Source: a bacterium
GTDB lineage: Bacteria; Krumholzibacteriota; Krumholzibacteriia; LZORAL124-64-63
NCBI GenBank assembly: GCA_020049465.1
Contig: JAIFKS010000009.1
Span: forward strand, 1 to 56,675
Length of the DNA: 56,675 bases
Reading direction: 5' to 3'
Of this stretch, positions 1 to 56,675 are shown one piece after another. A model generated the notes under the pieces. That model ran no database searches. It had not been told where the DNA came from and worked only from the letters and a program-made list of their open reading frames with translations. A program made the position numbers and the translations under genes. Within the stretch, counting starts at the first letter, position 1. Every line of letters begins with the position of its first letter.

Positions 1-87
1 AACCTTCTTTGGGATAAATTGCCACCAGCTTAAACGGTTTGCCGCCGTATTTTTCATTGCCGAAAATAATCGTGTTTTCATACTAAA
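1..87 (-). other. Foreign coding fragment at contig edge (solute-binding-protein-like)
   Basis: These bases are AT-richer (33 of 87 are G/C) than everything that follows. Read on the minus strand, one frame is open from the junction to the window edge and reads YENTIIFGNEKYGG followed by KPFKLVAIYPKEG. That resembles an internal piece of an extracellular solute-binding protein of an ABC transporter; this is recalled family resemblance, not a search. The adjacent M20 gene is broken in mid-domain exactly where composition changes. The simplest reading is a chimeric assembly join or a contaminating sequence end, not an insertion. Confidence 0.55.
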
Positions 88-398
88 ATGGCCATGTGGC
101 CGTCGTGGCCGCATTTGTGGGCCGTGCCGTCACGCTTCGAGGCGTGGCGCAGCGGGATCGTCTCGGGAACCGGCACCGCGTCCAGTTCGGCGCGCAGCAG
201 AACGCAGGGCCCGTCGCCGCCCGCGGGCGCCGACCAGACGGCGGCCACGCCACAGCCGCCCAATCCGGTCAGGATCACGTCGGGTCCGGCGGCCGCCAGT
301 TCGGCGGCGACCAGCGCCGCGGTGGCGGTCTCGGCGCCTGAAGGTTCGGCCAGCGTGTGCAGGCGGCGGCGCAGCGACTTCAGCACGTGCCCGGTCAT
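88..398 (-). CDS. M20 family metallopeptidase/amidohydrolase, N-terminal fragment
   Basis: This is the first ~103 residues of an M20D-type amidohydrolase (N-acyl amino acid or peptide hydrolase, cytoplasmic, two metal ions). The fragment shows the LRRRLHTLAEPSGAE start of the family and the metal-site motif HKCGHDGHMAIL near residue 95. The frame then hits TGA at 78-80, two codons into AT-rich sequence, so the catalytic domain is cut at the composition break rather than ending naturally. The ATG at 398 overlaps the stop of the upstream exported protein (ATGA), so the two are translationally coupled. Family assignment is firm; substrate is unknown. Confidence 0.75.
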
Positions 399-2584
399 GG
401 CCGGTTCGCCGTGCCGGCCTGCCAGCGGCAGGTGCGGTCGGCGATCTGCGTGAATCCGGCGCCCCCGCGCACGGTCTCGATCTCCAGGGGCCAGCCCGCG
501 CGCAGCAGCGCGTCCTGCACCGCGCGCGCCTGGCCGGCCACCGCGGTCTCCTGCGTGAAGTCCACCCAGGCGACCTTCACGCCGGCCGGCGGCGGGCCCA
601 CGCGGCGCGCCAGATCGATGGCGCCGGCTCCCGGCCAAGGCTCCAGTGCGCCATCGGCAAAGATCAACAAACGACCGACGGCGGCGTCGGGCGACGAGGC
701 CAGCGCCAGCCCCGGCGCCACGGCCCGCCGCTGTACCGCCAATTGCAGTTTCCCGGCCCCGAAGTGTTCGCGGGCCCACCGGCCGCAGGCCCGCAACTCC
801 GCTTCGTCATCGGACGGCGAGGGGTCCGGCCCGCTGGCCGTCGCGCCATCGCCCCCGGTTGTTCCCGGGGCCACGACGAACACGGGCCAGACCGCCTGTC
901 CGGCCAGGGAAGACGGCCCGAGATGGATCGGGCCGACGTTCGTCTCGGCGAACCAACGCTGGATGCGGGTGGCCAGCCGCAGGGCGTCGTCCTGTCCATG
1001 CCCGGCCAGCAGGACCGGCGCCAGCGCCGCGTCCGCGGGGCGCCCCGCCGGCATCACCAGATGGCAGAGTCGATCGGATCCGTCCGGACCGGGGTAGACG
1101 AAAGCGGTCAGGCCCTCGGTCGGCACCAGCGAGCCGGTCTGCCGGAACCGCGTCAGCATCAGGTTCAGATCGCCGAGGGTCGTGGTCAGGGCGCCGGGAT
1201 GACGGCGCGGCCGATGCGTGCGGACAGCGGCAGCCACCGCCGTCAGGTAGTGGTTCGCGGTCGCCTGCTCTCCGGCCGGCAGCCGGTCGATGACGCTGCG
1301 GTAGCCCGCTTCCCAATCGGGTTCCAGGTTGAGCAGCCAGGCGGACCATTCGGCCGACTGCCCCGAGGGAAACGCCAGGGTGGCGCTGACGCGGCAGGGT
1401 CCGACACGCAACCGGCTGAAGTCGACGGCCCGGTTGAACACATTCAGCCCCGCGTTCAGCGGGACCGTTTCAACCGACGGACCATCGGCCAGCAGGGGTT
1501 GCCCTTCACCGTCGCGAAAATCGACGGTCAGCGTCCCGTCACCGGCGTGCTCGCACACCGCCGTCAGGTTCAGCGCAACCGCGCCGCCGGTCACGATCGA
1601 CGCGGGGGTCCGTCCGAACAACATGCCGGGAGCGGCGGTGGTCAGGTCGAAGTCCAGCCGTGCGGCAGGCTGGCGCGGCGAGGCGGGCCGATCGAGGATC
1701 GCCGCTGGCATCAACCGCGGGCCGGCGCTGCCGCCGCTGCCGCGCAGGACGGCGTTCAGGCCCAGTTCACGATCGACCAGCGGGTGGTAGGGGGCGATGG
1801 CGGACCAGGGAATCATGGCGTCCATCACCAGGTGCGCGGTGCCGAGGCCGCGGAACTTCGGTTCCAATTCGCGCACGCGCTGCCAGCGACCGGTCTCGGC
1901 CACGAACAGCGCGCCGACTCCCGCGCCCTTGTCCAGGCCGAAGCCGAACACGAAACAGTCGGCTGTTTCGCCACTTCCGTCGGCCGCGAGGTCTCCCAGC
2001 GCTACGGCCACGCCGGCTTCCCCCTGCCAGGGTCGGGCGGCGCCTTGGGGCAGCCAGCGTCCCCCGGAATCATCCGCTTCCAACCGCAGGGTCAGACCGA
2101 CCGGTTCCCAGGTGAGGGTCAGCCGTGCCGTCTGTCCGGCGACCGGCTCCAGCGTGAGCGTCGCCGCCCGGCCCTGCGTCAGTCGTGCGCCGCGGGCAAG
2201 GCTCAGGGCCCCGCGCTGCCGCCGGTGATCGGCGATCGCCAGTTTCACGCCTTCGGCCGCGGCTCCCTGCAGGTCGGGATCGGCCAGCGCGAAGGCGTCA
2301 TCGTCGAAGCCGGCCTCGAGCGCGGCGCGCAGGCTCCGGACGGCGGCCTCGGCTTCCCCGGCGCGGCTTTCCAGACAGGCCTGGTTGTAGAGCATGATCG
2401 GGTCGCCGGGACGGAGCGCGTTCTCCTGGCGGCACAGTGTCAGGGCTTCGGCCACGCGGCCGGCGCTCTGCAGCGCGGAGATACGCTCGGCGGGGGTTTG
2501 GGCGAGGGCCGGACAGGCATACGCAGCCGTCAGGACGGCCATAAGGATCACCGCCGCAACCGGATTCCGACACGATACGGACAT
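395..2584 (-). CDS. Exported protein with TPR-like N-terminus and CBM9/DOMON-like domain
   Basis: A 729-residue protein with an N-terminal signal peptide (hydrophobic stretch about residues 8-26, ending ALAQ). Next come TPR-like helices (about 30-100: ERISALQSAGRVAEALTLCRQ, then YNQACLESRAGE). Residues about 130-300 resemble a CBM9/DOMON-like beta sandwich, with an IPWSAIAPYHP strand typical of that fold. The C-terminal half contains LLAGHGQ and may be a degenerate alpha/beta hydrolase; I see no convincing catalytic triad. AAGGAACCC precedes the ATG. It is coupled to the M20 hydrolase, so a role in peptide or glycan use at the cell surface is possible but unproven. Confidence 0.65.
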   Translation of the reverse strand: MSVSCRNPVAAVILMAVLTAAYACPALAQTPAERISALQSAGRVAEALTLCRQENALRPGDPIMLYNQACLESRAGEAEAAVRSLRAALEAGFDDDAFALADPDLQGAAAEGVKLAIADHRRQRGALSLARGARLTQGRAATLTLEPVAGQTARLTLTWEPVGLTLRLEADDSGGRWLPQGAARPWQGEAGVAVALGDLAADGSGETADCFVFGFGLDKGAGVGALFVAETGRWQRVRELEPKFRGLGTAHLVMDAMIPWSAIAPYHPLVDRELGLNAVLRGSGGSAGPRLMPAAILDRPASPRQPAARLDFDLTTAAPGMLFGRTPASIVTGGAVALNLTAVCEHAGDGTLTVDFRDGEGQPLLADGPSVETVPLNAGLNVFNRAVDFSRLRVGPCRVSATLAFPSGQSAEWSAWLLNLEPDWEAGYRSVIDRLPAGEQATANHYLTAVAAAVRTHRPRRHPGALTTTLGDLNLMLTRFRQTGSLVPTEGLTAFVYPGPDGSDRLCHLVMPAGRPADAALAPVLLAGHGQDDALRLATRIQRWFAETNVGPIHLGPSSLAGQAVWPVFVVAPGTTGGDGATASGPDPSPSDDEAELRACGRWAREHFGAGKLQLAVQRRAVAPGLALASSPDAAVGRLLIFADGALEPWPGAGAIDLARRVGPPPAGVKVAWVDFTQETAVAGQARAVQDALLRAGWPLEIETVRGGAGFTQIADRTCRWQAGTANRP

Positions 2585-2678
2585 GGGTTCCTTTCGGGGC
2601 GCGGCCCGGTCAGATGTGCAAAACCATTGTTACCAAAGCTGGAATATAAGGTTCCGGCACCCAAAGCGGCCAACGCCG

Positions 2679-2707
2679 TTGTGGCCGTTCGCGATTTCTG
2701 GTAGATT
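2679..2707 (+). promoter_or_regulatory. Candidate sigma-70 promoter for the PhzF-family gene
   Basis: TTGTGG (2679-2684), a 17-base spacer and TAGATT (2702-2707) lie in the divergent gap 2585-2823 ahead of the gene at 2824. Both boxes match the consensus only in part. The surrounding bases are AT-richer than the window average. No terminator or other gene is seen in this gap. Confidence 0.3.
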
Positions 2708-2823
2708 GACATCCTGAGCCAGGTCAGACGCCACTTCGCACACGCGCCGCGCACTTCCGGGCGCGCGGTACCGGCACGAACGGCGGCCCCGCCGGAGAGC
2801 CGCCATGGCGAAACGAGGGCACC

Positions 2824-3756
2824 ATGGCCATCATCCCCTTCCATATCGTGGATGCGTTCGCTTCGCGTCCGTTCACGGGCAATCCCGCCGCGATCATTCC
2901 CAACGCCTCGTGCCTGACGGACGCGGAGATGATGCTGATCACCGGCGAACTGTCGATGGAGGCGGGCTTCGTCCTGCCGCCCGACAATCCGCGGGCCGAT
3001 CTGAAGCTCCGCTTCTTCACGCGCCGGCGCGAAGCCGCCCTCAGCGGCCACGTGCTGATCGCCGCCTTCGCTTCGATGGCCGACCGCGGCTTCTACAAGC
3101 CGTCTCCCGAAGGTCTGGATCTGCTGGTCGAGACCGGCGCCGGCATGCTCCCGGTGCGCCTCTATCTGGCCGCCGACGGCCAGCCGCTGGTGACGCTCCG
3201 CCTGCCCACGCCCCGCTTCGGCGAACCGGTGCCGGCCAGCGAAGTCGCCGTCGCGCTCGGTGTGCCCGAACACATGATCGGGATCGGCGACCACGGTCCG
3301 CAGCGCGTGTCCTGCGGATTCGACCAGATCATCGTGCCCATCGGCGACCGTCAGGCGATCCGCGGCGCGGTGGGGAATATTGATGCGATTGCCGATCTGA
3401 CCGATCGCCGCGGCGTCGGCGGTCTGACGATGTTCTGCCCGGAAACCTACGGCCAGGTGGCCGATTTCCACTGCCGGTTCTTCCATCCGCACGTGGGCAC
3501 CGACGAGGACGTGGCCAGCGGCACCGCCCTGGGCGCGGTTGCCGCCTACGTGGTCGAACACGGTTTGATGCCGGCGTCCGAACACGTGCTGGTGGTCACC
3601 GAGCAGGGGCATGCGCTGGGCCGGCCGAACCTGGCCGAGATGACCGTGCACGCGCCCGACGGACGCGCCTCCGCGGTCGACCTCACGGCCGGCGGTGCGG
3701 TGGTCATGCGCGGGTCGTTCCACTTCCACCGGCAGTCGGCGGCGGTCGAAGCGTGA
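2824..3756 (+). CDS. PhzF family isomerase/epimerase-like protein
   Basis: A 310-residue member of the PhzF (phenazine biosynthesis-like, diaminopimelate epimerase fold) family: HIVDAFASRPFTGNPAAII at the N-terminus and two mirrored half-domains. The presumed catalytic Glu is in LSMEAGFVLP (about residue 46); the second-half motif is DEDVASGTALGAVAAY. The usual GHATLA segment reads SGHVLIAAF. A GAGGG lies just ahead of the ATG. No phenazine genes are near; family members outside such clusters have mostly unknown substrates. Its stop overlaps the GTG of the following lipoprotein gene (GTGA). Confidence 0.85.
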   Translation: MAIIPFHIVDAFASRPFTGNPAAIIPNASCLTDAEMMLITGELSMEAGFVLPPDNPRADLKLRFFTRRREAALSGHVLIAAFASMADRGFYKPSPEGLDLLVETGAGMLPVRLYLAADGQPLVTLRLPTPRFGEPVPASEVAVALGVPEHMIGIGDHGPQRVSCGFDQIIVPIGDRQAIRGAVGNIDAIADLTDRRGVGGLTMFCPETYGQVADFHCRFFHPHVGTDEDVASGTALGAVAAYVVEHGLMPASEHVLVVTEQGHALGRPNLAEMTVHAPDGRASAVDLTAGGAVVMRGSFHFHRQSAAVEA

Positions 3757-5057
3757 CCTCGGGGCTGCCGTTCCCGCGAGCGCGTGCCCGGCGCGTGCTC
3801 GCGGCGGCCGCCCTGCTGTGTCTGCTGCCGGCCTGTTCAGACGAGTCGTCGCCGGAAGATCCGGTCGTGCTGGTCGAAATCGTCGCCGAGGATTCGGGGC
3901 TGGCCCTGCCGGGACTGAAGGTTGTGCTCCTGGATGCGAACACGAACGCGCCACTGTCAGGTCCGGCGGTCAGCGATGCGTCCGGGCGGTGTCTGCTGGG
4001 TCCGGTGGCCGGCGGACGCCCGCGGTTGGTCGTCTTCGGGGGACCGCTCTGGGCCGTTCACCACCAACCCGACTGGTACGGCACCCTGCTCACTGCGGGG
4101 GGGCGGCCGATCGGTTTCGCCGCGCCGGCGACGCCGAATCGCGTGACGATGCGTCCGCGTCGGCGGCCCGGCACGGAGCCCAGGTTTTCGGGCCGGGTGG
4201 TCGATGCCGTCGACGGCCGTCCGCTCGGGCAGGCCTTTGTGTCCCTGTCGCCGTGGCCGACCGGCTACGGCGGCGGCGCCGAGACCAGCGACGACGTGAC
4301 CGGCCCTGACGGCGTCTTCACGGTGTACGACATTCCCGTCGCGCTGGATCGGGACACCGGCATCGGTTACCAGGTCCTGCCGCTGGTCGTCAGCCGCGAC
4401 GGATATCGCACGATCCGCTGGACGTACGATCCTCCCGGCGGGCTGGACTACACGGACGTGGCGGGGCTCGAAATCCCCTTGACGCCCCTGGGACCGGACG
4501 ACAGCGGACGACTATCCGGCCGCGTGGAGCGCGATGGTCTGCCACTGGCCGATCTGCTGGTGGGGCTCGTCGCGGCGCCGACGGCCAAGGGCGCCGTCGG
4601 AGTGGTGGGGCAGGTGGCGCGGACCGACGTCGCGGGCCGCTTCGTTTTCGATCGCCTGGCGGCGGGCGCCTATGTGACGCACCCGGGATTCCTGGCGGGT
4701 GACGGCGCCTGGTTCGGCGCCGCCGCCGCGCCGCCGGTGATCGTCGATGCCGTCACTCCGGCGGACGCGGGCGTCCTGCGCGTGCTGCACGAGATCCGGC
4801 CTGCGCGCGCCAACCCTTCACGTCTGGCGGCGGCGGACACGCTGGTGACCTTCCACTGGAGCGCCGTGGCGGGCGCCGCGCGCTATGTGTGGTTCCTTGA
4901 TGGCGACGCCCTGGCTGAATCCGCGGTCGAGAGCGTGACGGTCACGCTGCCGGCGCTGGCGCCCGGGCTTCATCGCTGGCAGGTGGCGGCTCTGGACGCC
5001 GGCGGTGACGCGGTGGGTTATCTGCAGAACGAGGCCTGGTTCCGCCGGGATCCCTGA
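3753..5057 (+). CDS. Lipoprotein with carboxypeptidase-regulatory-like (Ig-type) domains
   Basis: A 434-residue protein starting GTG inside the previous stop. The signal peptide is Arg-rich, then hydrophobic, with lipobox LLPAC giving a lipidated Cys at residue 28 followed by an acidic linker. Three or so beta-sandwich repeats resemble carboxypeptidase-regulatory-like domains (GLALPGLKVVLLDANTNAPL, SGRVVDAVDGRPLGQAFVSL, SGRVERDGLPLADLLVGLV). The C-terminal ~90 residues look like a fibronectin III-type module (VTFHWSAVAGAARYVWFLDG). It probably sits on the outer membrane; ligand unknown. The gene converges on ackA with only 17 bases between stops. Confidence 0.7.
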   Translation: MTSGLPFPRARARRVLAAAALLCLLPACSDESSPEDPVVLVEIVAEDSGLALPGLKVVLLDANTNAPLSGPAVSDASGRCLLGPVAGGRPRLVVFGGPLWAVHHQPDWYGTLLTAGGRPIGFAAPATPNRVTMRPRRRPGTEPRFSGRVVDAVDGRPLGQAFVSLSPWPTGYGGGAETSDDVTGPDGVFTVYDIPVALDRDTGIGYQVLPLVVSRDGYRTIRWTYDPPGGLDYTDVAGLEIPLTPLGPDDSGRLSGRVERDGLPLADLLVGLVAAPTAKGAVGVVGQVARTDVAGRFVFDRLAAGAYVTHPGFLAGDGAWFGAAAAPPVIVDAVTPADAGVLRVLHEIRPARANPSRLAAADTLVTFHWSAVAGAARYVWFLDGDALAESAVESVTVTLPALAPGLHRWQVAALDAGGDAVGYLQNEAWFRRDP

Positions 5058-5074
5058 CCGGGCGCTCCGCGTGG

Positions 5075-6274
5075 TCAGCGGCGCACGAGCTCGGCGGTGT
5101 CCCGGGCGATCATCAGTTCCTCGTTCGTCGGCACGATCATGATCCGCACGCGCGAACTCGATTTGCTGATGATCGATTCGTCATGGCGCGTGGCGTTCTT
5201 GAACGTGTCCAGCGTGGCGCCGATCGCGTCCAGTCCGCGGCAGGCCCATTCCCGCACCAGCGACGCGTGTTCGCCGACGCCGGCGGTGAAGATGATGGCG
5301 TCGACCCTGCCGAGGGCCACGGCGTAGGCGCCGATGTACTTGCGGATGTGGTAGGCGTAGGTCTCCAGGGCCAGCCGCGCGCGGTCGTTGCCGTTGGCGT
5401 ACTCGCGCTCGACGTCGCGAAGGTCGCTGCTGATGCCGCTGATACCCAGCATCCCGCTTTCCTTGTTGAGGATCTTCTCCACGCCGTTCAGGTCCAGGTT
5501 CAGCGTGCGCGACAGGAATCCGACCAGCGCGGGATCGATGTCGCCGCTGCGCGTACCCATCATCAGGCCTTCCAGAGGCGTCAGCCCCATCGAGGTGTCG
5601 ATCGACTTGCCGCCGCGCACCGCCGCCACCGAGGCGCCGTTGCCCAGATGGCAACTGATGAAATTCAGGTCGGCCGGATCGCGCTCGAGCATCTGCGCCG
5701 CGCGCGCGGTCACGTAGCGGTGGCTGGTGCCGTGGAAACCGTAGCGCCGGATCCGGTACTCTTCGTAAAGCCGGTAGGGGATGGGGTAGATGTAGGCCAT
5801 GTCCGGCATCGTCTGGTGGAACGCCGTGTCGAAGACGCCCACCATCGGCACCGTCGGCAGCACCGTCCGCGCCGCCTCGATGCCGGTGATGTTGGCCGGG
5901 TTGTGCAGAGGCGCCAGCGGGACGCACTCCCGCAACGCATCCACCACGTCCTCGTCGATGATCACCGAGGCCGAGTACTTCTCGCCGGCATGGACGACGC
6001 GGTGCCCGATGGCGGCGATCTCGTCCAGCGAATGCAGCACGCCGCGCTCCGGGTGTAGCAGCGCCGCCAACAGCAGTTCGCAGGCGTGGGCGTGGTCGGG
6101 GATCGGCAGCTCCTCGTTCACGACCGCGCCGTTGTGCGGGCTGAACGTGTGGATGCCCATGGGCAGGCCGATGCGCTCGATCAGGCCCTTGGCCATGAGC
6201 GTCTCGTTGTCCATCTCCATGAGCTGGTACTTGAGCGAACTGCTGCCGCAGTTGATGACCAGGACGTTGAACAT
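5075..6274 (-). CDS. ackA: Acetate kinase
   Basis: A 399-residue cytoplasmic enzyme (acetyl phosphate + ADP = acetate + ATP), the normal length for the family. Signature segments are all present: NCGSSSLKY at the N-terminus, GHRVVHAGEKYS, GVFDTAFHQTMP, RRYGFHGTSHRYV, CHLGNGASVAAV, the DTSMGLTPLEGLMMGTRSGD loop, and FTAGVGEHA in the nucleotide site. It lies 13 bases after pta on the same strand, forming the usual acetyl-CoA to acetate ATP-generating pathway. The upstream Rrf2 gene may control the pair. Confidence 0.97.
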   Translation of the reverse strand: MFNVLVINCGSSSLKYQLMEMDNETLMAKGLIERIGLPMGIHTFSPHNGAVVNEELPIPDHAHACELLLAALLHPERGVLHSLDEIAAIGHRVVHAGEKYSASVIIDEDVVDALRECVPLAPLHNPANITGIEAARTVLPTVPMVGVFDTAFHQTMPDMAYIYPIPYRLYEEYRIRRYGFHGTSHRYVTARAAQMLERDPADLNFISCHLGNGASVAAVRGGKSIDTSMGLTPLEGLMMGTRSGDIDPALVGFLSRTLNLDLNGVEKILNKESGMLGISGISSDLRDVEREYANGNDRARLALETYAYHIRKYIGAYAVALGRVDAIIFTAGVGEHASLVREWACRGLDAIGATLDTFKNATRHDESIISKSSSRVRIMIVPTNEELMIARDTAELVRR

Positions 6275-6287
6275 CGTGCGTTTGACC

Positions 6288-7280
6288 TCAGACGCTCTGC
6301 AGCACGGTAATGGCGGCCACGTTGACGATGTCGTCGACGCTGCAGCCGCGCGAAAGGTCGTTCACGCCGCGGGCCATGCCCTGCAGTACGGGACCGACCG
6401 CCTCGGCGCCGGCCAGGCGCTGCACCAGCTTGTAGCCGATGTTGCCCGCGTCCAGGTCGGGGAAGATGAGTACGTTGGCTTTGCCGGCCACGGCGCTGCC
6501 GGGCGCCTTCTTCTCGCCGATGGCCGGCACGATGGCCGCGTCCAGCTGCAGCGGGCCGTCCACGGCCAGGTTCGGCGCCTTGCGCCGCACGATCTCCAGG
6601 GCGGCGACGACCTTGTCCACGTCCGGCCCGGCGCCGCTGCCCATCGTGCTGAAGCTGAGCATCGCCACGACCGGCTCGAAGCCGCACAGCGCGCGGGCGG
6701 TGCCGGCGGTCGCGATGGCGATGTCCGCCAGCTGTTCGGCATTGGGTTGCGGGTTGACCGCGCAGTCGCCGAACACCAGCCGGCCGGCGTCGCCGAAGGT
6801 CCAGTCCGGCCGCACCATGACGAAGCAGCTCGAGACGATCGAGGTGCCCGGGGCCATGCCCACGATCTGGAAGCCGGCGCGCAGCACGTTGCCCGTCGAG
6901 TTGACGGCGCCCGCCACCATGCCGTCGGCCAGGCCGCGGCGGACGAGCATCGCGCCGAAGAACAGGGGGTCGGCGAGCGTGGTCGCGGCTTCCTCTTCGG
7001 TCATGCCCTTGTGCCGGCGCAGTTCGTGGTACTCGCGCACGAAGTCGGCGCGGTAGCTCGAGCGCACGGGATCGATCACGCGGATGCCCGCCGGGTCCAC
7101 GCCCAGGGCCGCGAAACGCGCGGCCACGGCGGCTTCTTCGCCCAGGACGACGACGCCGGCCAGCTTGCCGTCACGGATGCGTCCGGCCGCCTGCAGGGTG
7201 CGGTCATCGACCGATTCGGGCAGCACGACGGTCTTGCCGAGGGCGGCGGCCCTCGCGTGCAGTGAAGTGATGAAGTCCAT
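6288..7280 (-). CDS. pta: Phosphate acetyltransferase
   Basis: A 330-residue short-type phosphotransacetylase (acetyl-CoA + Pi = acetyl phosphate + CoA) without the extra N-terminal domains of the E. coli enzyme. Recognisable are [13 protein letters not shown] near the start, [18 protein letters not shown], and the [20 protein letters not shown] region. I start it at the ATG at 7280 because GGGGGA lies just ahead. The frame is open a further 33 codons upstream, but that extension is Pro/Gly/Arg-rich and not family-like. Rrf2 is upstream and ackA follows. Confidence 0.95.
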
Positions 7281-7382
7281 GATGGTCCCCCGAAGCTGCG
7301 CCGGCGGGCGGATGCCCGGCGGCACGATGGGGCGCACGGCCGGGCCCGGCGGGGTGCCGGGGGGGCTGCGCTCCGGCAATCC

Positions 7383-7847
7383 CTACTGCGTGTCGGCCAC
7401 GCCGCCGGCGTCCAGCTGTTGCAGCGAGAGGTAGCCCTCGTCGCGCATCGCACAGACCAGGTCGGCCAGCGTGAATCCGGTCCAGAATTCCTTCAGACGC
7501 GCGTCCAGCAGCGTCCAGATCGAGCGCGTCAGGCAGTCGCCGGCACGGTCGCAGGTCTGGGGTTCGGCCACGCAGTCGACCGGGGCGGTGTGCGAGTCCA
7601 GCGCGCTGATCACGTCCCAGAGTGTGATCTCGGTCGGCGCCCGGCCCAGCGTGTAGCCGCCGCGCACGCCCTTGCGGCTGACGATCAGGTTGGCGCGCCG
7701 CAGGGCGCCGACCACCTGCTCGAGGTATTTGCCGCTGATTTCCTGGCTTTCGGCGATGGCGCTGATGGGGACGGGTTCGCCGCCGTATTCGCCGGCGATC
7801 TGCAGGATGGCGCGCAGTCCGTAGCGGACCTTGGTATTGACCTTCAT
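7383..7847 (-). CDS. Rrf2 family transcriptional regulator with Fe-S cysteines
   Basis: A 154-residue winged-helix regulator beginning MKVNTKVRYGLRAIL, with the recognition region ISGKYLEQVVGALRRANLIVSRKGV and the wing GGYTLGRAP. Cys92, Cys99 and Cys105 (DCVAEPQTCDRAGDC) sit where IscR/NsrR/RsrR-type proteins bind an iron-sulfur cluster, so it likely senses Fe-S status, redox or NO. It precedes pta-ackA on the same strand with a ~100-base gap, which suggests control of acetate metabolism. The nifU/nifS genes are elsewhere in the window, so an IscR-like role on those is also possible. Confidence 0.88.
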   Translation of the reverse strand: MKVNTKVRYGLRAILQIAGEYGGEPVPISAIAESQEISGKYLEQVVGALRRANLIVSRKGVRGGYTLGRAPTEITLWDVISALDSHTAPVDCVAEPQTCDRAGDCLTRSIWTLLDARLKEFWTGFTLADLVCAMRDEGYLSLQQLDAGGVADTQ

Positions 7848-8011
7848 GGCAGTGCCTGCTCCGCTCCCGGACCCTTTGTGGGGACCGTGGTTACCTGCGG
7901 CCGGGCACCCGGCTGGCGCCGTCAGGCGTCAAGGGCGATGCGGCCCAAGTGAATGCCTCGGGTCGAAATCTATCGCGGCAGGGTCCGGAAGTCCAAGAAC
8001 TTCCGAGGCTC

Positions 8012-8040
8012 TTTACACGAGGGGCGAACATCGTTACCGT
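8012..8040 (+). promoter_or_regulatory. Candidate promoter ahead of the adenosine deaminase gene
   Basis: TTTACA (8012-8017), 17 bases, TACCGT (8035-8040) in the divergent gap 7848-8113. The -35 is good and the -10 weak. Nothing else recognisable lies in the gap; it must also hold the Rrf2 promoter, which I could not place. Confidence 0.3.
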
Positions 8041-8113
8041 GTCGGGAATTTATCCCGATCCGACCGGGACCCGCGCGGGCCCCGGAACGGCCTCGAAACC
8101 GAAAAGGAGAATC

Positions 8114-9142
8114 ATGACCTCACAGGAACAGCGGGAGTTCATCCGCACGCTTTACCTGTCGGATATCCACCGCCACTTCGACGGTTCGATCCGTCCGGCC
8201 ACGCTCTGGGAACTCTCCGAAAAATACTACAGCGCGGTACCCGGTCTCGACTACGAGCAATTCCGGCACTACCTGCAATGGGACGAGTCCCAGGACAGCA
8301 CCCTGCTGGACTATCTCGACAAGTTCCACGTGCCGCTGCAGTACACGCAGTTCTACGACAACATCCGGCGCATCAGCTACGAACTGGCCGAGGACGCCTA
8401 CAACGACGGCGTGCGCCTGCTGGAACTGCGCATCAATCCGCTGATCCACCGCCGCGCCGGGTTGACCAGCCGCCAGGTGCTGGCGGCGACGCGCAAGGGC
8501 TTCGACGCCTTTACCGAGACGCACCCGGACTTCCGGGTGGGCATCATCGTGATCGCGATGCGCAACCACGGCGGCAACATGGCGCGCATCCTCCTGCGCG
8601 AGATCGTCGGCGAACGCGAGGACTTCCACAACGGCGCGGGCGTGGTCGGCTTCGACATCGCCGGGCACGAGGCGCCGTTCCCGCCGGTCCTGTTCAAGGA
8701 GGCGTACGCGCTGGCCACCAGGATGGGGCTCAAGACCACGGCCCATGCCGGCGAGAGCGAAGGGCCGGAGCGCATCTGGGAAGCGTTGGAAAACCTGGGG
8801 CCGGACCGCATCGGCCACGGCACCAGCGCCGGACAGGATGTCGAACTGATGCGCCGGCTGGCCCGCGACGGCATCTACCTGGAAGTCTGTCTGTCGTCGA
8901 ACCTGCAGACGGGGGCGGTCGCCTCGCTGGCGGACCATCCGCTGCCGAAGTTCCTCGAAGCCGGCATCAAGGTCGCGCTCTGCACGGACAACCCGACGGT
9001 CAGCAGCACCACGCTGTCGCGCGAATACGAACTGGCCATGACCACGTTCGGCTTCAGCGAGGACGACATGCGGCGCATCGCCCGGATGTCCTGCCAGGGC
9101 ACGTTCCTGGCCGCCGGCTGTCCCGAGGCCGGGGGCGGTTGA
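8114..9142 (+). CDS. Adenosine deaminase family protein
   Basis: A 342-residue amidohydrolase-fold deaminase of the adenosine/adenine deaminase family (purine salvage). Metal and catalytic motifs are visible: [10 protein letters not shown] near residue 17 (HxHxDG), TTAHAGES with the zinc His, [10 protein letters not shown], and [19 protein letters not shown] with the terminal metal Asp. The start is the ATG at 8114 preceded by AAGGAGA; the frame is open further upstream but that part is not family-like. Whether the substrate is adenosine, adenine or a modified purine cannot be told from sequence reading alone. Confidence 0.9.
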
Positions 9143-9251
9143 GGCGCCGGGCCCCGCCCCCGGGGGCGCGACGCGGGTTGCGATGCCCGGATCGGTGACC
9201 GATAATGGCGCCGTCCGGCGGAGAAAACGGTTCCAGCGGAAGGGTGCAGGC

Positions 9252-10415
9252 ATGTCGAGGAAACTGCGGCGCATCGCCATTCTGACCGGGGGCGGCGACG
9301 TCCCGGGGCTCAATTCGGCGATCAAGCAGGTGGTCAGCCGCGCGCAGCGGGAGGGCATTTCCGTGGTCGGCATCCGCCGCGGGTGGGGCGGGCTCATCAA
9401 CTACCGGCCCGAGGCCGAGGAGGACTGGAACCGGCACTGGCGCACGGAGCTGGACTGGAGCCACGTGAGGACGATCGACCGCACGGGCGGCACGTTCCTG
9501 CACACCTCGCGGACGAATCCGGCGCGGGTGCGCGAGAAGGACATGCCGGAGCACCTCCTGCAGCCAGGAAGGACGTATCCGGCCGACCTGACCGACGTGG
9601 TGGTGGCCAACCTCGAACACCTGGAGATCGACGCCCTGATCCCCATCGGCGGCGACGACACGCTCAGCTATGCCGCTCGCCTGCACCAGGCGGGCTACCC
9701 GCAGGTGGCCATCCCCAAGACCATGGACAACGACGTCTTCGGCACCGACTTCTGTATCGGCTTCAGCACCGCGGTCACCCGTTCGGTGCAGGCGATCAGC
9801 GATCTGCGCACGCCCATCGGCTCGCACGAGCGCATCGGCCTGGTCGAACTCTTCGGGCGCAACAGCGGCGAAACCTGCCTCGTGTCCAGCTATCTGGCGC
9901 ATGTGGACCGCGCCATCATCAGCGAAGTGCCGTTCGAGATCGAAAAGCTGGCGGAGATGGTCAAGAGGGACAAGCGCGACAACCCGAGCCACTACGCGAT
10001 GGTGACCATCAGCGAGGGCGCCATCGCGCACGGAGGCGGCATCGTCGAGACCGGCGAAGAGGATGCCTACGGCCACCGCAAACTGGGGGGCGTGGGCCTG
10101 TGGGCGGCCGAGCAGCTCAAGAAGCGGACCGGCTTCGGCGTGACCTACCAGCAACTCGGCTACATGATGCGCTGCGGTCCCCCGGACGCCCTGGATCGCA
10201 TGGTGGCGATGAATTTCGGCACCCTGGCGGTGGATCTGCTGCTCGAGGGGCGCACGGGCCTGATGACGGCCCTGCAGGAAGGTCGCTACACGGCGGTCGA
10301 TCTGGCCTCGATCGTCAGCGGCGTCAAGCGGGTGGATATCGACCGGTTCTACGACGCTCAGGAGTACCGTCCTGTGCTCCGTGGGGTCGAGAACCTGCCG
10401 ATGTTCCTGCGCTAG
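9252..10415 (+). CDS. pfp: 6-phosphofructokinase, PPi-dependent type
   Basis: A 387-residue family-A phosphofructokinase. The donor-site motifs are those of the pyrophosphate enzymes: GGDD (in [11 protein letters not shown]) where ATP enzymes have GGDG, and PKTMDND where ATP enzymes have PGTIDND. The catalytic Asp is in TMDND. Other landmarks are [33 protein letters not shown] and the ISEG loop. A PPi enzyme works reversibly at the fructose-6-phosphate/fructose-1,6-bisphosphate step and saves ATP. The start is the ATG at 9252; in-frame codons upstream look non-coding. The 109-base gap before it contains a CGCCCCCGGGGGCG palindrome and no clear promoter. Confidence 0.9.
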
Positions 10416-10488
10416 GGCGGGCCGGACGCCAAAAAATGCCCTGCACCCGAGGTGGACGGGCGCGCGTTCCGTGGGCTATGCTCCCGGC

Positions 10489-12204
10489 ATGACGCGCCCG
10501 CGCCTTATCCGGTTGCTGGTCGCCCTCGGCATCCTTGTCGTGGGCGGTTGGCTGTTACGTGGCTACACCACCGACGACACCTACATCCACCTGCGCTACG
10601 CCCGGCACCTGCTCGAAGACGGCCAGATCGCCTTCAACCCCGGCGAACCAACCTATGGAGCCACCAGTCCGCTCTGGATCTTCGGGCTGGCCCTGCTGCT
10701 GAAGCTGGGACTGGCCCCGGCGGTCGCGGCCTGGGCGCTGGGCGCCCTGTGCGGCGTCGCGGTGATCCTGCTCGCGGACGCCATCCTGTGCCGTTTCACT
10801 TATCCCGACACCTGGAAGACGGTCGTGCTGGCCGCGATCGCCGCCGATCCCTGGTTCCTGCGCTGGACTTTCTCGGGCATGGAGACACCACTGGCGACGC
10901 TGGCCCTGCTGGTGCTGGTGTGGCCGATGGTTTCGGGCCGTGATCTGGGCTGGGGCGTCACGCGCGAACCGCTGTGGCGCCGCTATCTGGGCTGGGGCGT
11001 GGCGGCGGGTCTGGCCGGGCTGATCCGGCCCGAGTTCCTGCTGCTGGCTCCTGCCGCGCTGCCGGTGCTCCTGTGGTTCGAGTACTACCGGGCCAGCGCC
11101 GTCGGCGGTGTCCACGCCCGTCACCGCGCCCGGCCGCCGGCGCCGGCGGCGGCGGCGATCGTCGGCTGGCTGCTGACGGTCGGGCCCTGGCTGTTGTACG
11201 CCTGGAGTGTTTTCGGCCGGGCGCTTCCGGACACGGCAGCGGCCAAGAGCGGGTCGTTCCTGGCCGATCCGGTGGCTCTGCTCCGTGCGCTGGGACAGGC
11301 CGCCGGGCCTCTGCTCGCGGTGCAGGGATTCTACCTGTTGGCGCCGGCGCTGCTGGTGGTGCTGGTCCTGACGCGCCAGCGCGATCCGAACGACTTCGAA
11401 CCGGGGCCGGATGCGGACGGACCGGACGCACCGGCGGCCCTTGAGACACCTCCCGGCGACGGTTCGCCCCGCGACATGGGCGCCTGGTCGGTGTGGGGCC
11501 CCGTGGCCTTCGTGGGGATCGTCGTCATCTGGACCGTGATGCTGCTGGGCGGTTATGCCGCCCGCCAGGTCTGGGTCATTTCGCGGTATGTCAGCCCGCT
11601 GGCTCCGGTCGTGCTGCTGGCGGCGAGCCTGGTCGTCGAGTGGCTCCTGCACGGGCCGGGGCTGAGCGCCGCCGCCCGCCGCGCGGGGCACCTCATGGTG
11701 CTCGTCTGCCTGGTCGCTGGGCTGGGGGTCAACGCCTGGATCTTCACGGCGCAGGTCCTGCCGCACGCGCGCGCCTTTCCGGCCGGCTTGCGCGGCTGCT
11801 ACGGCGAAATCGCCGCCTGGCTGCGCACCGAACTGGAACCGGGCCAGACGGTCGCGGCGCTCGACATCGGCGCCGTGGGCTACCTCAGCGAGAGGCGCGT
11901 TCTCGATCTGATGGGGCTGGTCAGCCCGTCCGTGCGGGAACTGGGACGGCAGCAGGGCTTCGAGGCGATGGTGGCCTCGGGCGCCTGGCTGCGGGCCGAG
12001 CCCGGCCATCCGCCCGTCTTCCTGGTCGACCGGACCGACGGCCCGCCGCGCTGGGACGGCCGCACCGTCGAAGGCTACCGGTTCGCACTTGAGCGTACCT
12101 GCCTGCTGCCGGGCGTCGGCCTGCGCGAGAGCCAACCGTGGACGGTGGCGGTCTACCGCATCATCCCCGTCGCCACGGTGGCCAGCCCGCCTGCCGGCGG
12201 GTAG
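10489..12204 (+). CDS. GT-C type membrane glycosyltransferase (polyprenyl-phosphate sugar user)
   Basis: A 571-residue polytopic membrane protein with about ten hydrophobic segments. The N-terminal signature TTDDTYIHLRYARHL followed by FNPGEPTYGATSPLW is the acidic first-loop motif of GT-C enzymes related to arabinofuranosyl/mannosyl transferases. These use lipid-phosphate sugars on the outer face of the inner membrane. A charged Pro/Asp-rich insert lies near residues 300-325 and a soluble domain at the C-terminus. There is no Shine-Dalgarno ahead of the ATG, and a TATGCT at 10477-10482 would put the transcript start almost on it. The 3' end overlaps the convergent phosphatase gene by 52 bases. 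Confidence 0.8.
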   Translation: MTRPRLIRLLVALGILVVGGWLLRGYTTDDTYIHLRYARHLLEDGQIAFNPGEPTYGATSPLWIFGLALLLKLGLAPAVAAWALGALCGVAVILLADAILCRFTYPDTWKTVVLAAIAADPWFLRWTFSGMETPLATLALLVLVWPMVSGRDLGWGVTREPLWRRYLGWGVAAGLAGLIRPEFLLLAPAALPVLLWFEYYRASAVGGVHARHRARPPAPAAAAIVGWLLTVGPWLLYAWSVFGRALPDTAAAKSGSFLADPVALLRALGQAAGPLLAVQGFYLLAPALLVVLVLTRQRDPNDFEPGPDADGPDAPAALETPPGDGSPRDMGAWSVWGPVAFVGIVVIWTVMLLGGYAARQVWVISRYVSPLAPVVLLAASLVVEWLLHGPGLSAAARRAGHLMVLVCLVAGLGVNAWIFTAQVLPHARAFPAGLRGCYGEIAAWLRTELEPGQTVAALDIGAVGYLSERRVLDLMGLVSPSVRELGRQQGFEAMVASGAWLRAEPGHPPVFLVDRTDGPPRWDGRTVEGYRFALERTCLLPGVGLRESQPWTVAVYRIIPVATVASPPAGG

Positions 12205-13427
12205 TCGGCCGCCGGCAGCCGCCGGATCACCAGCACGCTCACATCGTCGGCCTGCGGCGACCCGTGCCCGAAAGCACGCACGGCCTCGATCACCGCGGCG
12301 ACGGTCGACTCCGCGTCCGCGCCGCGCTGCGCCAGAAGCAGATCCACCAGGCGCCCGCGCCCGAATTCGTGCACGTCGTCCTCGTCGCCCGGCGCTTCGA
12401 AGTCCAGGCGCTCGGTGACGCCGTCGGTGTAGGCCAGCAGCACGTCGCCCGGCTCCATGGTCACGTAGCCCCGCTTGTACACGGCCTCCGGCAAGGGGCC
12501 CAGCACCGGTCCGCAGGTCATCAGTTCGCGCACGCGGCCGTCCGGCGAGGCGAGCAGCGGCGGGCAGTGGCCGCCGTTGACGTAGACCAGGCTGCCGGTG
12601 GTCTCCAGTTCGCCGTAGAACATCGAAATGAAACGGCTGGCCAGCCCGCCCTGGTTGATCACGCGGTTGAGCCGGCTCACGGTGGCGTTGATCTTCTCGC
12701 CGCGCGCCTGGCCCATGCGCATGCCGACCACGACGTCGCGGGCCTGCAGCGCCGCCGGCAGGCCGTGGCCACTGGCGTCGGCCAGCATGAAGCCCACGGT
12801 GCCGGGCTCCACTTCCTGCATGTCGTAGACGTCGCCGCCGACCTCGTCCGCGGGCAGGCTCAGCGCCGCCATCTCGAATCCGGGCAGGCGCGGCAGGCAT
12901 CCCGGCAGGAGCGAGTGCTGGATGCTGCGCGCCTGCCGCATCTGCGAAGCCAGCGCCTGCATCCGCAGCTTCAGGCCGACGGCGGCGCGGATCGTTTCCA
13001 GAAGGACCATCAGGTCCTCTTCGCTGCCGTGGTGGCGGATGCTCAGGCTCAGGATGTAGTTGGGGTCGCGGCCGACCAGGATCGCCGCCGAATCGGTGTC
13101 GCCGAACTGGGATTCGACGGCGGCATCGAAGCCGGGGGACTGCGGCGAGATGACCCACAGCCGGCGACGCTCGATGTCGCGCACTACCTGGTATTCCTTG
13201 CTCACGGTCTTGCCGGCCAGCGCCGCGCCCAGACCGCCCAGGCTCTCGATCAGGCAGTAGTCCTGTTTCTGTTCGCGGTACAGGCGGCCGCTGACGATGC
13301 CGAGGTTCTCGGCGGCGGGGTTGTTCACCAGGAGGTGCAGCACGTCCAGAAGCATGGCCTCGCCGCCGGACGAGTCGTCGATCTTCTCCAGCAAACGTTC
13401 CACGGTGCGGTATAGTCGCTTGTGCAC
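12153..13427 (-). CDS. SpoIIE/RsbU-type PP2C serine phosphatase with N-terminal sensor domain
   Basis: A 424-residue cytoplasmic protein. Residues ~1-165 form a GAF-like sensor region without transmembrane segments; residues ~185-410 form a PP2C (SpoIIE) domain. Metal-binding motifs are intact: LPADEVGGDVYDM, MLADASGHGLPAAL, YVNGGHCPPLL, GDVLLAYTDGVTE and the terminal DDVSVLVI. It probably dephosphorylates an anti-sigma antagonist in a partner-switching pathway, but no STAS or anti-sigma kinase gene is in the window. The start is GTG with AGGGA eight bases ahead. It converges on the glycosyltransferase gene with a 52-base overlap. Confidence 0.88.
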   Translation of the reverse strand: MHKRLYRTVERLLEKIDDSSGGEAMLLDVLHLLVNNPAAENLGIVSGRLYREQKQDYCLIESLGGLGAALAGKTVSKEYQVVRDIERRRLWVISPQSPGFDAAVESQFGDTDSAAILVGRDPNYILSLSIRHHGSEEDLMVLLETIRAAVGLKLRMQALASQMRQARSIQHSLLPGCLPRLPGFEMAALSLPADEVGGDVYDMQEVEPGTVGFMLADASGHGLPAALQARDVVVGMRMGQARGEKINATVSRLNRVINQGGLASRFISMFYGELETTGSLVYVNGGHCPPLLASPDGRVRELMTCGPVLGPLPEAVYKRGYVTMEPGDVLLAYTDGVTERLDFEAPGDEDDVHEFGRGRLVDLLLAQRGADAESTVAAVIEAVRAFGHGSPQADDVSVLVIRRLPAADYPPAGGLATVATGMMR

Positions 13428-13584
13428 CTATCGTGTCCCTTCGCGCGGGTTCCCGGTCTGCGGTCGGCAAAGGTTACCATCCGGCCGCCGCGGCGGCCAG
13501 CGCTGGTCGGGGTGGACGCGCGCGGCGCCCCGCACTATCGTCAGCGGCCGGCCCCGCGCTTCTGAACCAGGAAAGGACGAGCCC

Positions 13585-14564
<980 letters not shown>

Positions 14565-14568
<4 letters not shown>

Positions 14569-15461
14569 CCTCGCCGCTGCTGACGCCCGAACTGGCGGGA
14601 CAGCTGGGCCGGATCGACCTGGTGGCGCGCCTGGTGGTCGAAGGCTTTCTCCTGGGGCTGCACAAGAGTCCCTATCACGGCTTTTCGGCCGAGTTCGCCG
14701 AGTACCGCCAGTACATCCCCGGCGAGCCGGTGGCGAACATGGACTGGCGCGCCTACGCCAAGAGCGACCGGCACTACCTGAAGGTTTTCACCGAGGAAAC
14801 GAATCTGCGCGCGACCATCCTGCTCGACTGCTCGGCGAGCATGGATTTCCGCGGCGATCCGCGCCGGCTGGCCAAGAAACAGTACGCGGCCTATCTGGCC
14901 GCGGCTCTCAGCTACCTCCTGCTGCGGCAGAACGACGCCGTGGGGCTGCTGACGTTCGACCAGGGTCCGCTCGAATCGGTGCCCGCGCGTTCGCTGCGGC
15001 GCCAGCTGTTCCAGGTGCTGAAGGTGCTCGACCGCCTGCCGGCCGGTACGGGAACCGACCTGGGCACGGTGCTGCACCAGGTGGCGGAGCGCGTTCCCCG
15101 CCGGGGCCTGGTGGTGCTGCTCAGCGACCTGATGGACGATCCTGCGCGGATCATCGACGGCCTCAAGCACTTCCGCCACCGCGGGCACGAGGTGATCGTG
15201 TTCCAGATCCTCGATCCGCGGGAACTGGATCTCGACTTCCGCGGTGAAGTGGAGTTTGAGGCACTCGAAGAACCGGGCCGCCGCGTGCGCCTCGAACCGG
15301 CCCACCTGCGCGACGCCTACCGCGAGCGCTTCGACGCCTGGCGCTCCGAGCTTCGGCGCGATTGCCGGCGCCAGCGCGTCGACCTGGTCGAGATCACCAC
15401 CGACACGCCGTTCGCCCGCGGCCTGGGCGCCTACCTCCGCAAACGCCGGCGGCTCTACTGA
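14565..15461 (+). CDS. DUF58 domain protein (vWA-like), MoxR partner
   Basis: A 298-residue DUF58 protein. Typical features are HKSPYHGFSAEFAEYRQYIPGE with the family's DWRAYAKSDR segment, then a vWA-like domain with the metal-site DCSASM (DxSxS) near residue 92. It starts GTG overlapping the MoxR stop and its own TGA overlaps the ATG of the next gene, so the three are translationally coupled. In characterised systems DUF58 and vWA proteins are the targets or adaptors of the MoxR ATPase. Confidence 0.9.
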
Positions 15462-17593
15462 TGCCGTTGTCCTTTCTGAATCCCGGACTCCTGTTCGGCG
15501 CCGCCGCGGCGGCCCTGCCGGTGATCCTGCATTTCCTCAGCCGTCGTCGCGTGCGCCGCGAGTCGTTCAGCGATCTGCGCTTCCTGGAGCAGGTGCAGTC
15601 GCGCCAGGCGCGTTCGCTCGGGGTTCGGCGCTGGCTGCTCCTCCTGCTGCGCGTGCTGGCGCTGCTGGCGGTCGTGGCCGGGGCCGCCGGGCCGCGGTGG
15701 GGCGGACTGGCCGATGCTTCCGGCGGGGGCTCCACCCTGATCGTGATCGACACCAGCGCCAGCAGCGGCGCGCGGCGCGGCACCGGGACCGTTCTGGACG
15801 CGGCGGTGGCCGATGCCGCGGCAATGATCCGCCAGCTGCCGGCCGGAGCCACGGTGCAGATCATCGTCGCCGGCAGCCGGACCGAGGCGCTGTTCGGGGA
15901 CTGGCTGCCGGCCGGTGATGCGGCCGCCGCCGCCTTGACGGCCGTCCGAACCGATGACGGCGGACTCGACTTCGGCGCGGTGCTGCGCGAGGCGGCGCGC
16001 CAGGCGGCGCGGGCTCCCGGCGCGCCGGTGGATCTGGTCCTGATCGGCGACCTGCAGTCGCTGCCGACGGATCCGTCCTGGCCGGACGCCGCGCGGGCGC
16101 TGCTGCAGACGCGCGGTGTGCGGGTGCTGTTGCGCGAAGTTTCCGCGGACCGCGGCGCCGCCGGCGGCGTCGTCGATATCCGCCCGCCGGGGCGGGCCCT
16201 GCGTCCCGGCGAGACGGCGCTGATCGCCGCGACGGTGGTGCCCGACCAGGCGGGACAGTTGTTCACGCTCGAGATCGACGGTCGGGCCGTGGCCGAGGCG
16301 ACGTCCGCCGGGCCGGCGGGCAGCCCGCAGGCGATCGAATTCGCCCTCACCGTTCCCGGGCCGGGCCTGCACGCGGGGTGGGTGCGCAAGGAGAGCGACA
16401 CGCTGCCGGCCGACGACCGCCGCCCGTTCGTCCTGGCGGTGCCGTCGCGGCTGGAAGTGCTGGTCGTGCACGGCCCCGACCGTCCCGGCGACGGCGCCTC
16501 AGGGCGCGGCGGCTGGCGGTATCCTGCCGAAGCCCTGGCGCCCGGCGGCAGCGCCGGTCCATTCGCCGTCACCGCCCAGTCGAGCGAAGTGGTGAGCACC
16601 GGGGCGCTCACGGCCGCCGGCGTGGTCGTGCTGGTCGATGCCGGACCGCTCGGCCGCGCCGGCCAGGATGCGCTGTCCGAGCGGCTGCGCGCCGGCGGCG
16701 GCGTGCTGCTGGCGGCTGGCGACCCGCTGCTGGCGGACCACCTGCGCTCCACGCAACTGCCGGCCCTCGGTCTGCCCGCCGTGGCGGAGCCCCGGCTCGG
16801 CGAAGGCGACGGCCTGCACGCACGCATTGTCGACCCGTCACATCCCCTGTTCGCCGGTCTGGACGAGACCGCGCGCCGCACGGTGGAAGACATCCGCTGG
16901 CGCCGCTGGTTCGCGTTCGCGCCCGACGACAGCCGCGTCGTGCTCGAGTTGACGGGCGGCACGCCGCTCCTGCTCGAACGCGAGGTCGGCGAGGGCCGCC
17001 TCGCGGTGCTCGCCACCCACTTCACGTTCGAAGCCGGAGGTCTGTCGCGCAGCCCGATGGCTCTGCCCCTGCTGCAGCGGCTGGTCTCGTGGCTGGGCAG
17101 CGGATCGGGACGCGACGGAGCGGCAGAGGCTGTGGTTGGACAGGAGCTGCGCGTGCGTCCCCGGGCCGGCGCTCCGGCCGCCGTCCTGGCCGACGCGAGC
17201 GCGCTCGTGGTCACCGGTCCGGTGGCCGGCGCCGCGCGCGCGGCCGACCTGGACTGGCGCGGCACGACGCCGGTGCTGGGCACCGGACCGGCGGATCGGG
17301 CGGGTTTCGCGGTCTTCACGTCCGGCACCGACACGCTCGGTCTGGTGGCGATCGCCGTGCCCGCTGCCGAGACGACCGAGCCCCGCGACGGCGCCGACCG
17401 CTGGCGGCGGCGCCTCGCGGACCTGGACCTGGACGTGGCCGCCGACCTGTCCGGCGCCGATCCGACCCGGCTGTCGGACGCCCTGTCGGGGCGCAATCTG
17501 GCGCCCTGGGCCTTCCTGCTGGCGGCGGCGCTCCTGGCGGCGGAACTCTATGTGGGGGCGGCGGCCGGACGACGGGGTGGGGGCGAAAGTTGA
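15461..17593 (+). CDS. BatA-like N-terminal membrane domain and vWA protein
   Basis: A 710-residue membrane protein. The N-terminus has the BatA pattern: LNPGLLFGAAAAALPVILHF (first membrane helix), then LSRRRVRRESFSDLRFLEQV and a second helix at about 60-80. A periplasmic vWA-like domain follows with DTSASSG near residue 97. A long beta-rich region and a last hydrophobic segment near the C-terminus (WAFLLAAALLAAELYVGAA) complete it. With MoxR and DUF58 it forms an aerotolerance/stress-type module. The 77-base gap to nifU is short enough for cotranscription. Confidence 0.85.
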   Translation: MPLSFLNPGLLFGAAAAALPVILHFLSRRRVRRESFSDLRFLEQVQSRQARSLGVRRWLLLLLRVLALLAVVAGAAGPRWGGLADASGGGSTLIVIDTSASSGARRGTGTVLDAAVADAAAMIRQLPAGATVQIIVAGSRTEALFGDWLPAGDAAAAALTAVRTDDGGLDFGAVLREAARQAARAPGAPVDLVLIGDLQSLPTDPSWPDAARALLQTRGVRVLLREVSADRGAAGGVVDIRPPGRALRPGETALIAATVVPDQAGQLFTLEIDGRAVAEATSAGPAGSPQAIEFALTVPGPGLHAGWVRKESDTLPADDRRPFVLAVPSRLEVLVVHGPDRPGDGASGRGGWRYPAEALAPGGSAGPFAVTAQSSEVVSTGALTAAGVVVLVDAGPLGRAGQDALSERLRAGGGVLLAAGDPLLADHLRSTQLPALGLPAVAEPRLGEGDGLHARIVDPSHPLFAGLDETARRTVEDIRWRRWFAFAPDDSRVVLELTGGTPLLLEREVGEGRLAVLATHFTFEAGGLSRSPMALPLLQRLVSWLGSGSGRDGAAEAVVGQELRVRPRAGAPAAVLADASALVVTGPVAGAARAADLDWRGTTPVLGTGPADRAGFAVFTSGTDTLGLVAIAVPAAETTEPRDGADRWRRRLADLDLDVAADLSGADPTRLSDALSGRNLAPWAFLLAAALLAAELYVGAAAGRRGGGES

Positions 17594-17670
17594 AATCGGC
17601 GCGGAGTCAACTCATCTTGGATCCAGTCACCGGGGGGCTGTCCGAACCTTCGCAGGAGCCGTGAAGCGAC

Positions 17671-18588
17671 ATGTGGAACTATTCCGACAAGGTCATGGAC
17701 CACTTCCTGAACCCGCGCAACGTGGGTGAAGTGGACAATCCCGACGGTGTCGGCGAAGTCGGTTCCATGGCCTGCGGCGACGCATTGAGACTGACCTTCC
17801 GCCTGGATGGGGACGGCCGCATCGCCGAAGCGAAGTTCCAGACCTTCGGCTGCGGCAGCGCCATCGCCTCGAGCAGCATCCTGACCGAAATGATCCGCGG
17901 CAAGACCCTCGAGGAAGCCTCGCGGGTGACCAACGAGGACATCGCCCGCGAACTGGACGGACTTCCCCGCGAAAAAATGCACTGCTCGGTGATGGGCCGG
18001 GAGGCGCTCGAAGCGGCGATGCTCGACCACTACCGCCGTCTGGGCAGGGAAGTGCCCTGCCATCTCCTGGCCGGCACGACGCTGCTCTGCCACTGCTACC
18101 AGGTCACGAAGGATACCGTGCGCGAAGCGATCGAGCGGCACGGGCTCGAGACCGTCGAGGACGTGACGGACCACACCAAGGCCGGTGGCGGATGCGGCGA
18201 CTGCCATCATGAGATCGCCGACCTGCTGCGTGAATGCCGGGAACGTCAGGCCGCGGCGCCCGCGCCGGCGGCCGGCCCCCTGCTCGATCTGGTGGCGCTG
18301 GCCCCGATGTCGTCGCGGCGGACGGACCGACCCGAGCACGCGCCCGCGGATGCGGCGATGGTCGCGAGGATCACCGAACTCCTGGAAACGGAGATCGCGC
18401 CGGCGCTGCGCAACGACGGCGGCGACATCGAATTCGTGCGGTACGGCGACCTGCGCGTGCACGTGCGGCTGACCGGCAACTGCGCCGCCTGCCGGTCGTC
18501 CTCCGCAACCATCTCCGGCCTGGTCGAACCGCGCTTGCGCGAGTTCGTCGATCCGCGCCTGTCCGTCGTGGAAGTGGGGCGTCGATGA
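17671..18588 (+). CDS. nifU: NifU-type Fe-S scaffold protein (IscU + BFD + NFU domains)
   Basis: A 305-residue modular scaffold that builds iron-sulfur clusters with sulfur from NifS. The IscU domain (1-125) keeps three cluster cysteines: SMACGDAL, FGCGSAIASSS and MHCSVMG. The middle BFD-like [2Fe-2S] domain (140-190) has LLCHCY and GGGCGDCH. The C-terminal NFU domain (230-305) has NCAACRSSS (CxxC). GGAG precedes the ATG. Its stop overlaps the nifS ATG (ATGA). No nitrogenase genes are seen, so it probably serves general Fe-S assembly, as in several anaerobes. Confidence 0.96.
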   Translation: MWNYSDKVMDHFLNPRNVGEVDNPDGVGEVGSMACGDALRLTFRLDGDGRIAEAKFQTFGCGSAIASSSILTEMIRGKTLEEASRVTNEDIARELDGLPREKMHCSVMGREALEAAMLDHYRRLGREVPCHLLAGTTLLCHCYQVTKDTVREAIERHGLETVEDVTDHTKAGGGCGDCHHEIADLLRECRERQAAAPAPAAGPLLDLVALAPMSSRRTDRPEHAPADAAMVARITELLETEIAPALRNDGGDIEFVRYGDLRVHVRLTGNCAACRSSSATISGLVEPRLREFVDPRLSVVEVGRR

Positions 18589-19814
18589 GCACCGACAACC
18601 GCAAGCCCGGCCTGCTGGAAGGACTGCCGCCGCGTCCGGCGGCGGGAATCTATTTCGACAACAACGCGACGACGCCGGTGGCGCCCGAAGTGGTGCAGAA
18701 GATGGTGCCGCTGCTGACGGACCATTACGGCAACCCCTCGAGCATGCACTCGTTCGGCGCGCGTGCGGGCGACGAGGTGGCGCAGGCCCGCCAGAAGGTG
18801 GCCGGCCTGCTGGGCGCGGCTCTGCCGAGCGAGATCGTGTTCACCAGCGGCGGTTCCGAATCGGACAACCTCGCCATCGTCGGCACGTTGCACGCCTATC
18901 CGGAGCGGCGCCACCTGGTGACCACCGAGGTCGAGCATCCTGCGGTGCTGGGCCTGTGCCGGGAACTCCAGAAACGCCATGGTTTCGACGTCACCTTCCT
19001 GAAGGTCGACGGCGCCGGACGGCTGGCGCCCGGGCAGGTCGCCGAGGCCCTGCGCCCGGATACGGCGCTGGTCTCGGTCATGATGGCCAACAACGAGACC
19101 GGCGTGCTTTTCGACGTCGACACCATCGGACGCCTGGTCCGCGCGCACGGCGCCGTGTTCCACGTCGACGGCGTGCAGGCGGCCGGGAAGCTGCCGCTGG
19201 ACCTTGAACATGCGCCCATCGACCTGTTCTCGATCTCCGGACACAAGTTGCACGCGGCCAAGGGCGTCGGCGCGCTCTACGTGCGCAAGGGCACCAAGCT
19301 GCGGCCGCTGATCGTCGGCGGCCACCAGGAGCGGGGGCGGCGCGCCGGCACCGAGAACGTGGCGGCCATTGCCGGCATGGGTGTGGCCTGCGATCTGGCG
19401 CAGGCGAGCCGCGAGCAAGAGAACGTCGAAGTGCGGCGATTGCGCGACCGCCTGGAACAGGGTCTGCTGGCGGCGATCCCCGACTGCCAGGCCAACGGCG
19501 ATCCCGACTTCCGGCTGCCGAACACCAGCAACATCAGTTTCCGCTTCATCGAAGGGGAGGGCATCCTCCTGCTCCTGGACCGCGTCGGCGTGGCGGCCAG
19601 CAGCGGCTCGGCCTGTACCAGCGGCAGCCTCGAGCCGTCCCACGTGCTGCGCGCGATGGGTCTGCCGTTCACGCTGACCCACGGTTCGATCCGTTTCTCC
19701 CTGTCGCGCTACAACACGCAGGCCGAGGTCGACTACGTGATCGAGGTGTTGCCCCGCATCATCGAGCGGCTCCGCGTGATCACGCCGTTCAACGAGCGGC
19801 GGGCGACCTTCTGA
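18585..19814 (+). CDS. nifS: Cysteine desulfurase NifS
   Basis: A 409-residue PLP enzyme that takes sulfur from cysteine and passes it to NifU. Visible landmarks are IYFDNNATTPVAPEV with YGNPSSMHSFG, HVDGVQAAGK, the PLP lysine in SISGHKLHAAKGVGALYV, RRAGTENVAAIAGMG, and the active-site Cys loop SSGSACTSGSLEPSHVL. A 20-residue leader precedes the usual family start. The ATG at 18585 overlaps the nifU stop, and mfd follows after 16 bases. Confidence 0.96.
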   Translation: MSTDNRKPGLLEGLPPRPAAGIYFDNNATTPVAPEVVQKMVPLLTDHYGNPSSMHSFGARAGDEVAQARQKVAGLLGAALPSEIVFTSGGSESDNLAIVGTLHAYPERRHLVTTEVEHPAVLGLCRELQKRHGFDVTFLKVDGAGRLAPGQVAEALRPDTALVSVMMANNETGVLFDVDTIGRLVRAHGAVFHVDGVQAAGKLPLDLEHAPIDLFSISGHKLHAAKGVGALYVRKGTKLRPLIVGGHQERGRRAGTENVAAIAGMGVACDLAQASREQENVEVRRLRDRLEQGLLAAIPDCQANGDPDFRLPNTSNISFRFIEGEGILLLLDRVGVAASSGSACTSGSLEPSHVLRAMGLPFTLTHGSIRFSLSRYNTQAEVDYVIEVLPRIIERLRVITPFNERRATF

Positions 19815-19830
19815 AAAGCACGGAAGGAAC

Positions 19831-22800
19831 ATGAGCGACGCCTCGCATCCGCCCAGCGGCGGCCCCGGTGGGCTGTTGCACGCCGCCCTGCTGGACAAGG
19901 TGGCCGGCGAAGGCCTCGAAACGGCCGTCGCCCGCCTGAGGTCCGCCCTGCAGGCTCCGGGCGAAGGGCCGTTGCGCGTCACCGGCCTGCGAGGCGGCGC
20001 GCCGGGCCTGCTGCTCGCCTCCTGGCACGTCGCCAGCGGTCGCCCGGCCCTGATCGTGACTGCCGACCGCGAAGCCGCCGATCGCCTGGCCGATGATCTG
20101 GAGGTCTGGCTGGGTCCTGACACGGTTTGCCATCTGCCGCAGCCGGAAGTCCTTGCGTTCGACCGCAATTCCCCCGATGCCGCCACCGCCGGCGATTTCC
20201 TGTCGGGTCTGCACCGTCTGCGCACGCAGGTCGGGGTGCTGGCCGTCACCTCGCTGGCCGCGCTGCGCCAGAGGGTGATCGCTCCGGGCACGCTCGAGCG
20301 CGCCACCGTGCGCCTGCGCTGCGGTCAGCGGATCGATCCGGCCGCGCTCTGCGGTATGCTGGCCCGCGGCGGCTATCGGCCGGCGGGCATGGTCGCCAAG
20401 ATCGGCGATTTCGCTCGGCGAGGGGGGCTGCTCGATGTCTTCGCCCCGGGCGATCGCCCGCTTCGCATCGAGTTCTTCGACGACGAAATCGTGTCCCTGC
20501 GCCTGTTCGAGGTCGAGACCCAGCGCACGGTCGAGCGCACCGAGGACGCCGTTGTGGTGCCGGTCAGCCACCTGTGGCTGGACGACGACGCGATCATCGC
20601 CTGCCTGGCGCGCGCCGAACAGGCGCTGGCGAAGAGGCCCGAAGGTCCGGACCCCGACGCGCTGGAGGACCTGCAGCGCCGCCTGGAAGACCGTCTGACC
20701 GACGACGGTATCGAGAGCTACCTGCCCTGGACAGGACCGACCGCGACGTTGATCGACTACCTGCCCGAGGGCTCCTCGATCTTCTGGTGCGACCCGGTTC
20801 GGCTGAGCGAACAGTCGGATCTGCTGGACGCCGAACTGCCGCGGTTGCGCGAGGTCAGGGCCGAACGCGACCCGGTGCTGCCGCGGATCGAGGAACTGGT
20901 CGAGCCGGCGGAGCGGCTGGCCGTGCCGCGTCTACGGCATATCCAGATGGCGGAATCGTGGATCACCGGCGATGCCGCAGCCTCCTGGCTGGGAAGTCCC
21001 GCGCGCGCGACGGTCGAGTTCCCCACCACCGGGCAGCAACTGCGCGGGGGCGACGTGGCGGCCCTGCGGGCCGAGCTTTCGGCGCGCGAAGCCGCCGGTG
21101 ACGCCGTTCTGCTGCTGTGCGACAACCGGGGCCAGGCCGACCGCCTGTACGATCTGCTGGAGGAGGCGGCCGCCGCGCCGCAGACGACCCGGCCGCTGGT
21201 CGGCGGCGTGTCCGCCGGGTTCGCCTGGCCCGGGGCGCGTCTGTACTGCCTGACCGACCACGAATTCTTCGAGCGCTACCGCCGGCCGGTGCGGGCGCGC
21301 CACCGCAGCAGCGGCGTGGTCAAGGAGCGCGCCTCCCTGAAGCCGGGCGAGCACGTGGTGCACCTTGAATACGGCATCGCCCGCTACAAGGGACTGCGCG
21401 TGATCACGGTCGAGGGCGTCGAACGCGAGTGCCTGCTGCTCGAGTACGCCGACGAAGGCAAGGTCTACGTTCCGGTCGAGAACATCGACCAGGTCGAACG
21501 CTACAGCTCGGACCAGGGCGCCAATCCGCCGCTGGCGCGGCTGGGCTCGGGTAGCTGGCTGAAGGTGAAGGGGAAGGCCCGCAAGGCGATCCGCGCCATG
21601 GCCGCCGACCTGATCGAACTTTATGCCGCGCGCCGCGCCAAGCCGGGCTATGCGTTCCCGCCCGACAGCCACCTGCAGCGTGCGCTGGAGGACTCGTTCC
21701 TGTGGGACGAGACGCCCGATCAATTGACGGCCATCGAAGAGGTCAAGCGCGACATGGAAGGCCCCGAGCCCATGGATCGCCTGATCTGCGGCGACGTCGG
21801 CTTCGGCAAGACCGAGGTGGCCCTTCGCGCGGCGTTCAAGGCCGTGGCCGCCGGCAAGCAGGTGGCTATCCTGTGCCCGACCACGCTCCTGGCCGCGCAG
21901 CACGGCGAGACGTTCGGCGAGAGGTTCCGCGATTTCCCGGTCCGGGTCGCGGTGCTCAACCGCTACCGCACGCCGGCCGAGCAGAAGGAAGTGCTCGCCG
22001 GTTGCGCCAGCGGCCGCGTCGACGTCCTGGTCGGCACGCATCGCCTGCTCTCGCGCGACGTGAAATTCAAGGATCTGGGTCTGCTGGTCGTCGACGAAGA
22101 GCAGCGTTTCGGCGTGAAGCACAAGGAACGCCTGAAGGAGATGAAAAGGCAGGTCGACGCGATCACGCTCAGCGCGACGCCGATCCCGCGCACGCTCTAT
22201 CTGGCGCTGATGGGCGCGCGCGACATGTCGCTGATCAACACGCCTCCGCGCGACCGTCTGCCCATCCACACCGAGTTGTGCACGTTCGACAAGCGTCTCC
22301 TCGTCGAAGCGATCATGCGCGAACTGCACCGCGGCGGTCAGGTCTTCTTCGTACACAACCGCGTGCAGACCATCGAGGGCATGGCTCAGCTCATCCGCGA
22401 GCTGATGCCGAACGTGCGTGTGGGCTGGGCGCACGGCCAGATGGACGAGGAGAAGCTCGAGCGCATCATGACCACCTTCCTGGCCCACGAACTGGACGTG
22501 CTGGTGGCCACCTCGATCATCGAATCGGGACTGGACATGCCGCGCGTCAACACGATCATCATCGACCGGGCCGACCGCTTCGGCCTGGCGCAGCTCTACC
22601 AGCTGCGCGGCCGCGTCGGGCGCAGCAACCACCGTGCCTTCGCCTATCTGATGACGCCGCCCGGCGAACGCCTGACGGCCGAGGCCCGCAGGCGACTGGC
22701 GGCCCTGGAGGAGTTCCAGGCGCTCGGCTCGGGCTACCACATCGCCATGCGCGATCTGGAGATCCGCGGCGCCGGCAACCTTCTGGGCGAGGAACAGCAC

Positions 22801-23349
22801 GGACACATGGAGGCCATCGGCTTCGATCTCTATTGTCGGCTGCTCGAGGAAACGGTGGCGGAACTCCAGGGCGGCGGCGGTGTTGCTCCGCTTGAGGTGA
22901 AGGTCGAGTTCCCGTTGGCGGCCTACCTGCCCGACGACTATGTGGGCGATCCCCAGCAGAAGATGGACCTGTACCGCCGGGTGGCCCGGACGCGCCGCAC
23001 CGAAGGCTGTTACCGGTTGCGCGAGGAGTTCCGGGATCGCTACGGCCCGCCGCCTCCACCGGTTTCCAACCTGTTGGATATCCAGAGGTTGCGGATCCGG
23101 GCGGGACGACTGGGAATCGTCGAGATCCGCGGCGGACGCCACGGCTGCGACTTCTTTTTCGCTGGCGGAAGGGAACCGGCGCCGCCTATTATACAGGGCT
23201 TGATGGCGGCGGGCCCCAAGGGCCTGCAATTCAAGGCCGTTGACCAGTTTGTCATGAAGGTGCCCGCGCTGCGCGACGAGCATCTGGCGGTCGCGGACGC
23301 CATGCTGGAGCGACTGGCCGAACTTCAGGGCGTGGGCCCCGAAGGTTGA
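19831..23349 (+). CDS. mfd: Transcription-repair coupling factor Mfd
   Basis: A 1172-residue DNA translocase that removes RNA polymerase stalled at lesions and recruits UvrA. The N-terminal third is UvrB-like ([17 protein letters not shown]). The RNA polymerase-interacting (CarD-like) domain is at about 495-560 ([33 protein letters not shown]). RecG-like helicase motifs follow: Walker [12 protein letters not shown] near 652 and DEEQRFGV near 755, then motif segments [11 protein letters not shown] and QLRGRVGRS. The C-terminal TRCF domain is present. Length is normal. AAGGAAC precedes the ATG. Confidence 0.97.
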
Positions 23350-23399
23350 ATCACCGGCCGGTTTCCGAAAGCGATCCCGAGCAAGTCCAAGGAGAGTCC

Positions 23400-25220
23400 A
23401 TGAGTTCGTTGCGTATTCCCCTGTGCCGGCCGACCCTCGTTGCGTTGGCGTGCCTGACGATGCTTGCCGTGTTCGGCGCGGGCTGCGGCGGCAAGGGCAA
23501 GGGCGTATCCGGAGAGACCGTGCTGGCCAAGGTGGGGGACAAGGAGATCACTGCGGACTACTACGAGAAGAAGCTCGTCCGTCTGACTCCCGCCGACCTG
23601 CCGCGCGACGACGAAGGCATCGTTCTGGACATGACCGAACTGCCGGGCAAGCGCAAGTTCCTCGACACCATCATCAACAAGGACGTGATGGTGACGGTGG
23701 CCACCCGCATGGGCTTCGCCGCCGATCCCCAGATCGAGTACGCCCGCAAGACCCTGACCTCCTACGAGGCGGTGGCCGCCGCCCGCGAGCGCTTCGTGGA
23801 CAAGCCCGCCTCCGAGGTGGACGAGGCCGACATCCAGGCGTTCTACGAGAACCTCGGTCGCACGCGCAAGTGCCGCTATTTCATCACGAACACGCGCGAG
23901 GATGCCCTGGCCGGCCGCCAGAAGGCGCTGGACGGCGCCGATTGGGCCGATCTGTTCGCCGAGTTCCACGACGGCGCCCAGACGCAGACCGGGTCGTACG
24001 AGATCACCATCCAGTACGGGCGCTTCATCACCTCGTTCGAGGATCCCATCTTCGCCTGCGCGATCGGCGACATCACCGAGCCGGTGCCGAGCACCTACGG
24101 TTGGTGGATCCTGAAGGTCGACGGCGAGGAGCAGGGCAAGCGTCCGCCGCTCGAGGAGGCGCGCAAGACGATCACCGCGACGATCGTCAACCGTGCCCAG
24201 ATGCGGCTGATCGACGCCTTCAAGGAACAGGTCCGCGCCAGTCACAAGATGTACCTGAACGAGGCTGCGCTGGTGAAGGCGTTCGAAGGTCTGCCGCCGG
24301 ACGAGTCGATGTTCTATCCGGGCACGAAGGATCCGGTCAAGCGCGAAGACCTGGTGCCGCTGAAGCTCGATCCGGTCGACTATGACATCGATTTCTACGG
24401 CTACGAGGTCAAGGGCGAGCCGCGCAAGTACACGCTCGGCGATTTCAAGGCTGCCTATGACCGCATGAGCGTCTTCGAGCGCCCCAAATGGGGCGAGATG
24501 CTCGGCGGCCTGCGCCAGAAGATCACCGACGAGATCGACCGCGCCCTGCTGAATTTCGAAGCTGAAGAGCGCGGTCTGCTCACCGATCCGGAAGTCCTGG
24601 CCAAGGTCGACGAGAAGATCGAGGAGATGCTCGTGGGCAAGCTCTTCGAGGACGGCGTGCATTTCGACGCGACCGTCTCGCCGGCGGCCCTGGATTCCGC
24701 CTGGGCGCTCCACAGGGACGAATACAACCTGCCGGAGATGCGGTCGGGCAAGCGCATCGTCTGCGCCGACGCCGATCAGGCCGGCAGGGCCCATGCCGCG
24801 CTCACGGCGGGCGACCCCTGGCGCAAGGTGCTGAACTCGTTCGGTGCCGACGAGGCGGACAAGGCGGCCGGCGGCGTGCTGGAAGGGATCCGTGCCGACT
24901 CCGCGGGGATCGAGCGCGACGCCTTGTTCTCGCTCGAAGTCGGCCGGTTCAGCAGCCCGATCCCGCTGGACAGCGGACGCTTCGTGATCGTGGGTCTGGA
25001 CGCGATCTCGCCGCCGCGCAGCCAGGAGCTGGCGGCGGTCGCCGAAGCGATCGTCAAGCGGATCCAGAACAAGCGCGAGGAAATGGCGTTCCGCGCCGCG
25101 CTGGACGGCTGGAAGAGCCAGGTCGCCATCGTCGTGCACGAAGACAAGTTGAAGAAGACCCGCTCGTGGAAGGAACTGACCGATGCGGCGAACCAGACTC
25201 CCGCGGTCGCTGCCAAGTAG
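23400..25220 (+). CDS. Lipoprotein with parvulin-type peptidyl-prolyl isomerase domains
   Basis: A 606-residue periplasmic lipoprotein. The signal peptide ends in lipobox GAGC (Cys about residue 30) and is followed by a Gly/Lys linker. A SurA/PpiC-like N-terminal chaperone region comes next (VLAKVGDKEITADYYEKKL). A parvulin-like domain lies at about 155-245 (KCRYFITNTRED, GDITEPVPSTYGWWILKVDG) and a more diverged second one near 440-540. AAGGAGAGT precedes the ATG at 23400. It overlaps the following SurA-like gene by 38 bases. The pair probably assists folding of outer-membrane proteins. Confidence 0.85.
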   Translation: MSSLRIPLCRPTLVALACLTMLAVFGAGCGGKGKGVSGETVLAKVGDKEITADYYEKKLVRLTPADLPRDDEGIVLDMTELPGKRKFLDTIINKDVMVTVATRMGFAADPQIEYARKTLTSYEAVAAARERFVDKPASEVDEADIQAFYENLGRTRKCRYFITNTREDALAGRQKALDGADWADLFAEFHDGAQTQTGSYEITIQYGRFITSFEDPIFACAIGDITEPVPSTYGWWILKVDGEEQGKRPPLEEARKTITATIVNRAQMRLIDAFKEQVRASHKMYLNEAALVKAFEGLPPDESMFYPGTKDPVKREDLVPLKLDPVDYDIDFYGYEVKGEPRKYTLGDFKAAYDRMSVFERPKWGEMLGGLRQKITDEIDRALLNFEAEERGLLTDPEVLAKVDEKIEEMLVGKLFEDGVHFDATVSPAALDSAWALHRDEYNLPEMRSGKRIVCADADQAGRAHAALTAGDPWRKVLNSFGADEADKAAGGVLEGIRADSAGIERDALFSLEVGRFSSPIPLDSGRFVIVGLDAISPPRSQELAAVAEAIVKRIQNKREEMAFRAALDGWKSQVAIVVHEDKLKKTRSWKELTDAANQTPAVAAK

Positions 25221-26586
25221 CGTCCTGCTGATCCTGCTGGCGCTCGGCGCGGGGCCCCTCCGGGGCCTCGCGCAGGACGCCGGACCGTCGATTCCGGACG
25301 CGGCTGTACCGGCGGGGACCGCCGCGCCTGCAGAGACCGTCCCGCCGGCATCCGTTCCCGTGCTCGTGGACCGGATCGTCGCCATCGTCGACGAAGAGGC
25401 CATCCTGCAGAGCGATCTCGAGCGCGAGACCGAGCTGTATCGCCTCGAACGCCAGTACGCCGGCGAGTCGGTCGACGGCGAACCGGCGGCGATCCGTCGC
25501 GAGATGCTCGACCGCCTCATCGAGAGCAAGCTCATCATCGCCGCGGCCAAGCAGGCGGACATGAGTGTCGATCAGGAAGCCATTGCCGGCAGCGTCGACC
25601 AGAAGATCCAGCAGTTCGTCGAACACTTCGGCAGCCTTGAGGCCCTCGAGCGCGAACTGACGCGCAGCGGCATGACCCTGGCCGACTACCGGGCGCGCAT
25701 GGCCGCGCAGTTGCGGGACCAGCAGTACCTGCGTCTGGTGGTGGGCAAGTTCATCCGCCCGGACGTCGAGGTGCTGGAGAACGAGGTCCGCGAGTACTAT
25801 CTGGCGCATCTCGACGAGATGCCGTCGGAACCCGACAGTCTGACCATCGCAGACATCCTGATCGCCGTGCAGCCGTCCCGCGAGGTGCGACAGCGGGTGC
25901 AGGAGAAGGTCGCCCGCATCCAGTCATCGCTTGCCGGCGGCATGTCCTTCGCCGAAGCGGCCAGGACCTATTCCGAGGATGCCGGCGCTTCGCGCGGCGG
26001 CGTCGTGGGCGTGGTCGGACGCGATGACCTGTTCGACGCCGGATTGACGCGGGCGGTTTTCGCGCTCGCCGTCGGCCAGGTCAGCGAGCCGGTGGTTTCC
26101 ACGCGCGGTGTGCACATCGTCCGCGTCGATGCCGTCCAGGACGACGGGCGCCGGGCCATCAGCCAGATCTTCCTGCCGATCACCGTGTCCGAGCAGGACA
26201 TCGCCGCGGCCGAGGCACAGGCCGACGGCGCGCGGACGCGCGTGCTCGCCGGCGAGGCTTTCGCGTTGGTCGCCTCCGAGGTCAGCGCCGACGCCGCCTC
26301 GGCGCGCAGCGGCGGCGTGCTGGGCACGTTCCGCCTGGAGGACCTGAGCGAGACGTTCCAGGCCGCGTTGGCCGACCTGCCCGAGGGCGCGGTCAGCGAG
26401 CCCGTGTTGACGCCCGCCGGCTGGTACGTGTTCAAGGTCCTGGCGCGCACGGCCGGGCACATGTACACCTACGAGGAACTGTCCGAGCAGTTGAGGCAGG
26501 CGGTCGAGTCGCAGAAGATCGAAGCGGCGCTCGCCGAATACGTGAAGGAGCTGCGCAAGCGCTTCTTCATCGACGAGAAGGGCTGA
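25183..26586 (+). CDS. SurA-like periplasmic chaperone/peptidyl-prolyl isomerase
   Basis: A 467-residue exported protein with a signal peptide (cleavage near GLAQ|DAG). The SurA N-terminal domain reads VDRIVAIVDEEAILQSDLERE, close to the classical SurA start. Two parvulin domains lie at about 211-315 (LTIADILIAVQP, GQVSEPVVSTRGVHIVRVD) and 322-425 (SQIFLPITVS, GAVSEPVLTPAGWYVFKV). It has SurA's domain order and size, so outer-membrane protein biogenesis is the likely role. It starts inside the upstream lipoprotein gene and ends overlapping the convergent glycosyltransferase by 20 bases. Confidence 0.88.
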   Translation: MRRTRLPRSLPSSVLLILLALGAGPLRGLAQDAGPSIPDAAVPAGTAAPAETVPPASVPVLVDRIVAIVDEEAILQSDLERETELYRLERQYAGESVDGEPAAIRREMLDRLIESKLIIAAAKQADMSVDQEAIAGSVDQKIQQFVEHFGSLEALERELTRSGMTLADYRARMAAQLRDQQYLRLVVGKFIRPDVEVLENEVREYYLAHLDEMPSEPDSLTIADILIAVQPSREVRQRVQEKVARIQSSLAGGMSFAEAARTYSEDAGASRGGVVGVVGRDDLFDAGLTRAVFALAVGQVSEPVVSTRGVHIVRVDAVQDDGRRAISQIFLPITVSEQDIAAAEAQADGARTRVLAGEAFALVASEVSADAASARSGGVLGTFRLEDLSETFQAALADLPEGAVSEPVLTPAGWYVFKVLARTAGHMYTYEELSEQLRQAVESQKIEAALAEYVKELRKRFFIDEKG

Positions 26587-28054
26587 TCGCTCCGGATCGT
26601 TCGGCCAGCCACGATTCCAGCCAGGGGAAGGCGCCCGACAGGGCGCCGGCCCCGGCGGTGAACCTCTCGCGCAGATCCGCCCGTCGTCCGCTCCACAACG
26701 CCCCCAGCCAAACCCGCAGTTCCCGCTCCGCGGTTTCCGCATCCAGGTCGATCTCCACGTCCAATTCGAGCCCCAGCGACAGCGCCAGAACCGCGGCGCC
26801 CAGGGCTTCGCGCGGGTCACCGCGGCCGTTGGCCAAAGCCGTGAACGCGCTTTCCGGTTGTCCGGCTGACAAGAGCGCCTGCGCCAGCGGCACCGCGGCT
26901 TCGGGATGTGCGCGGGTCAGCGTGTCGGCGAAATCGGCGGCTTCCCGGCCGGGCAGGAACGAGACGGCCGCCAGAAGGGCTTCCGGGTCTCGCGGAGCGA
27001 GGGTTGCCGCGCGCCGGGCCAGTTCGGCCGCGGTGAGAGCGTCGCCGCGCAGTGCCGCCAGGCGGCAGAGTCCCAGCAGCGGGCGTGTGGCCGGCATGGA
27101 GGCGACGCCGCCGACCGGCGATTCGATGGAGTCGAGGCAGGCGCGCCAGGCTGTTTCGGCCTCGCAAAGTCGATCGCACGATTCCAGCAGGACGCCCCGG
27201 CGCAGGTGCCAGGCCGGACCCGGTTCGACGCGCGGAGCCTGGGCGTCGAGCCAGGAGAGCGCGGCGGTCGGCGCCGGCAGGGTCTGGGCGATGAGGGCCG
27301 CCAGTTCGCCGCTCCAGGCGCGACCCGCCAGCGCTTCGTCCGGGGCCGATTCGAGAGCGCTGCGGGCGGCGTCCGCCTCGGCCGCCAGCAGGTCACGGTC
27401 ATCCCAGTACCGGGCCAGTTCCAGAATCTTGAAGCGGCAGTAGAGATCGCCCGGATCGTCGTTCAGCGCGGCGCGCAGCAGGCGCAGGTCGCGCTCTTTC
27501 TTGTGCCGCACCGCCGCCGTTTCCCGCACGTAGCCCAGATGGTTCACGCCTCCGGGCAGGTGGCGCAGTTCCAGGCGTTCGCGGGCCAGGTACCCGGCGA
27601 CATCATCGGCCACATCTTCGTGGATGCGGTGCCGGAAGCGGATGTCCGGCGTGTTGCGGAACATCCGCAGCAGTCGGGCTTCGCGGTGGCCGCCGTCCGG
27701 CAGCGCGTTGCGCATCGTGACCGTGGCGGCGCCCGCGCGCCGGTCGGTTCGGACCATCCCGCGGATCGCCGCCGACAGTTCGGCGTCGATGCGTTCGTCG
27801 GCGTCCAGGAACAGGATCCAGTTTCCGCGGGCCGGCGCCAGCGAGGCGTTGCGGGCGGCGGCGAAGTCGTCGCACCAGGGGAAATCCACGATCTGCCCCC
27901 CCGCCGCGCGGATCAGTTCCGGCGAACCGTCCCGGGAGCCGGTATCCGCGACGATCAGCTCGTCCCAGAGTCCGGCCACCGCCGCCAGGAATCCGGGCAG
28001 CATGGCGGCCTCGTCACGGACGATCATGCACAGGCTCAAGTGACTACCTGACAA
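26567..28054 (-). CDS. Family 2 glycosyltransferase with C-terminal helical repeats
   Basis: A ~495-residue protein. The GT2 domain opens LSLCMIVRDEAAMLPGFL and contains DTGSRDGS and the metal-binding DADERID loop. Its C-terminal half (about 220-495) is a Leu/Ala-rich helical region resembling TPR repeats. This architecture matches TPR-containing GT2 enzymes of surface glycan or protein glycosylation. I start it at TTG (28054) because GGAAGGAA lies just ahead; the nearest ATG (28027) would remove the first GT2 strand. Longer upstream open frame is not family-like. Confidence 0.85.
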   Translation of the reverse strand: MSGSHLSLCMIVRDEAAMLPGFLAAVAGLWDELIVADTGSRDGSPELIRAAGGQIVDFPWCDDFAAARNASLAPARGNWILFLDADERIDAELSAAIRGMVRTDRRAGAATVTMRNALPDGGHREARLLRMFRNTPDIRFRHRIHEDVADDVAGYLARERLELRHLPGGVNHLGYVRETAAVRHKKERDLRLLRAALNDDPGDLYCRFKILELARYWDDRDLLAAEADAARSALESAPDEALAGRAWSGELAALIAQTLPAPTAALSWLDAQAPRVEPGPAWHLRRGVLLESCDRLCEAETAWRACLDSIESPVGGVASMPATRPLLGLCRLAALRGDALTAAELARRAATLAPRDPEALLAAVSFLPGREAADFADTLTRAHPEAAVPLAQALLSAGQPESAFTALANGRGDPREALGAAVLALSLGLELDVEIDLDAETAERELRVWLGALWSGRRADLRERFTAGAGALSGAFPWLESWLAERSGAISPSRR

Positions 28055-28201
28055 GGGGTTCCTTCCGCGTCGACGGTGGCTTCCCGGAAATGCCCGGAGG
28101 GTTTGGGCACGGAACGTGCAAAACCGGGGCCTGACAGGAGCAGGGAGCGCCCGGGCGGGTGCTTCCTCCGCCGCGCCAACGTTCATGCCAGGGAGACGCC
28201 C

Positions 28202-29027
<826 letters not shown>

Positions 29028-29035
<8 letters not shown>

Positions 29036-29912
29036 TCGCGCCCAATGGTCCTACCTGGCCAGCGAGTCGTTCGCCGGCTTCCGGCGGCGGAAGCTGACCA
29101 CCGGTGTCACGATCCTGATCATGGCCTCGGCGCTGCTGGTGCTGGCGGTGCTGACCCTGGTGACGCTCAACCTGGGTACCCTGCTGGAAACGGCCCGCGG
29201 CGGCCTGGATCTCCGGCTCTACCTGCGGGACGACCTCTCGACCGAGCGTCTGGCGGAACTGCGTCCGCGCCTGCTGACCATTCCGGGCGTGGACCAGGTC
29301 ACCTGGACCGACTCCGAGGCGGCCCTGGCCGAGTTCCGTCGACAGCTGGGCGACGATGCGCCGCTGCTGGAACTCCTCGACCGCAACCCGCTGCCGTCGT
29401 CCTACCACGTGACCTTCACGGCCGGCGCCCGCAATCCCGAAGCGGTCCGCGCGATCCGCGAAGAGGTGATCCGCTGGGAAGAGGTCACCGAGGTGCTGCT
29501 CAACCAGGAATGGGTCGATGCCTTGGAGCGCTGGACCTTCCGCTTCCAGATGGCGTCGCTGGTGGTCGGTCTGCTCGTGTTCCTGGCGGCCATCTTCGTC
29601 ATCTCGAACACCGTCAAGCTGACCATCGCTTCGAGTTCGCGCATCATCCAGATCCAGAAGCTGGTGGGGGCGACCAATGCGTTCATCCGCACGCCCTTCC
29701 TCTGCGAGGGCATGGTGCAGGGCTTTCTCGCCGGCGTGCTGGCGATGGGGCTCCTGGCTGTCGCGAGCCGCATCCTCAGCCACAATCTGGACGGTCTGGT
29801 CTTCTTCTCCGCGGCGCAGAGCTTCGGCTTCGTGGTCTTCTGCGTGATGCTCGGACTGGCCGGCAGCTGGGCCGCCATGCGCAAGTACCTGACGATGCGG
29901 AGCGACATCTGA
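29028..29912 (+). CDS. ftsX: Cell division membrane protein FtsX
   Basis: A 294-residue FtsX with the standard layout: cytoplasmic N-terminus, first helix (about 26-50), a periplasmic loop of ~120 residues (LDLRLYLRDDLSTERLAELR, then WTDSEAALAEF), and three more helices. The FtsX segment VKLTIASSSRIIQIQKLVGATNAFIR precedes the third helix. The periplasmic loop is where FtsX contacts EnvC-type activators, and such a gene follows immediately, overlapping the stop by one base (TGATG). Confidence 0.95.
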
Positions 29913-31129
29913 TGCTCGACGCGATCCGGTTCCGCAATGCGCTGACGGCGCTCGGCTTGGCGGCGATCGTCGGTCTGGCCGGTTCGGCGCCGGCTCAGGA
30001 CGGAGCCCCGCCCGTGTCCGGCGCTGTTGCCGGCCAGAACCCGGACAATGCGGCGCGCCTGCAGAAGGTGCGGGCCGACATCAAGCGTCAGCAGGATCTG
30101 ATCCGGAGCCTGAACGCGCAGGCCGCCGATGCCCGCCGCGACCACGAGCAGATCGCGCAGGAGATCGAGGCGACCCAACGGCTGATGGGCGGCATGGTCC
30201 GCAAGGAATCTCTTCTGGTGGACGAGAGCCGGCGGCTCGAGGACGAATTGTCCCGGCGGGTCGACACCTACGAAGGCCGGCGCGAGGCGCTGGCCCGCAG
30301 CCTGCGGCGGATGTACGTGCGCGGCCAGCGCAACGACCTGGAGCTTCTGCTGACGGCGAACAGCTTCTCGGACCTGATGTCCAGCGTGAAGCTCGAGCGG
30401 ACGCTGGTCCGGCTGAACGCCGGGCTGGTCGAGCGGACACGGGACGAAGGGCAGGCCGTGTTGCGGGAGCGCCGCGACCTGGACGCCGCGCTGACCGAGA
30501 TCCACCAGACACGCGAGGAAACCTCACAGCAGACCAACCGGTTGCAGGGATTGCTGGCCGAGCAGGTGGCCTCGCTGCGCGAACTCGACGATCGGCGCCG
30601 CGGCGTGAACAACCGCCTGCTGGAACTCTCGCTCAACGAGCAGAAGCTGAACAACGTGCTGGACGATCTGGAAGACCGGCGCCGGCAGGAACCGCCGTCG
30701 GTCATCACCGGACAGACCGAGCCGCTGGCGCAACTGGCCGGCCGGCTGGAATGGCCCGTGCGCGGAGACGTGCTGCGCGGGTTCGGGCGCTCGGTGCACC
30801 CGCGCTTCAAGACGGTCACGCTCAACAACGGCATCAACATCAGCGCCGTGGTCGGGGCCCCGGTAGCGGCCGTGGGCACCGGGACGGTCGAATTCAGCGA
30901 CAATTTGCCCGGCTTCGGACGATGCGTTATCCTGGACCACGGCGAGGGCTACTACACGCTCTACGCCTATTTGAACGGGGTCTTCGTCGCGCGCGGCGCC
31001 CAGGTGGCGCAGGGTCAGGTGATTGCCGAGGTCGGCGGTCCCGGCGGCGGCGATCCGCCCCAGCTCTACTTCGAGGTCCGGCACGGCCGCACGCCTCTGG
31101 ACCCCGCCGACTGGCTGCGCTCGCAATGA
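29912..31129 (+). CDS. envC: EnvC-like murein hydrolase activator (degenerate LytM)
   Basis: A 405-residue exported protein: signal peptide ending APAQ, then about 200 residues of coiled coil (LQKVRADIKRQQDLIRSLNAQ onward), then a C-terminal LytM/M23 domain (about 280-400). The peptidase metal ligands are missing: the usual H-x-G-(I/V)-D reads NNGINI and the HxH strand reads PPQLYFEVRH. So it is not itself an enzyme but, like EnvC, probably activates an amidase under FtsEX control. Its position directly after ftsEX supports this. Confidence 0.92.
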   Translation: MLDAIRFRNALTALGLAAIVGLAGSAPAQDGAPPVSGAVAGQNPDNAARLQKVRADIKRQQDLIRSLNAQAADARRDHEQIAQEIEATQRLMGGMVRKESLLVDESRRLEDELSRRVDTYEGRREALARSLRRMYVRGQRNDLELLLTANSFSDLMSSVKLERTLVRLNAGLVERTRDEGQAVLRERRDLDAALTEIHQTREETSQQTNRLQGLLAEQVASLRELDDRRRGVNNRLLELSLNEQKLNNVLDDLEDRRRQEPPSVITGQTEPLAQLAGRLEWPVRGDVLRGFGRSVHPRFKTVTLNNGINISAVVGAPVAAVGTGTVEFSDNLPGFGRCVILDHGEGYYTLYAYLNGVFVARGAQVAQGQVIAEVGGPGGGDPPQLYFEVRHGRTPLDPADWLRSQ

Positions 31130-31180
31130 GCGGCACCGGCGCCGGGGCACCGGGTCGCGGCCGCCCCGGGGGGAGCCCGC

Positions 31181-32386
31181 GTGCCGCCTGTGCCTTTCAT
31201 CGCGCGTCCGGAAGTGCTGGCGAAGCTGCTTCGCCTGCGTGACAGGGGCCGTCTGGCCCAGCCGCTGCTGCTGGTCGGTCCCGAAGGATCGGGCAAGGAG
31301 GGCACCGCGCTGGAATTCGCCCGGCGCCTGAACTGCCTGGGGCCCGAAGCCTGCCGCGAAGGCGCTCCCTGCGAGAGCTGCACCAAGGTCGCCAGTTTCC
31401 AGCACCCGGACATCCGCTGGCTCGGACCCGCGCCCGCCACCTTCAACGAGACGGATGTGCGCGCGCTGCTGGAGCAGAAGCTTGCCAATCCTTTCGCGCG
31501 GGGCGCCGAGTCGGCCACCGCGCAGGTGAACATCGGCGACCCCGAGAATCCCGGACCGCTGACCGTGCGGGCCCTGATCCGCTTCCTGCGCGTGCGGGCC
31601 TTCCAGGGACCCTGGAAAGTGGCGGTCGTCAGCGATGCCCACCGCCTGAACACGGCGGCGGCGAACGCCTTCCTCAAGACGCTCGAGGAGCCGCCCGCCG
31701 AAACGGTGATCATGCTGACGAGCACCGGCACCGAGGGGATGCTGCCGACCATCCTGTCCCGCTGCCAGAAGGTGCGTTTCGAACCCTGGGCCGAGGCCGA
31801 TCTTTCGGCGCATCTGGCGGCCGTCAGCGGCGAGCCCGCGGAGCGGACGCTGTGGGCGGCGCGTCTGGCGCAGGGAAACGCGCGACTGGCCAATGATCTC
31901 CTGCAGCCCGAGTCGCAGGCGCTGGCCGCCTGGGCCGGGCTGCTGTTCGGGTGGATCGCCGACGGCCGCCGCGGACAGGCCGCCATCGCGGCCGATGAAC
32001 TGCACCGCGGCGTCTATTCGCACGCCGTCGAGGCGCCGCCGACCCGACGCGGCGCCGGCGCCGCCGGCGAACAGGGGGCCGGAGAACGCCGGGCGCGCGC
32101 CATTCGCTTGTGCGAGCTGCTGAACCTCCATTACAGTGACGCTCTGGTTTGCCGTGAAGCCGGCGACCTCTGGCAACCGCGATTCCCCGAAGCGGTGGCC
32201 GTCGTGAAAAGGGTCGCCGCACAACGGCCGACGGAAATGCTGCTGGGCGACATGGCCCGCATCGGCGCCGCCGGCGGCGACATCGACCGCAATCTCAACA
32301 TCGGTCTGGTGATGGCCGTGTTGTTCGAAGGGCTGCAGGCGCATGGCCGATACGAACCGGCAAACGGATCCCACGCCGCCGGGTAG
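31181..32386 (+). CDS. holB: DNA polymerase III delta-prime subunit
   Basis: A 401-residue clamp-loader AAA+ protein. Walker A-like GPEGSGKEGTALEFARRL, a zinc-site cluster NCLGPEACREGAPCESC, VVSDAHRLNTAAANAFLKTLEEPP and the SRCQ motif are typical. The stretch at about 285-305 (PTRRGAGAAGEQGAGERRARA) is an unusual flexible insert. It starts GTG with GGGGGGAG ahead and overlaps the PSP1 gene by 44 bases. The order holB-PSP1-tatD-rsmA is a widely conserved neighbourhood, which supports the calls. Confidence 0.9.
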   Translation: MPPVPFIARPEVLAKLLRLRDRGRLAQPLLLVGPEGSGKEGTALEFARRLNCLGPEACREGAPCESCTKVASFQHPDIRWLGPAPATFNETDVRALLEQKLANPFARGAESATAQVNIGDPENPGPLTVRALIRFLRVRAFQGPWKVAVVSDAHRLNTAAANAFLKTLEEPPAETVIMLTSTGTEGMLPTILSRCQKVRFEPWAEADLSAHLAAVSGEPAERTLWAARLAQGNARLANDLLQPESQALAAWAGLLFGWIADGRRGQAAIAADELHRGVYSHAVEAPPTRRGAGAAGEQGAGERRARAIRLCELLNLHYSDALVCREAGDLWQPRFPEAVAVVKRVAAQRPTEMLLGDMARIGAAGGDIDRNLNIGLVMAVLFEGLQAHGRYEPANGSHAAG

Positions 32387-33389
32387 GGACGAGCCGCGCT
32401 TCTTGCCGCCTGACGGGCCTGATGGCGCCGGAGGGCCGGCGTGCGCCGACTCCCGAGCGCAGCCATCGTCACCGGCCGTGGAAAATCTGGTGCTGCTCCA
32501 GTTCAAGGGCCGTCGCAAGAGCTATTACCACAACCGCCGCGGCGTGCCGCTGAACACGGGCGACCACTGCCTGGTCGAGGCGGATCGCGGCCGTGATCTC
32601 GGACGCGTGACCTATATCGGGCCGGGACGTCCCGAATGGTGGGCGGTCGCCGAACGGCAGGGCGTGCTCCAGCTGGCCGACGAAGAGGACCTGGACCGTC
32701 AGCGGATCAACCGCGCCGAGGAAGCCGGGTTCTGGGATGTCTGCGCCGAACGCATCCGCCGCCGCGGACTGGACATGAACCTGGTGACGGTCGAGCGGCA
32801 GCATGACGGCCGCAAGATCACCTTCTACTTCACTGCCGAAGGCCGGGTTGATTTCCGCGATCTGGTCCGCGATCTGGCGGCGGTCTTCCGGGCCCGGATC
32901 GAACTGCGGCAGATCGGCGTGCGCGACGAGACACGCCTGCAGGGCGGGCTGGCGATGTGCGGCCGCGAATACTGCTGCGCCGGTTTCCTGCAGGAATTCG
33001 TGCCTGTCACGCTGAAGATGGCCAAGACCCAGCAACTGCCCCTGAATCCCGCCAAGCTGTCCGGCCCCTGTGGCCGCCTCCGCTGTTGCCTGGCCTTCGA
33101 GGACGACCACTATCGCGAGGCGCGCCGCCGCCTGCCGCGCGTGGGCGCCACCGTCGTCACTCCGGACGGGCCGTCGGTCGTTCGGCAGACGGATCTGCTC
33201 CGCGAGACCGTGACGGTCGACGGTCACGAACCCGGCCGGCCTGTGCAATGGCCGGTCGACCGGTTGAGTTGGGACGATGCGCCCGCCGACGGGCAGCAGT
33301 GCCTGCCGGCGGATCACGGGCGTGGGGAAAACGGCGGCGGCGGCTGCGGACACGGGGGCTGCCCCGGCTGCGGCGGGGGCGCCGCGTGA
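32343..33389 (+). CDS. PSP1 domain protein (RicT/YaaT-like)
   Basis: A 348-residue cytoplasmic protein. After a disordered acidic/Pro leader (1-45) comes the PSP1 domain (VENLVLLQFKGRRKSYYHN, DHCLVEADRGRDLGRVTYIG). The conserved cysteines of RicT proteins follow: MCGREYCCAGFL and GPCGRLRCCLAFE. In Bacillus RicT belongs to a Fe-S-containing complex acting on RNA processing. The tail (GGGGCGHGGCPGCGGGAA) adds three Cys and a His in a Gly-rich context and may bind metal. It overlaps holB and is coupled to tatD by GTGA. Confidence 0.9.
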   Translation: MADTNRQTDPTPPGRDEPRFLPPDGPDGAGGPACADSRAQPSSPAVENLVLLQFKGRRKSYYHNRRGVPLNTGDHCLVEADRGRDLGRVTYIGPGRPEWWAVAERQGVLQLADEEDLDRQRINRAEEAGFWDVCAERIRRRGLDMNLVTVERQHDGRKITFYFTAEGRVDFRDLVRDLAAVFRARIELRQIGVRDETRLQGGLAMCGREYCCAGFLQEFVPVTLKMAKTQQLPLNPAKLSGPCGRLRCCLAFEDDHYREARRRLPRVGATVVTPDGPSVVRQTDLLRETVTVDGHEPGRPVQWPVDRLSWDDAPADGQQCLPADHGRGENGGGGCGHGGCPGCGGGAA

Positions 33390-34192
33390 TCGACAGCCAC
33401 GTGCACCTGAACCGCATCGAGTTCGCGGGCGACGGTCTGGCCGTCGCGGCCCGGGCCCGGGCTGCCGGGGTCGCGGGCTTCCTGAACGTCGGCTACGATC
33501 CGGCCTCGAGCCGCGAGTCCATCGCGCTGGCCGAACAGGCCCCCGACATCTGGGCGACCGTGGGCATCCACCCGCACGACGCCCTGCTGCTGGCCGACGA
33601 CGCCGGTCGTCTCACGCCGGACGGCCGCGCCCTCCTGGCGGAGCTGGAAACGCTCAGCCGCCACCCGAAGGTCGTGGCCATCGGCGAGATCGGTCTCGAT
33701 TTCTTCCGCGACCTGTCGCCGCGTCCGGCCCAGTTCGCCGCGCTCTCGGCGCAGCTGGAACTGGCGGCGCGGGTGGGCCTGCCGGTCGTGTTCCACGTGC
33801 GCGATGCCTGGCCGCAGATGCTCGAATTCGTCGACCAGGTGGGACTGCCGCCGGCGCGCGGCGTGCTCCACGCGTTCAGCGGCGACGCCGCGGCGGTCGA
33901 TTGGGCGATCGCCCGTGGATTCCGGCTGGGCATCGGCGGCGTTGTGACCTATCGTCAGTCGGCCCTGCCCGTGCAGGTGGCCCGGGCCGGCGTGGACCAT
34001 CTGCTGCTGGAGACCGACGCGCCCTGGCTGCCGCCGGTCCCGCATCGTGGCAGCCGCAACGAGCCGGCCTGGCTCGGCCTCGTGCTTGACAAGGTGGCCG
34101 GGATCTTGCAAATGGATCCCCTGGAAGTCGAACGGCGCACCGACGCGTCGTTCGCCGCGTTGTTCCTGGAGCGGACGGCGGAGACGCATTGA
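33386..34192 (+). CDS. TatD family metal-dependent hydrolase (DNase)
   Basis: A 268-residue TIM-barrel hydrolase. The metal ligands are visible: DSHVHL at the very start, GEIGLDFFRD, VFHVRDA, LHAFSGD and ETDAPWLPP. It starts GTG overlapping the PSP1 stop and ends overlapping the TTG of rsmA (TTGA). The enzymatic role is likely 3'-5' nuclease or DNase activity in repair or quality control, as for characterised TatD proteins. Confidence 0.93.
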   Translation: MIDSHVHLNRIEFAGDGLAVAARARAAGVAGFLNVGYDPASSRESIALAEQAPDIWATVGIHPHDALLLADDAGRLTPDGRALLAELETLSRHPKVVAIGEIGLDFFRDLSPRPAQFAALSAQLELAARVGLPVVFHVRDAWPQMLEFVDQVGLPPARGVLHAFSGDAAAVDWAIARGFRLGIGGVVTYRQSALPVQVARAGVDHLLLETDAPWLPPVPHRGSRNEPAWLGLVLDKVAGILQMDPLEVERRTDASFAALFLERTAETH

Positions 34193-35025
34193 GCCGGAGC
34201 CAGCAGGAACTGTTGCGGCAGTACGGCATCCGCCCCGTCAAGCGGCGGGGCCAGAATTTCCTGTTGGACGGCAACCTGGCCCGCGCCATCGCCGGGGATG
34301 TGCTGGCCCTGGGTGACGAGGTGCTCGAACTGGGAGCCGGCGGCGGCGCACTGACCGTGCACCTGCTGGCGGGGGCGCGCCGGGTGGCCTGCGTCGAAGT
34401 CGATCGCGAGCTTTACGCGATGCTGCAGAGCGAGTTCGGCGACCAGCCGGGTTTCCGGGCCCTGCTCGCGGATCTGACGCACCTGGATTGGGACGAGGCC
34501 CTGAAGGCCGCGGGCAGCCGACCGGTCATCGCCGGCAACCTGCCCTACGTGCTGACCAGTCTGGTCCTGTTCGCGGCGGCGGACCTCCGCGGCCGGATCG
34601 CCGGCGCGGTCTTCATGATCCAGAAAGAGGTCGCCGAGCGCCTGACGGCAACTCCCGGCGGCCGTGACTACGGGGTGCTGGCGGTGCTGCTGGGTTCGGT
34701 CTTCGACATCCGACTGGTGCGCACGGTGCCGGCCACGGTCTTCTGGCCGCGCCCGCAGGTGCAGTCGGCGGTGGTCAGTCTGACCCCGTCAGGGGACATG
34801 TCGGCGGACGAGTTCGCGAACCTGCGCGAGGTCGTCAAAAAGATCTTCGGCCAGCGCCGCAAGAAGGTGGCTTCGCAGTTGCGGACGCAGTTCGACCTGG
34901 AGCCCGCGGCCGCCGAAGCGCTCGCGCGGGCGGCCGGCATCGACCCGGAACTGCGGCCCGAGCAGATCGATCCGGACGGTTATCGACGGTTGGCCCGCCT
35001 GCTGGTACGGAAGGACGAGGGTTGA
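34189..35025 (+). CDS. rsmA: 16S rRNA dimethyladenosine transferase
   Basis: A 278-residue RsmA/KsgA that dimethylates the two adjacent adenines near the 3' end of 16S rRNA using SAM. Landmarks are RRGQNFLLDGNLARAI, the SAM loop LELGAGGGALTVHLL, the acidic VEVDREL, and the catalytic NLPYVLTS. The helical C-terminal domain is present. It starts TTG overlapping the tatD stop and is followed by an overlapping ATG, so translation is coupled on both sides. Confidence 0.95.
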   Translation: MSRSQQELLRQYGIRPVKRRGQNFLLDGNLARAIAGDVLALGDEVLELGAGGGALTVHLLAGARRVACVEVDRELYAMLQSEFGDQPGFRALLADLTHLDWDEALKAAGSRPVIAGNLPYVLTSLVLFAAADLRGRIAGAVFMIQKEVAERLTATPGGRDYGVLAVLLGSVFDIRLVRTVPATVFWPRPQVQSAVVSLTPSGDMSADEFANLREVVKKIFGQRRKKVASQLRTQFDLEPAAAEALARAAGIDPELRPEQIDPDGYRRLARLLVRKDEG

Positions 35026-37079
35026 TGCGCGCCACATTCCAGCCATGCGTTCGGTCGCGCCGGCTCGGCCCGCGCTCGGCTCCGACCTTCCTGTTCGTGC
35101 TGGCCCTGGCCTGCGCGTCGGCGCCGACCGCGCGCGCGCAGTTCGACGACGACGGCGCGCCGGCCGATTCGTCCGCGACGCCGCCGACCGGCTACGGGTC
35201 CGCCGACTCCACCGGAACATCGGCGCAGACCGCCGCGCTCGGCCTGACGGTCGAGCCGAAGGCCGGGGTCAAGGCCAATGTCGCGCAGTTCACGTACTAC
35301 TCCGACTGGCTGACGACCGTGAATCTGGCCCGCGCGGCCAAGGCCACGCAGACCTTCAACTGGTCGCGGGACGAATACCGCAAGCAGGACAAGACCGTCG
35401 AGAACCGGAAGGGCGGGCTCAACTACAATTTCGGCGAGCAGCTGCCCCTGGTCACGGTGATCGACGGCAGCTGGAACTGGAGCGAGGACCGCACCACCAA
35501 CTCGGCCGGCTTCGCCAACCTCTACAAGGTCGACAACAAGCTGGTGAGCCTCTCGGCGAGCCGTTACAAGTTCATGGGGTTGGGACTGCTGCATTCGGCA
35601 AAACTGGGCGCCAACTTCACGGACCAGGCCAGCCTCAACCAGAATCAGCGGAACGATTTCCGTGAAGGTACGGCCAGCGCCAACGTCCAGAGCGGCTGGG
35701 CCCCGGCGCGAGGAGTCATCGTGGCCGGGCGCCTGGGCGGCACCGCGACCGACGGCACCCGCCTGCTGGCCGGCCTGACCAGCCCGTCGTCGGCTTACGG
35801 CGACAGCGTCGGGATCGGCGTCTATTTCAACCGCGGCATCGGAACGGGTTTCATCCAGATGTCCCGCAGCAATTTCGAGCGGAAGTATCTGGAGTTCCGC
35901 CGCAACGCCAACGGCCTGATCGACACCGTGGGCGTGCGCGAAGACGAAAAGGTCGTGAACGAGCTCGAGACGAAGGACGCGCTGACGCTCAATTTCGAGC
36001 ACACGTTCCGGATCGGGCGTCTGCGGGGCGTCACCAAGGCCTCGCACACGACCGACGACCTGTCCTACGCCGTCGGCGTCTCGGGACTCAAGGAACGCTC
36101 CGCCGATGCCGCCAATCTGACGGTCACCTACGATGCCGGCAACGACTCGGTCGCCGTCGTCTACCGGTACGGCTGGAGATGGGACGACCAGCGCATCCGC
36201 GCGGCAACGTCCAGCCGCGGCCGCCAGTACGTGCAGGAGCGCGACTTCCAGGTCAACTGGTACCGCACCCTGTTCGAGGCCACGAAGCTGTCGTTGCAGT
36301 ACCACGAAGGTCTGACGCAGGACATCGCCGAAAAGCGCTTCAACGAGAACGACAAGGATCGCCTGCAGCTGGATTTCTCGGGGCGCGTGGAGCGTCTCTG
36401 GGCGGGACGCCTGCGTTCGGCGATGGTCTTCAGCTACCGCCAGTCCGAGGATGCCTCGATCCGCGGCACGAGTTCCTCCAACAACAACCGGAAGGATTCG
36501 TACGAGCTGACGCCGGGCTATACCTGGTACCTGGCGCCTTGGTTCACGCTGGACCAGAACTACCGCGTTTACATCCAGTACACCGACTACCTGTTCTCGT
36601 ACCTGCCGACGGTCACGCGCCTCGACGACTACAACAAGCGCGGTGACCTGACGACAAAAGTCACGTTCGTGCCGAACCAGCGGCTGACCATCACTATCCG
36701 CCACGACTTCAACCGCCGTTTCAACGCAGCCAAGACGACCGAGGATGCCGCCGGCAGTTCGTTCTATGACCGCAACCTCGAACAGGACATTTCGAGGATC
36801 GATCTGGACCTGAAGTACATCGCGGCTCCCGGCGTCACACTGGAAGTGGGGACCTACCGCACGCGTGACGACAAGACCTCGATCGGCCGCACCACGTCCG
36901 AGACCCGTACGGATTCGGGCGATCTCGTGGTGGGCAGCCGGGTCGACCGTTCCTGGGGCGCGCAGCAGCAGTTCCAGGTTTCGGCGATGGTCAAGAAGAT
37001 CAACGCCTTCGGCCCGAGCGTCACGGCCAGCAGCTCCGACTACTGGGAGGCCGACGTATGGCTCAAGTGGCTGTTCTGA
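35025..37079 (+). CDS. Outer-membrane beta-barrel protein of unknown function
   Basis: A 684-residue protein with a signal peptide ending TARAQ and an acidic/Ser-Thr linker. The body alternates polar and hydrophobic residues with many Tyr/Trp/Phe, typical of transmembrane beta strands (KGGLNYNFGEQLPLVTVIDGS). The C-terminus is WLKWLF; a final Phe is the usual barrel-assembly signal. I recognise no named porin family. The ATG at 35025 overlaps the rsmA stop; translation reaches a TGA shared with the next ATG. It may partner the lipoprotein that follows. Confidence 0.75.
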   Translation: MRATFQPCVRSRRLGPRSAPTFLFVLALACASAPTARAQFDDDGAPADSSATPPTGYGSADSTGTSAQTAALGLTVEPKAGVKANVAQFTYYSDWLTTVNLARAAKATQTFNWSRDEYRKQDKTVENRKGGLNYNFGEQLPLVTVIDGSWNWSEDRTTNSAGFANLYKVDNKLVSLSASRYKFMGLGLLHSAKLGANFTDQASLNQNQRNDFREGTASANVQSGWAPARGVIVAGRLGGTATDGTRLLAGLTSPSSAYGDSVGIGVYFNRGIGTGFIQMSRSNFERKYLEFRRNANGLIDTVGVREDEKVVNELETKDALTLNFEHTFRIGRLRGVTKASHTTDDLSYAVGVSGLKERSADAANLTVTYDAGNDSVAVVYRYGWRWDDQRIRAATSSRGRQYVQERDFQVNWYRTLFEATKLSLQYHEGLTQDIAEKRFNENDKDRLQLDFSGRVERLWAGRLRSAMVFSYRQSEDASIRGTSSSNNNRKDSYELTPGYTWYLAPWFTLDQNYRVYIQYTDYLFSYLPTVTRLDDYNKRGDLTTKVTFVPNQRLTITIRHDFNRRFNAAKTTEDAAGSSFYDRNLEQDISRIDLDLKYIAAPGVTLEVGTYRTRDDKTSIGRTTSETRTDSGDLVVGSRVDRSWGAQQQFQVSAMVKKINAFGPSVTASSSDYWEADVWLKWLF

Positions 37080-37681
37080 TGCGCGCCCGCGTTATGCGCG
37101 CGGTGATGGCGGCGCTCGGCTGTCTGCTGGCCGGCGGCTGCCTGTTCGCCCCGCGGGTGGCCGAACCGCCGGCGACCGGCGAAATCGTCCGCTATCTCGA
37201 GCAACTTTCGCCGGCCGATGTGTGGGACAATCTCGAGACCTCCGCCGAAGCGACCCACGCCCCGGGCTGGGAAGCGGCCATCAGCCAGACGTCGTTCACC
37301 TACGTGCCCGACGATGCGGCGGAGAACCAGTACCCGGGCGTCTTCACGGGCTGGGACCGCGAACGGGAGCTCTCGTTCATCAACGCGCTCTACAATTCCG
37401 ACGTGACGATCGTCGCGCGCATGCGGAACCTCGAGTTCGTGGTGCCACCCTCGTCCGGCAGCGAATCGCTCTGGGAGGGCGTCATCTACGACGTGACGGT
37501 CACCAGCGGCGTGGACGCCTCGACGGTCCGTTACCGGGGGTCGGCCGATATCACCTTTTCGCTCGAGGGGAATTTCTGGTATATTAGCAGGTGGGTTGAC
37601 TTGGAACCGGAAAGCGATCCGGTATCGGGCCAGTTGTTGTCGACGATGGGGGTGCTGCGGGGCAATTTTGCTAGCAAATAA
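37079..37681 (+). CDS. Lipoprotein, NTF2-like paralogue 1
   Basis: A 200-residue lipoprotein. The signal peptide ends LLAGGC, giving an acylated Cys followed by LFAPR. The remainder (SPADVWDNLETSAEATHAPGW, YDVTVTSGVDASTVRYRGS) has the helix-then-curved-sheet pattern of an NTF2-like fold and parallels the next lipoprotein, so the two are probably paralogues. I choose the ATG at 37079, which overlaps the barrel gene's stop; a further upstream ATG in the barrel gene would give a poorer signal peptide. Function unknown. Confidence 0.7.
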   Translation: MRARVMRAVMAALGCLLAGGCLFAPRVAEPPATGEIVRYLEQLSPADVWDNLETSAEATHAPGWEAAISQTSFTYVPDDAAENQYPGVFTGWDRERELSFINALYNSDVTIVARMRNLEFVVPPSSGSESLWEGVIYDVTVTSGVDASTVRYRGSADITFSLEGNFWYISRWVDLEPESDPVSGQLLSTMGVLRGNFASK

Positions 37682-37691
37682 TCTTCCAATA

Positions 37692-37700
37692 TGTTAAAAT
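37692..37700 (+). promoter_or_regulatory. Extended -10 promoter element before the second lipoprotein
   Basis: TGTTAAAAT is an extended -10 (TGnTAAAAT) in an AT-rich patch just after the first lipoprotein's stop. No good -35 is spaced correctly, as is allowed for extended -10 promoters. The same TGTTA-AAT form occurs ahead of the 7-heme cytochrome gene. Confidence 0.45.
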
Positions 37701-37719
37701 CGGGGGAAAGAACCCCCGA
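37700..37719 (+). other. Leader hairpin with perfect 7-bp stem
   Basis: TCGGGGG, loop AAAGAA, CCCCCGA. It begins at the end of the extended -10 and would lie at or just after the transcript start. There is no T run after it on the plus strand. It might stabilise the 5' end of the lipoprotein mRNA, or be the 3' end of the upstream operon transcript. Confidence 0.35.
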
Positions 37720-37790
37720 GGGACAGGTGGGCTTCTTGTGCCAAACGTTCCCGGTTCCCCGGGGGAAGCCCAGGCCATGCGGAGGACAAC

Positions 37791-38432
37791 ATGTTGAAAA
37801 CGAAGAACTTGGGTTTGCTGGCCCTGGTCCTGGCGCTGACGGCCGGCGGTGGCTGCATCTTTTCGCCCGGCGATGACACGGGATGCACGGACTGCCCCCC
37901 ACCGGACACGGGGTTGCCGTTTCCCGACTCGCCTGATCAGTTGATGGAGAATTTCCAGACCATCTACGAGCAGATGGACTATCTGGAATACGTGAAGATG
38001 GTCCACCCGGACTACATCATGATTCTGAAGGACACCACCTACAACGAATTCCCGGACGTGGGCACGACCCTCGACGTGAGCGAGGAACTGCGCATCCACG
38101 AGCGCATGTTCTCGAAGCAGGATCTGACCGACCCCGAGGGCACGCTGGTTCCCGGCGTGCAGACGATCCAGTTCCAGACTTTCACCCGGCAGGGCGTCTG
38201 GAGCCGGTCGCCGTCGAACGACCAGATCCCGAACGCGGATTTCGCGCTCTACGAGGTGGTCTTCCTGTTCGACCGCGGCCAGGAGTACTCGACGTTGAAG
38301 GTGCAGGGTTCGATCAAGTTCTACGTCACCCATCGTGACTCGCTGGTCAGCGGCGTCACCAAGCCCTACTACCAGATGTACGGGCAGATCGATCTGACGC
38401 AGGACACGCCGACGTCGGGTGCGTCGATCTAG
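37791..38432 (+). CDS. Lipoprotein, NTF2-like paralogue 2
   Basis: A 213-residue lipoprotein with signal peptide MLKTKNLGLLALVLALTAGG and lipidated Cys 22, then a Cys-containing acidic linker (GDDTGCTDCPPPDTG). The domain QLMENFQTIYEQMDYLEYVK, followed by beta strands (YEVVFLFDRGQEYSTLKVQG), is NTF2-like in pattern and matches the preceding lipoprotein in layout. GGAGGACAAC precedes the ATG. It has its own promoter element and a strong terminator, so it can be expressed alone. Function unknown. Confidence 0.75.
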   Translation: MLKTKNLGLLALVLALTAGGGCIFSPGDDTGCTDCPPPDTGLPFPDSPDQLMENFQTIYEQMDYLEYVKMVHPDYIMILKDTTYNEFPDVGTTLDVSEELRIHERMFSKQDLTDPEGTLVPGVQTIQFQTFTRQGVWSRSPSNDQIPNADFALYEVVFLFDRGQEYSTLKVQGSIKFYVTHRDSLVSGVTKPYYQMYGQIDLTQDTPTSGASI

Positions 38433-38497
38433 ACGCGGGGCCCGCAGGCGCGCCCGTACCGTGTGATGGGCGGGCGTCCGGTGGATCGTCGATGAAT

Positions 38498-38529
38498 GGG
38501 GGGAGCCGTCGGCTCCCCCCGCCGTTTTT
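38498..38529 (+). terminator. Rho-independent terminator after the second lipoprotein
   Basis: Perfect stem GGGGGGAGCC (38498-38507), loop GTC, GGCTCCCCCC (38511-38520), then GCCG and five T's (38525-38529). It is a textbook intrinsic terminator and ends the transcription unit before the YibQ-type gene. The rest of the gap 38433-38627 shows no recognisable promoter. Confidence 0.85.
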
Positions 38530-38627
38530 CCCCTTCCCACGTGCCGCGGGCTGGTCAGCATGATCCGCCTCGCGTACCATGCAGCGGATGTTCCGCTCCA
38601 GGATCCCGCCTTCGCCGGAGAGCGACC

Positions 38628-40013
38628 GTGTCCTTTAGGCTGCCGCCATCGAATTCCCGGATGCGCTCTCTGGTTCGCCGGGTGGTGGGCCTCCTGCTGG
38701 CCGTCGGCCTGTTCGCGCCCGTTCTGGCCGGGTGCGCGAAAGACGAGGACAACAGGAAGACGGCCACCGCTCGCCCGGGGCCGACCCACAGCCGGACCCA
38801 GGACGAGGTTGAACGTGTGCTGGCCCGGTTCGGCACGGAAGCCGGGCGCTTGGAACTCGACGCCGCCGGTGGTCGCACGTGGCCATTGCCGGCCGCCGGC
38901 GAAGCCGCCGCCGTGCGCTGCCGCGTGGTCGCCTTGCCGGCACACCCGGATCCGGCCACGCTGATCGACTCCCTGCGCGAGCCGCTGGCCGCCGTGGGCG
39001 CGGGCGTGCTCTGGCAGGAGCCGCTCGGGCTGGGCGCCTGGCGCGTCGATGTCGGTCCGCCCGGACGCCCGACCCACACGCTGGCGCTGACGCCGCCCGG
39101 GCTGATCGGGGCGGTGCGCTGGAATGCCGCGACCGACGATCCCCACTGGCGCGCCCTGGCCGACACGCCTGGCCCGGTGGTCGCCCTGGTGATCGACGAC
39201 TGGGGGCAGCGCCTGGGCGGCCCGCCGGCTGAGATTCTGGCCGTGCCGGTGCCTCTGACGCTGGCGGTGCTGCCGGACCTGCCTCGTTCACGCGAGATCG
39301 CGGCGCTGGCCACGCCTCTGGTTCTGCCCGGCGGTCCTGCGATCGCTGCCGACGCCGTCGCGGCCGGTGACGCCCGCCGACGCCGTCTGGAAGCGGGCTG
39401 TCCGGTCGAACTCTCCCTGCTGCGCGAGGAGGCGCCGCTGTCCGCGCGCCGTGAAATTTTCCTGCACCTGCCCATGCAGCCGCTGGACTATCCCGGGACG
39501 AACCCCGGACCGGACGCGCTGCTGGTGGGCATGACCGCCAAAGAGGTGACCGAGCGCCTGGAGCGGGCCCTGCTGTCGGTGCCCGGCGCCCGCGGCGTGA
39601 ACAACCACATGGGCAGCGCCGCGACGGCCGATTCGCTGTTGATGGACGCGCTGATGGCAGAAATCGACCGTCGTGGCCTGCGTTTCCTGGACAGCTTGAC
39701 GTCGCCCCGCTCGGTGGCCTATCAGGCGGCCCGCGCGGCCGGCGTGCCCGCGCTGCGCAACCGGTTGTTCCTGGACGTCGACCACCAGGATGAAGCCGCG
39801 ATCACGGCCAGTCTCGAGGCACTGATCGCCTCGGCCCGGGCACGGGGCCAGGCCGTGGGCATTGGCCATCCACACGCCGCGACGGCGGCCGTCCTGGCCC
39901 GCGAACTGCCGCGCTATGCGGCCGAAGGCGTGCGTTTCGTCACCGTGTCCGAGTTGATCGCCCTGAACATCTCAGGCGCGAACGTCAGAGGGGAAATCGC
40001 CGATGGCCGCTGA
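38628..40013 (+). CDS. Divergent polysaccharide deacetylase (YibQ-like)
   Basis: A 461-residue protein whose C-terminal ~250 residues are a divergent polysaccharide deacetylase domain: VALVIDDWGQ, LTLAVLPDLPRSREIAALA, EIFLHLPMQPLDYP, GVNNHMGSAAT and GQAVGIGHPHAAT. The N-terminal part is a probable lipoprotein signal (LLLAVGLFAPVLAGC) and a ~130-residue region of unknown fold. The GTG at 38628 is preceded by CCGGAGAG. In E. coli yibQ neighbours envC, so a cell-wall role is plausible. It overlaps the DUF362 gene by 11 bases. Confidence 0.85.
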   Translation: MSFRLPPSNSRMRSLVRRVVGLLLAVGLFAPVLAGCAKDEDNRKTATARPGPTHSRTQDEVERVLARFGTEAGRLELDAAGGRTWPLPAAGEAAAVRCRVVALPAHPDPATLIDSLREPLAAVGAGVLWQEPLGLGAWRVDVGPPGRPTHTLALTPPGLIGAVRWNAATDDPHWRALADTPGPVVALVIDDWGQRLGGPPAEILAVPVPLTLAVLPDLPRSREIAALATPLVLPGGPAIAADAVAAGDARRRRLEAGCPVELSLLREEAPLSARREIFLHLPMQPLDYPGTNPGPDALLVGMTAKEVTERLERALLSVPGARGVNNHMGSAATADSLLMDALMAEIDRRGLRFLDSLTSPRSVAYQAARAAGVPALRNRLFLDVDHQDEAAITASLEALIASARARGQAVGIGHPHAATAAVLARELPRYAAEGVRFVTVSELIALNISGANVRGEIADGR

Positions 40014-41130
40014 TGTGTTCTTCTGGCCCCTGCCCGAGACCACCGGTGCCGAACTGGCGCCGCCCGATCCGCGGCCTGGCCTGCGCCGGCTCGTGGCCGC
40101 CCTGGGGCTCGAGGGCGCCGCGCGCGGCGGTTCGGGCTGGGCGCTGAAGGTCCATCTGGGCGCTCCGGGACGCCCGGCCGCGGTCGCTCCGGCGTGGGCC
40201 CGGGAGGTCGGGGCCGCTCTTGGCGGCGCGGCGGTTCCCGGCCGTCCAACGGGGACGTTCGCGACCGACACCCTTTCCATCGCCACGCGCGGCCTGGACA
40301 CGCCCGAAGCGCTGCGGGACGCTGCCAGGGCCAAAGGCTTTCGGACCCCTGCCGATGTTGCAGGTCAACCGGACCTGACGTTCGTGGTGGGCGATGATCC
40401 GGCGGGCCCTCCGGACCTCCCGGTCGACGGCCTGCCGGGGGGGGGGCTGACCGGCCACACCATTGCGGGAGCGCTGGCGACGGCCCAGGGCCTCTGCCTG
40501 CTGACTCCCCTGCGACCGCACCCGCATCTGGGCGCGGCGGGGGCCGTGGCCGCGTTGGGGCTCGACCTGGCCACCCGTCCGGCGAAGCTGCGGCTGCACC
40601 AGGGCATCCGACCCCAGGTCGACACGCCGCTCTGCGCCGGGTGCGGCAGCTGCCTCGACGTCTGCCTTTACGACGCCATCGTGATCCGGGGCGGCCGCGC
40701 CATGATCGATCACCAACGCTGCACCGGCTGCGGGGAGTGCATGGGGGTCTGCTTCATGGCCGGGATCGCGCCGGAGGAGGCCGCCGGTCTGGCCGCTTTC
40801 CAGGTGGCGGTCGCGACCGCCGCCGCCGCCACGGCCGCCGCTCTGGGCGCCGCCTACGACCATCCGATCGCCTACATGAATATCATGATTCAACTGGACT
40901 CCCACGGGATGGCGGCCAAAGCCCGCCGGCGCCTCCCCTTGCCCGGAATCGGCATCGTCGCCTCCCGCGATCCGGTGGCGGTCGATGCCGCGGCCTTCGC
41001 CCTGCTGACCGAGCGCCTGGGCGGTCCCCTGAACCAGTGGAGCGGCTTCGCCCAGGCGCCGGGGGCGCTTCTGGACCGGGCGGAGGGCCTGGGCCTGGGC
41101 AGTCGGGCCCATCGCCTGCGGGAAGTCTGA
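40003..41130 (+). CDS. DUF362 protein with two [4Fe-4S] ferredoxin motifs
   Basis: A 375-residue protein with DUF362 halves surrounding a bacterial ferredoxin insert at about 205-250. Two CxxCxxCxxxC motifs, CAGCGSCLDVC and CTGCGECMGVC, can hold two [4Fe-4S] clusters; neither has the usual Pro after the last Cys. No signal peptide is seen, so it is cytoplasmic. DUF362-ferredoxin proteins are common in anaerobes and presumed to carry electrons, but their partners are unknown. AGAGGGGA precedes the ATG, inside the upstream deacetylase gene. Confidence 0.88.
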   Translation: MAADVFFWPLPETTGAELAPPDPRPGLRRLVAALGLEGAARGGSGWALKVHLGAPGRPAAVAPAWAREVGAALGGAAVPGRPTGTFATDTLSIATRGLDTPEALRDAARAKGFRTPADVAGQPDLTFVVGDDPAGPPDLPVDGLPGGGLTGHTIAGALATAQGLCLLTPLRPHPHLGAAGAVAALGLDLATRPAKLRLHQGIRPQVDTPLCAGCGSCLDVCLYDAIVIRGGRAMIDHQRCTGCGECMGVCFMAGIAPEEAAGLAAFQVAVATAAAATAAALGAAYDHPIAYMNIMIQLDSHGMAAKARRRLPLPGIGIVASRDPVAVDAAAFALLTERLGGPLNQWSGFAQAPGALLDRAEGLGLGSRAHRLREV

Positions 41131-41339
41131 GCCAGGCCTGAATTTCTGGATTCCCCGCCCGCCATGTGCTATCATGACAGGCGCTATATTTGCGGCAGGG
41201 CTCGGTCTGTGGGCGCACATGGCGGCGCCGCCTTATCCTGCCGGCATCGATGCCGCAGCGTGCTGTTTCAGGCGTGCTTTTTTTTGTCGCGATCACGGTC
41301 GTGCGTGATGGCTGGGCGTGAAGTCCTGGGAGTGCCAAG
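41131..41339 (+). other. secD leader region with palindromes and T8 run
   Basis: This 209-base gap holds TATCAT at 41170-41175 (possible -10, weak -35), GGCGGCGCCGCC (41221-41232), the 14-base palindrome CGGCATCGATGCCG (41242-41255) and eight T's at 41278-41285. The T run is 22 bases from the palindrome, too far for a standard terminator. The layout could be a long regulated leader for secD. No yajC is present. Confidence 0.3.
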
Positions 41340-42956
41340 ATGAACCGTTCCCTGCAGATCCGGGCAGGGCTAAGTGCCGTCGTCATCCTGCTGGCGGTCT
41401 ACGGCCTGCTGCCTACCTTCAAGGCCCTTTCGATCTCGCATGCCGAGCGGGAGGCCGCCAAGGCCAACCCCACGCGCCTGGCGGAGATCGAGGATATCGA
41501 TGCCAAGGCGATCCGCCGCGGCCTCGATCTCAAGGGCGGCATGTATCTGGTGCTGGAAGTCGACCAGACCGGGATGGACGCCAACCAGGCTGCCGATGCC
41601 CTGCAGCGGGTCAAGGAGATCCTCTACAACCGCATCGACAAGTTCGGCGTGTCCGAGCCCGAGATCACCACGTTCGGTTCCAGCCGCATCGTGGTGAAGC
41701 TGCCGGGCCTGCAGGACCCCGAACGCGCGAAGGCTCTTCTCGGCAAGACCGCGCGGCTCGAGTTCCGCCTCGTACGTCAGCCGGAAGATCTGGCCGACGC
41801 CGTCGCCGTGCTGGACAAGGCCTTCGCCGGCGACATGGCGGCCGCGCCGGTCCCGGCGCCCGGAGACACGACGTTCGTTCCGGACCAGGAGCAGTTCCTG
41901 CGCGACCATCCGTTCACCGGCCTGATCGTCTCCCAGCCGGGAGTGACCAGCACGCCGCTGTTCGTGGCCGAAGACAACGTCGAGCGCGTGCAGGCCATGC
42001 TGGATGACCCGCGCACGGCAGCCCGTCTTCGCGGCATGGAATTCCAGATGGGCATGGACCCGATGAATTTCGGCGGCACGACGCCGATGCGCCCGCTCTA
42101 CCTGGTGGACACCCAGCCGATCATCAGTGGCGACCAGTTGACCGACGCCCTGAGCTCCGCCGACAACGAGCGTCCGGGCCTCTGGCAGGTCAACTTCACG
42201 CTGAACAACCGCGGCGCCCGCGAATTCGCGCGCGCCACCGGCGAAAACGTCGGCCGCTTCCTGGCGATCTCGCTGGACGGCCGCATTTCGTCGGCTCCGG
42301 TCATCCAGTCGCGCATCAGCAACACCGGTTCGATCTCCGGCAACTTCTCGAACGCTGAAGCGAGCGATCTGGCCCTGCTGCTGCGCGCCGGCGCGCTGCC
42401 GACGGACATCACGATCGCCGAGGAGCGCACGGTCGGTCCGAGCCTCGGCGCCGACTCGATCCGCATGGGCGTCAACGCCTCCCTGTGGGGTTCGCTACTC
42501 GTCATCGTGTTCATGATCATCTACTACCGGGCGAGCGGCGTGATCGCCGTCGTGGCTTTGGTGGCCAACATCATGATCCTGCTGGCCGTGCTGGCGCAGT
42601 TCGACCTGGTGCTGACGCTGCCCGGCCTGGCCGGCATCGCTCTGACCGTGGGCATGGCGGTCGACGCGAACGTGCTGATCAACGAGCGCATCCGCGAAGA
42701 GCTGCGCAAGGACAAGACGATCCGCGCTTCCGTGCAGGCCGGCTACAGCAACGCCACCCGCACAATCGTCGACTCGAATCTGACCACCCTGATCGCCGGC
42801 GGCGTGCTGCTGTGGTTCGGCACCGGACCGATCAAGGGTTTCGCGGTCACGCTGTGCATCGGCATTCTGACCAGCATGTTCACCGCGCTGATCGTGACGC
42901 ACGTCATCATGGATTTGGTGACGCGTAACCAGGGCAAGCAAAAGCTCAGCATCTGA
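41340..42956 (+). CDS. secD: Protein translocase subunit SecD
   Basis: A 538-residue inner-membrane protein that, with SecF, uses the proton gradient to pull exported proteins out of SecYEG. It has the first helix (about 8-25), the RRGLDLKGGMYLVLEVD motif, a large periplasmic P1 domain and the RND-type bundle of five C-terminal helices (GSLLVIVFMIIYYRASG; GIALTVGMAVDANVLINERIREEL). GGGAG precedes the ATG. secF follows after 80 bases. Confidence 0.96.
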   Translation: MNRSLQIRAGLSAVVILLAVYGLLPTFKALSISHAEREAAKANPTRLAEIEDIDAKAIRRGLDLKGGMYLVLEVDQTGMDANQAADALQRVKEILYNRIDKFGVSEPEITTFGSSRIVVKLPGLQDPERAKALLGKTARLEFRLVRQPEDLADAVAVLDKAFAGDMAAAPVPAPGDTTFVPDQEQFLRDHPFTGLIVSQPGVTSTPLFVAEDNVERVQAMLDDPRTAARLRGMEFQMGMDPMNFGGTTPMRPLYLVDTQPIISGDQLTDALSSADNERPGLWQVNFTLNNRGAREFARATGENVGRFLAISLDGRISSAPVIQSRISNTGSISGNFSNAEASDLALLLRAGALPTDITIAEERTVGPSLGADSIRMGVNASLWGSLLVIVFMIIYYRASGVIAVVALVANIMILLAVLAQFDLVLTLPGLAGIALTVGMAVDANVLINERIREELRKDKTIRASVQAGYSNATRTIVDSNLTTLIAGGVLLWFGTGPIKGFAVTLCIGILTSMFTALIVTHVIMDLVTRNQGKQKLSI

Positions 42957-42979
42957 CCGCCGCGCCCAGCGCGGCCAGG

Positions 42980-42995
42980 GTGCCCCGCGGGGCAC
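42980..42995 (+). repeat. 16-base palindrome between secD and secF
   Basis: GTGCCCCGCGGGGCAC is a perfect palindrome in the 80-base secD-secF gap. It could form a stem in mRNA that sets the secD to secF ratio. There is no T run, so it is not a classical terminator. Confidence 0.45.
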
Positions 42996-43036
42996 GGTAG
43001 ACGCCGGGCGAAGTCCCGGGAAAGGCCGAGAGCAAG

Positions 43037-43969
43037 ATGCAATTCTTCCGGAATGCCAACTTCAACTTCACCGGCGCGATGAAGGTCTGCTTCACGCTGT
43101 CCGGCATCCTGGTCGTGCTGAGCCTTGTGCTCATGCTGATCCACGGCGGTCCGCGGCTGAGCATCGACTTCACCGGGGGCTCCGTGCTCCAGGTGAAATT
43201 CGCGCCGGCGCCCGGGATCACCGAGGTTCGGCGGGCGCTCGAAACCAAGGGTATCGTCGGTGCGCAGGTGACCGCGTTCGGCGGCACCGACGAGTTCCTC
43301 ATCACCGTCCCGTCGCCCAAGGGTGCGAGCGGCGAACAGGCTGCCGACACGGCCCAGGCCCTGCTCAGCGATCTGCGCGGCGCTTTTCCCGGCAATGAAG
43401 TGGAACTGCGGCGCGTCGAATCGGTGGGCCCCAAGATCGGCAGCGAACTGCGCACGGCGGCCCTCAACTCGATCGTCGCCGGCCTGTTCCTGATCGTGAT
43501 CTACGTGTGGTTCCGCTTCGTCCTGCGCTACGGCTTGGCGGCCATTCTGGCGCTGGTTCATGACGTGATACTGACGCTCGGTGTCTTCTCGCTGATGGAC
43601 ATGGAAATCAGCCTGCAGATCGTCGCGGCGCTGCTGACCATCGTCGGTTATTCGATCAACGACACGATCGTGGTGTTCGACCGCATCCGCGAGAACATGA
43701 AGCTGCGCCGCCGGGAGAGCTACCGCGAGGTCATCAACCGGTCGATCAACGAGACGCTCAGCCGTACTGTTCTCACATCGGCCACGACGTTCGCCGTGGC
43801 GGCCGTGTTGTGGGCGATGGGCGGTCCGGTCATCAGGGATTTCGCTTTCGCGCTGTGTTTCGGAGTGTTGGTCGGAACTTACAGTTCGATCTTCATTGCC
43901 AGTCCGATGTTGGTTTGGTGGTATGAGCGCCAGACCATCGACAAGAAGCGCGCCGCACCTGAAATGTAG
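43037..43969 (+). CDS. secF: Protein translocase subunit SecF
   Basis: A 310-residue partner of SecD, with six helices. Motifs are LSIDFTGGSVLQVKF, LRRVESVGPKIGSELR, and the conserved helix pair around YSINDTIVVFDRIRENMKL. Length is normal. Its TAG stop (43967-43969) directly abuts the left end of the insertion sequence, so no native 3' flank remains. Confidence 0.96.
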   Translation: MQFFRNANFNFTGAMKVCFTLSGILVVLSLVLMLIHGGPRLSIDFTGGSVLQVKFAPAPGITEVRRALETKGIVGAQVTAFGGTDEFLITVPSPKGASGEQAADTAQALLSDLRGAFPGNEVELRRVESVGPKIGSELRTAALNSIVAGLFLIVIYVWFRFVLRYGLAAILALVHDVILTLGVFSLMDMEISLQIVAALLTIVGYSINDTIVVFDRIRENMKLRRRESYREVINRSINETLSRTVLTSATTFAVAAVLWAMGGPVIRDFAFALCFGVLVGTYSSIFIASPMLVWWYERQTIDKKRAAPEM

Positions 43970-43996
43970 GTTGTGCCGCCAAGATTGTGTCCGGCC
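43970..43996. repeat. Left terminal inverted repeat of the IS
   Basis: Starts GTTGTGCCGCC, then AAG, then ATTGTGTCCGGCC. It pairs with 45158-45184, with two mismatches in the central triplet. Its last six bases also form part of the terminator-like stem at 43991-44019. Confidence 0.85.
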
Positions 43997-44027
43997 GCGC
44001 CAGCCAATGGCGCGGCCGGCTCTCTTT
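43991..44027 (+). terminator. Terminator-like hairpin inside the IS left end
   Basis: Perfect 12-bp stem CCGGCCGCGCCA (43991-44002), loop GCCAA, TGGCGCGGCCGG (44008-44019), then CTCTCTTT. On the plus strand it would end secDF transcription. It also lies 17 bases past the transposase stop on the minus strand, so it could serve both. Its overlap with the inverted repeat means the IS itself may supply secF's terminator. Confidence 0.65.
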
Positions 44028-44035
44028 CCGCCCGA

Positions 44036-45136
44036 TCACACCGCGTATTTCAGCTCATGCCGCCGCTCAACCGCCAAAACCCGCGTGCTGACCGCCCTTC
44101 GGTAGTATTCCCGCCACCTCTCAGGCAGCCGGATCCGACTAACGAACAATCGCCGCTCCAGAAGCTCAGCCACATCGACCCGGTGGTCCATCATTCCCCT
44201 GGCTTCGGCCGGCGTCGGGCTGCCCCGTGCCTTTTCCCGCCGACCCTTCATGTAGTTCCGCCACACCAGGAACACCGCCAGCCGCTCCGCACTGGCCTGC
44301 CGACGCTTCGACCACGCGATCGTCTCCCGCTTGTGGTTCGCGCTGCTGTGCCGCACCAACAGGTCCGTCAGGTTGATGGGGAACAACGGGTTGCCCGCGT
44401 CCCGCCGTTCCTTGCTCGAGGTCACCAGATGGATGATCTCGCACGGCAGCTTCCTCAGCACCCGCGGATACGTCTTGTGGTCGTCGCTCAGCACCGTCAC
44501 CCGCGCTTGACCGCCGGTGACCACTTCCATCAGGTGCAGAACATCCTTGAACACCGCCTTGGGATCCGCCTTGCCGTGCTTGGCCTCGAGCCGCTCCCGT
44601 TTGCGCCTCTGGGCCCGGGTCATGGTGCCTGACCGGCGGACCTCGCTGTCGGTGAAGTAAATCAGGAAGTCGGTGTCGCGCTCGACGGCCAGGTGGTGAT
44701 GGAAAGGGTGGTACTGCGAGTACTCGAACGTGACGAATCCGTCGATGACGATGGCGGATGCGGGGTTGGCGGACTTCATCTGCTCGGTGTGGTAGAGCAG
44801 GCAGTGCCGACCCAGGCGGGCGAGCTGGCGATCGACCGTCGACGGGGCGACGTGCAGATCACGGGCGATCTGGCGGTTGGCCATGCCGCCGGTGGTTTTG
44901 GTGGGCAACTGGGGCAGGATGTCGGGGCGCTTGAGCCAGTAGGTGGGCGAGAAGGTCTGGGTGCTGAACGAGCGGGGGCAGTGTTTGCATTTGAACCGCT
45001 GGATACGCTTTTCCTGGGACTGACTCCAGAAGGTGCCAATGCCCTTGTAGCGCCAACCTTCGGTTAACTGCTGATGGTACAGGCAGTCCGGGTTGGGGCA
45101 GTGGGGTGGAACGAAGAAAGGGCTGTTGGTGTCCAT
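44036..45136 (-). CDS. IS1-like DDE transposase
   Basis: A 366-residue transposase. The N-terminal zinc ribbon pairs CPNPDC with FKCKHCPRSFS, as in IS1-type InsA. Next comes a helix-turn-helix (GGMANRQIARDLHVAPSTVDRQLARLG). The catalytic core has IDGF (first Asp), LSDDHK (second Asp) and NHKRETIAWSKR (putative Glu). The last segment with KRETIAWSKR and a downstream RNYMK resembles the IS1 C-terminus. The frame is intact, so it may be active. The ATG is buried in a perfect hairpin (45135-45151). The family call is by pattern, not search. Confidence 0.8.
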   Translation of the reverse strand: MDTNSPFFVPPHCPNPDCLYHQQLTEGWRYKGIGTFWSQSQEKRIQRFKCKHCPRSFSTQTFSPTYWLKRPDILPQLPTKTTGGMANRQIARDLHVAPSTVDRQLARLGRHCLLYHTEQMKSANPASAIVIDGFVTFEYSQYHPFHHHLAVERDTDFLIYFTDSEVRRSGTMTRAQRRKRERLEAKHGKADPKAVFKDVLHLMEVVTGGQARVTVLSDDHKTYPRVLRKLPCEIIHLVTSSKERRDAGNPLFPINLTDLLVRHSSANHKRETIAWSKRRQASAERLAVFLVWRNYMKGRREKARGSPTPAEARGMMDHRVDVAELLERRLFVSRIRLPERWREYYRRAVSTRVLAVERRHELKYAV

Positions 45137-45151
45137 GCCCTGTCAGGGCAT
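45135..45151 (-). promoter_or_regulatory. Hairpin sequestering the transposase start codon
   Basis: ATGCCCTG, one central base, CAGGGCAT: a perfect inverted repeat covering the transposase ATG (45136-45134). In read-through RNA from a neighbouring gene it could block translation initiation, as described for other IS elements. Confidence 0.45.
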
Positions 45152-45157
45152 CAAACG

Positions 45158-45184
45158 GGCCGGACACAATTTCGGCGGCACAAC
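45158..45184. repeat. Right terminal inverted repeat of the IS
   Basis: Read on the minus strand it is GTTGTGCCGCC, GAA, ATTGTGTCCGGCC, matching the left repeat at 25 of 27 positions. It lies 21 bases upstream of the transposase start codon. Confidence 0.85.
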
Positions 45185-45185
45185 T

Positions 45186-46358
45186 TCAGGGTTGCATGGG
45201 CAATGGGAGATCCGGGGTTACGCCGTGGCACGCCAGGCACACCATCCCCCGATCATGCCCCTCGCCCTGCCCATGGCACTTGCGGCACAACTGCCCCTGA
45301 CCGGCATCGTTGAAGGGATTGGGCAGCGGGTATGACCCCGAAACGAGACCGTCATCAGCCAGCCGATAGACACGGGAATCCCAGCGACCTGCCGCAGGCG
45401 CCGATGAGGCGTGCGCGCGGTGGCAGCTCAGACAATGGATGCGGTCGGCCGCTCCGGCGCCGGTTGTCGAAGTGGTCGTATTCAGGATGCCTTCGATGGG
45501 TACCTGCGGCAGATATGCGGTGGCGAAGGTGCCGCCCTGCGGATTCGCGTCCCCTTCGTACATGTTGTAGCGACGCTTCTGGCCGCTGTCCAGGATGCTT
45601 TCCACCGGGTGCTCAAAGAGCGCCTCGCCGCTGTCCTGATGGTACAGGCCATGGCAATTGGCGCACCACGTTGAAACACCGGACAGGTAGGCGGTGTGCG
45701 ACGTTGCCGATTCACGCACGGTTGCGTCGCTGATGTCCAGCCCGAGAGCCTCCGGAGCCGGGAAATAGAATGGCATCTGGCCGCTGGCTTCGGATCCGGG
45801 GCCCCGCAACATGCGGAACGAGGAATTGCCGTGGGGGTCGTGGCAGCTGGTGCAGCCAAGCTCGTGCGACGGGAAGATGCCGCCGGGCGCACGATCCCAG
45901 CGTGCGTCCGCGGTCGTCCCGCGCGACAGCGAAACGATGCTGTGCCCGGCGGCCTGGCCGCTGATGGGCTGCGTCCGGCCGTCGGCGGCGTCGTTGAGAT
46001 TGTCCTCGAGCAGGAAGACGAAATTGCCGCCGCCCAGTTCGCGTGGCGGCGTTCGGGGATCCAGCCCGAACACACCGGTTTCGCCGTGGCACAGGAGGCA
46101 CACGTCGGTGGCGCTGGCGGCCAGCAGAAGAGGTCTGGTTCCGTCGAGGGCGATCGCGCCGCCGTCGCCATCGTGCGTGATGTGACACTGGGAACAGGAT
46201 CCCACACCGCCGCGATGGAAGCCGGCTGCCTGCACGGACAGCGCCGGAAAGACGAGAACCGACGCCAGCGCCAGAGCGACCGCGAGGGGGCGCCCGGCCC
46301 GTCGACGGGAGCCGTCGAACGGCAGAGTATGGGTGGGGGGACCGGAAAATGCAGCCAC
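45186..46358 (-). CDS. OmcS-like 7-heme c-type cytochrome (second paralogue)
   Basis: A 390-residue exported cytochrome with a GTG start, signal peptide (about 24-45, ending VQAAG) and seven CxxCH sites: CSQCH, CLLCH, CTSCH, CANCH, CLSCH, CRKCH, CLACH. The first six fall in the same order and surroundings as in the 6-heme neighbour and Geobacter OmcS: FHRGGVGSCSQCHITH, CTSCHDPHG, WCANCHGLYH, CLSCHRAHAS. The seventh, in a C-terminal extension of about 20 residues (GMVCLACHGVT), is not in OmcS. It may be the OmcT counterpart, a filament cap or a linker. It has its own extended -10 promoter. GAGGTGG lies eight bases ahead of the GTG. Confidence 0.88.
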   Translation of the reverse strand: MAAFSGPPTHTLPFDGSRRRAGRPLAVALALASVLVFPALSVQAAGFHRGGVGSCSQCHITHDGDGGAIALDGTRPLLLAASATDVCLLCHGETGVFGLDPRTPPRELGGGNFVFLLEDNLNDAADGRTQPISGQAAGHSIVSLSRGTTADARWDRAPGGIFPSHELGCTSCHDPHGNSSFRMLRGPGSEASGQMPFYFPAPEALGLDISDATVRESATSHTAYLSGVSTWCANCHGLYHQDSGEALFEHPVESILDSGQKRRYNMYEGDANPQGGTFATAYLPQVPIEGILNTTTSTTGAGAADRIHCLSCHRAHASSAPAAGRWDSRVYRLADDGLVSGSYPLPNPFNDAGQGQLCRKCHGQGEGHDRGMVCLACHGVTPDLPLPMQP

Positions 46359-46401
46359 TGCTCAACCACCTCGAACATCACAAACCGTTTGCAACAGGTG
46401 G

Positions 46402-46410
46402 ATTCTAACA
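46402..46410 (-). promoter_or_regulatory. Extended -10 promoter element of the 7-heme cytochrome gene
   Basis: On the minus strand TGTTAGAAT (TGnTAGAAT) lies 44 bases before the GTG at 46358 and downstream of the terminator that closes the 6-heme gene. There is no good -35 at 17 bases. Confidence 0.45.
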
Positions 46411-46442
46411 CGTTCAAGCGGAAATTGGCACCGCCGAATATC

Positions 46443-46478
46443 GGAAGAAGGGCCCCGCGGCGCTAGGTCGCGGGGCCC
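46443..46478 (-). terminator. Terminator after the OmcS-like gene
   Basis: Perfect 10-bp stem GGGCCCCGCG / CGCGGGGCCC (46450-46459, 46469-46478) with a 9-base loop. On the minus strand it is followed by TTCTTCC. It lies 84 bases after the 6-heme cytochrome stop, so it would separate that transcript from the 7-heme gene. Confidence 0.6.
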
Positions 46479-46561
46479 GACTCAGGAATCACCGTCTTTG
46501 CGGTCCGTCCGATCACGGGGCGGGCACCGCCCAAGGATCGAAACCTGTCGTCCGCGTCGTC

Positions 46562-47662
46562 CTACAGGCCGTAGGCCTCGTCGTCGTAGTCCTTGACGTG
46601 GCACTTGTTGCACAGCGAGCGCTGGTTCTGAACCAGCGTGTAGTTGTAGTACTTCCGGTCGACGTCGGTCTGCAGGAAGTTGATGTCCGTCACTGAGGGG
46701 TGCGAGTCGGCCAGGAAGGTCTCGCTCATGTCCCAGCGGGCGGAGTCGGCGAACGGCGAGGCGTGCGCACGGTGGCAGCTCAGGCACATGACCTGGTCGA
46801 CACCGGTGGGGCCGGTCGTGTAGTTCGTCGTGCTGACCGTCGCCAGGTCGGCATTGACAGCTTCGAAGGGCACGAGGCCCAGGTACGAGGTGGCCGCGCT
46901 GCCGCCGGTCAGGTTGTCCGAGCTCACATACGCGTTGTACTTGCCGGCGATCTCCGAGCCCATCGCGCGGGTCGGGTGCACGAAGTTGGTCGTGTTGTTG
47001 TCATGCAGGTCGGTGTGGCAGTTCGCGCACCATTCGCTCATGCCGCTCTTGTAGACGGTGTGCTTCAGGTCGGTCTCGCCGCCGGACGTGGTGTACGTCG
47101 TGCGGGAGTTGCCCTTGGCGATCGGCGCGTCGGCCGTGAAGTTGTAGCGGGAGCCGCTGTAGTTGGGGCCCTGGTCGTTGCCATACAGCAGGCGGAAGTT
47201 CTGGTTGCCGTGGGGGTCGTGGCAGCTGGTGCAGCCCAGACGAGCGCTCAGGAAGTCGCCGCCGGGAGCCGCGGACAGCACGCCGTCCTGGGCGATGCCG
47301 TAGGCGGGGGAGATCACGTTGTGGCCGTGGCTGTCGCCGGTGCTGACGACAGTCGAGCCGTGTCCGGTCCAGCTGAACGTGCGGGTCACCCAGTAGAAGT
47401 CGCCGCCGGGGCCGAAGCCCGAGCCCTGACGGTGCTGGCCGTAGTTGGCATGGCACTGCAGGCAGGTGTCCGAGGGGGTGCCGTTGTTCAGCAGGTAGGC
47501 GTTGCCGTTCGGATGATCGGCGTCGACGAGGGCGCCGTCCTGGCTGTTGTGCATGGTGTGGCAGCCAGCGCATTCGGCGACGCCGCCGTCATGGAAGGCC
47601 AGGACCGAGCTGGCCGACAGGCCGAGCGCGAGAACCAGAGTCAGCTTGATGAACGTCTTCAC
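46562..47662 (-). CDS. omcS: OmcS-like 6-heme cytochrome (probable nanowire subunit)
   Basis: A 366-residue secreted cytochrome starting GTG with GGAGG seven bases ahead. The signal peptide is cleaved at LA|FHDGG (mature from residue 23). Six CxxCH sites: CAGCH, CLQCH, CTSCH, CANCH, CLSCH, CNKCH. Beyond the heme motifs it follows Geobacter OmcS, as I recall that sequence: GGVAECAGCHTMHNS at the mature N-terminus, PGGDF, CTSCHDPHG, GMSEWCANCHTDLH, SYLGLVPFE, CLSCHRAHAS, LCNKCHVKD. The mature His16 (CHTMH), which in OmcS filaments ligates a heme of the next subunit, is conserved. It follows an NHL-repeat gene and precedes a 7-heme paralogue, resembling the omcS/omcT locus. Confidence 0.92.
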   Translation of the reverse strand: MKTFIKLTLVLALGLSASSVLAFHDGGVAECAGCHTMHNSQDGALVDADHPNGNAYLLNNGTPSDTCLQCHANYGQHRQGSGFGPGGDFYWVTRTFSWTGHGSTVVSTGDSHGHNVISPAYGIAQDGVLSAAPGGDFLSARLGCTSCHDPHGNQNFRLLYGNDQGPNYSGSRYNFTADAPIAKGNSRTTYTTSGGETDLKHTVYKSGMSEWCANCHTDLHDNNTTNFVHPTRAMGSEIAGKYNAYVSSDNLTGGSAATSYLGLVPFEAVNADLATVSTTNYTTGPTGVDQVMCLSCHRAHASPFADSARWDMSETFLADSHPSVTDINFLQTDVDRKYYNYTLVQNQRSLCNKCHVKDYDDEAYGL

Positions 47663-47843
47663 GATTGAGCCTCCAGTTACGTGTTTCCAGCTTCTGCGCC
47701 GCGGCGCAGTCTCTCCTGCGGATCTTGTCTTCCGGCCTGCGGCCGCAGTGCCTGCAGTGCCCGTGCGATCGCTTTCGACCTCCCCGTGTCCGTACGGTCC
47801 CTGACTGCGCGATTCCTGATCGCGGCCCGGCGAAACCGGGCTT

Positions 47844-48818
47844 CTATTCATCCGCCCCGTCGGCCTGGACGCTGAATACCTGCACACGTCCCCGGAAACC
47901 CTGCGCCACGTAGAAATGGCCCGCGCCATCGGTGGCCAGGGAGACCGGGTGGTAGAAACGGCCCGGCGCATCGCCGATCGAGCCGTATTCGGTGATGAAC
48001 CGGTTCGTCGCATCGAAAACCATGACCTTGTGGCGCATGCGGTCGAGCACCAGCAGGCTGCCCTGCGGACCTGCCGCAACCGCCACCGGGAACACCATGC
48101 GGCCGGCGGCCGTGCCGAACCGGCCGAAGGACTCCGTCAACGTGCCGTCTTCGGCCACGACCAGGACGCGGTGGAGTTCGCCGCCGGGGATGCGGAAGGT
48201 GCCGTCGGCCATCTGGACCGGGCGGCCGAAGGCCTTGTCGCGGGTCTCTTCGTCGCCCAGGGTGCGGGCCCACAGCAGGGCGCCGGTGGCGGCATCGTGC
48301 TTGGCCAGCAGGGCGGCGGCGGAATCGAGGGTCAGATAGTGGCCGTCGCGGCAGATCAGCAGATGGTCGGGGTTCCATTCCGCGGCAGCAGGTTCCGGCC
48401 GGAAGCCGTCGGGCTCACCGTAGATGTTCAGCCGGACGATGGTGCCGATGGCCCCGTCGACCATCATCGCGGCGACCAGACGACCCTCGGCGTCGACGGC
48501 GCCATCGTTGGGCAGGGTCAGGCCCGAGAAGCCGCCCGTGCGGAAAGTCTCGATCCCGGCGGCATTGAAGACATGCAGGGAAGCATGCATCGACTCGGTC
48601 ACGCAGATTTCACCGCTGACCGGATCGCAGGTCACCGAAACCGGGTGCAGCTGGCCTTCGCGGCTGCGCGTCAGCTCAAGCCCCCGTTCGTAGCGGATCG
48701 TGAAGCCGGCCTGGGCGCCCGTCGCCAGGCCCGACAGGACGACCGCCACCATGGTTGTTACGAAAACAACACGGTTGCCGAGGTGTCCGGGGCGAGCTGT
48801 CGGGCGAAGAACTGGCAT
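47844..48818 (-). CDS. Exported NHL-repeat beta-propeller protein
   Basis: A ~324-residue exported protein: signal peptide (VVFVTTMVAVVLSGLATGAQA), then six-bladed NHL-type repeats (LHPVSVTCDPVSGEICVTES, FPVAVAAGPQGSLLVLDRMRHKVMVFD, FYHPVSLATDGAGHFYVAQG, each followed by V.VF). I prefer the ATG at 48818 to an in-frame TTG at 48836. It lies directly upstream of the OmcS-like gene and downstream of the strongest promoter in the window. NHL propellers accompany nanowire cytochrome genes elsewhere, perhaps as assembly or anchoring factors; that role is inference. A GCCCGG/CCGGGC hairpin (47825-47841) follows the stop. The rest of the 181-base gap has a CTGCGCCGCGGCGCAG palindrome (47694-47709) but no clear promoter. 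Confidence 0.85.
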   Translation of the reverse strand: MPVLRPTARPGHLGNRVVFVTTMVAVVLSGLATGAQAGFTIRYERGLELTRSREGQLHPVSVTCDPVSGEICVTESMHASLHVFNAAGIETFRTGGFSGLTLPNDGAVDAEGRLVAAMMVDGAIGTIVRLNIYGEPDGFRPEPAAAEWNPDHLLICRDGHYLTLDSAAALLAKHDAATGALLWARTLGDEETRDKAFGRPVQMADGTFRIPGGELHRVLVVAEDGTLTESFGRFGTAAGRMVFPVAVAAGPQGSLLVLDRMRHKVMVFDATNRFITEYGSIGDAPGRFYHPVSLATDGAGHFYVAQGFRGRVQVFSVQADGADE

Positions 48819-48870
48819 TCTGCACGCTTCTATCAAAATTGGCGACGTTTCGGCCGTTCAGGGCGGTTCA

Positions 48871-48889
48871 TTTGTCACCGGGATATCAT
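48871..48889. repeat. 19-base direct repeat, copy 1, overlapping the promoter
   Basis: TTTGTCACCGGGATATCAT matches 49079-49097 at 17 of 19 positions, same orientation, 208 bases apart. This copy covers the -10 and start-site region of the NHL-OmcS promoter, so it could be an operator. Confidence 0.5.
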
Positions 48890-48912
48890 ACCACATGGGT
48901 GGAGGAAGTCAA
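48885..48912 (-). promoter_or_regulatory. Strong promoter of the NHL-OmcS genes
   Basis: On the minus strand TTGACT (48912-48907), 16 bases, TATGAT (48890-48885), with TGG making an extended -10 (TGGTATGAT). Upstream, about 60-100 bases of AT-rich sequence with T and A tracts (GTTTATTTTTTCGCG next to the -35) resemble an UP element. This is the best sigma-70 promoter I see in the window, and it would drive the NHL and OmcS-like genes. Confidence 0.7.
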
Positions 48913-49024
48913 TGAAATCGCGAAAAAATAAACAACGCCTCGCTCGATGTGCATGAAAAACAATATCATTTGTTAAATCGTTGAAAATCATGCGATTGCG
49001 AATGGGGTCGCAGGGGGTACGACA

Positions 49025-49046
49025 ACAGGCCGGTCACCCGGCCTGT
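49025..49046 (-). terminator. Hairpin after the 42-heme gene, possible terminator
   Basis: Perfect 9-bp stem ACAGGCCGG / CCGGCCTGT with loop TCAC. On the minus strand it is followed by TGTCGT, a poor T run. A second hairpin CCGCC / GGCGG (49060-49075), followed on the plus strand by GGTTTTG, lies beside it. Together they probably stop transcripts between the 42-heme gene and the NHL promoter. Confidence 0.45.
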
Positions 49047-49078
49047 CATCATCTTGTCACCGCCCCCTGTGGCGGGGT

Positions 49079-49097
49079 TTTGTCACGGGGATGTCAT
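49079..49097. repeat. 19-base direct repeat, copy 2
   Basis: TTTGTCACGGGGATGTCAT, the partner of 48871-48889. It lies 14 bases past the stop of the 42-heme gene. Between the copies is AT-rich sequence and two hairpins. Confidence 0.5.
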
Positions 49098-49110
49098 GCG
49101 CCGGCTGCGC

Positions 49111-52100
49111 CTACTCCCTCTTCTGGCGCAGCTTGTCGGTGTGGCAGCCGACGCAGAGCTTGCCCTTGGGATCCTCATTGAGGAACCGCACGAACACCGA
49201 ACCATGCGGGTTGTGGCAGCTGGCGCAGACCATTTTCTGTCCGGTGCGCGGATCCAGGGTGTCGGCGCCCATCGGATGGTCCGAGTGGTCGCGGTAGGAG
49301 TGGCAGTCCAGGCAGACTTCGCGCGGTCCGGTCCGGACGCTGTCGGCGCCGGCGGCGGCCTTTTCGACCGACGTCAGGTGCGGGTTGTGGCACACGGTGC
49401 ACTCCCGCTCATCGACCAGCGGGTGCCGGTGGGCGGCCGTTCGGGTCAGATCAGCTTGCGCCTGATGGCAGGTACCGCAGACGGCGACCTGGCGTCGGGG
49501 CAGCAGCGGGGCGAACGGTGAGGTGTGGGCGGCGTGGCAGACCGTGCAGGCCTTCTCACCGGCCAGGGGCGCGTGCAGCGTGCCCAGTTTGAGGTCCTCG
49601 GCCATGCCCAGGTGGCAGCCCAGACACAGCGCCGGCTGGGGCTGCTTGGTGCCGACGGAAGTTCCGGCATGGCAGGCGGCGCAATTGCCGTCGCCGAACG
49701 GAGCGTGCACCTGTTCGTGCGGCAGATTCGGCTTCTTCGCCGCGTGCGGGGCGTGGCAGCCGGCGCAATCGGATTCGGCCACCGGGAAGCCGCGGTGCTT
49801 GGCCGCCAGGCCGGATGTGGCATGGCACTGCACGCACAACTCGCGCGGAGCCTGGCGCAGGCTCATGGCGACCGGACCGCCGTGCGGGTCGTGGCAGCGG
49901 GCGCAATTGCCCGAACGCAGCGGCGCATGCACGACCGGGGACTTCTTGAGCTCCTCGATCTCCTGGTGGCAGCCCGCGCACAGGGCTCCGGGCGTGCTCA
50001 GCAGCAGGTTCGGCTGGTCCGAGGCGTGCGGGCTGTGGCAGGCCTCGCATTTGCCGTCGCGCACCGGCGTGTGCGCCAATTCCGGGAGCGGGGCCAGGGT
50101 GGACAGGTCGTGGCACGCGGCACAGGACTGTCCCGTCGTCGGGGCCGACAACAGGTGGGGGCCGCGGGCGACATGGGGATTGTGGCAGCCGGAACAGTCG
50201 CCCTCGGCGTACGGCGCGTGCACCGTTTTGCCGACCGCGGCGGGGTCGGGCAGGCCGTCATGGCACTGGAAGCACAGGGTCTTCTGGTCGGCCACCGGGG
50301 CGGAGCCCTCATGACAGGTGGCGCATTCGCGGTCTCCGAACGGCGGGTGGGCCTCGGCGACCAGCAGGCCGGGCACGGCGGCGTTGTGGGCCTCGTGGCA
50401 GCCCAGGCAATCCAGCTCCAGGGGATCGCGCCCGAGGTGCGCCGCCGAGAAGCCGGCGCTCTTCTCGTCGTGGCAGGTGAAGCACAGGGCCGGAGCCGGC
50501 TGCCGCAGGAAGCCCACGCCCTGACCGCCGTGCGGCAGGTGGCAGTCCAGGCAGGCGTCGCGGCTGGGCGGGTGCACCGAGACGGCGCCCGCAGGATCGG
50601 CGATGCCTTCGTGGCACAGTCCGCACAGCTTGCCGCTCTCGTGCGTCAGCAGGGACTTCTCCGCCGAACGGTGCGGATCGTGGCAGGCCACGCAGTTGCC
50701 GTCGGCCACAGGCCGGTGTTCGCGCCAGCCGGCGGTCTGCGGCGACGCGATGTCGTGGCAATCGGCGCAGGTGGCCGCGGCGGACTTGCGCAACAGTCCG
50801 TCGACGTCGCCGCCGTGCGGCAGGTGGCAGTCCAGACAGGCACCTTCCGCTGCCGGCGGGTGCAGCGTGCCGCCCTTGGGCTGGACGGACAAATCGGCAT
50901 GGCACTTGGCGCACAGGGCCGCCGGTTCGGCGGTCAGCAGCCCCGCGCGCTCGCCCGCGTGCGGGGTGTGGCAGGCCAGGCAGTCGCCTCGCGAGGCGAC
51001 GACATGCGGGAATGCCGAGGCCAGTTCCAACTGGACCTTGGTATGGCAGCCCAGGCAGAGGGGGCCGAGCGGTTTGCTCAGCAGGGCCTTGCGGCTCGAA
51101 CTGTGGGGCTCATGGCACGCCGTGCACGACTGCTTGACCAGCGGCGCGTGGATCACGGCCGTGCTCGAGGTCGGAATGATGCCGTCGTGGCACGAGGCGC
51201 ACAGGGTGTTGGTGTCGTCCTTCAGCAGTCCCTTGCGGTCGGAACCGTGCGCGGCGTGGCAGGTGGAGCAGGTCCCATCCTCGATCGGGGAATGCCGGAC
51301 CGGCTGCGTGAAAGAGACCTCGTCGTGGCATTCCAGGCACAGCCTGCGTTCGCCGGTGGTCAGCATTGCCTTCTGCGAACTGCCGTGGGGCGCGTGGCAG
51401 GCCGTGCACTCCCGGTCCTCGGCCGGCTGGTGGGCGAACTTCGATTTGCCGGCCGGATCGTCATGGCACTCGATGCACAGGCTGGCCACGGGCTGGCTGA
51501 GCGCCAGCTTGCCGTCGGCGCCCGCCGTGTGGCACGACGCGCAGTCACCGTCGACGACCGGCGAATGCTGCACGGCATGCAGCAACCCCGGCAGCGCCGA
51601 ACTGTGGGGATCGTGGCAAGACACGCAGCCGGTCAACGATTCGTTGCCGTTGTGCGAGCGCGCGAGCTTCTTGGCGTCGGCGTGGCAGCCCACGCACAGC
51701 CCGTCGCCGGCCACCTTCAGCAGTCCGGGATTGGGCGAAGCATGGGGATCGTGGCAGGCGACGCAGCCGTCCTTGGCCAGAGGCCGGTGCACGATCTTGC
51801 GCTGGAACATTCCGGCTTCATGGCAGGCGAAGCAGGCGTCGTCACCGGCGACCGGCAGCAGGCCGGGCTGGCCCGACCCGTGCGCGGCGTGGCAGCCCGC
51901 GCAGCCGACGGTGCGAAGGGGCTCGTGGACGACCTTGTTCTCCAACAGAGCCTTATAGTCCTCGTGACACGTCAGGCACAGATCGCGTCCCGACGCTTTC
52001 AGGACCAGCTTGCCGATCACGCCGTGTCGGCGGTGGCAGCCTTCGCAATCGCCGGTGGCGAACGGCTGGTGGGCATGGCGATCGGGCACCTTGGCCACAT

Positions 52101-52275
52101 CTTCCTTGTGGCAGTCGACGCAGCCCTTGCCCTTGAAGGCGCCGGCGGCCTGCGACGGCCCGGCGCTCAGCGTCAGGGCCAGCGACAGCGTCAGGGCGAC
52201 GGCCAGCGTGTTCGCGACGATCGACGTGCGGCGGTGGTTCTCCGGCACGGGAATGCGGGCGCCATGGCAATCCAC
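49111..52275 (-). CDS. Giant 42-heme c-type cytochrome with doubled-CXXCH repeats
   Basis: A 1054-residue exported protein starting GTG with AGGAGG seven bases ahead. The signal peptide (about 17-44) ends SQA|AGAF. I count 42 CxxCH sites, the first at residue 52 (CVDCH) and the last 10 residues from the C-terminus (CVGCH). They come in about 21 doubled-CXXCH units of about 48 residues, each with LC..CH, then H.P or H.PL, then C..CH.PH and a LL spacer. Extra His residues supply the second heme ligands. There is no catalytic domain, so it should be a long electron wire in the periplasm or at the surface. It is the last gene of the barrel-CsgG-parvulin operon and lies upstream of the OmcS-like genes. 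Confidence 0.93.
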   Translation of the reverse strand: MDCHGARIPVPENHRRTSIVANTLAVALTLSLALTLSAGPSQAAGAFKGKGCVDCHKEDVAKVPDRHAHQPFATGDCEGCHRRHGVIGKLVLKASGRDLCLTCHEDYKALLENKVVHEPLRTVGCAGCHAAHGSGQPGLLPVAGDDACFACHEAGMFQRKIVHRPLAKDGCVACHDPHASPNPGLLKVAGDGLCVGCHADAKKLARSHNGNESLTGCVSCHDPHSSALPGLLHAVQHSPVVDGDCASCHTAGADGKLALSQPVASLCIECHDDPAGKSKFAHQPAEDRECTACHAPHGSSQKAMLTTGERRLCLECHDEVSFTQPVRHSPIEDGTCSTCHAAHGSDRKGLLKDDTNTLCASCHDGIIPTSSTAVIHAPLVKQSCTACHEPHSSSRKALLSKPLGPLCLGCHTKVQLELASAFPHVVASRGDCLACHTPHAGERAGLLTAEPAALCAKCHADLSVQPKGGTLHPPAAEGACLDCHLPHGGDVDGLLRKSAAATCADCHDIASPQTAGWREHRPVADGNCVACHDPHRSAEKSLLTHESGKLCGLCHEGIADPAGAVSVHPPSRDACLDCHLPHGGQGVGFLRQPAPALCFTCHDEKSAGFSAAHLGRDPLELDCLGCHEAHNAAVPGLLVAEAHPPFGDRECATCHEGSAPVADQKTLCFQCHDGLPDPAAVGKTVHAPYAEGDCSGCHNPHVARGPHLLSAPTTGQSCAACHDLSTLAPLPELAHTPVRDGKCEACHSPHASDQPNLLLSTPGALCAGCHQEIEELKKSPVVHAPLRSGNCARCHDPHGGPVAMSLRQAPRELCVQCHATSGLAAKHRGFPVAESDCAGCHAPHAAKKPNLPHEQVHAPFGDGNCAACHAGTSVGTKQPQPALCLGCHLGMAEDLKLGTLHAPLAGEKACTVCHAAHTSPFAPLLPRRQVAVCGTCHQAQADLTRTAAHRHPLVDERECTVCHNPHLTSVEKAAAGADSVRTGPREVCLDCHSYRDHSDHPMGADTLDPRTGQKMVCASCHNPHGSVFVRFLNEDPKGKLCVGCHTDKLRQKRE

Positions 52276-52295
52276 GGTTCTTCCTCCTGTAGCGG

Positions 52296-53678
52296 TCAAC
52301 GGGCGGCCGGTGCGGCCGTCCCGGTCTCGGTCTTGGTCTTGTCTTCGGCCGCGGCGGTTTCGGCCAGGATCCGGGTCACTTCGGCTTCGGCTCCGGGCAG
52401 GATCGTGATCGGCGACTCGACTTCCAGCCGGTCGAGGATCTCCATGAGATGGCCGCGCGTCTGCTCGCGATTCATCAGCGAAAGGATGCGGTCCCGGCAG
52501 GTGTCGAGCGGTTGCGGCTGTGTCTTCTCGATTTCCGTGATCTGCGCGACCACCCAGCCACCCGGCACGCCATAGGGATTGGGGACCTCGCCGACGCTGA
52601 GTTCGCCTCGTTTGAGGCCGATGGCCTCGGGATCGATCCAGTCCGCGGGAAACGGCGAAGCGCCCTTGACCACCCGGGCGTCGTTGGCGGCCAGCCACTT
52701 TGCGGTGGTGCCCTTGAGCAGCTTGATGCGCAGTTCGGCGGCGATCTCCTCGGTGGCGACCTTGAGACTGGCCACCTTGATGCGCGCCGGGGGTGTCACT
52801 TCGGCCGCATTCTCCTTGTAGTAGGCCTTGATCTGGGCCTCGGTCGGCGCGAACTCGACCGTGAGCAGGACGCGCAGTCCTTCCTCGAGCACGGCGTTGC
52901 GTTCCAGCCGCCGGCGCAGCAGTTTCATGCGCGGCGTCTGGTCCATGCGCTGAGCCTTCAACTGCAGGTTGAGAAGGTACTCGGAGAAATACTCGCGCAA
53001 GACCTTGTCCCGGCGCTCGGCCGCGTCCGGCTTGCCGACCAGACCGTGGAATTCGACGAAGCGGAGTTCGCGCGAAAAATCGGCCACCGTCAGCGTCCGG
53101 GTGGGGCTCAGGCGGGCCAGAACGGCTTTGCTCTCGCGCAAACGGGTCTGCTCGGCCGGATCGGCCGAACCGAAATCAAGCGAGCGCAGCAGGGTGGAAT
53201 CGACGCTGGCCCCCCAGGTGCGGGCCAGACGGTCCAGATAGTTCTTCACGGCCAGGCGCCGCTTCTCGTGCACGTCCTTTGCCTCGGCGGGGATCGACAA
53301 CACGACCGAGTCCAGGAGCGCCTTCATGCATTCGTTCCGCACGGATTCGGCAGTCTGGTTGCGCACCGAGAACTCCTGCTCCAGGCCCATCCGGTAACCT
53401 TCCTGGACGATCAGCTGATTCTGCGTCATGCGCTTCAGGACATCGCGCGGCTCGATGGGCTGGGCCGACGCGTTGTCGACGTTGCGGACACGCATGAGCG
53501 CCAGTTCGATCTCCAGATCATTGGTGGTCAGCGTATCGGGGCCGACCAGGGCCAACGGCGTCGGGCGTTGGCCGGCGGGCGCGGTCGCCGCGGCCGCCGC
53601 CGTCGTCAGCAGGGCGCCTGTGGCCAGGAACACGGCCAGGAACAGGACCCGGGAAAGTGCGCGCGTGGTATTCGTCAT
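52296..53678 (-). CDS. Exported parvulin-type peptidyl-prolyl isomerase of the cytochrome locus
   Basis: A 460-residue exported protein with a signal peptide (MTNTTRALSRVLFLAVFLA, cleaved in the Ala-rich run). It has a SurA/PpiC-like helical chaperone region with an LTTNDLEIELALMRV start and a parvulin-like domain at about 300-400 (PPARIKVASLKVATEE, GELSVGEVPNPYGVPGGWVVAQI). The tail is charged and Thr/Ala-rich. It overlaps the upstream gene by ATGA and sits 20 bases before the 42-heme cytochrome gene. A dedicated foldase for cytochrome or barrel proteins is the likely role. Confidence 0.82.
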   Translation of the reverse strand: MTNTTRALSRVLFLAVFLATGALLTTAAAAATAPAGQRPTPLALVGPDTLTTNDLEIELALMRVRNVDNASAQPIEPRDVLKRMTQNQLIVQEGYRMGLEQEFSVRNQTAESVRNECMKALLDSVVLSIPAEAKDVHEKRRLAVKNYLDRLARTWGASVDSTLLRSLDFGSADPAEQTRLRESKAVLARLSPTRTLTVADFSRELRFVEFHGLVGKPDAAERRDKVLREYFSEYLLNLQLKAQRMDQTPRMKLLRRRLERNAVLEEGLRVLLTVEFAPTEAQIKAYYKENAAEVTPPARIKVASLKVATEEIAAELRIKLLKGTTAKWLAANDARVVKGASPFPADWIDPEAIGLKRGELSVGEVPNPYGVPGGWVVAQITEIEKTQPQPLDTCRDRILSLMNREQTRGHLMEILDRLEVESPITILPGAEAEVTRILAETAAAEDKTKTETGTAAPAAR

Positions 53679-54742
53679 GAGGTGGCGTCCTCCAGAATGC
53701 GGTGGAAATCCGGCCACAGTTCCGTGGCGCTTTCGCGAAGTTGGCCGAGCAGTGTCCGTGCTTCCGTCAGGCCGAACCAGCCGGATCCGCGCTCGCCGGA
53801 GGCGCGAAACGACCGCGTGCCCACCACGATTCCCGTGCGCAGATCGACCAGTTGCAACGTCAGAACAAGTTCTTCGGCGGCCCCGCGGCGGTTGGTGGTC
53901 GCTTCGCCGTCCGGCAACTGCCGACTCCGGGGCGCCGCCGAAAAACCGAAGGACACGACTTCGGGAACGATCGCCCAGGGCGTGCCGAATTCGCGGATCA
54001 GCGCCGAGCGCCCGTCGGCATCGAGGCGCCCCAGATCGCGTCCGGCGGCGGCCGCCGCGGCGTTGACCAGCGCCGGATCGACGATCATCCAACGGCCGTC
54101 CTTCAACGCGGCATCCAGGACACAGTTCGTCGCGGCCCGTGTCGCCAACGGGTCCAGTCCCACGCCGCGACCCGGCAGGATGAGCAGCGCCGGCGCCGGA
54201 TCCAGGGGAGTCAGGGCGTTCGGAAAGGCCCGCCGCAGAACGTCGATCAGGATTCGGTGCCAGTCGCTTCCGTCCAGGGCGGCTTCAGCCACGCCCACGG
54301 CCATGACCCGTCCGGTCGCCGCGTCCACGGCATGAAACGAAGCGACGAGCTGGCCGCCGTCGACCGAAAGCGAGAGCGACAGGAGTGTGGGCGCGCCGAG
54401 TTCCTCGCGCACGCCGGCCAGGAATTCCGGGGTCAGGGTGCCGCCGGTGCGGATGCGGTGGCGACGGACGAGGTCTTCGGTCAGCGAGCGGTCGCTGACC
54501 AGGGTTCCGGCGGCGCCGGTCAGCGCGGCCAGCACACCGTGGGCGGCCTGCCGCAGTTCGGCCGCATCCGCCGGCATTTCCGGGATCGGGCCGCCTTCGA
54601 GGTGGAGCACCAGGGCCATGGTGGCCGGCGGCATCGTCTCCACCGAGGCGGCCGGGCTGGGTGCAACGCCGGACAGGACGGAGCCGGCCAGAGCCAGTCC
54701 GGTCAGAATCGCGAGCCGGATCCTGTCTGCCGGCTTCTTCAT
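53675..54742 (-). CDS. Exported protein with two CsgG-like halves
   Basis: A 355-residue exported protein with a signal peptide (IRLAILTGLALAGSVLSGVA). Two similar halves follow: about 60-165 (GTLVSDRSLTEDLVRRHRI, ELGAPTLLSLSLSVDGGQLV, DAATGRVMAVG) and about 195-330 (GRWMIVDPALVNAAAAAAGR, EFGTPWAIVPEVVSFGFS, DLRTGIVVGTRSF). The order (function-of-age strand, helix, exposed strand, D..TG.) is that of CsgG/LpoB-type domains and of the preceding small lipoprotein. It starts on the stop of that gene (TGATG). Function unknown; assembly or secretion of surface cytochromes is a hypothesis. Confidence 0.65.
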   Translation of the reverse strand: MKKPADRIRLAILTGLALAGSVLSGVAPSPAASVETMPPATMALVLHLEGGPIPEMPADAAELRQAAHGVLAALTGAAGTLVSDRSLTEDLVRRHRIRTGGTLTPEFLAGVREELGAPTLLSLSLSVDGGQLVASFHAVDAATGRVMAVGVAEAALDGSDWHRILIDVLRRAFPNALTPLDPAPALLILPGRGVGLDPLATRAATNCVLDAALKDGRWMIVDPALVNAAAAAAGRDLGRLDADGRSALIREFGTPWAIVPEVVSFGFSAAPRSRQLPDGEATTNRRGAAEELVLTLQLVDLRTGIVVGTRSFRASGERGSGWFGLTEARTLLGQLRESATELWPDFHRILEDATS

Positions 54743-55320
54743 CAGAACAGAGTCCCCAGCGCTGCGCGCACATTGGCGCGTGCGACCTCGTAAAGGCTGG
54801 CGCTGCCGCCGCCGAAGAGCTTGCGCATCAGCGAGGCACCATCGGTGCGCGCCTGCGACGACCAGACCGTGCGGCCGGTCTCGGCTTCGTTCAACTGGTA
54901 GTTGACCGTGACGACGTGCGTGGCATCGCGGGACGTGCGCTCCAGGCCGTACTCCTCGACCGTGCCGAAGAAAAGGGCATCCGCTTCCAGCCGCTTCGCC
55001 AGATCGATCACCTGCTGCGGGCTGAGGATCATGTCGGGCGCCAGCTTGAGCTCGGAGACGGCGGCGAGCATTTCGCCGCGGTCGACCACTTCGAGTTCGC
55101 CGGTTTCCAGGATCTCGGTGACGAAGATCGACTGCACCTTCTGGGCCGCGAAGATGTCCTGGGTGAGATTGAAGAAGGGGTAGATGGCCACGCGTCGGAT
55201 GAAGCTGAAGTCGACGTCGTCGCGCAGGAATTCACTCGCGCGGGGGGAACAGCCCCCGGTCAGGGCGAGCGCTCCCGCCAACATCAACACGGCCCACCAT
55301 CGGCATCGCTTGCTCACCAT
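54742..55320 (-). CDS. CsgG/GNA1162-like lipoprotein
   Basis: A 192-residue lipoprotein: signal peptide with lipobox LTGGC (Cys about 24), then a CsgG-like domain (FSFIRRVAIYPFFNLTQD, IFVTEILETGELEVVDRGEM, AKRLEADALFFGTVEEY, DATHVVTVNYQLNEAETGRTVW). CsgG forms the outer-membrane channel for curli; GNA1162/LpoB-like relatives are periplasmic lipoproteins with the same fold. I choose the ATG at 55320 with AGGATCAGGA ahead; the 23 in-frame codons upstream spoil the signal peptide. It follows the barrel gene by 56 bases. Confidence 0.8.
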   Translation of the reverse strand: MVSKRCRWWAVLMLAGALALTGGCSPRASEFLRDDVDFSFIRRVAIYPFFNLTQDIFAAQKVQSIFVTEILETGELEVVDRGEMLAAVSELKLAPDMILSPQQVIDLAKRLEADALFFGTVEEYGLERTSRDATHVVTVNYQLNEAETGRTVWSSQARTDGASLMRKLFGGGSASLYEVARANVRAALGTLF

Positions 55321-55376
55321 GTCCTGATCCTTTCCCGTGGGCCGCCTTGTCGCCGCCCAAACCTGCGAAGCGCCGG

Positions 55377-56675
55377 TCAGAATGTCCAATATCCCCGGAA
55401 CTGGAAGCTCAGGGGCCAGCTGTCACGGCCCGCCAGCCGTTCGAAACTCTTGTCGACACTGCCCGACAGGGTCAACCGGGGCCGCGGCCGCCAGTCGGCG
55501 GTGGCGCCGGCGCCGCGACGCATCTGGTCCGTCCTCGAATCCTGGTAGTCGCTGGCCTGGAAGCTGAGGGCCATGCTGCCACCGGGCAGGGGCGTCCAGG
55601 CCAGACTGTTCCGGATCATCCAGTCGCGCTCGTCGCGCTTCTGGCTGATGACCTGCCCGTTCCAGGTCAGCAGGGGCATGATCTCCCAGTTCGCGTCCGC
55701 CTGGCTCTCGCTGTAGGTCGTGAACCCGACGCCGGCTTCCTGGCTGACCCACCGTTCGGTGCGGCGCAGATCCACGCGCAGGCTCGGCCGCGGGGCGCTC
55801 TGGATCTCCGAAGACAGCACCCACGAGTCGGAATCGCCCGTGCCGAAATCACTCTTGCGCCAGCCACGCGACAGCTTCTGCGAGAACGTCAGCGCCGGCG
55901 CCGCGCGCCAGGTCGCATCGGCGGTGACCGCTTCGGTCCGGTAGCGGGCGTTGTAGTTGTCATCCTCGGTCACCATCCAGGACAGGTTCGCGCCGAGGCG
56001 CCCGGTTCCGCGCCTGGACAGCGACAGCAGGCGGGTGTTCGAGTCGGTGTCCAGGTCGCCGGGCGCGCTTTCGCGATTGGCCTGCAGCTGCCCCGACAGG
56101 AGCCAGCTGTTGCGACGCCAGTCCATGGTAACGGTGTTGTTCGTCCGGTTCAGGCGGCCGTCATCGCCTCCCTGGTCGCGCCGGTCCAGTGATGCGCCGT
56201 AGCGGAATCGCAGCCTGGGGTGCAGCGCGTAGGCGAGTTCCCCGTTCAGCATCCTGTCGCGACCGGAGTTCGGGTTCGGTGCTGAGCGTCGTGGTGAACG
56301 GTTCGAGTTCGGTCACGAACAGATCGCCCATCGTTGGCCCGAGCTTGCGGTTCACGAGCTTCAGACGACGGTGCGTCACTTCGCCGCCGGCAAAACGGAT
56401 TTCCCAGCCCTGGCGCCCGGTTTCCAGTTCGAACCAGGTGGCGGACCACTGCCCCGCCGGCACGGGCAGTCCCCAGTCGAATCCCTCGGCGTCGTCCGAA
56501 AAATAGAGATCCCAGGCCATCAACTGCGGCAGGAAGGTCAGGCGGCGGTCGACGTACAGGTAGGCGGCGCCCAACGACTGCACGGCGCCGAAATCGAGCA
56601 CCAGATTGCGGTAGTCCCCGCCCTGGTCGCGGACCGGGGCCGCGTTGTCGCCCAGGTTGATGACGGTCGGCGTGG
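55377..56675 (-). CDS. Outer-membrane beta-barrel protein, partial and frameshifted
   Basis: The gene enters from the right edge of the window. Its first frame (to about 56275) reads a beta-sandwich-like region (GDYRNLVLDFGAVQSLGAAY, WSATWFELETGRQGWEIRFAGG). After that the frame at 56252-55377 continues as a barrel with alternating strands and C-terminal GYWTF. The frames join smoothly if one G of the GGG run at 56272-56274 is removed: the protein then reads TTTLSTEPNSGRDRMLNGEL. So this is one gene with a +1 frameshift, either a sequencing error or a recent mutation. It heads the operon with the CsgG-like, parvulin and 42-heme genes and may be the outer-membrane conduit. Confidence 0.75.

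What the first reader, a model, noticed from the sequence alone, without database searches (positions are those of the whole stretch)
45186..56675. OmcS-type cytochrome nanowire locus with dedicated assembly genes, apparently outside Geobacter
All on one strand: barrel, CsgG-like lipoprotein, double CsgG-like protein, parvulin, 42-heme cytochrome, NHL propeller, OmcS-like 6-heme, 7-heme paralogue. I recall that the Geobacter omcS/omcT locus also has an NHL-repeat gene and a parvulin gene nearby, so the association looks conserved. Here it is joined to CsgG-like proteins, a barrel and a giant cytochrome, giving candidates for a complete periplasm-to-filament route. The rest of the window does not look like Geobacter.
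Basis: partly seen in the sequence, partly recalled or inferred. Interest (0 to 1): 0.93.

Follow-up and report, generated by a model that had tools for sequence, protein, structure and literature searches.

The report
OmcS nanowire locus with 42-heme feeder
A bacterium far from Geobacter, likely a Krumholzibacteriia, carries a rearranged version of the gene set proposed to build OmcS protein nanowires in Geobacter, with one 42-heme cytochrome where many other bacteria have a 26-heme and a 16-heme protein side by side, and this cytochrome would likely feed electrons to the wire.

Summary
In detail: eight minus-strand genes (OscE-type barrel fragment, OscF lipoprotein, double-domain OscG, parvulin OscH, 42-heme cytochrome, NHL propeller, 6-heme OmcS homologue, 7-heme paralogue) lie at 45186-56675. 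The 6-heme protein matches only OmcS among solved chains below E 1 (E 7e-54) and keeps all 12 ligand-type histidines, including the one aligned with OmcS His16. But the association is not new: the same genes, in the order NHL-omcS-(oscD)-oscE-F-G-H-26heme, stand in 22 of 79 related loci, Geomonas included, and fit the published osc (omcS-companion) operon. The window is a variant: permuted order, no full-length OscD found, OscI and OscJ in one chain. All 10 complete OscI/OscJ pairs examined have 26 + 16 hemes, total 42. OscF/OscG resemble PelC of the Pel export portal; the 42-heme protein resembles MtrA. The host shares a family with a genome titled Candidatus Krumholzibacteriia. Likely mechanism: portal export of OmcS, with the 42-heme chain charging the filament; filament formation and portal function are untested. 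New variant of a known kind; the constant total of 42 hemes is the most novel part.

The parts
55377..56675 (-). OscE-type outer-membrane barrel, C-terminal part only, frame broken near 56250 (ORFs 55377-56252 and 56161-56673)
   Evidence: OscE profile E 7.6e-30 and 4.4e-21, profile positions 397-701 and 284-397 of 702; full-length orthologue L004:127-2352 modelled with 11 + 17 long strands around an insert, pLDDT 84
54742..55320 (-). OscF-type lipoprotein (start placed at 55320; 193 aa; lipobox-like Cys by eye)
   Evidence: OscF profile E 3.4e-74; Pfam LpoB over cut-off, CsgG under it; family profile nearest to PelC 9h80_C E 1.5e-7
53675..54742 (-). OscG-type protein with two CsgG/PelC-like repeats
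   Evidence: hhalign to canonical OscG: probability 98.7, E 1.7e-16, 294 columns; to OscF E 1.6e-4, probability 50; canonical OscG profile hits PelC E 2.3e-14
52296..53678 (-). OscH-type SurA/parvulin prolyl isomerase
   Evidence: Pfam Rotamase_2 E 3.1e-15; OscH profile E 4.6e-123
49111..52275 (-). 42-heme cytochrome = OscI (hemes 1-26) + OscJ (hemes 27-42) in one chain
48885..48912 (-). promoter-like site (TTGACT-16-TATGAT, extended -10) before the NHL gene
   Evidence: 10 of 12 matches; 2 sites in the region against 0.7 (sd 1.1) expected; consensus match only
47844..48836 (-). NHL beta-propeller of the osc type
   Evidence: Pfam NHL E 7.7e-8; osc NHL profile E 1.2e-93
46562..47662 (-). OmcS homologue, 6 hemes
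   Evidence: phmmer to OmcS 6ef8/6nef E 7.1e-54; all 12 ligand-type histidines; tree clade of 4 rows, SH-aLRT 99
45186..46358 (-). OmcS paralogue with a seventh CXXCH at the C-terminus
   Evidence: OmcS E 1.8e-25; extra motif in about 4% of 108 aligned rows

Best explanation
This is a rearranged osc (omcS-companion) cluster in a genome of a likely Krumholzibacteriia family, whose OmcS homologue is predicted to polymerise into an extracellular heme filament that OscH would fold, that an OscE barrel with an OscF/OscG collar would export, and that a single-chain 42-heme OscI-OscJ cytochrome would charge with electrons. Shown here: homology and conserved order of the parts, the six heme motifs plus six further conserved histidines of the OmcS homologue, the 26 + 16 = 42 correspondence, no full-length OscD found, PelC-type sequence similarity of OscF/OscG and MtrA-type similarity of OscI. 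From papers citing Shen et al. 2025 (which I could not read): in G. sulfurreducens OscH is proposed to act in folding, OscE/F/G in secretion and OscD in nanowire morphology. Inferred: that the protein polymerises here, that OscE-F-G form a PelBC-like portal, and that OscIJ is a periplasmic wire reaching the base of the filament; at the OmcS spacing (about 4.8 nm per six hemes) 42 hemes in line would span about 34 nm.
Against: No experiment shows filaments in this phylum. PMC12977616 (passages) warns that sequence models would lack the resolution to detect authentic OmcS wires in other genera and that only OmcS itself is known to form a wire. The window barrel is truncated and frame-broken. The OscE model matches barrels of many kinds, TonB-dependent receptors first, so neither a PelB-like nor an MtrB-like role is shown. 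OscF also resembles LpoB and GNA1162 and OscG GNA1162. Localisation and length of OscIJ were not measured here. The Anaeromyxobacter 16-heme protein pairs with hemes 3-20 in mixed register, and the truncated L043 one with hemes 1-14. The AF2 model carries no hemes.
Confidence: 0.62

Rival explanations
1. OscE and the 42-heme protein form a giant MtrAB-type porin-cytochrome conduit: the MtrA-like cytochrome is threaded through the OscE barrel, and the OmcS homologue is an extracellular acceptor or filament that leaves by another route (for example the pilin-dependent route discussed for Geobacter).
Against: [quoted passage not shown] TonB-dependent receptors rank over MtrB for OscE; the OscE orthologue has no NCBIfam match below E 0.001, the MtrB/PioB model included; an MtrAB conduit does not need a PelC-like collar or an isomerase (inference).
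Confidence: 0.22
2. The genes are an OmcS-family electron-transfer cluster whose cytochromes act as monomers or short oligomers at the surface; no nanowire is made in this lineage.
For: Only G. sulfurreducens OmcS is known to form a wire among its relatives (PMC12977616, passages); the window paralogue has a seventh heme motif at the C-terminal end, which could cap or block a filament end (inference).
Against: The histidine aligned with the inter-subunit ligand is kept in 103 of 108 rows and in both window proteins, without another known need; the osc set is kept with it.
Confidence: 0.14
3. Decaying locus: the broken barrel frame and the flanking transposase mean the cluster is a pseudogene remnant in this genome.
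For: Frame break in OscE; IS1-like transposase next door.
Against: The other seven genes read as uninterrupted frames; the break lies near the end of a MAG contig, where assembly errors gather (inference); OscE of the three same-genus relatives L003-L005 reads through.
Confidence: 0.06

Closest known systems
osc (omcS companion) operon of Geobacter sulfurreducens (omcS, omcT, oscC-oscJ; Shen et al. 2025, known here only through PMC13194489 and PMC12977616)
   Same: NHL, OmcS-type hexaheme, OscE barrel, OscF lipoprotein, OscG, OscH isomerase, 26-heme OscI and a 16-heme OscJ counterpart (the 16 read here from Geomonas), in conserved relative order
   Different: E-F-G-H-cytochrome block precedes NHL-omcS instead of following it; OscI and OscJ are one chain; no full-length OscD found; second OmcS-like gene has 7 hemes; Krumholzibacteriia-type host
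OmcS nanowire cytochrome (PDB 6EF8, 6NEF)
   Same: 6 CXXCH, all 12 ligand-type histidines, homologous over nearly the whole length
   Different: about 344 residues from the aligned mature start against 407; polymerisation unknown
PelC of the Pel polysaccharide export portal (PDB 9H80; 5T10 and 5T11 are further matches)
   Same: OscF and OscG profiles match it best among solved structures
   Different: OscG has two such repeats; the barrel OscE has an F5/8 type C-like insert; the cargo would be a cytochrome
MtrA of the MtrCAB conduit (PDB 6R2Q chain A; name recalled)
   Different: 42 hemes instead of 10 (the 10 is recalled)

Membership tests
OmcS-type filament cytochromes | Homology to OmcS over most of the chain | tested here: met
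   E 7.1e-54, query residues 23-154 and 156-358, in order
OmcS-type filament cytochromes | Six CXXCH and six further ligand histidines, one aligned with the inter-subunit His16 | tested here: met
   All 12 in both window proteins; 101 of 108 family rows
OmcS-type filament cytochromes | Head-to-tail polymer with a continuous heme stack | not testable with these tools
   Needs purified protein or cells and cryo-EM; no heme-bearing modelling here
osc (omcS-companion) cluster | omcS-type gene with NHL gene next to it | tested here: met
osc (omcS-companion) cluster | OscE-OscF-OscG-OscH in this order | tested here: met
   OscE only as a frame-broken fragment
osc (omcS-companion) cluster | 26-heme OscI followed by OscJ | tested here: met
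   Both present, as one chain
osc (omcS-companion) cluster | OscD propeller (accessory: seen in 28 of 45 loci with OscE and OscF) | tested here: not met
   No full-length match in G000 or in the ten genomes of L003-L012; partial matches in 5 of the 11; control genome G016 E 1.2e-158. MAGs are incomplete. Not treated as defining, as 17 of 45 loci lack it in view
osc (omcS-companion) cluster | Gene order NHL-omcS before OscE | tested here: not met
   Permuted: NHL-omcS follow the cytochrome; hence filed as a variant
PelBC-like export portal | PelC-type lipoprotein | tested here: met
   PelC 9h80_C E 1.5e-7 with OscF, 2.3e-14 with OscG; similarity only, ring not shown
PelBC-like export portal | PelB-type barrel with TPR region | tested here: inconclusive
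   OscE is a barrel model that matches many barrels; no TPR was sought
Curli CsgG secretion pore | CsgG domain at the Pfam cut-off | tested here: inconclusive
   OscF 17.2 bits against a cut-off of 20.8
MtrAB porin-cytochrome conduit | MtrA-like cytochrome | tested here: met
MtrAB porin-cytochrome conduit | MtrB-like barrel | tested here: inconclusive
   6r2q_B at rank 10 among unlike barrels; no NCBIfam match of the L004 orthologue, MtrB/PioB model included; the genome search with TIGR03509 rang in no control

The most novel reading that the evidence does not exclude
OscI and OscJ are two halves of one fixed-length wire: a 42-heme, MtrA-like rod, made as one chain here and as 26 + 16 elsewhere, that bridges the periplasm (about 34 nm at OmcS spacing) and docks at a PelBC-like portal to charge OmcS filaments as they leave, with the constant heme total acting as a molecular ruler.
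Probability: 0.3. Interest if true: 0.85.

Novelty: new variant of a known kind. Interest (0 to 1): 0.52.

Why it matters
How OmcS-type filaments are assembled, anchored and fed with electrons is described as open (PMC12307469, section 13). A genome in which OscI and OscJ are one protein, with heme motifs 26 and 27 only 17 residues apart, suggests that in Geobacter the two meet end to end, which can be tested at once in a laboratory strain. The constant total of 42 hemes over distant phyla points to a wire of set length. The PelC relationship of OscF/OscG gives a concrete export model.

Tried and rejected
Rejected: 'new association'. The Geomonas and Anaeromyxobacter clusters hold the same genes. 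Rejected: '42-heme chain confined to one family'. I held this after the 79 loci (8 with 41-42 hemes), but the protein search (a capped candidate list) gives 104 relatives at E 1e-100 or better, of which 67 have exactly 42 motifs; eight that carry a source's name (FCB group, Zixiibacteriota three times, Gemmatimonadaceae, Krumholzibacteria, Latescibacterota, one plain 'bacterium') were counted one by one and all have 42. Their gene neighbourhoods were not seen. In the 67, OscI (L033) pairs with hemes 1-26 in 65 and OscJ (L033) with hemes 27-42 in 52, from heme 18 on in 10, from heme 1 on in 4 and otherwise in 1. Rejected: an OscH-OscI fusion (P0131), whose middle holds a second signal-like segment, so a read-through or frame error is likelier. 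Rejected: inference of MtrA orientation from the 42-233 match, since the repeat could match anywhere. Led nowhere: TIGR03509 in the own genome (no control rang). MtrB and PelB are absent from the 50 VIA rows for OscE, which shows nothing. One search held a wrong-frame row (L005) and was replaced. Motif counts of 41 in L009 and L011 come from a masked stretch and a CXXXCH variant. The 49-motif protein of L074 was left out of the 42-heme count.
Full report
What is there. The window is a complete contig (G000:C44, 56,675 bases) of a 3.92-Mb, 177-contig genome, 93.55% complete. On its minus strand, reading from the contig end inward, lie a barrel fragment, an LpoB/CsgG-type lipoprotein, a double-domain relative, a parvulin, a 42-heme cytochrome, an NHL propeller, a 6-heme OmcS homologue and a 7-heme paralogue. 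The first five are spaced by 56, -1, -4 and 20 bases; NHL, OmcS and the 7-heme gene follow after 274, 181 and 203 bases. Two promoter-like sites, against 0.7 (sd 1.1) expected, stand just before NHL and before the 7-heme gene (consensus matches only). The barrel is cut by the contig end and its two pieces lie in different frames that meet at the same profile position; I describe this and mended nothing.

OmcS. In a search of all solved chains the 6-heme protein hits OmcS at E 7.1e-54 and nothing else below E 1; the 7-heme protein hits OmcS at 1.8e-25, with one further match at 0.69. In an alignment of 108 relatives the six CXXCH are in 98-100% of rows, and six further histidines are conserved in 95-100%, including the one at the position of OmcS His16 (the label His16 and its role as the inter-subunit ligand are recalled, while PMC6584659 passages, state 12 His ligands, one of them, on heme505, from a neighbour). 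The rows are those of the OmcS profile with at least 5 motifs (108 of 111 hits). All 12 are present in 101 of 108 rows and in both window proteins; the His16 position is missing in 5. The tree (quick method, SH-aLRT only) puts the 6-heme protein with L003-L005 (99) inside a 14-row clade (99), and the 7-heme protein in an 8-row clade (97) with a copy that lies downstream of OscJ in L033.

The neighbourhood is the osc cluster. One scan of genome contigs with the OmcS homologue kept the best 79 distinct loci out of 526 confirmed stretches. Profiles seeded from the Nitrospirota cluster L070 were run on all frames of these loci and of the window. In 22 of 79 loci the order NHL-omcS-oscE-oscF-oscG-oscH-25/26heme is complete on one strand, 18 of them with OscD, among them Geomonas (L066, L067) and Anaeromyxobacter (L078); many others are cut by contig ends. 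45 of 79 loci hold OscE and OscF; of these 42 hold NHL, 40 OscG, 39 OscH, 28 OscD, 28 a 24-27-heme and 7 a 40-or-more-heme protein, and no locus of the 79 holds both OscD and the latter. In the window and in 7 of 79 loci (L003-L005, L009-L012) the order is E-F-(G)-H-42heme-NHL-omcS; L006-L008 are truncated but agree. In L009-L011 OscG was seen by tblastn, not by the profile. The names come from papers citing Shen et al. 2025, which is not held: OscH folding, OscE/F/G secretion, OscD morphology, GSU2495 = oscI and GSU2494 = oscJ, both listed as periplasmic (PMC13194489 passages), and the eight-gene block GSU2500-GSU2493 (PMC12977616 passages). The matching of letters to my families rests on order and type: a YVTN propeller gene (GSU3586) numbered close to omcS in strain KN400 (PMC3495685 passages) fits the propeller family called OscD here (Pfam YNCE 4.1e-12), and GSU2495 has 26 motifs (PMC2996986 passages).

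The 42-heme protein is OscI plus OscJ. Aligned to the window protein, 12 of 12 26-heme proteins pair heme by heme with hemes 1-26, and 8 of 8 complete 16-heme proteins with hemes 27-42; the 14-heme piece of L020 and the 13-heme piece of L038 follow the same register, while the 14-heme piece of L043, cut by its locus end, does not, and two separate 20-heme proteins (L016, L017) pair with hemes 1-20. The Geomonas OscJ pairs 16 of 16 in the same register, the Anaeromyxobacter one does not. The register for OscJ is weaker than for OscI, because the repeats resemble one another: score ratios of the N part to the C part are 0.77-0.96 for OscJ, with L043 at 1.02, against 1.93-2.49 for OscI. Of 30 uncut 25-26-motif frames, 29 have 26 motifs and one 25; the 8 complete OscI/OscJ pairs in the loci and the Geomonas and Anaeromyxobacter pairs are all 26 + 16. 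In the single chain, heme motifs 26 and 27 are 17 residues apart, so the junction has no linker. Among 104 further relatives from the protein search, 67 have exactly 42 motifs and 18 have 26. The total of 42 is therefore largely kept whether one or two genes encode it.

Host. The two plus-strand genes beside the cluster are secD and secF (NCBIfam over cut-off). SecD is 77-79% identical to L003-L005, 74% over the best piece to the genomes of L038 (titled Candidatus Krumholzibacteriia) and L006, and 48% over a piece to Geomonas; the SecD tree joins the window with L003-L005 at 100/100. In the phylum tally the OmcS homologue is in 26 of 80 genomes, 12 of 43 genera and 4 of 4 genomes of the own genus. 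The match in G067:C153 falls on the coordinates of L038, so the genome titled Candidatus Krumholzibacteriia is in the own family; by the same reckoning L007, with the same title, is there as well. In L033 and L038 secD and secF-like genes stand directly before NHL-omcS, and in the window and L003-L005 beside the 7-heme gene (transposase between them in the window, L003 and L004; only the window's pair was named by a library), which speaks for inheritance at one site with rearrangement.

OscD. A 30-row OscD profile finds no full-length copy in the window genome and the ten genomes of L003-L012; partial matches of at most 168 of 490 positions occur in five of these 11 (E 1.5e-12 to 3.1e-4), against 1.2e-158 in the control G016. 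The gene before OscE in L003 and L004 is a 7-heme cytochrome; the OscD profile hit nothing in the 11 and 10.4 kb upstream.

Structure. The OscE orthologue of L004 models with pLDDT 84 (pTM 0.66) as 11 long strands, an insert (about 270-440) and 17 strands (strand counts by eye from the printed list); the insert resembles a galactose-binding module (L070 F5_F8_type_C_2 E 9.8e-5, under its cut-off; YeCBM32 E 0.0026). Foldseek and VIA give barrels of many kinds, TonB-dependent receptors first. OscF and OscG profiles are nearest to PelC. The 42-heme model (pLDDT 79.7, pTM 0.57, no hemes) has one Foldseek match below E 0.001, 6r2q_A. That this chain is MtrA, and 6r2q_B MtrB, is recalled; the depositor's molecule name reads otherwise.

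How it likely works. OscH would fold the heme-loaded OmcS homologue; OscF and OscG would form a PelC-like collar under the OscE barrel and guide it out; the filament would grow outside; OscIJ would carry electrons across the periplasm to its base. At 4.8 nm per six hemes (PMC6584659), 42 hemes in line give 33.6 nm, of the order of a periplasm (recalled). None of these functional steps was tested here.

Novelty. OmcS homologues outside Geobacter are in print (PMC10954620 and PMC10553843, passages), and so is the osc operon. In the library I found no paper on the heme total, the single-chain form or this lineage's osc cluster: searches (listings; of PMC9769843, on Krumholzibacteriota, passages were seen, without OmcS). 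None of these searches asked for the heme total by itself, and the key paper and most subscription papers are not held, so this is weak evidence of absence. I file it as a new variant of a known kind.

Noticed in passing
window 44036-45136: IS1-like transposase (NCBIfam transpos_IS1 E 1.8e-6, under its cut-off) between the 7-heme gene and secF; 71% identical copies at the matching place in L003 and L004, in opposite orientations, none matched in L005.
   Followed up: partly
L110:208-1182 and L111:8774-10105: A 7-heme cytochrome (81% identical between the two) stands directly before OscE on the same strand in L003 and L004; the window ends before that place. A 40% relative in L112 points the other way.
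   Followed up: partly
L121, L122, L123, L124, L125 (own genome C73, C148, C168, C91, C57): Other large multiheme frames in the host: 19 motifs; 22 and 20 side by side; 11; 10; and a 5- and a 4-motif pair with a NapC/NirT match.
   Followed up: partly
L008, L009, L010, L012: MAGs titled Latescibacterota, Fibrobacter, Gemmatimonas and Gemmatimonadales all fall in the host's family when coordinates are matched to the phylum search, the first three in one genus: submitter labels look wrong.
   Followed up: partly
L119:1928-3289 and 3339-4640 (Geomonas oryzae): Two more 6-heme OmcS-family genes (profile E 1.9e-129 and 6.3e-150 on these two sequences) lie downstream of the 16-heme OscJ gene.
   Followed up: partly
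G000:C158, G001:C131, G004:C160, G009:C72: Matches to only about positions 19-176 of the OscD profile in four window-type genomes: perhaps a stand-alone N-terminal domain.
   Followed up: no
L074:11439-17585 (Anaeromyxobacter soli): A 49-motif frame next to an OmcS-type gene, without the other osc families in view apart from an NHL gene.
   Followed up: no
L016 and L017: Clusters titled Abyssobacteria and Poribacteria with 26 + 16 hemes, then NHL-omcS twice, 9-heme and 20-heme cytochromes: a third arrangement.
   Followed up: no
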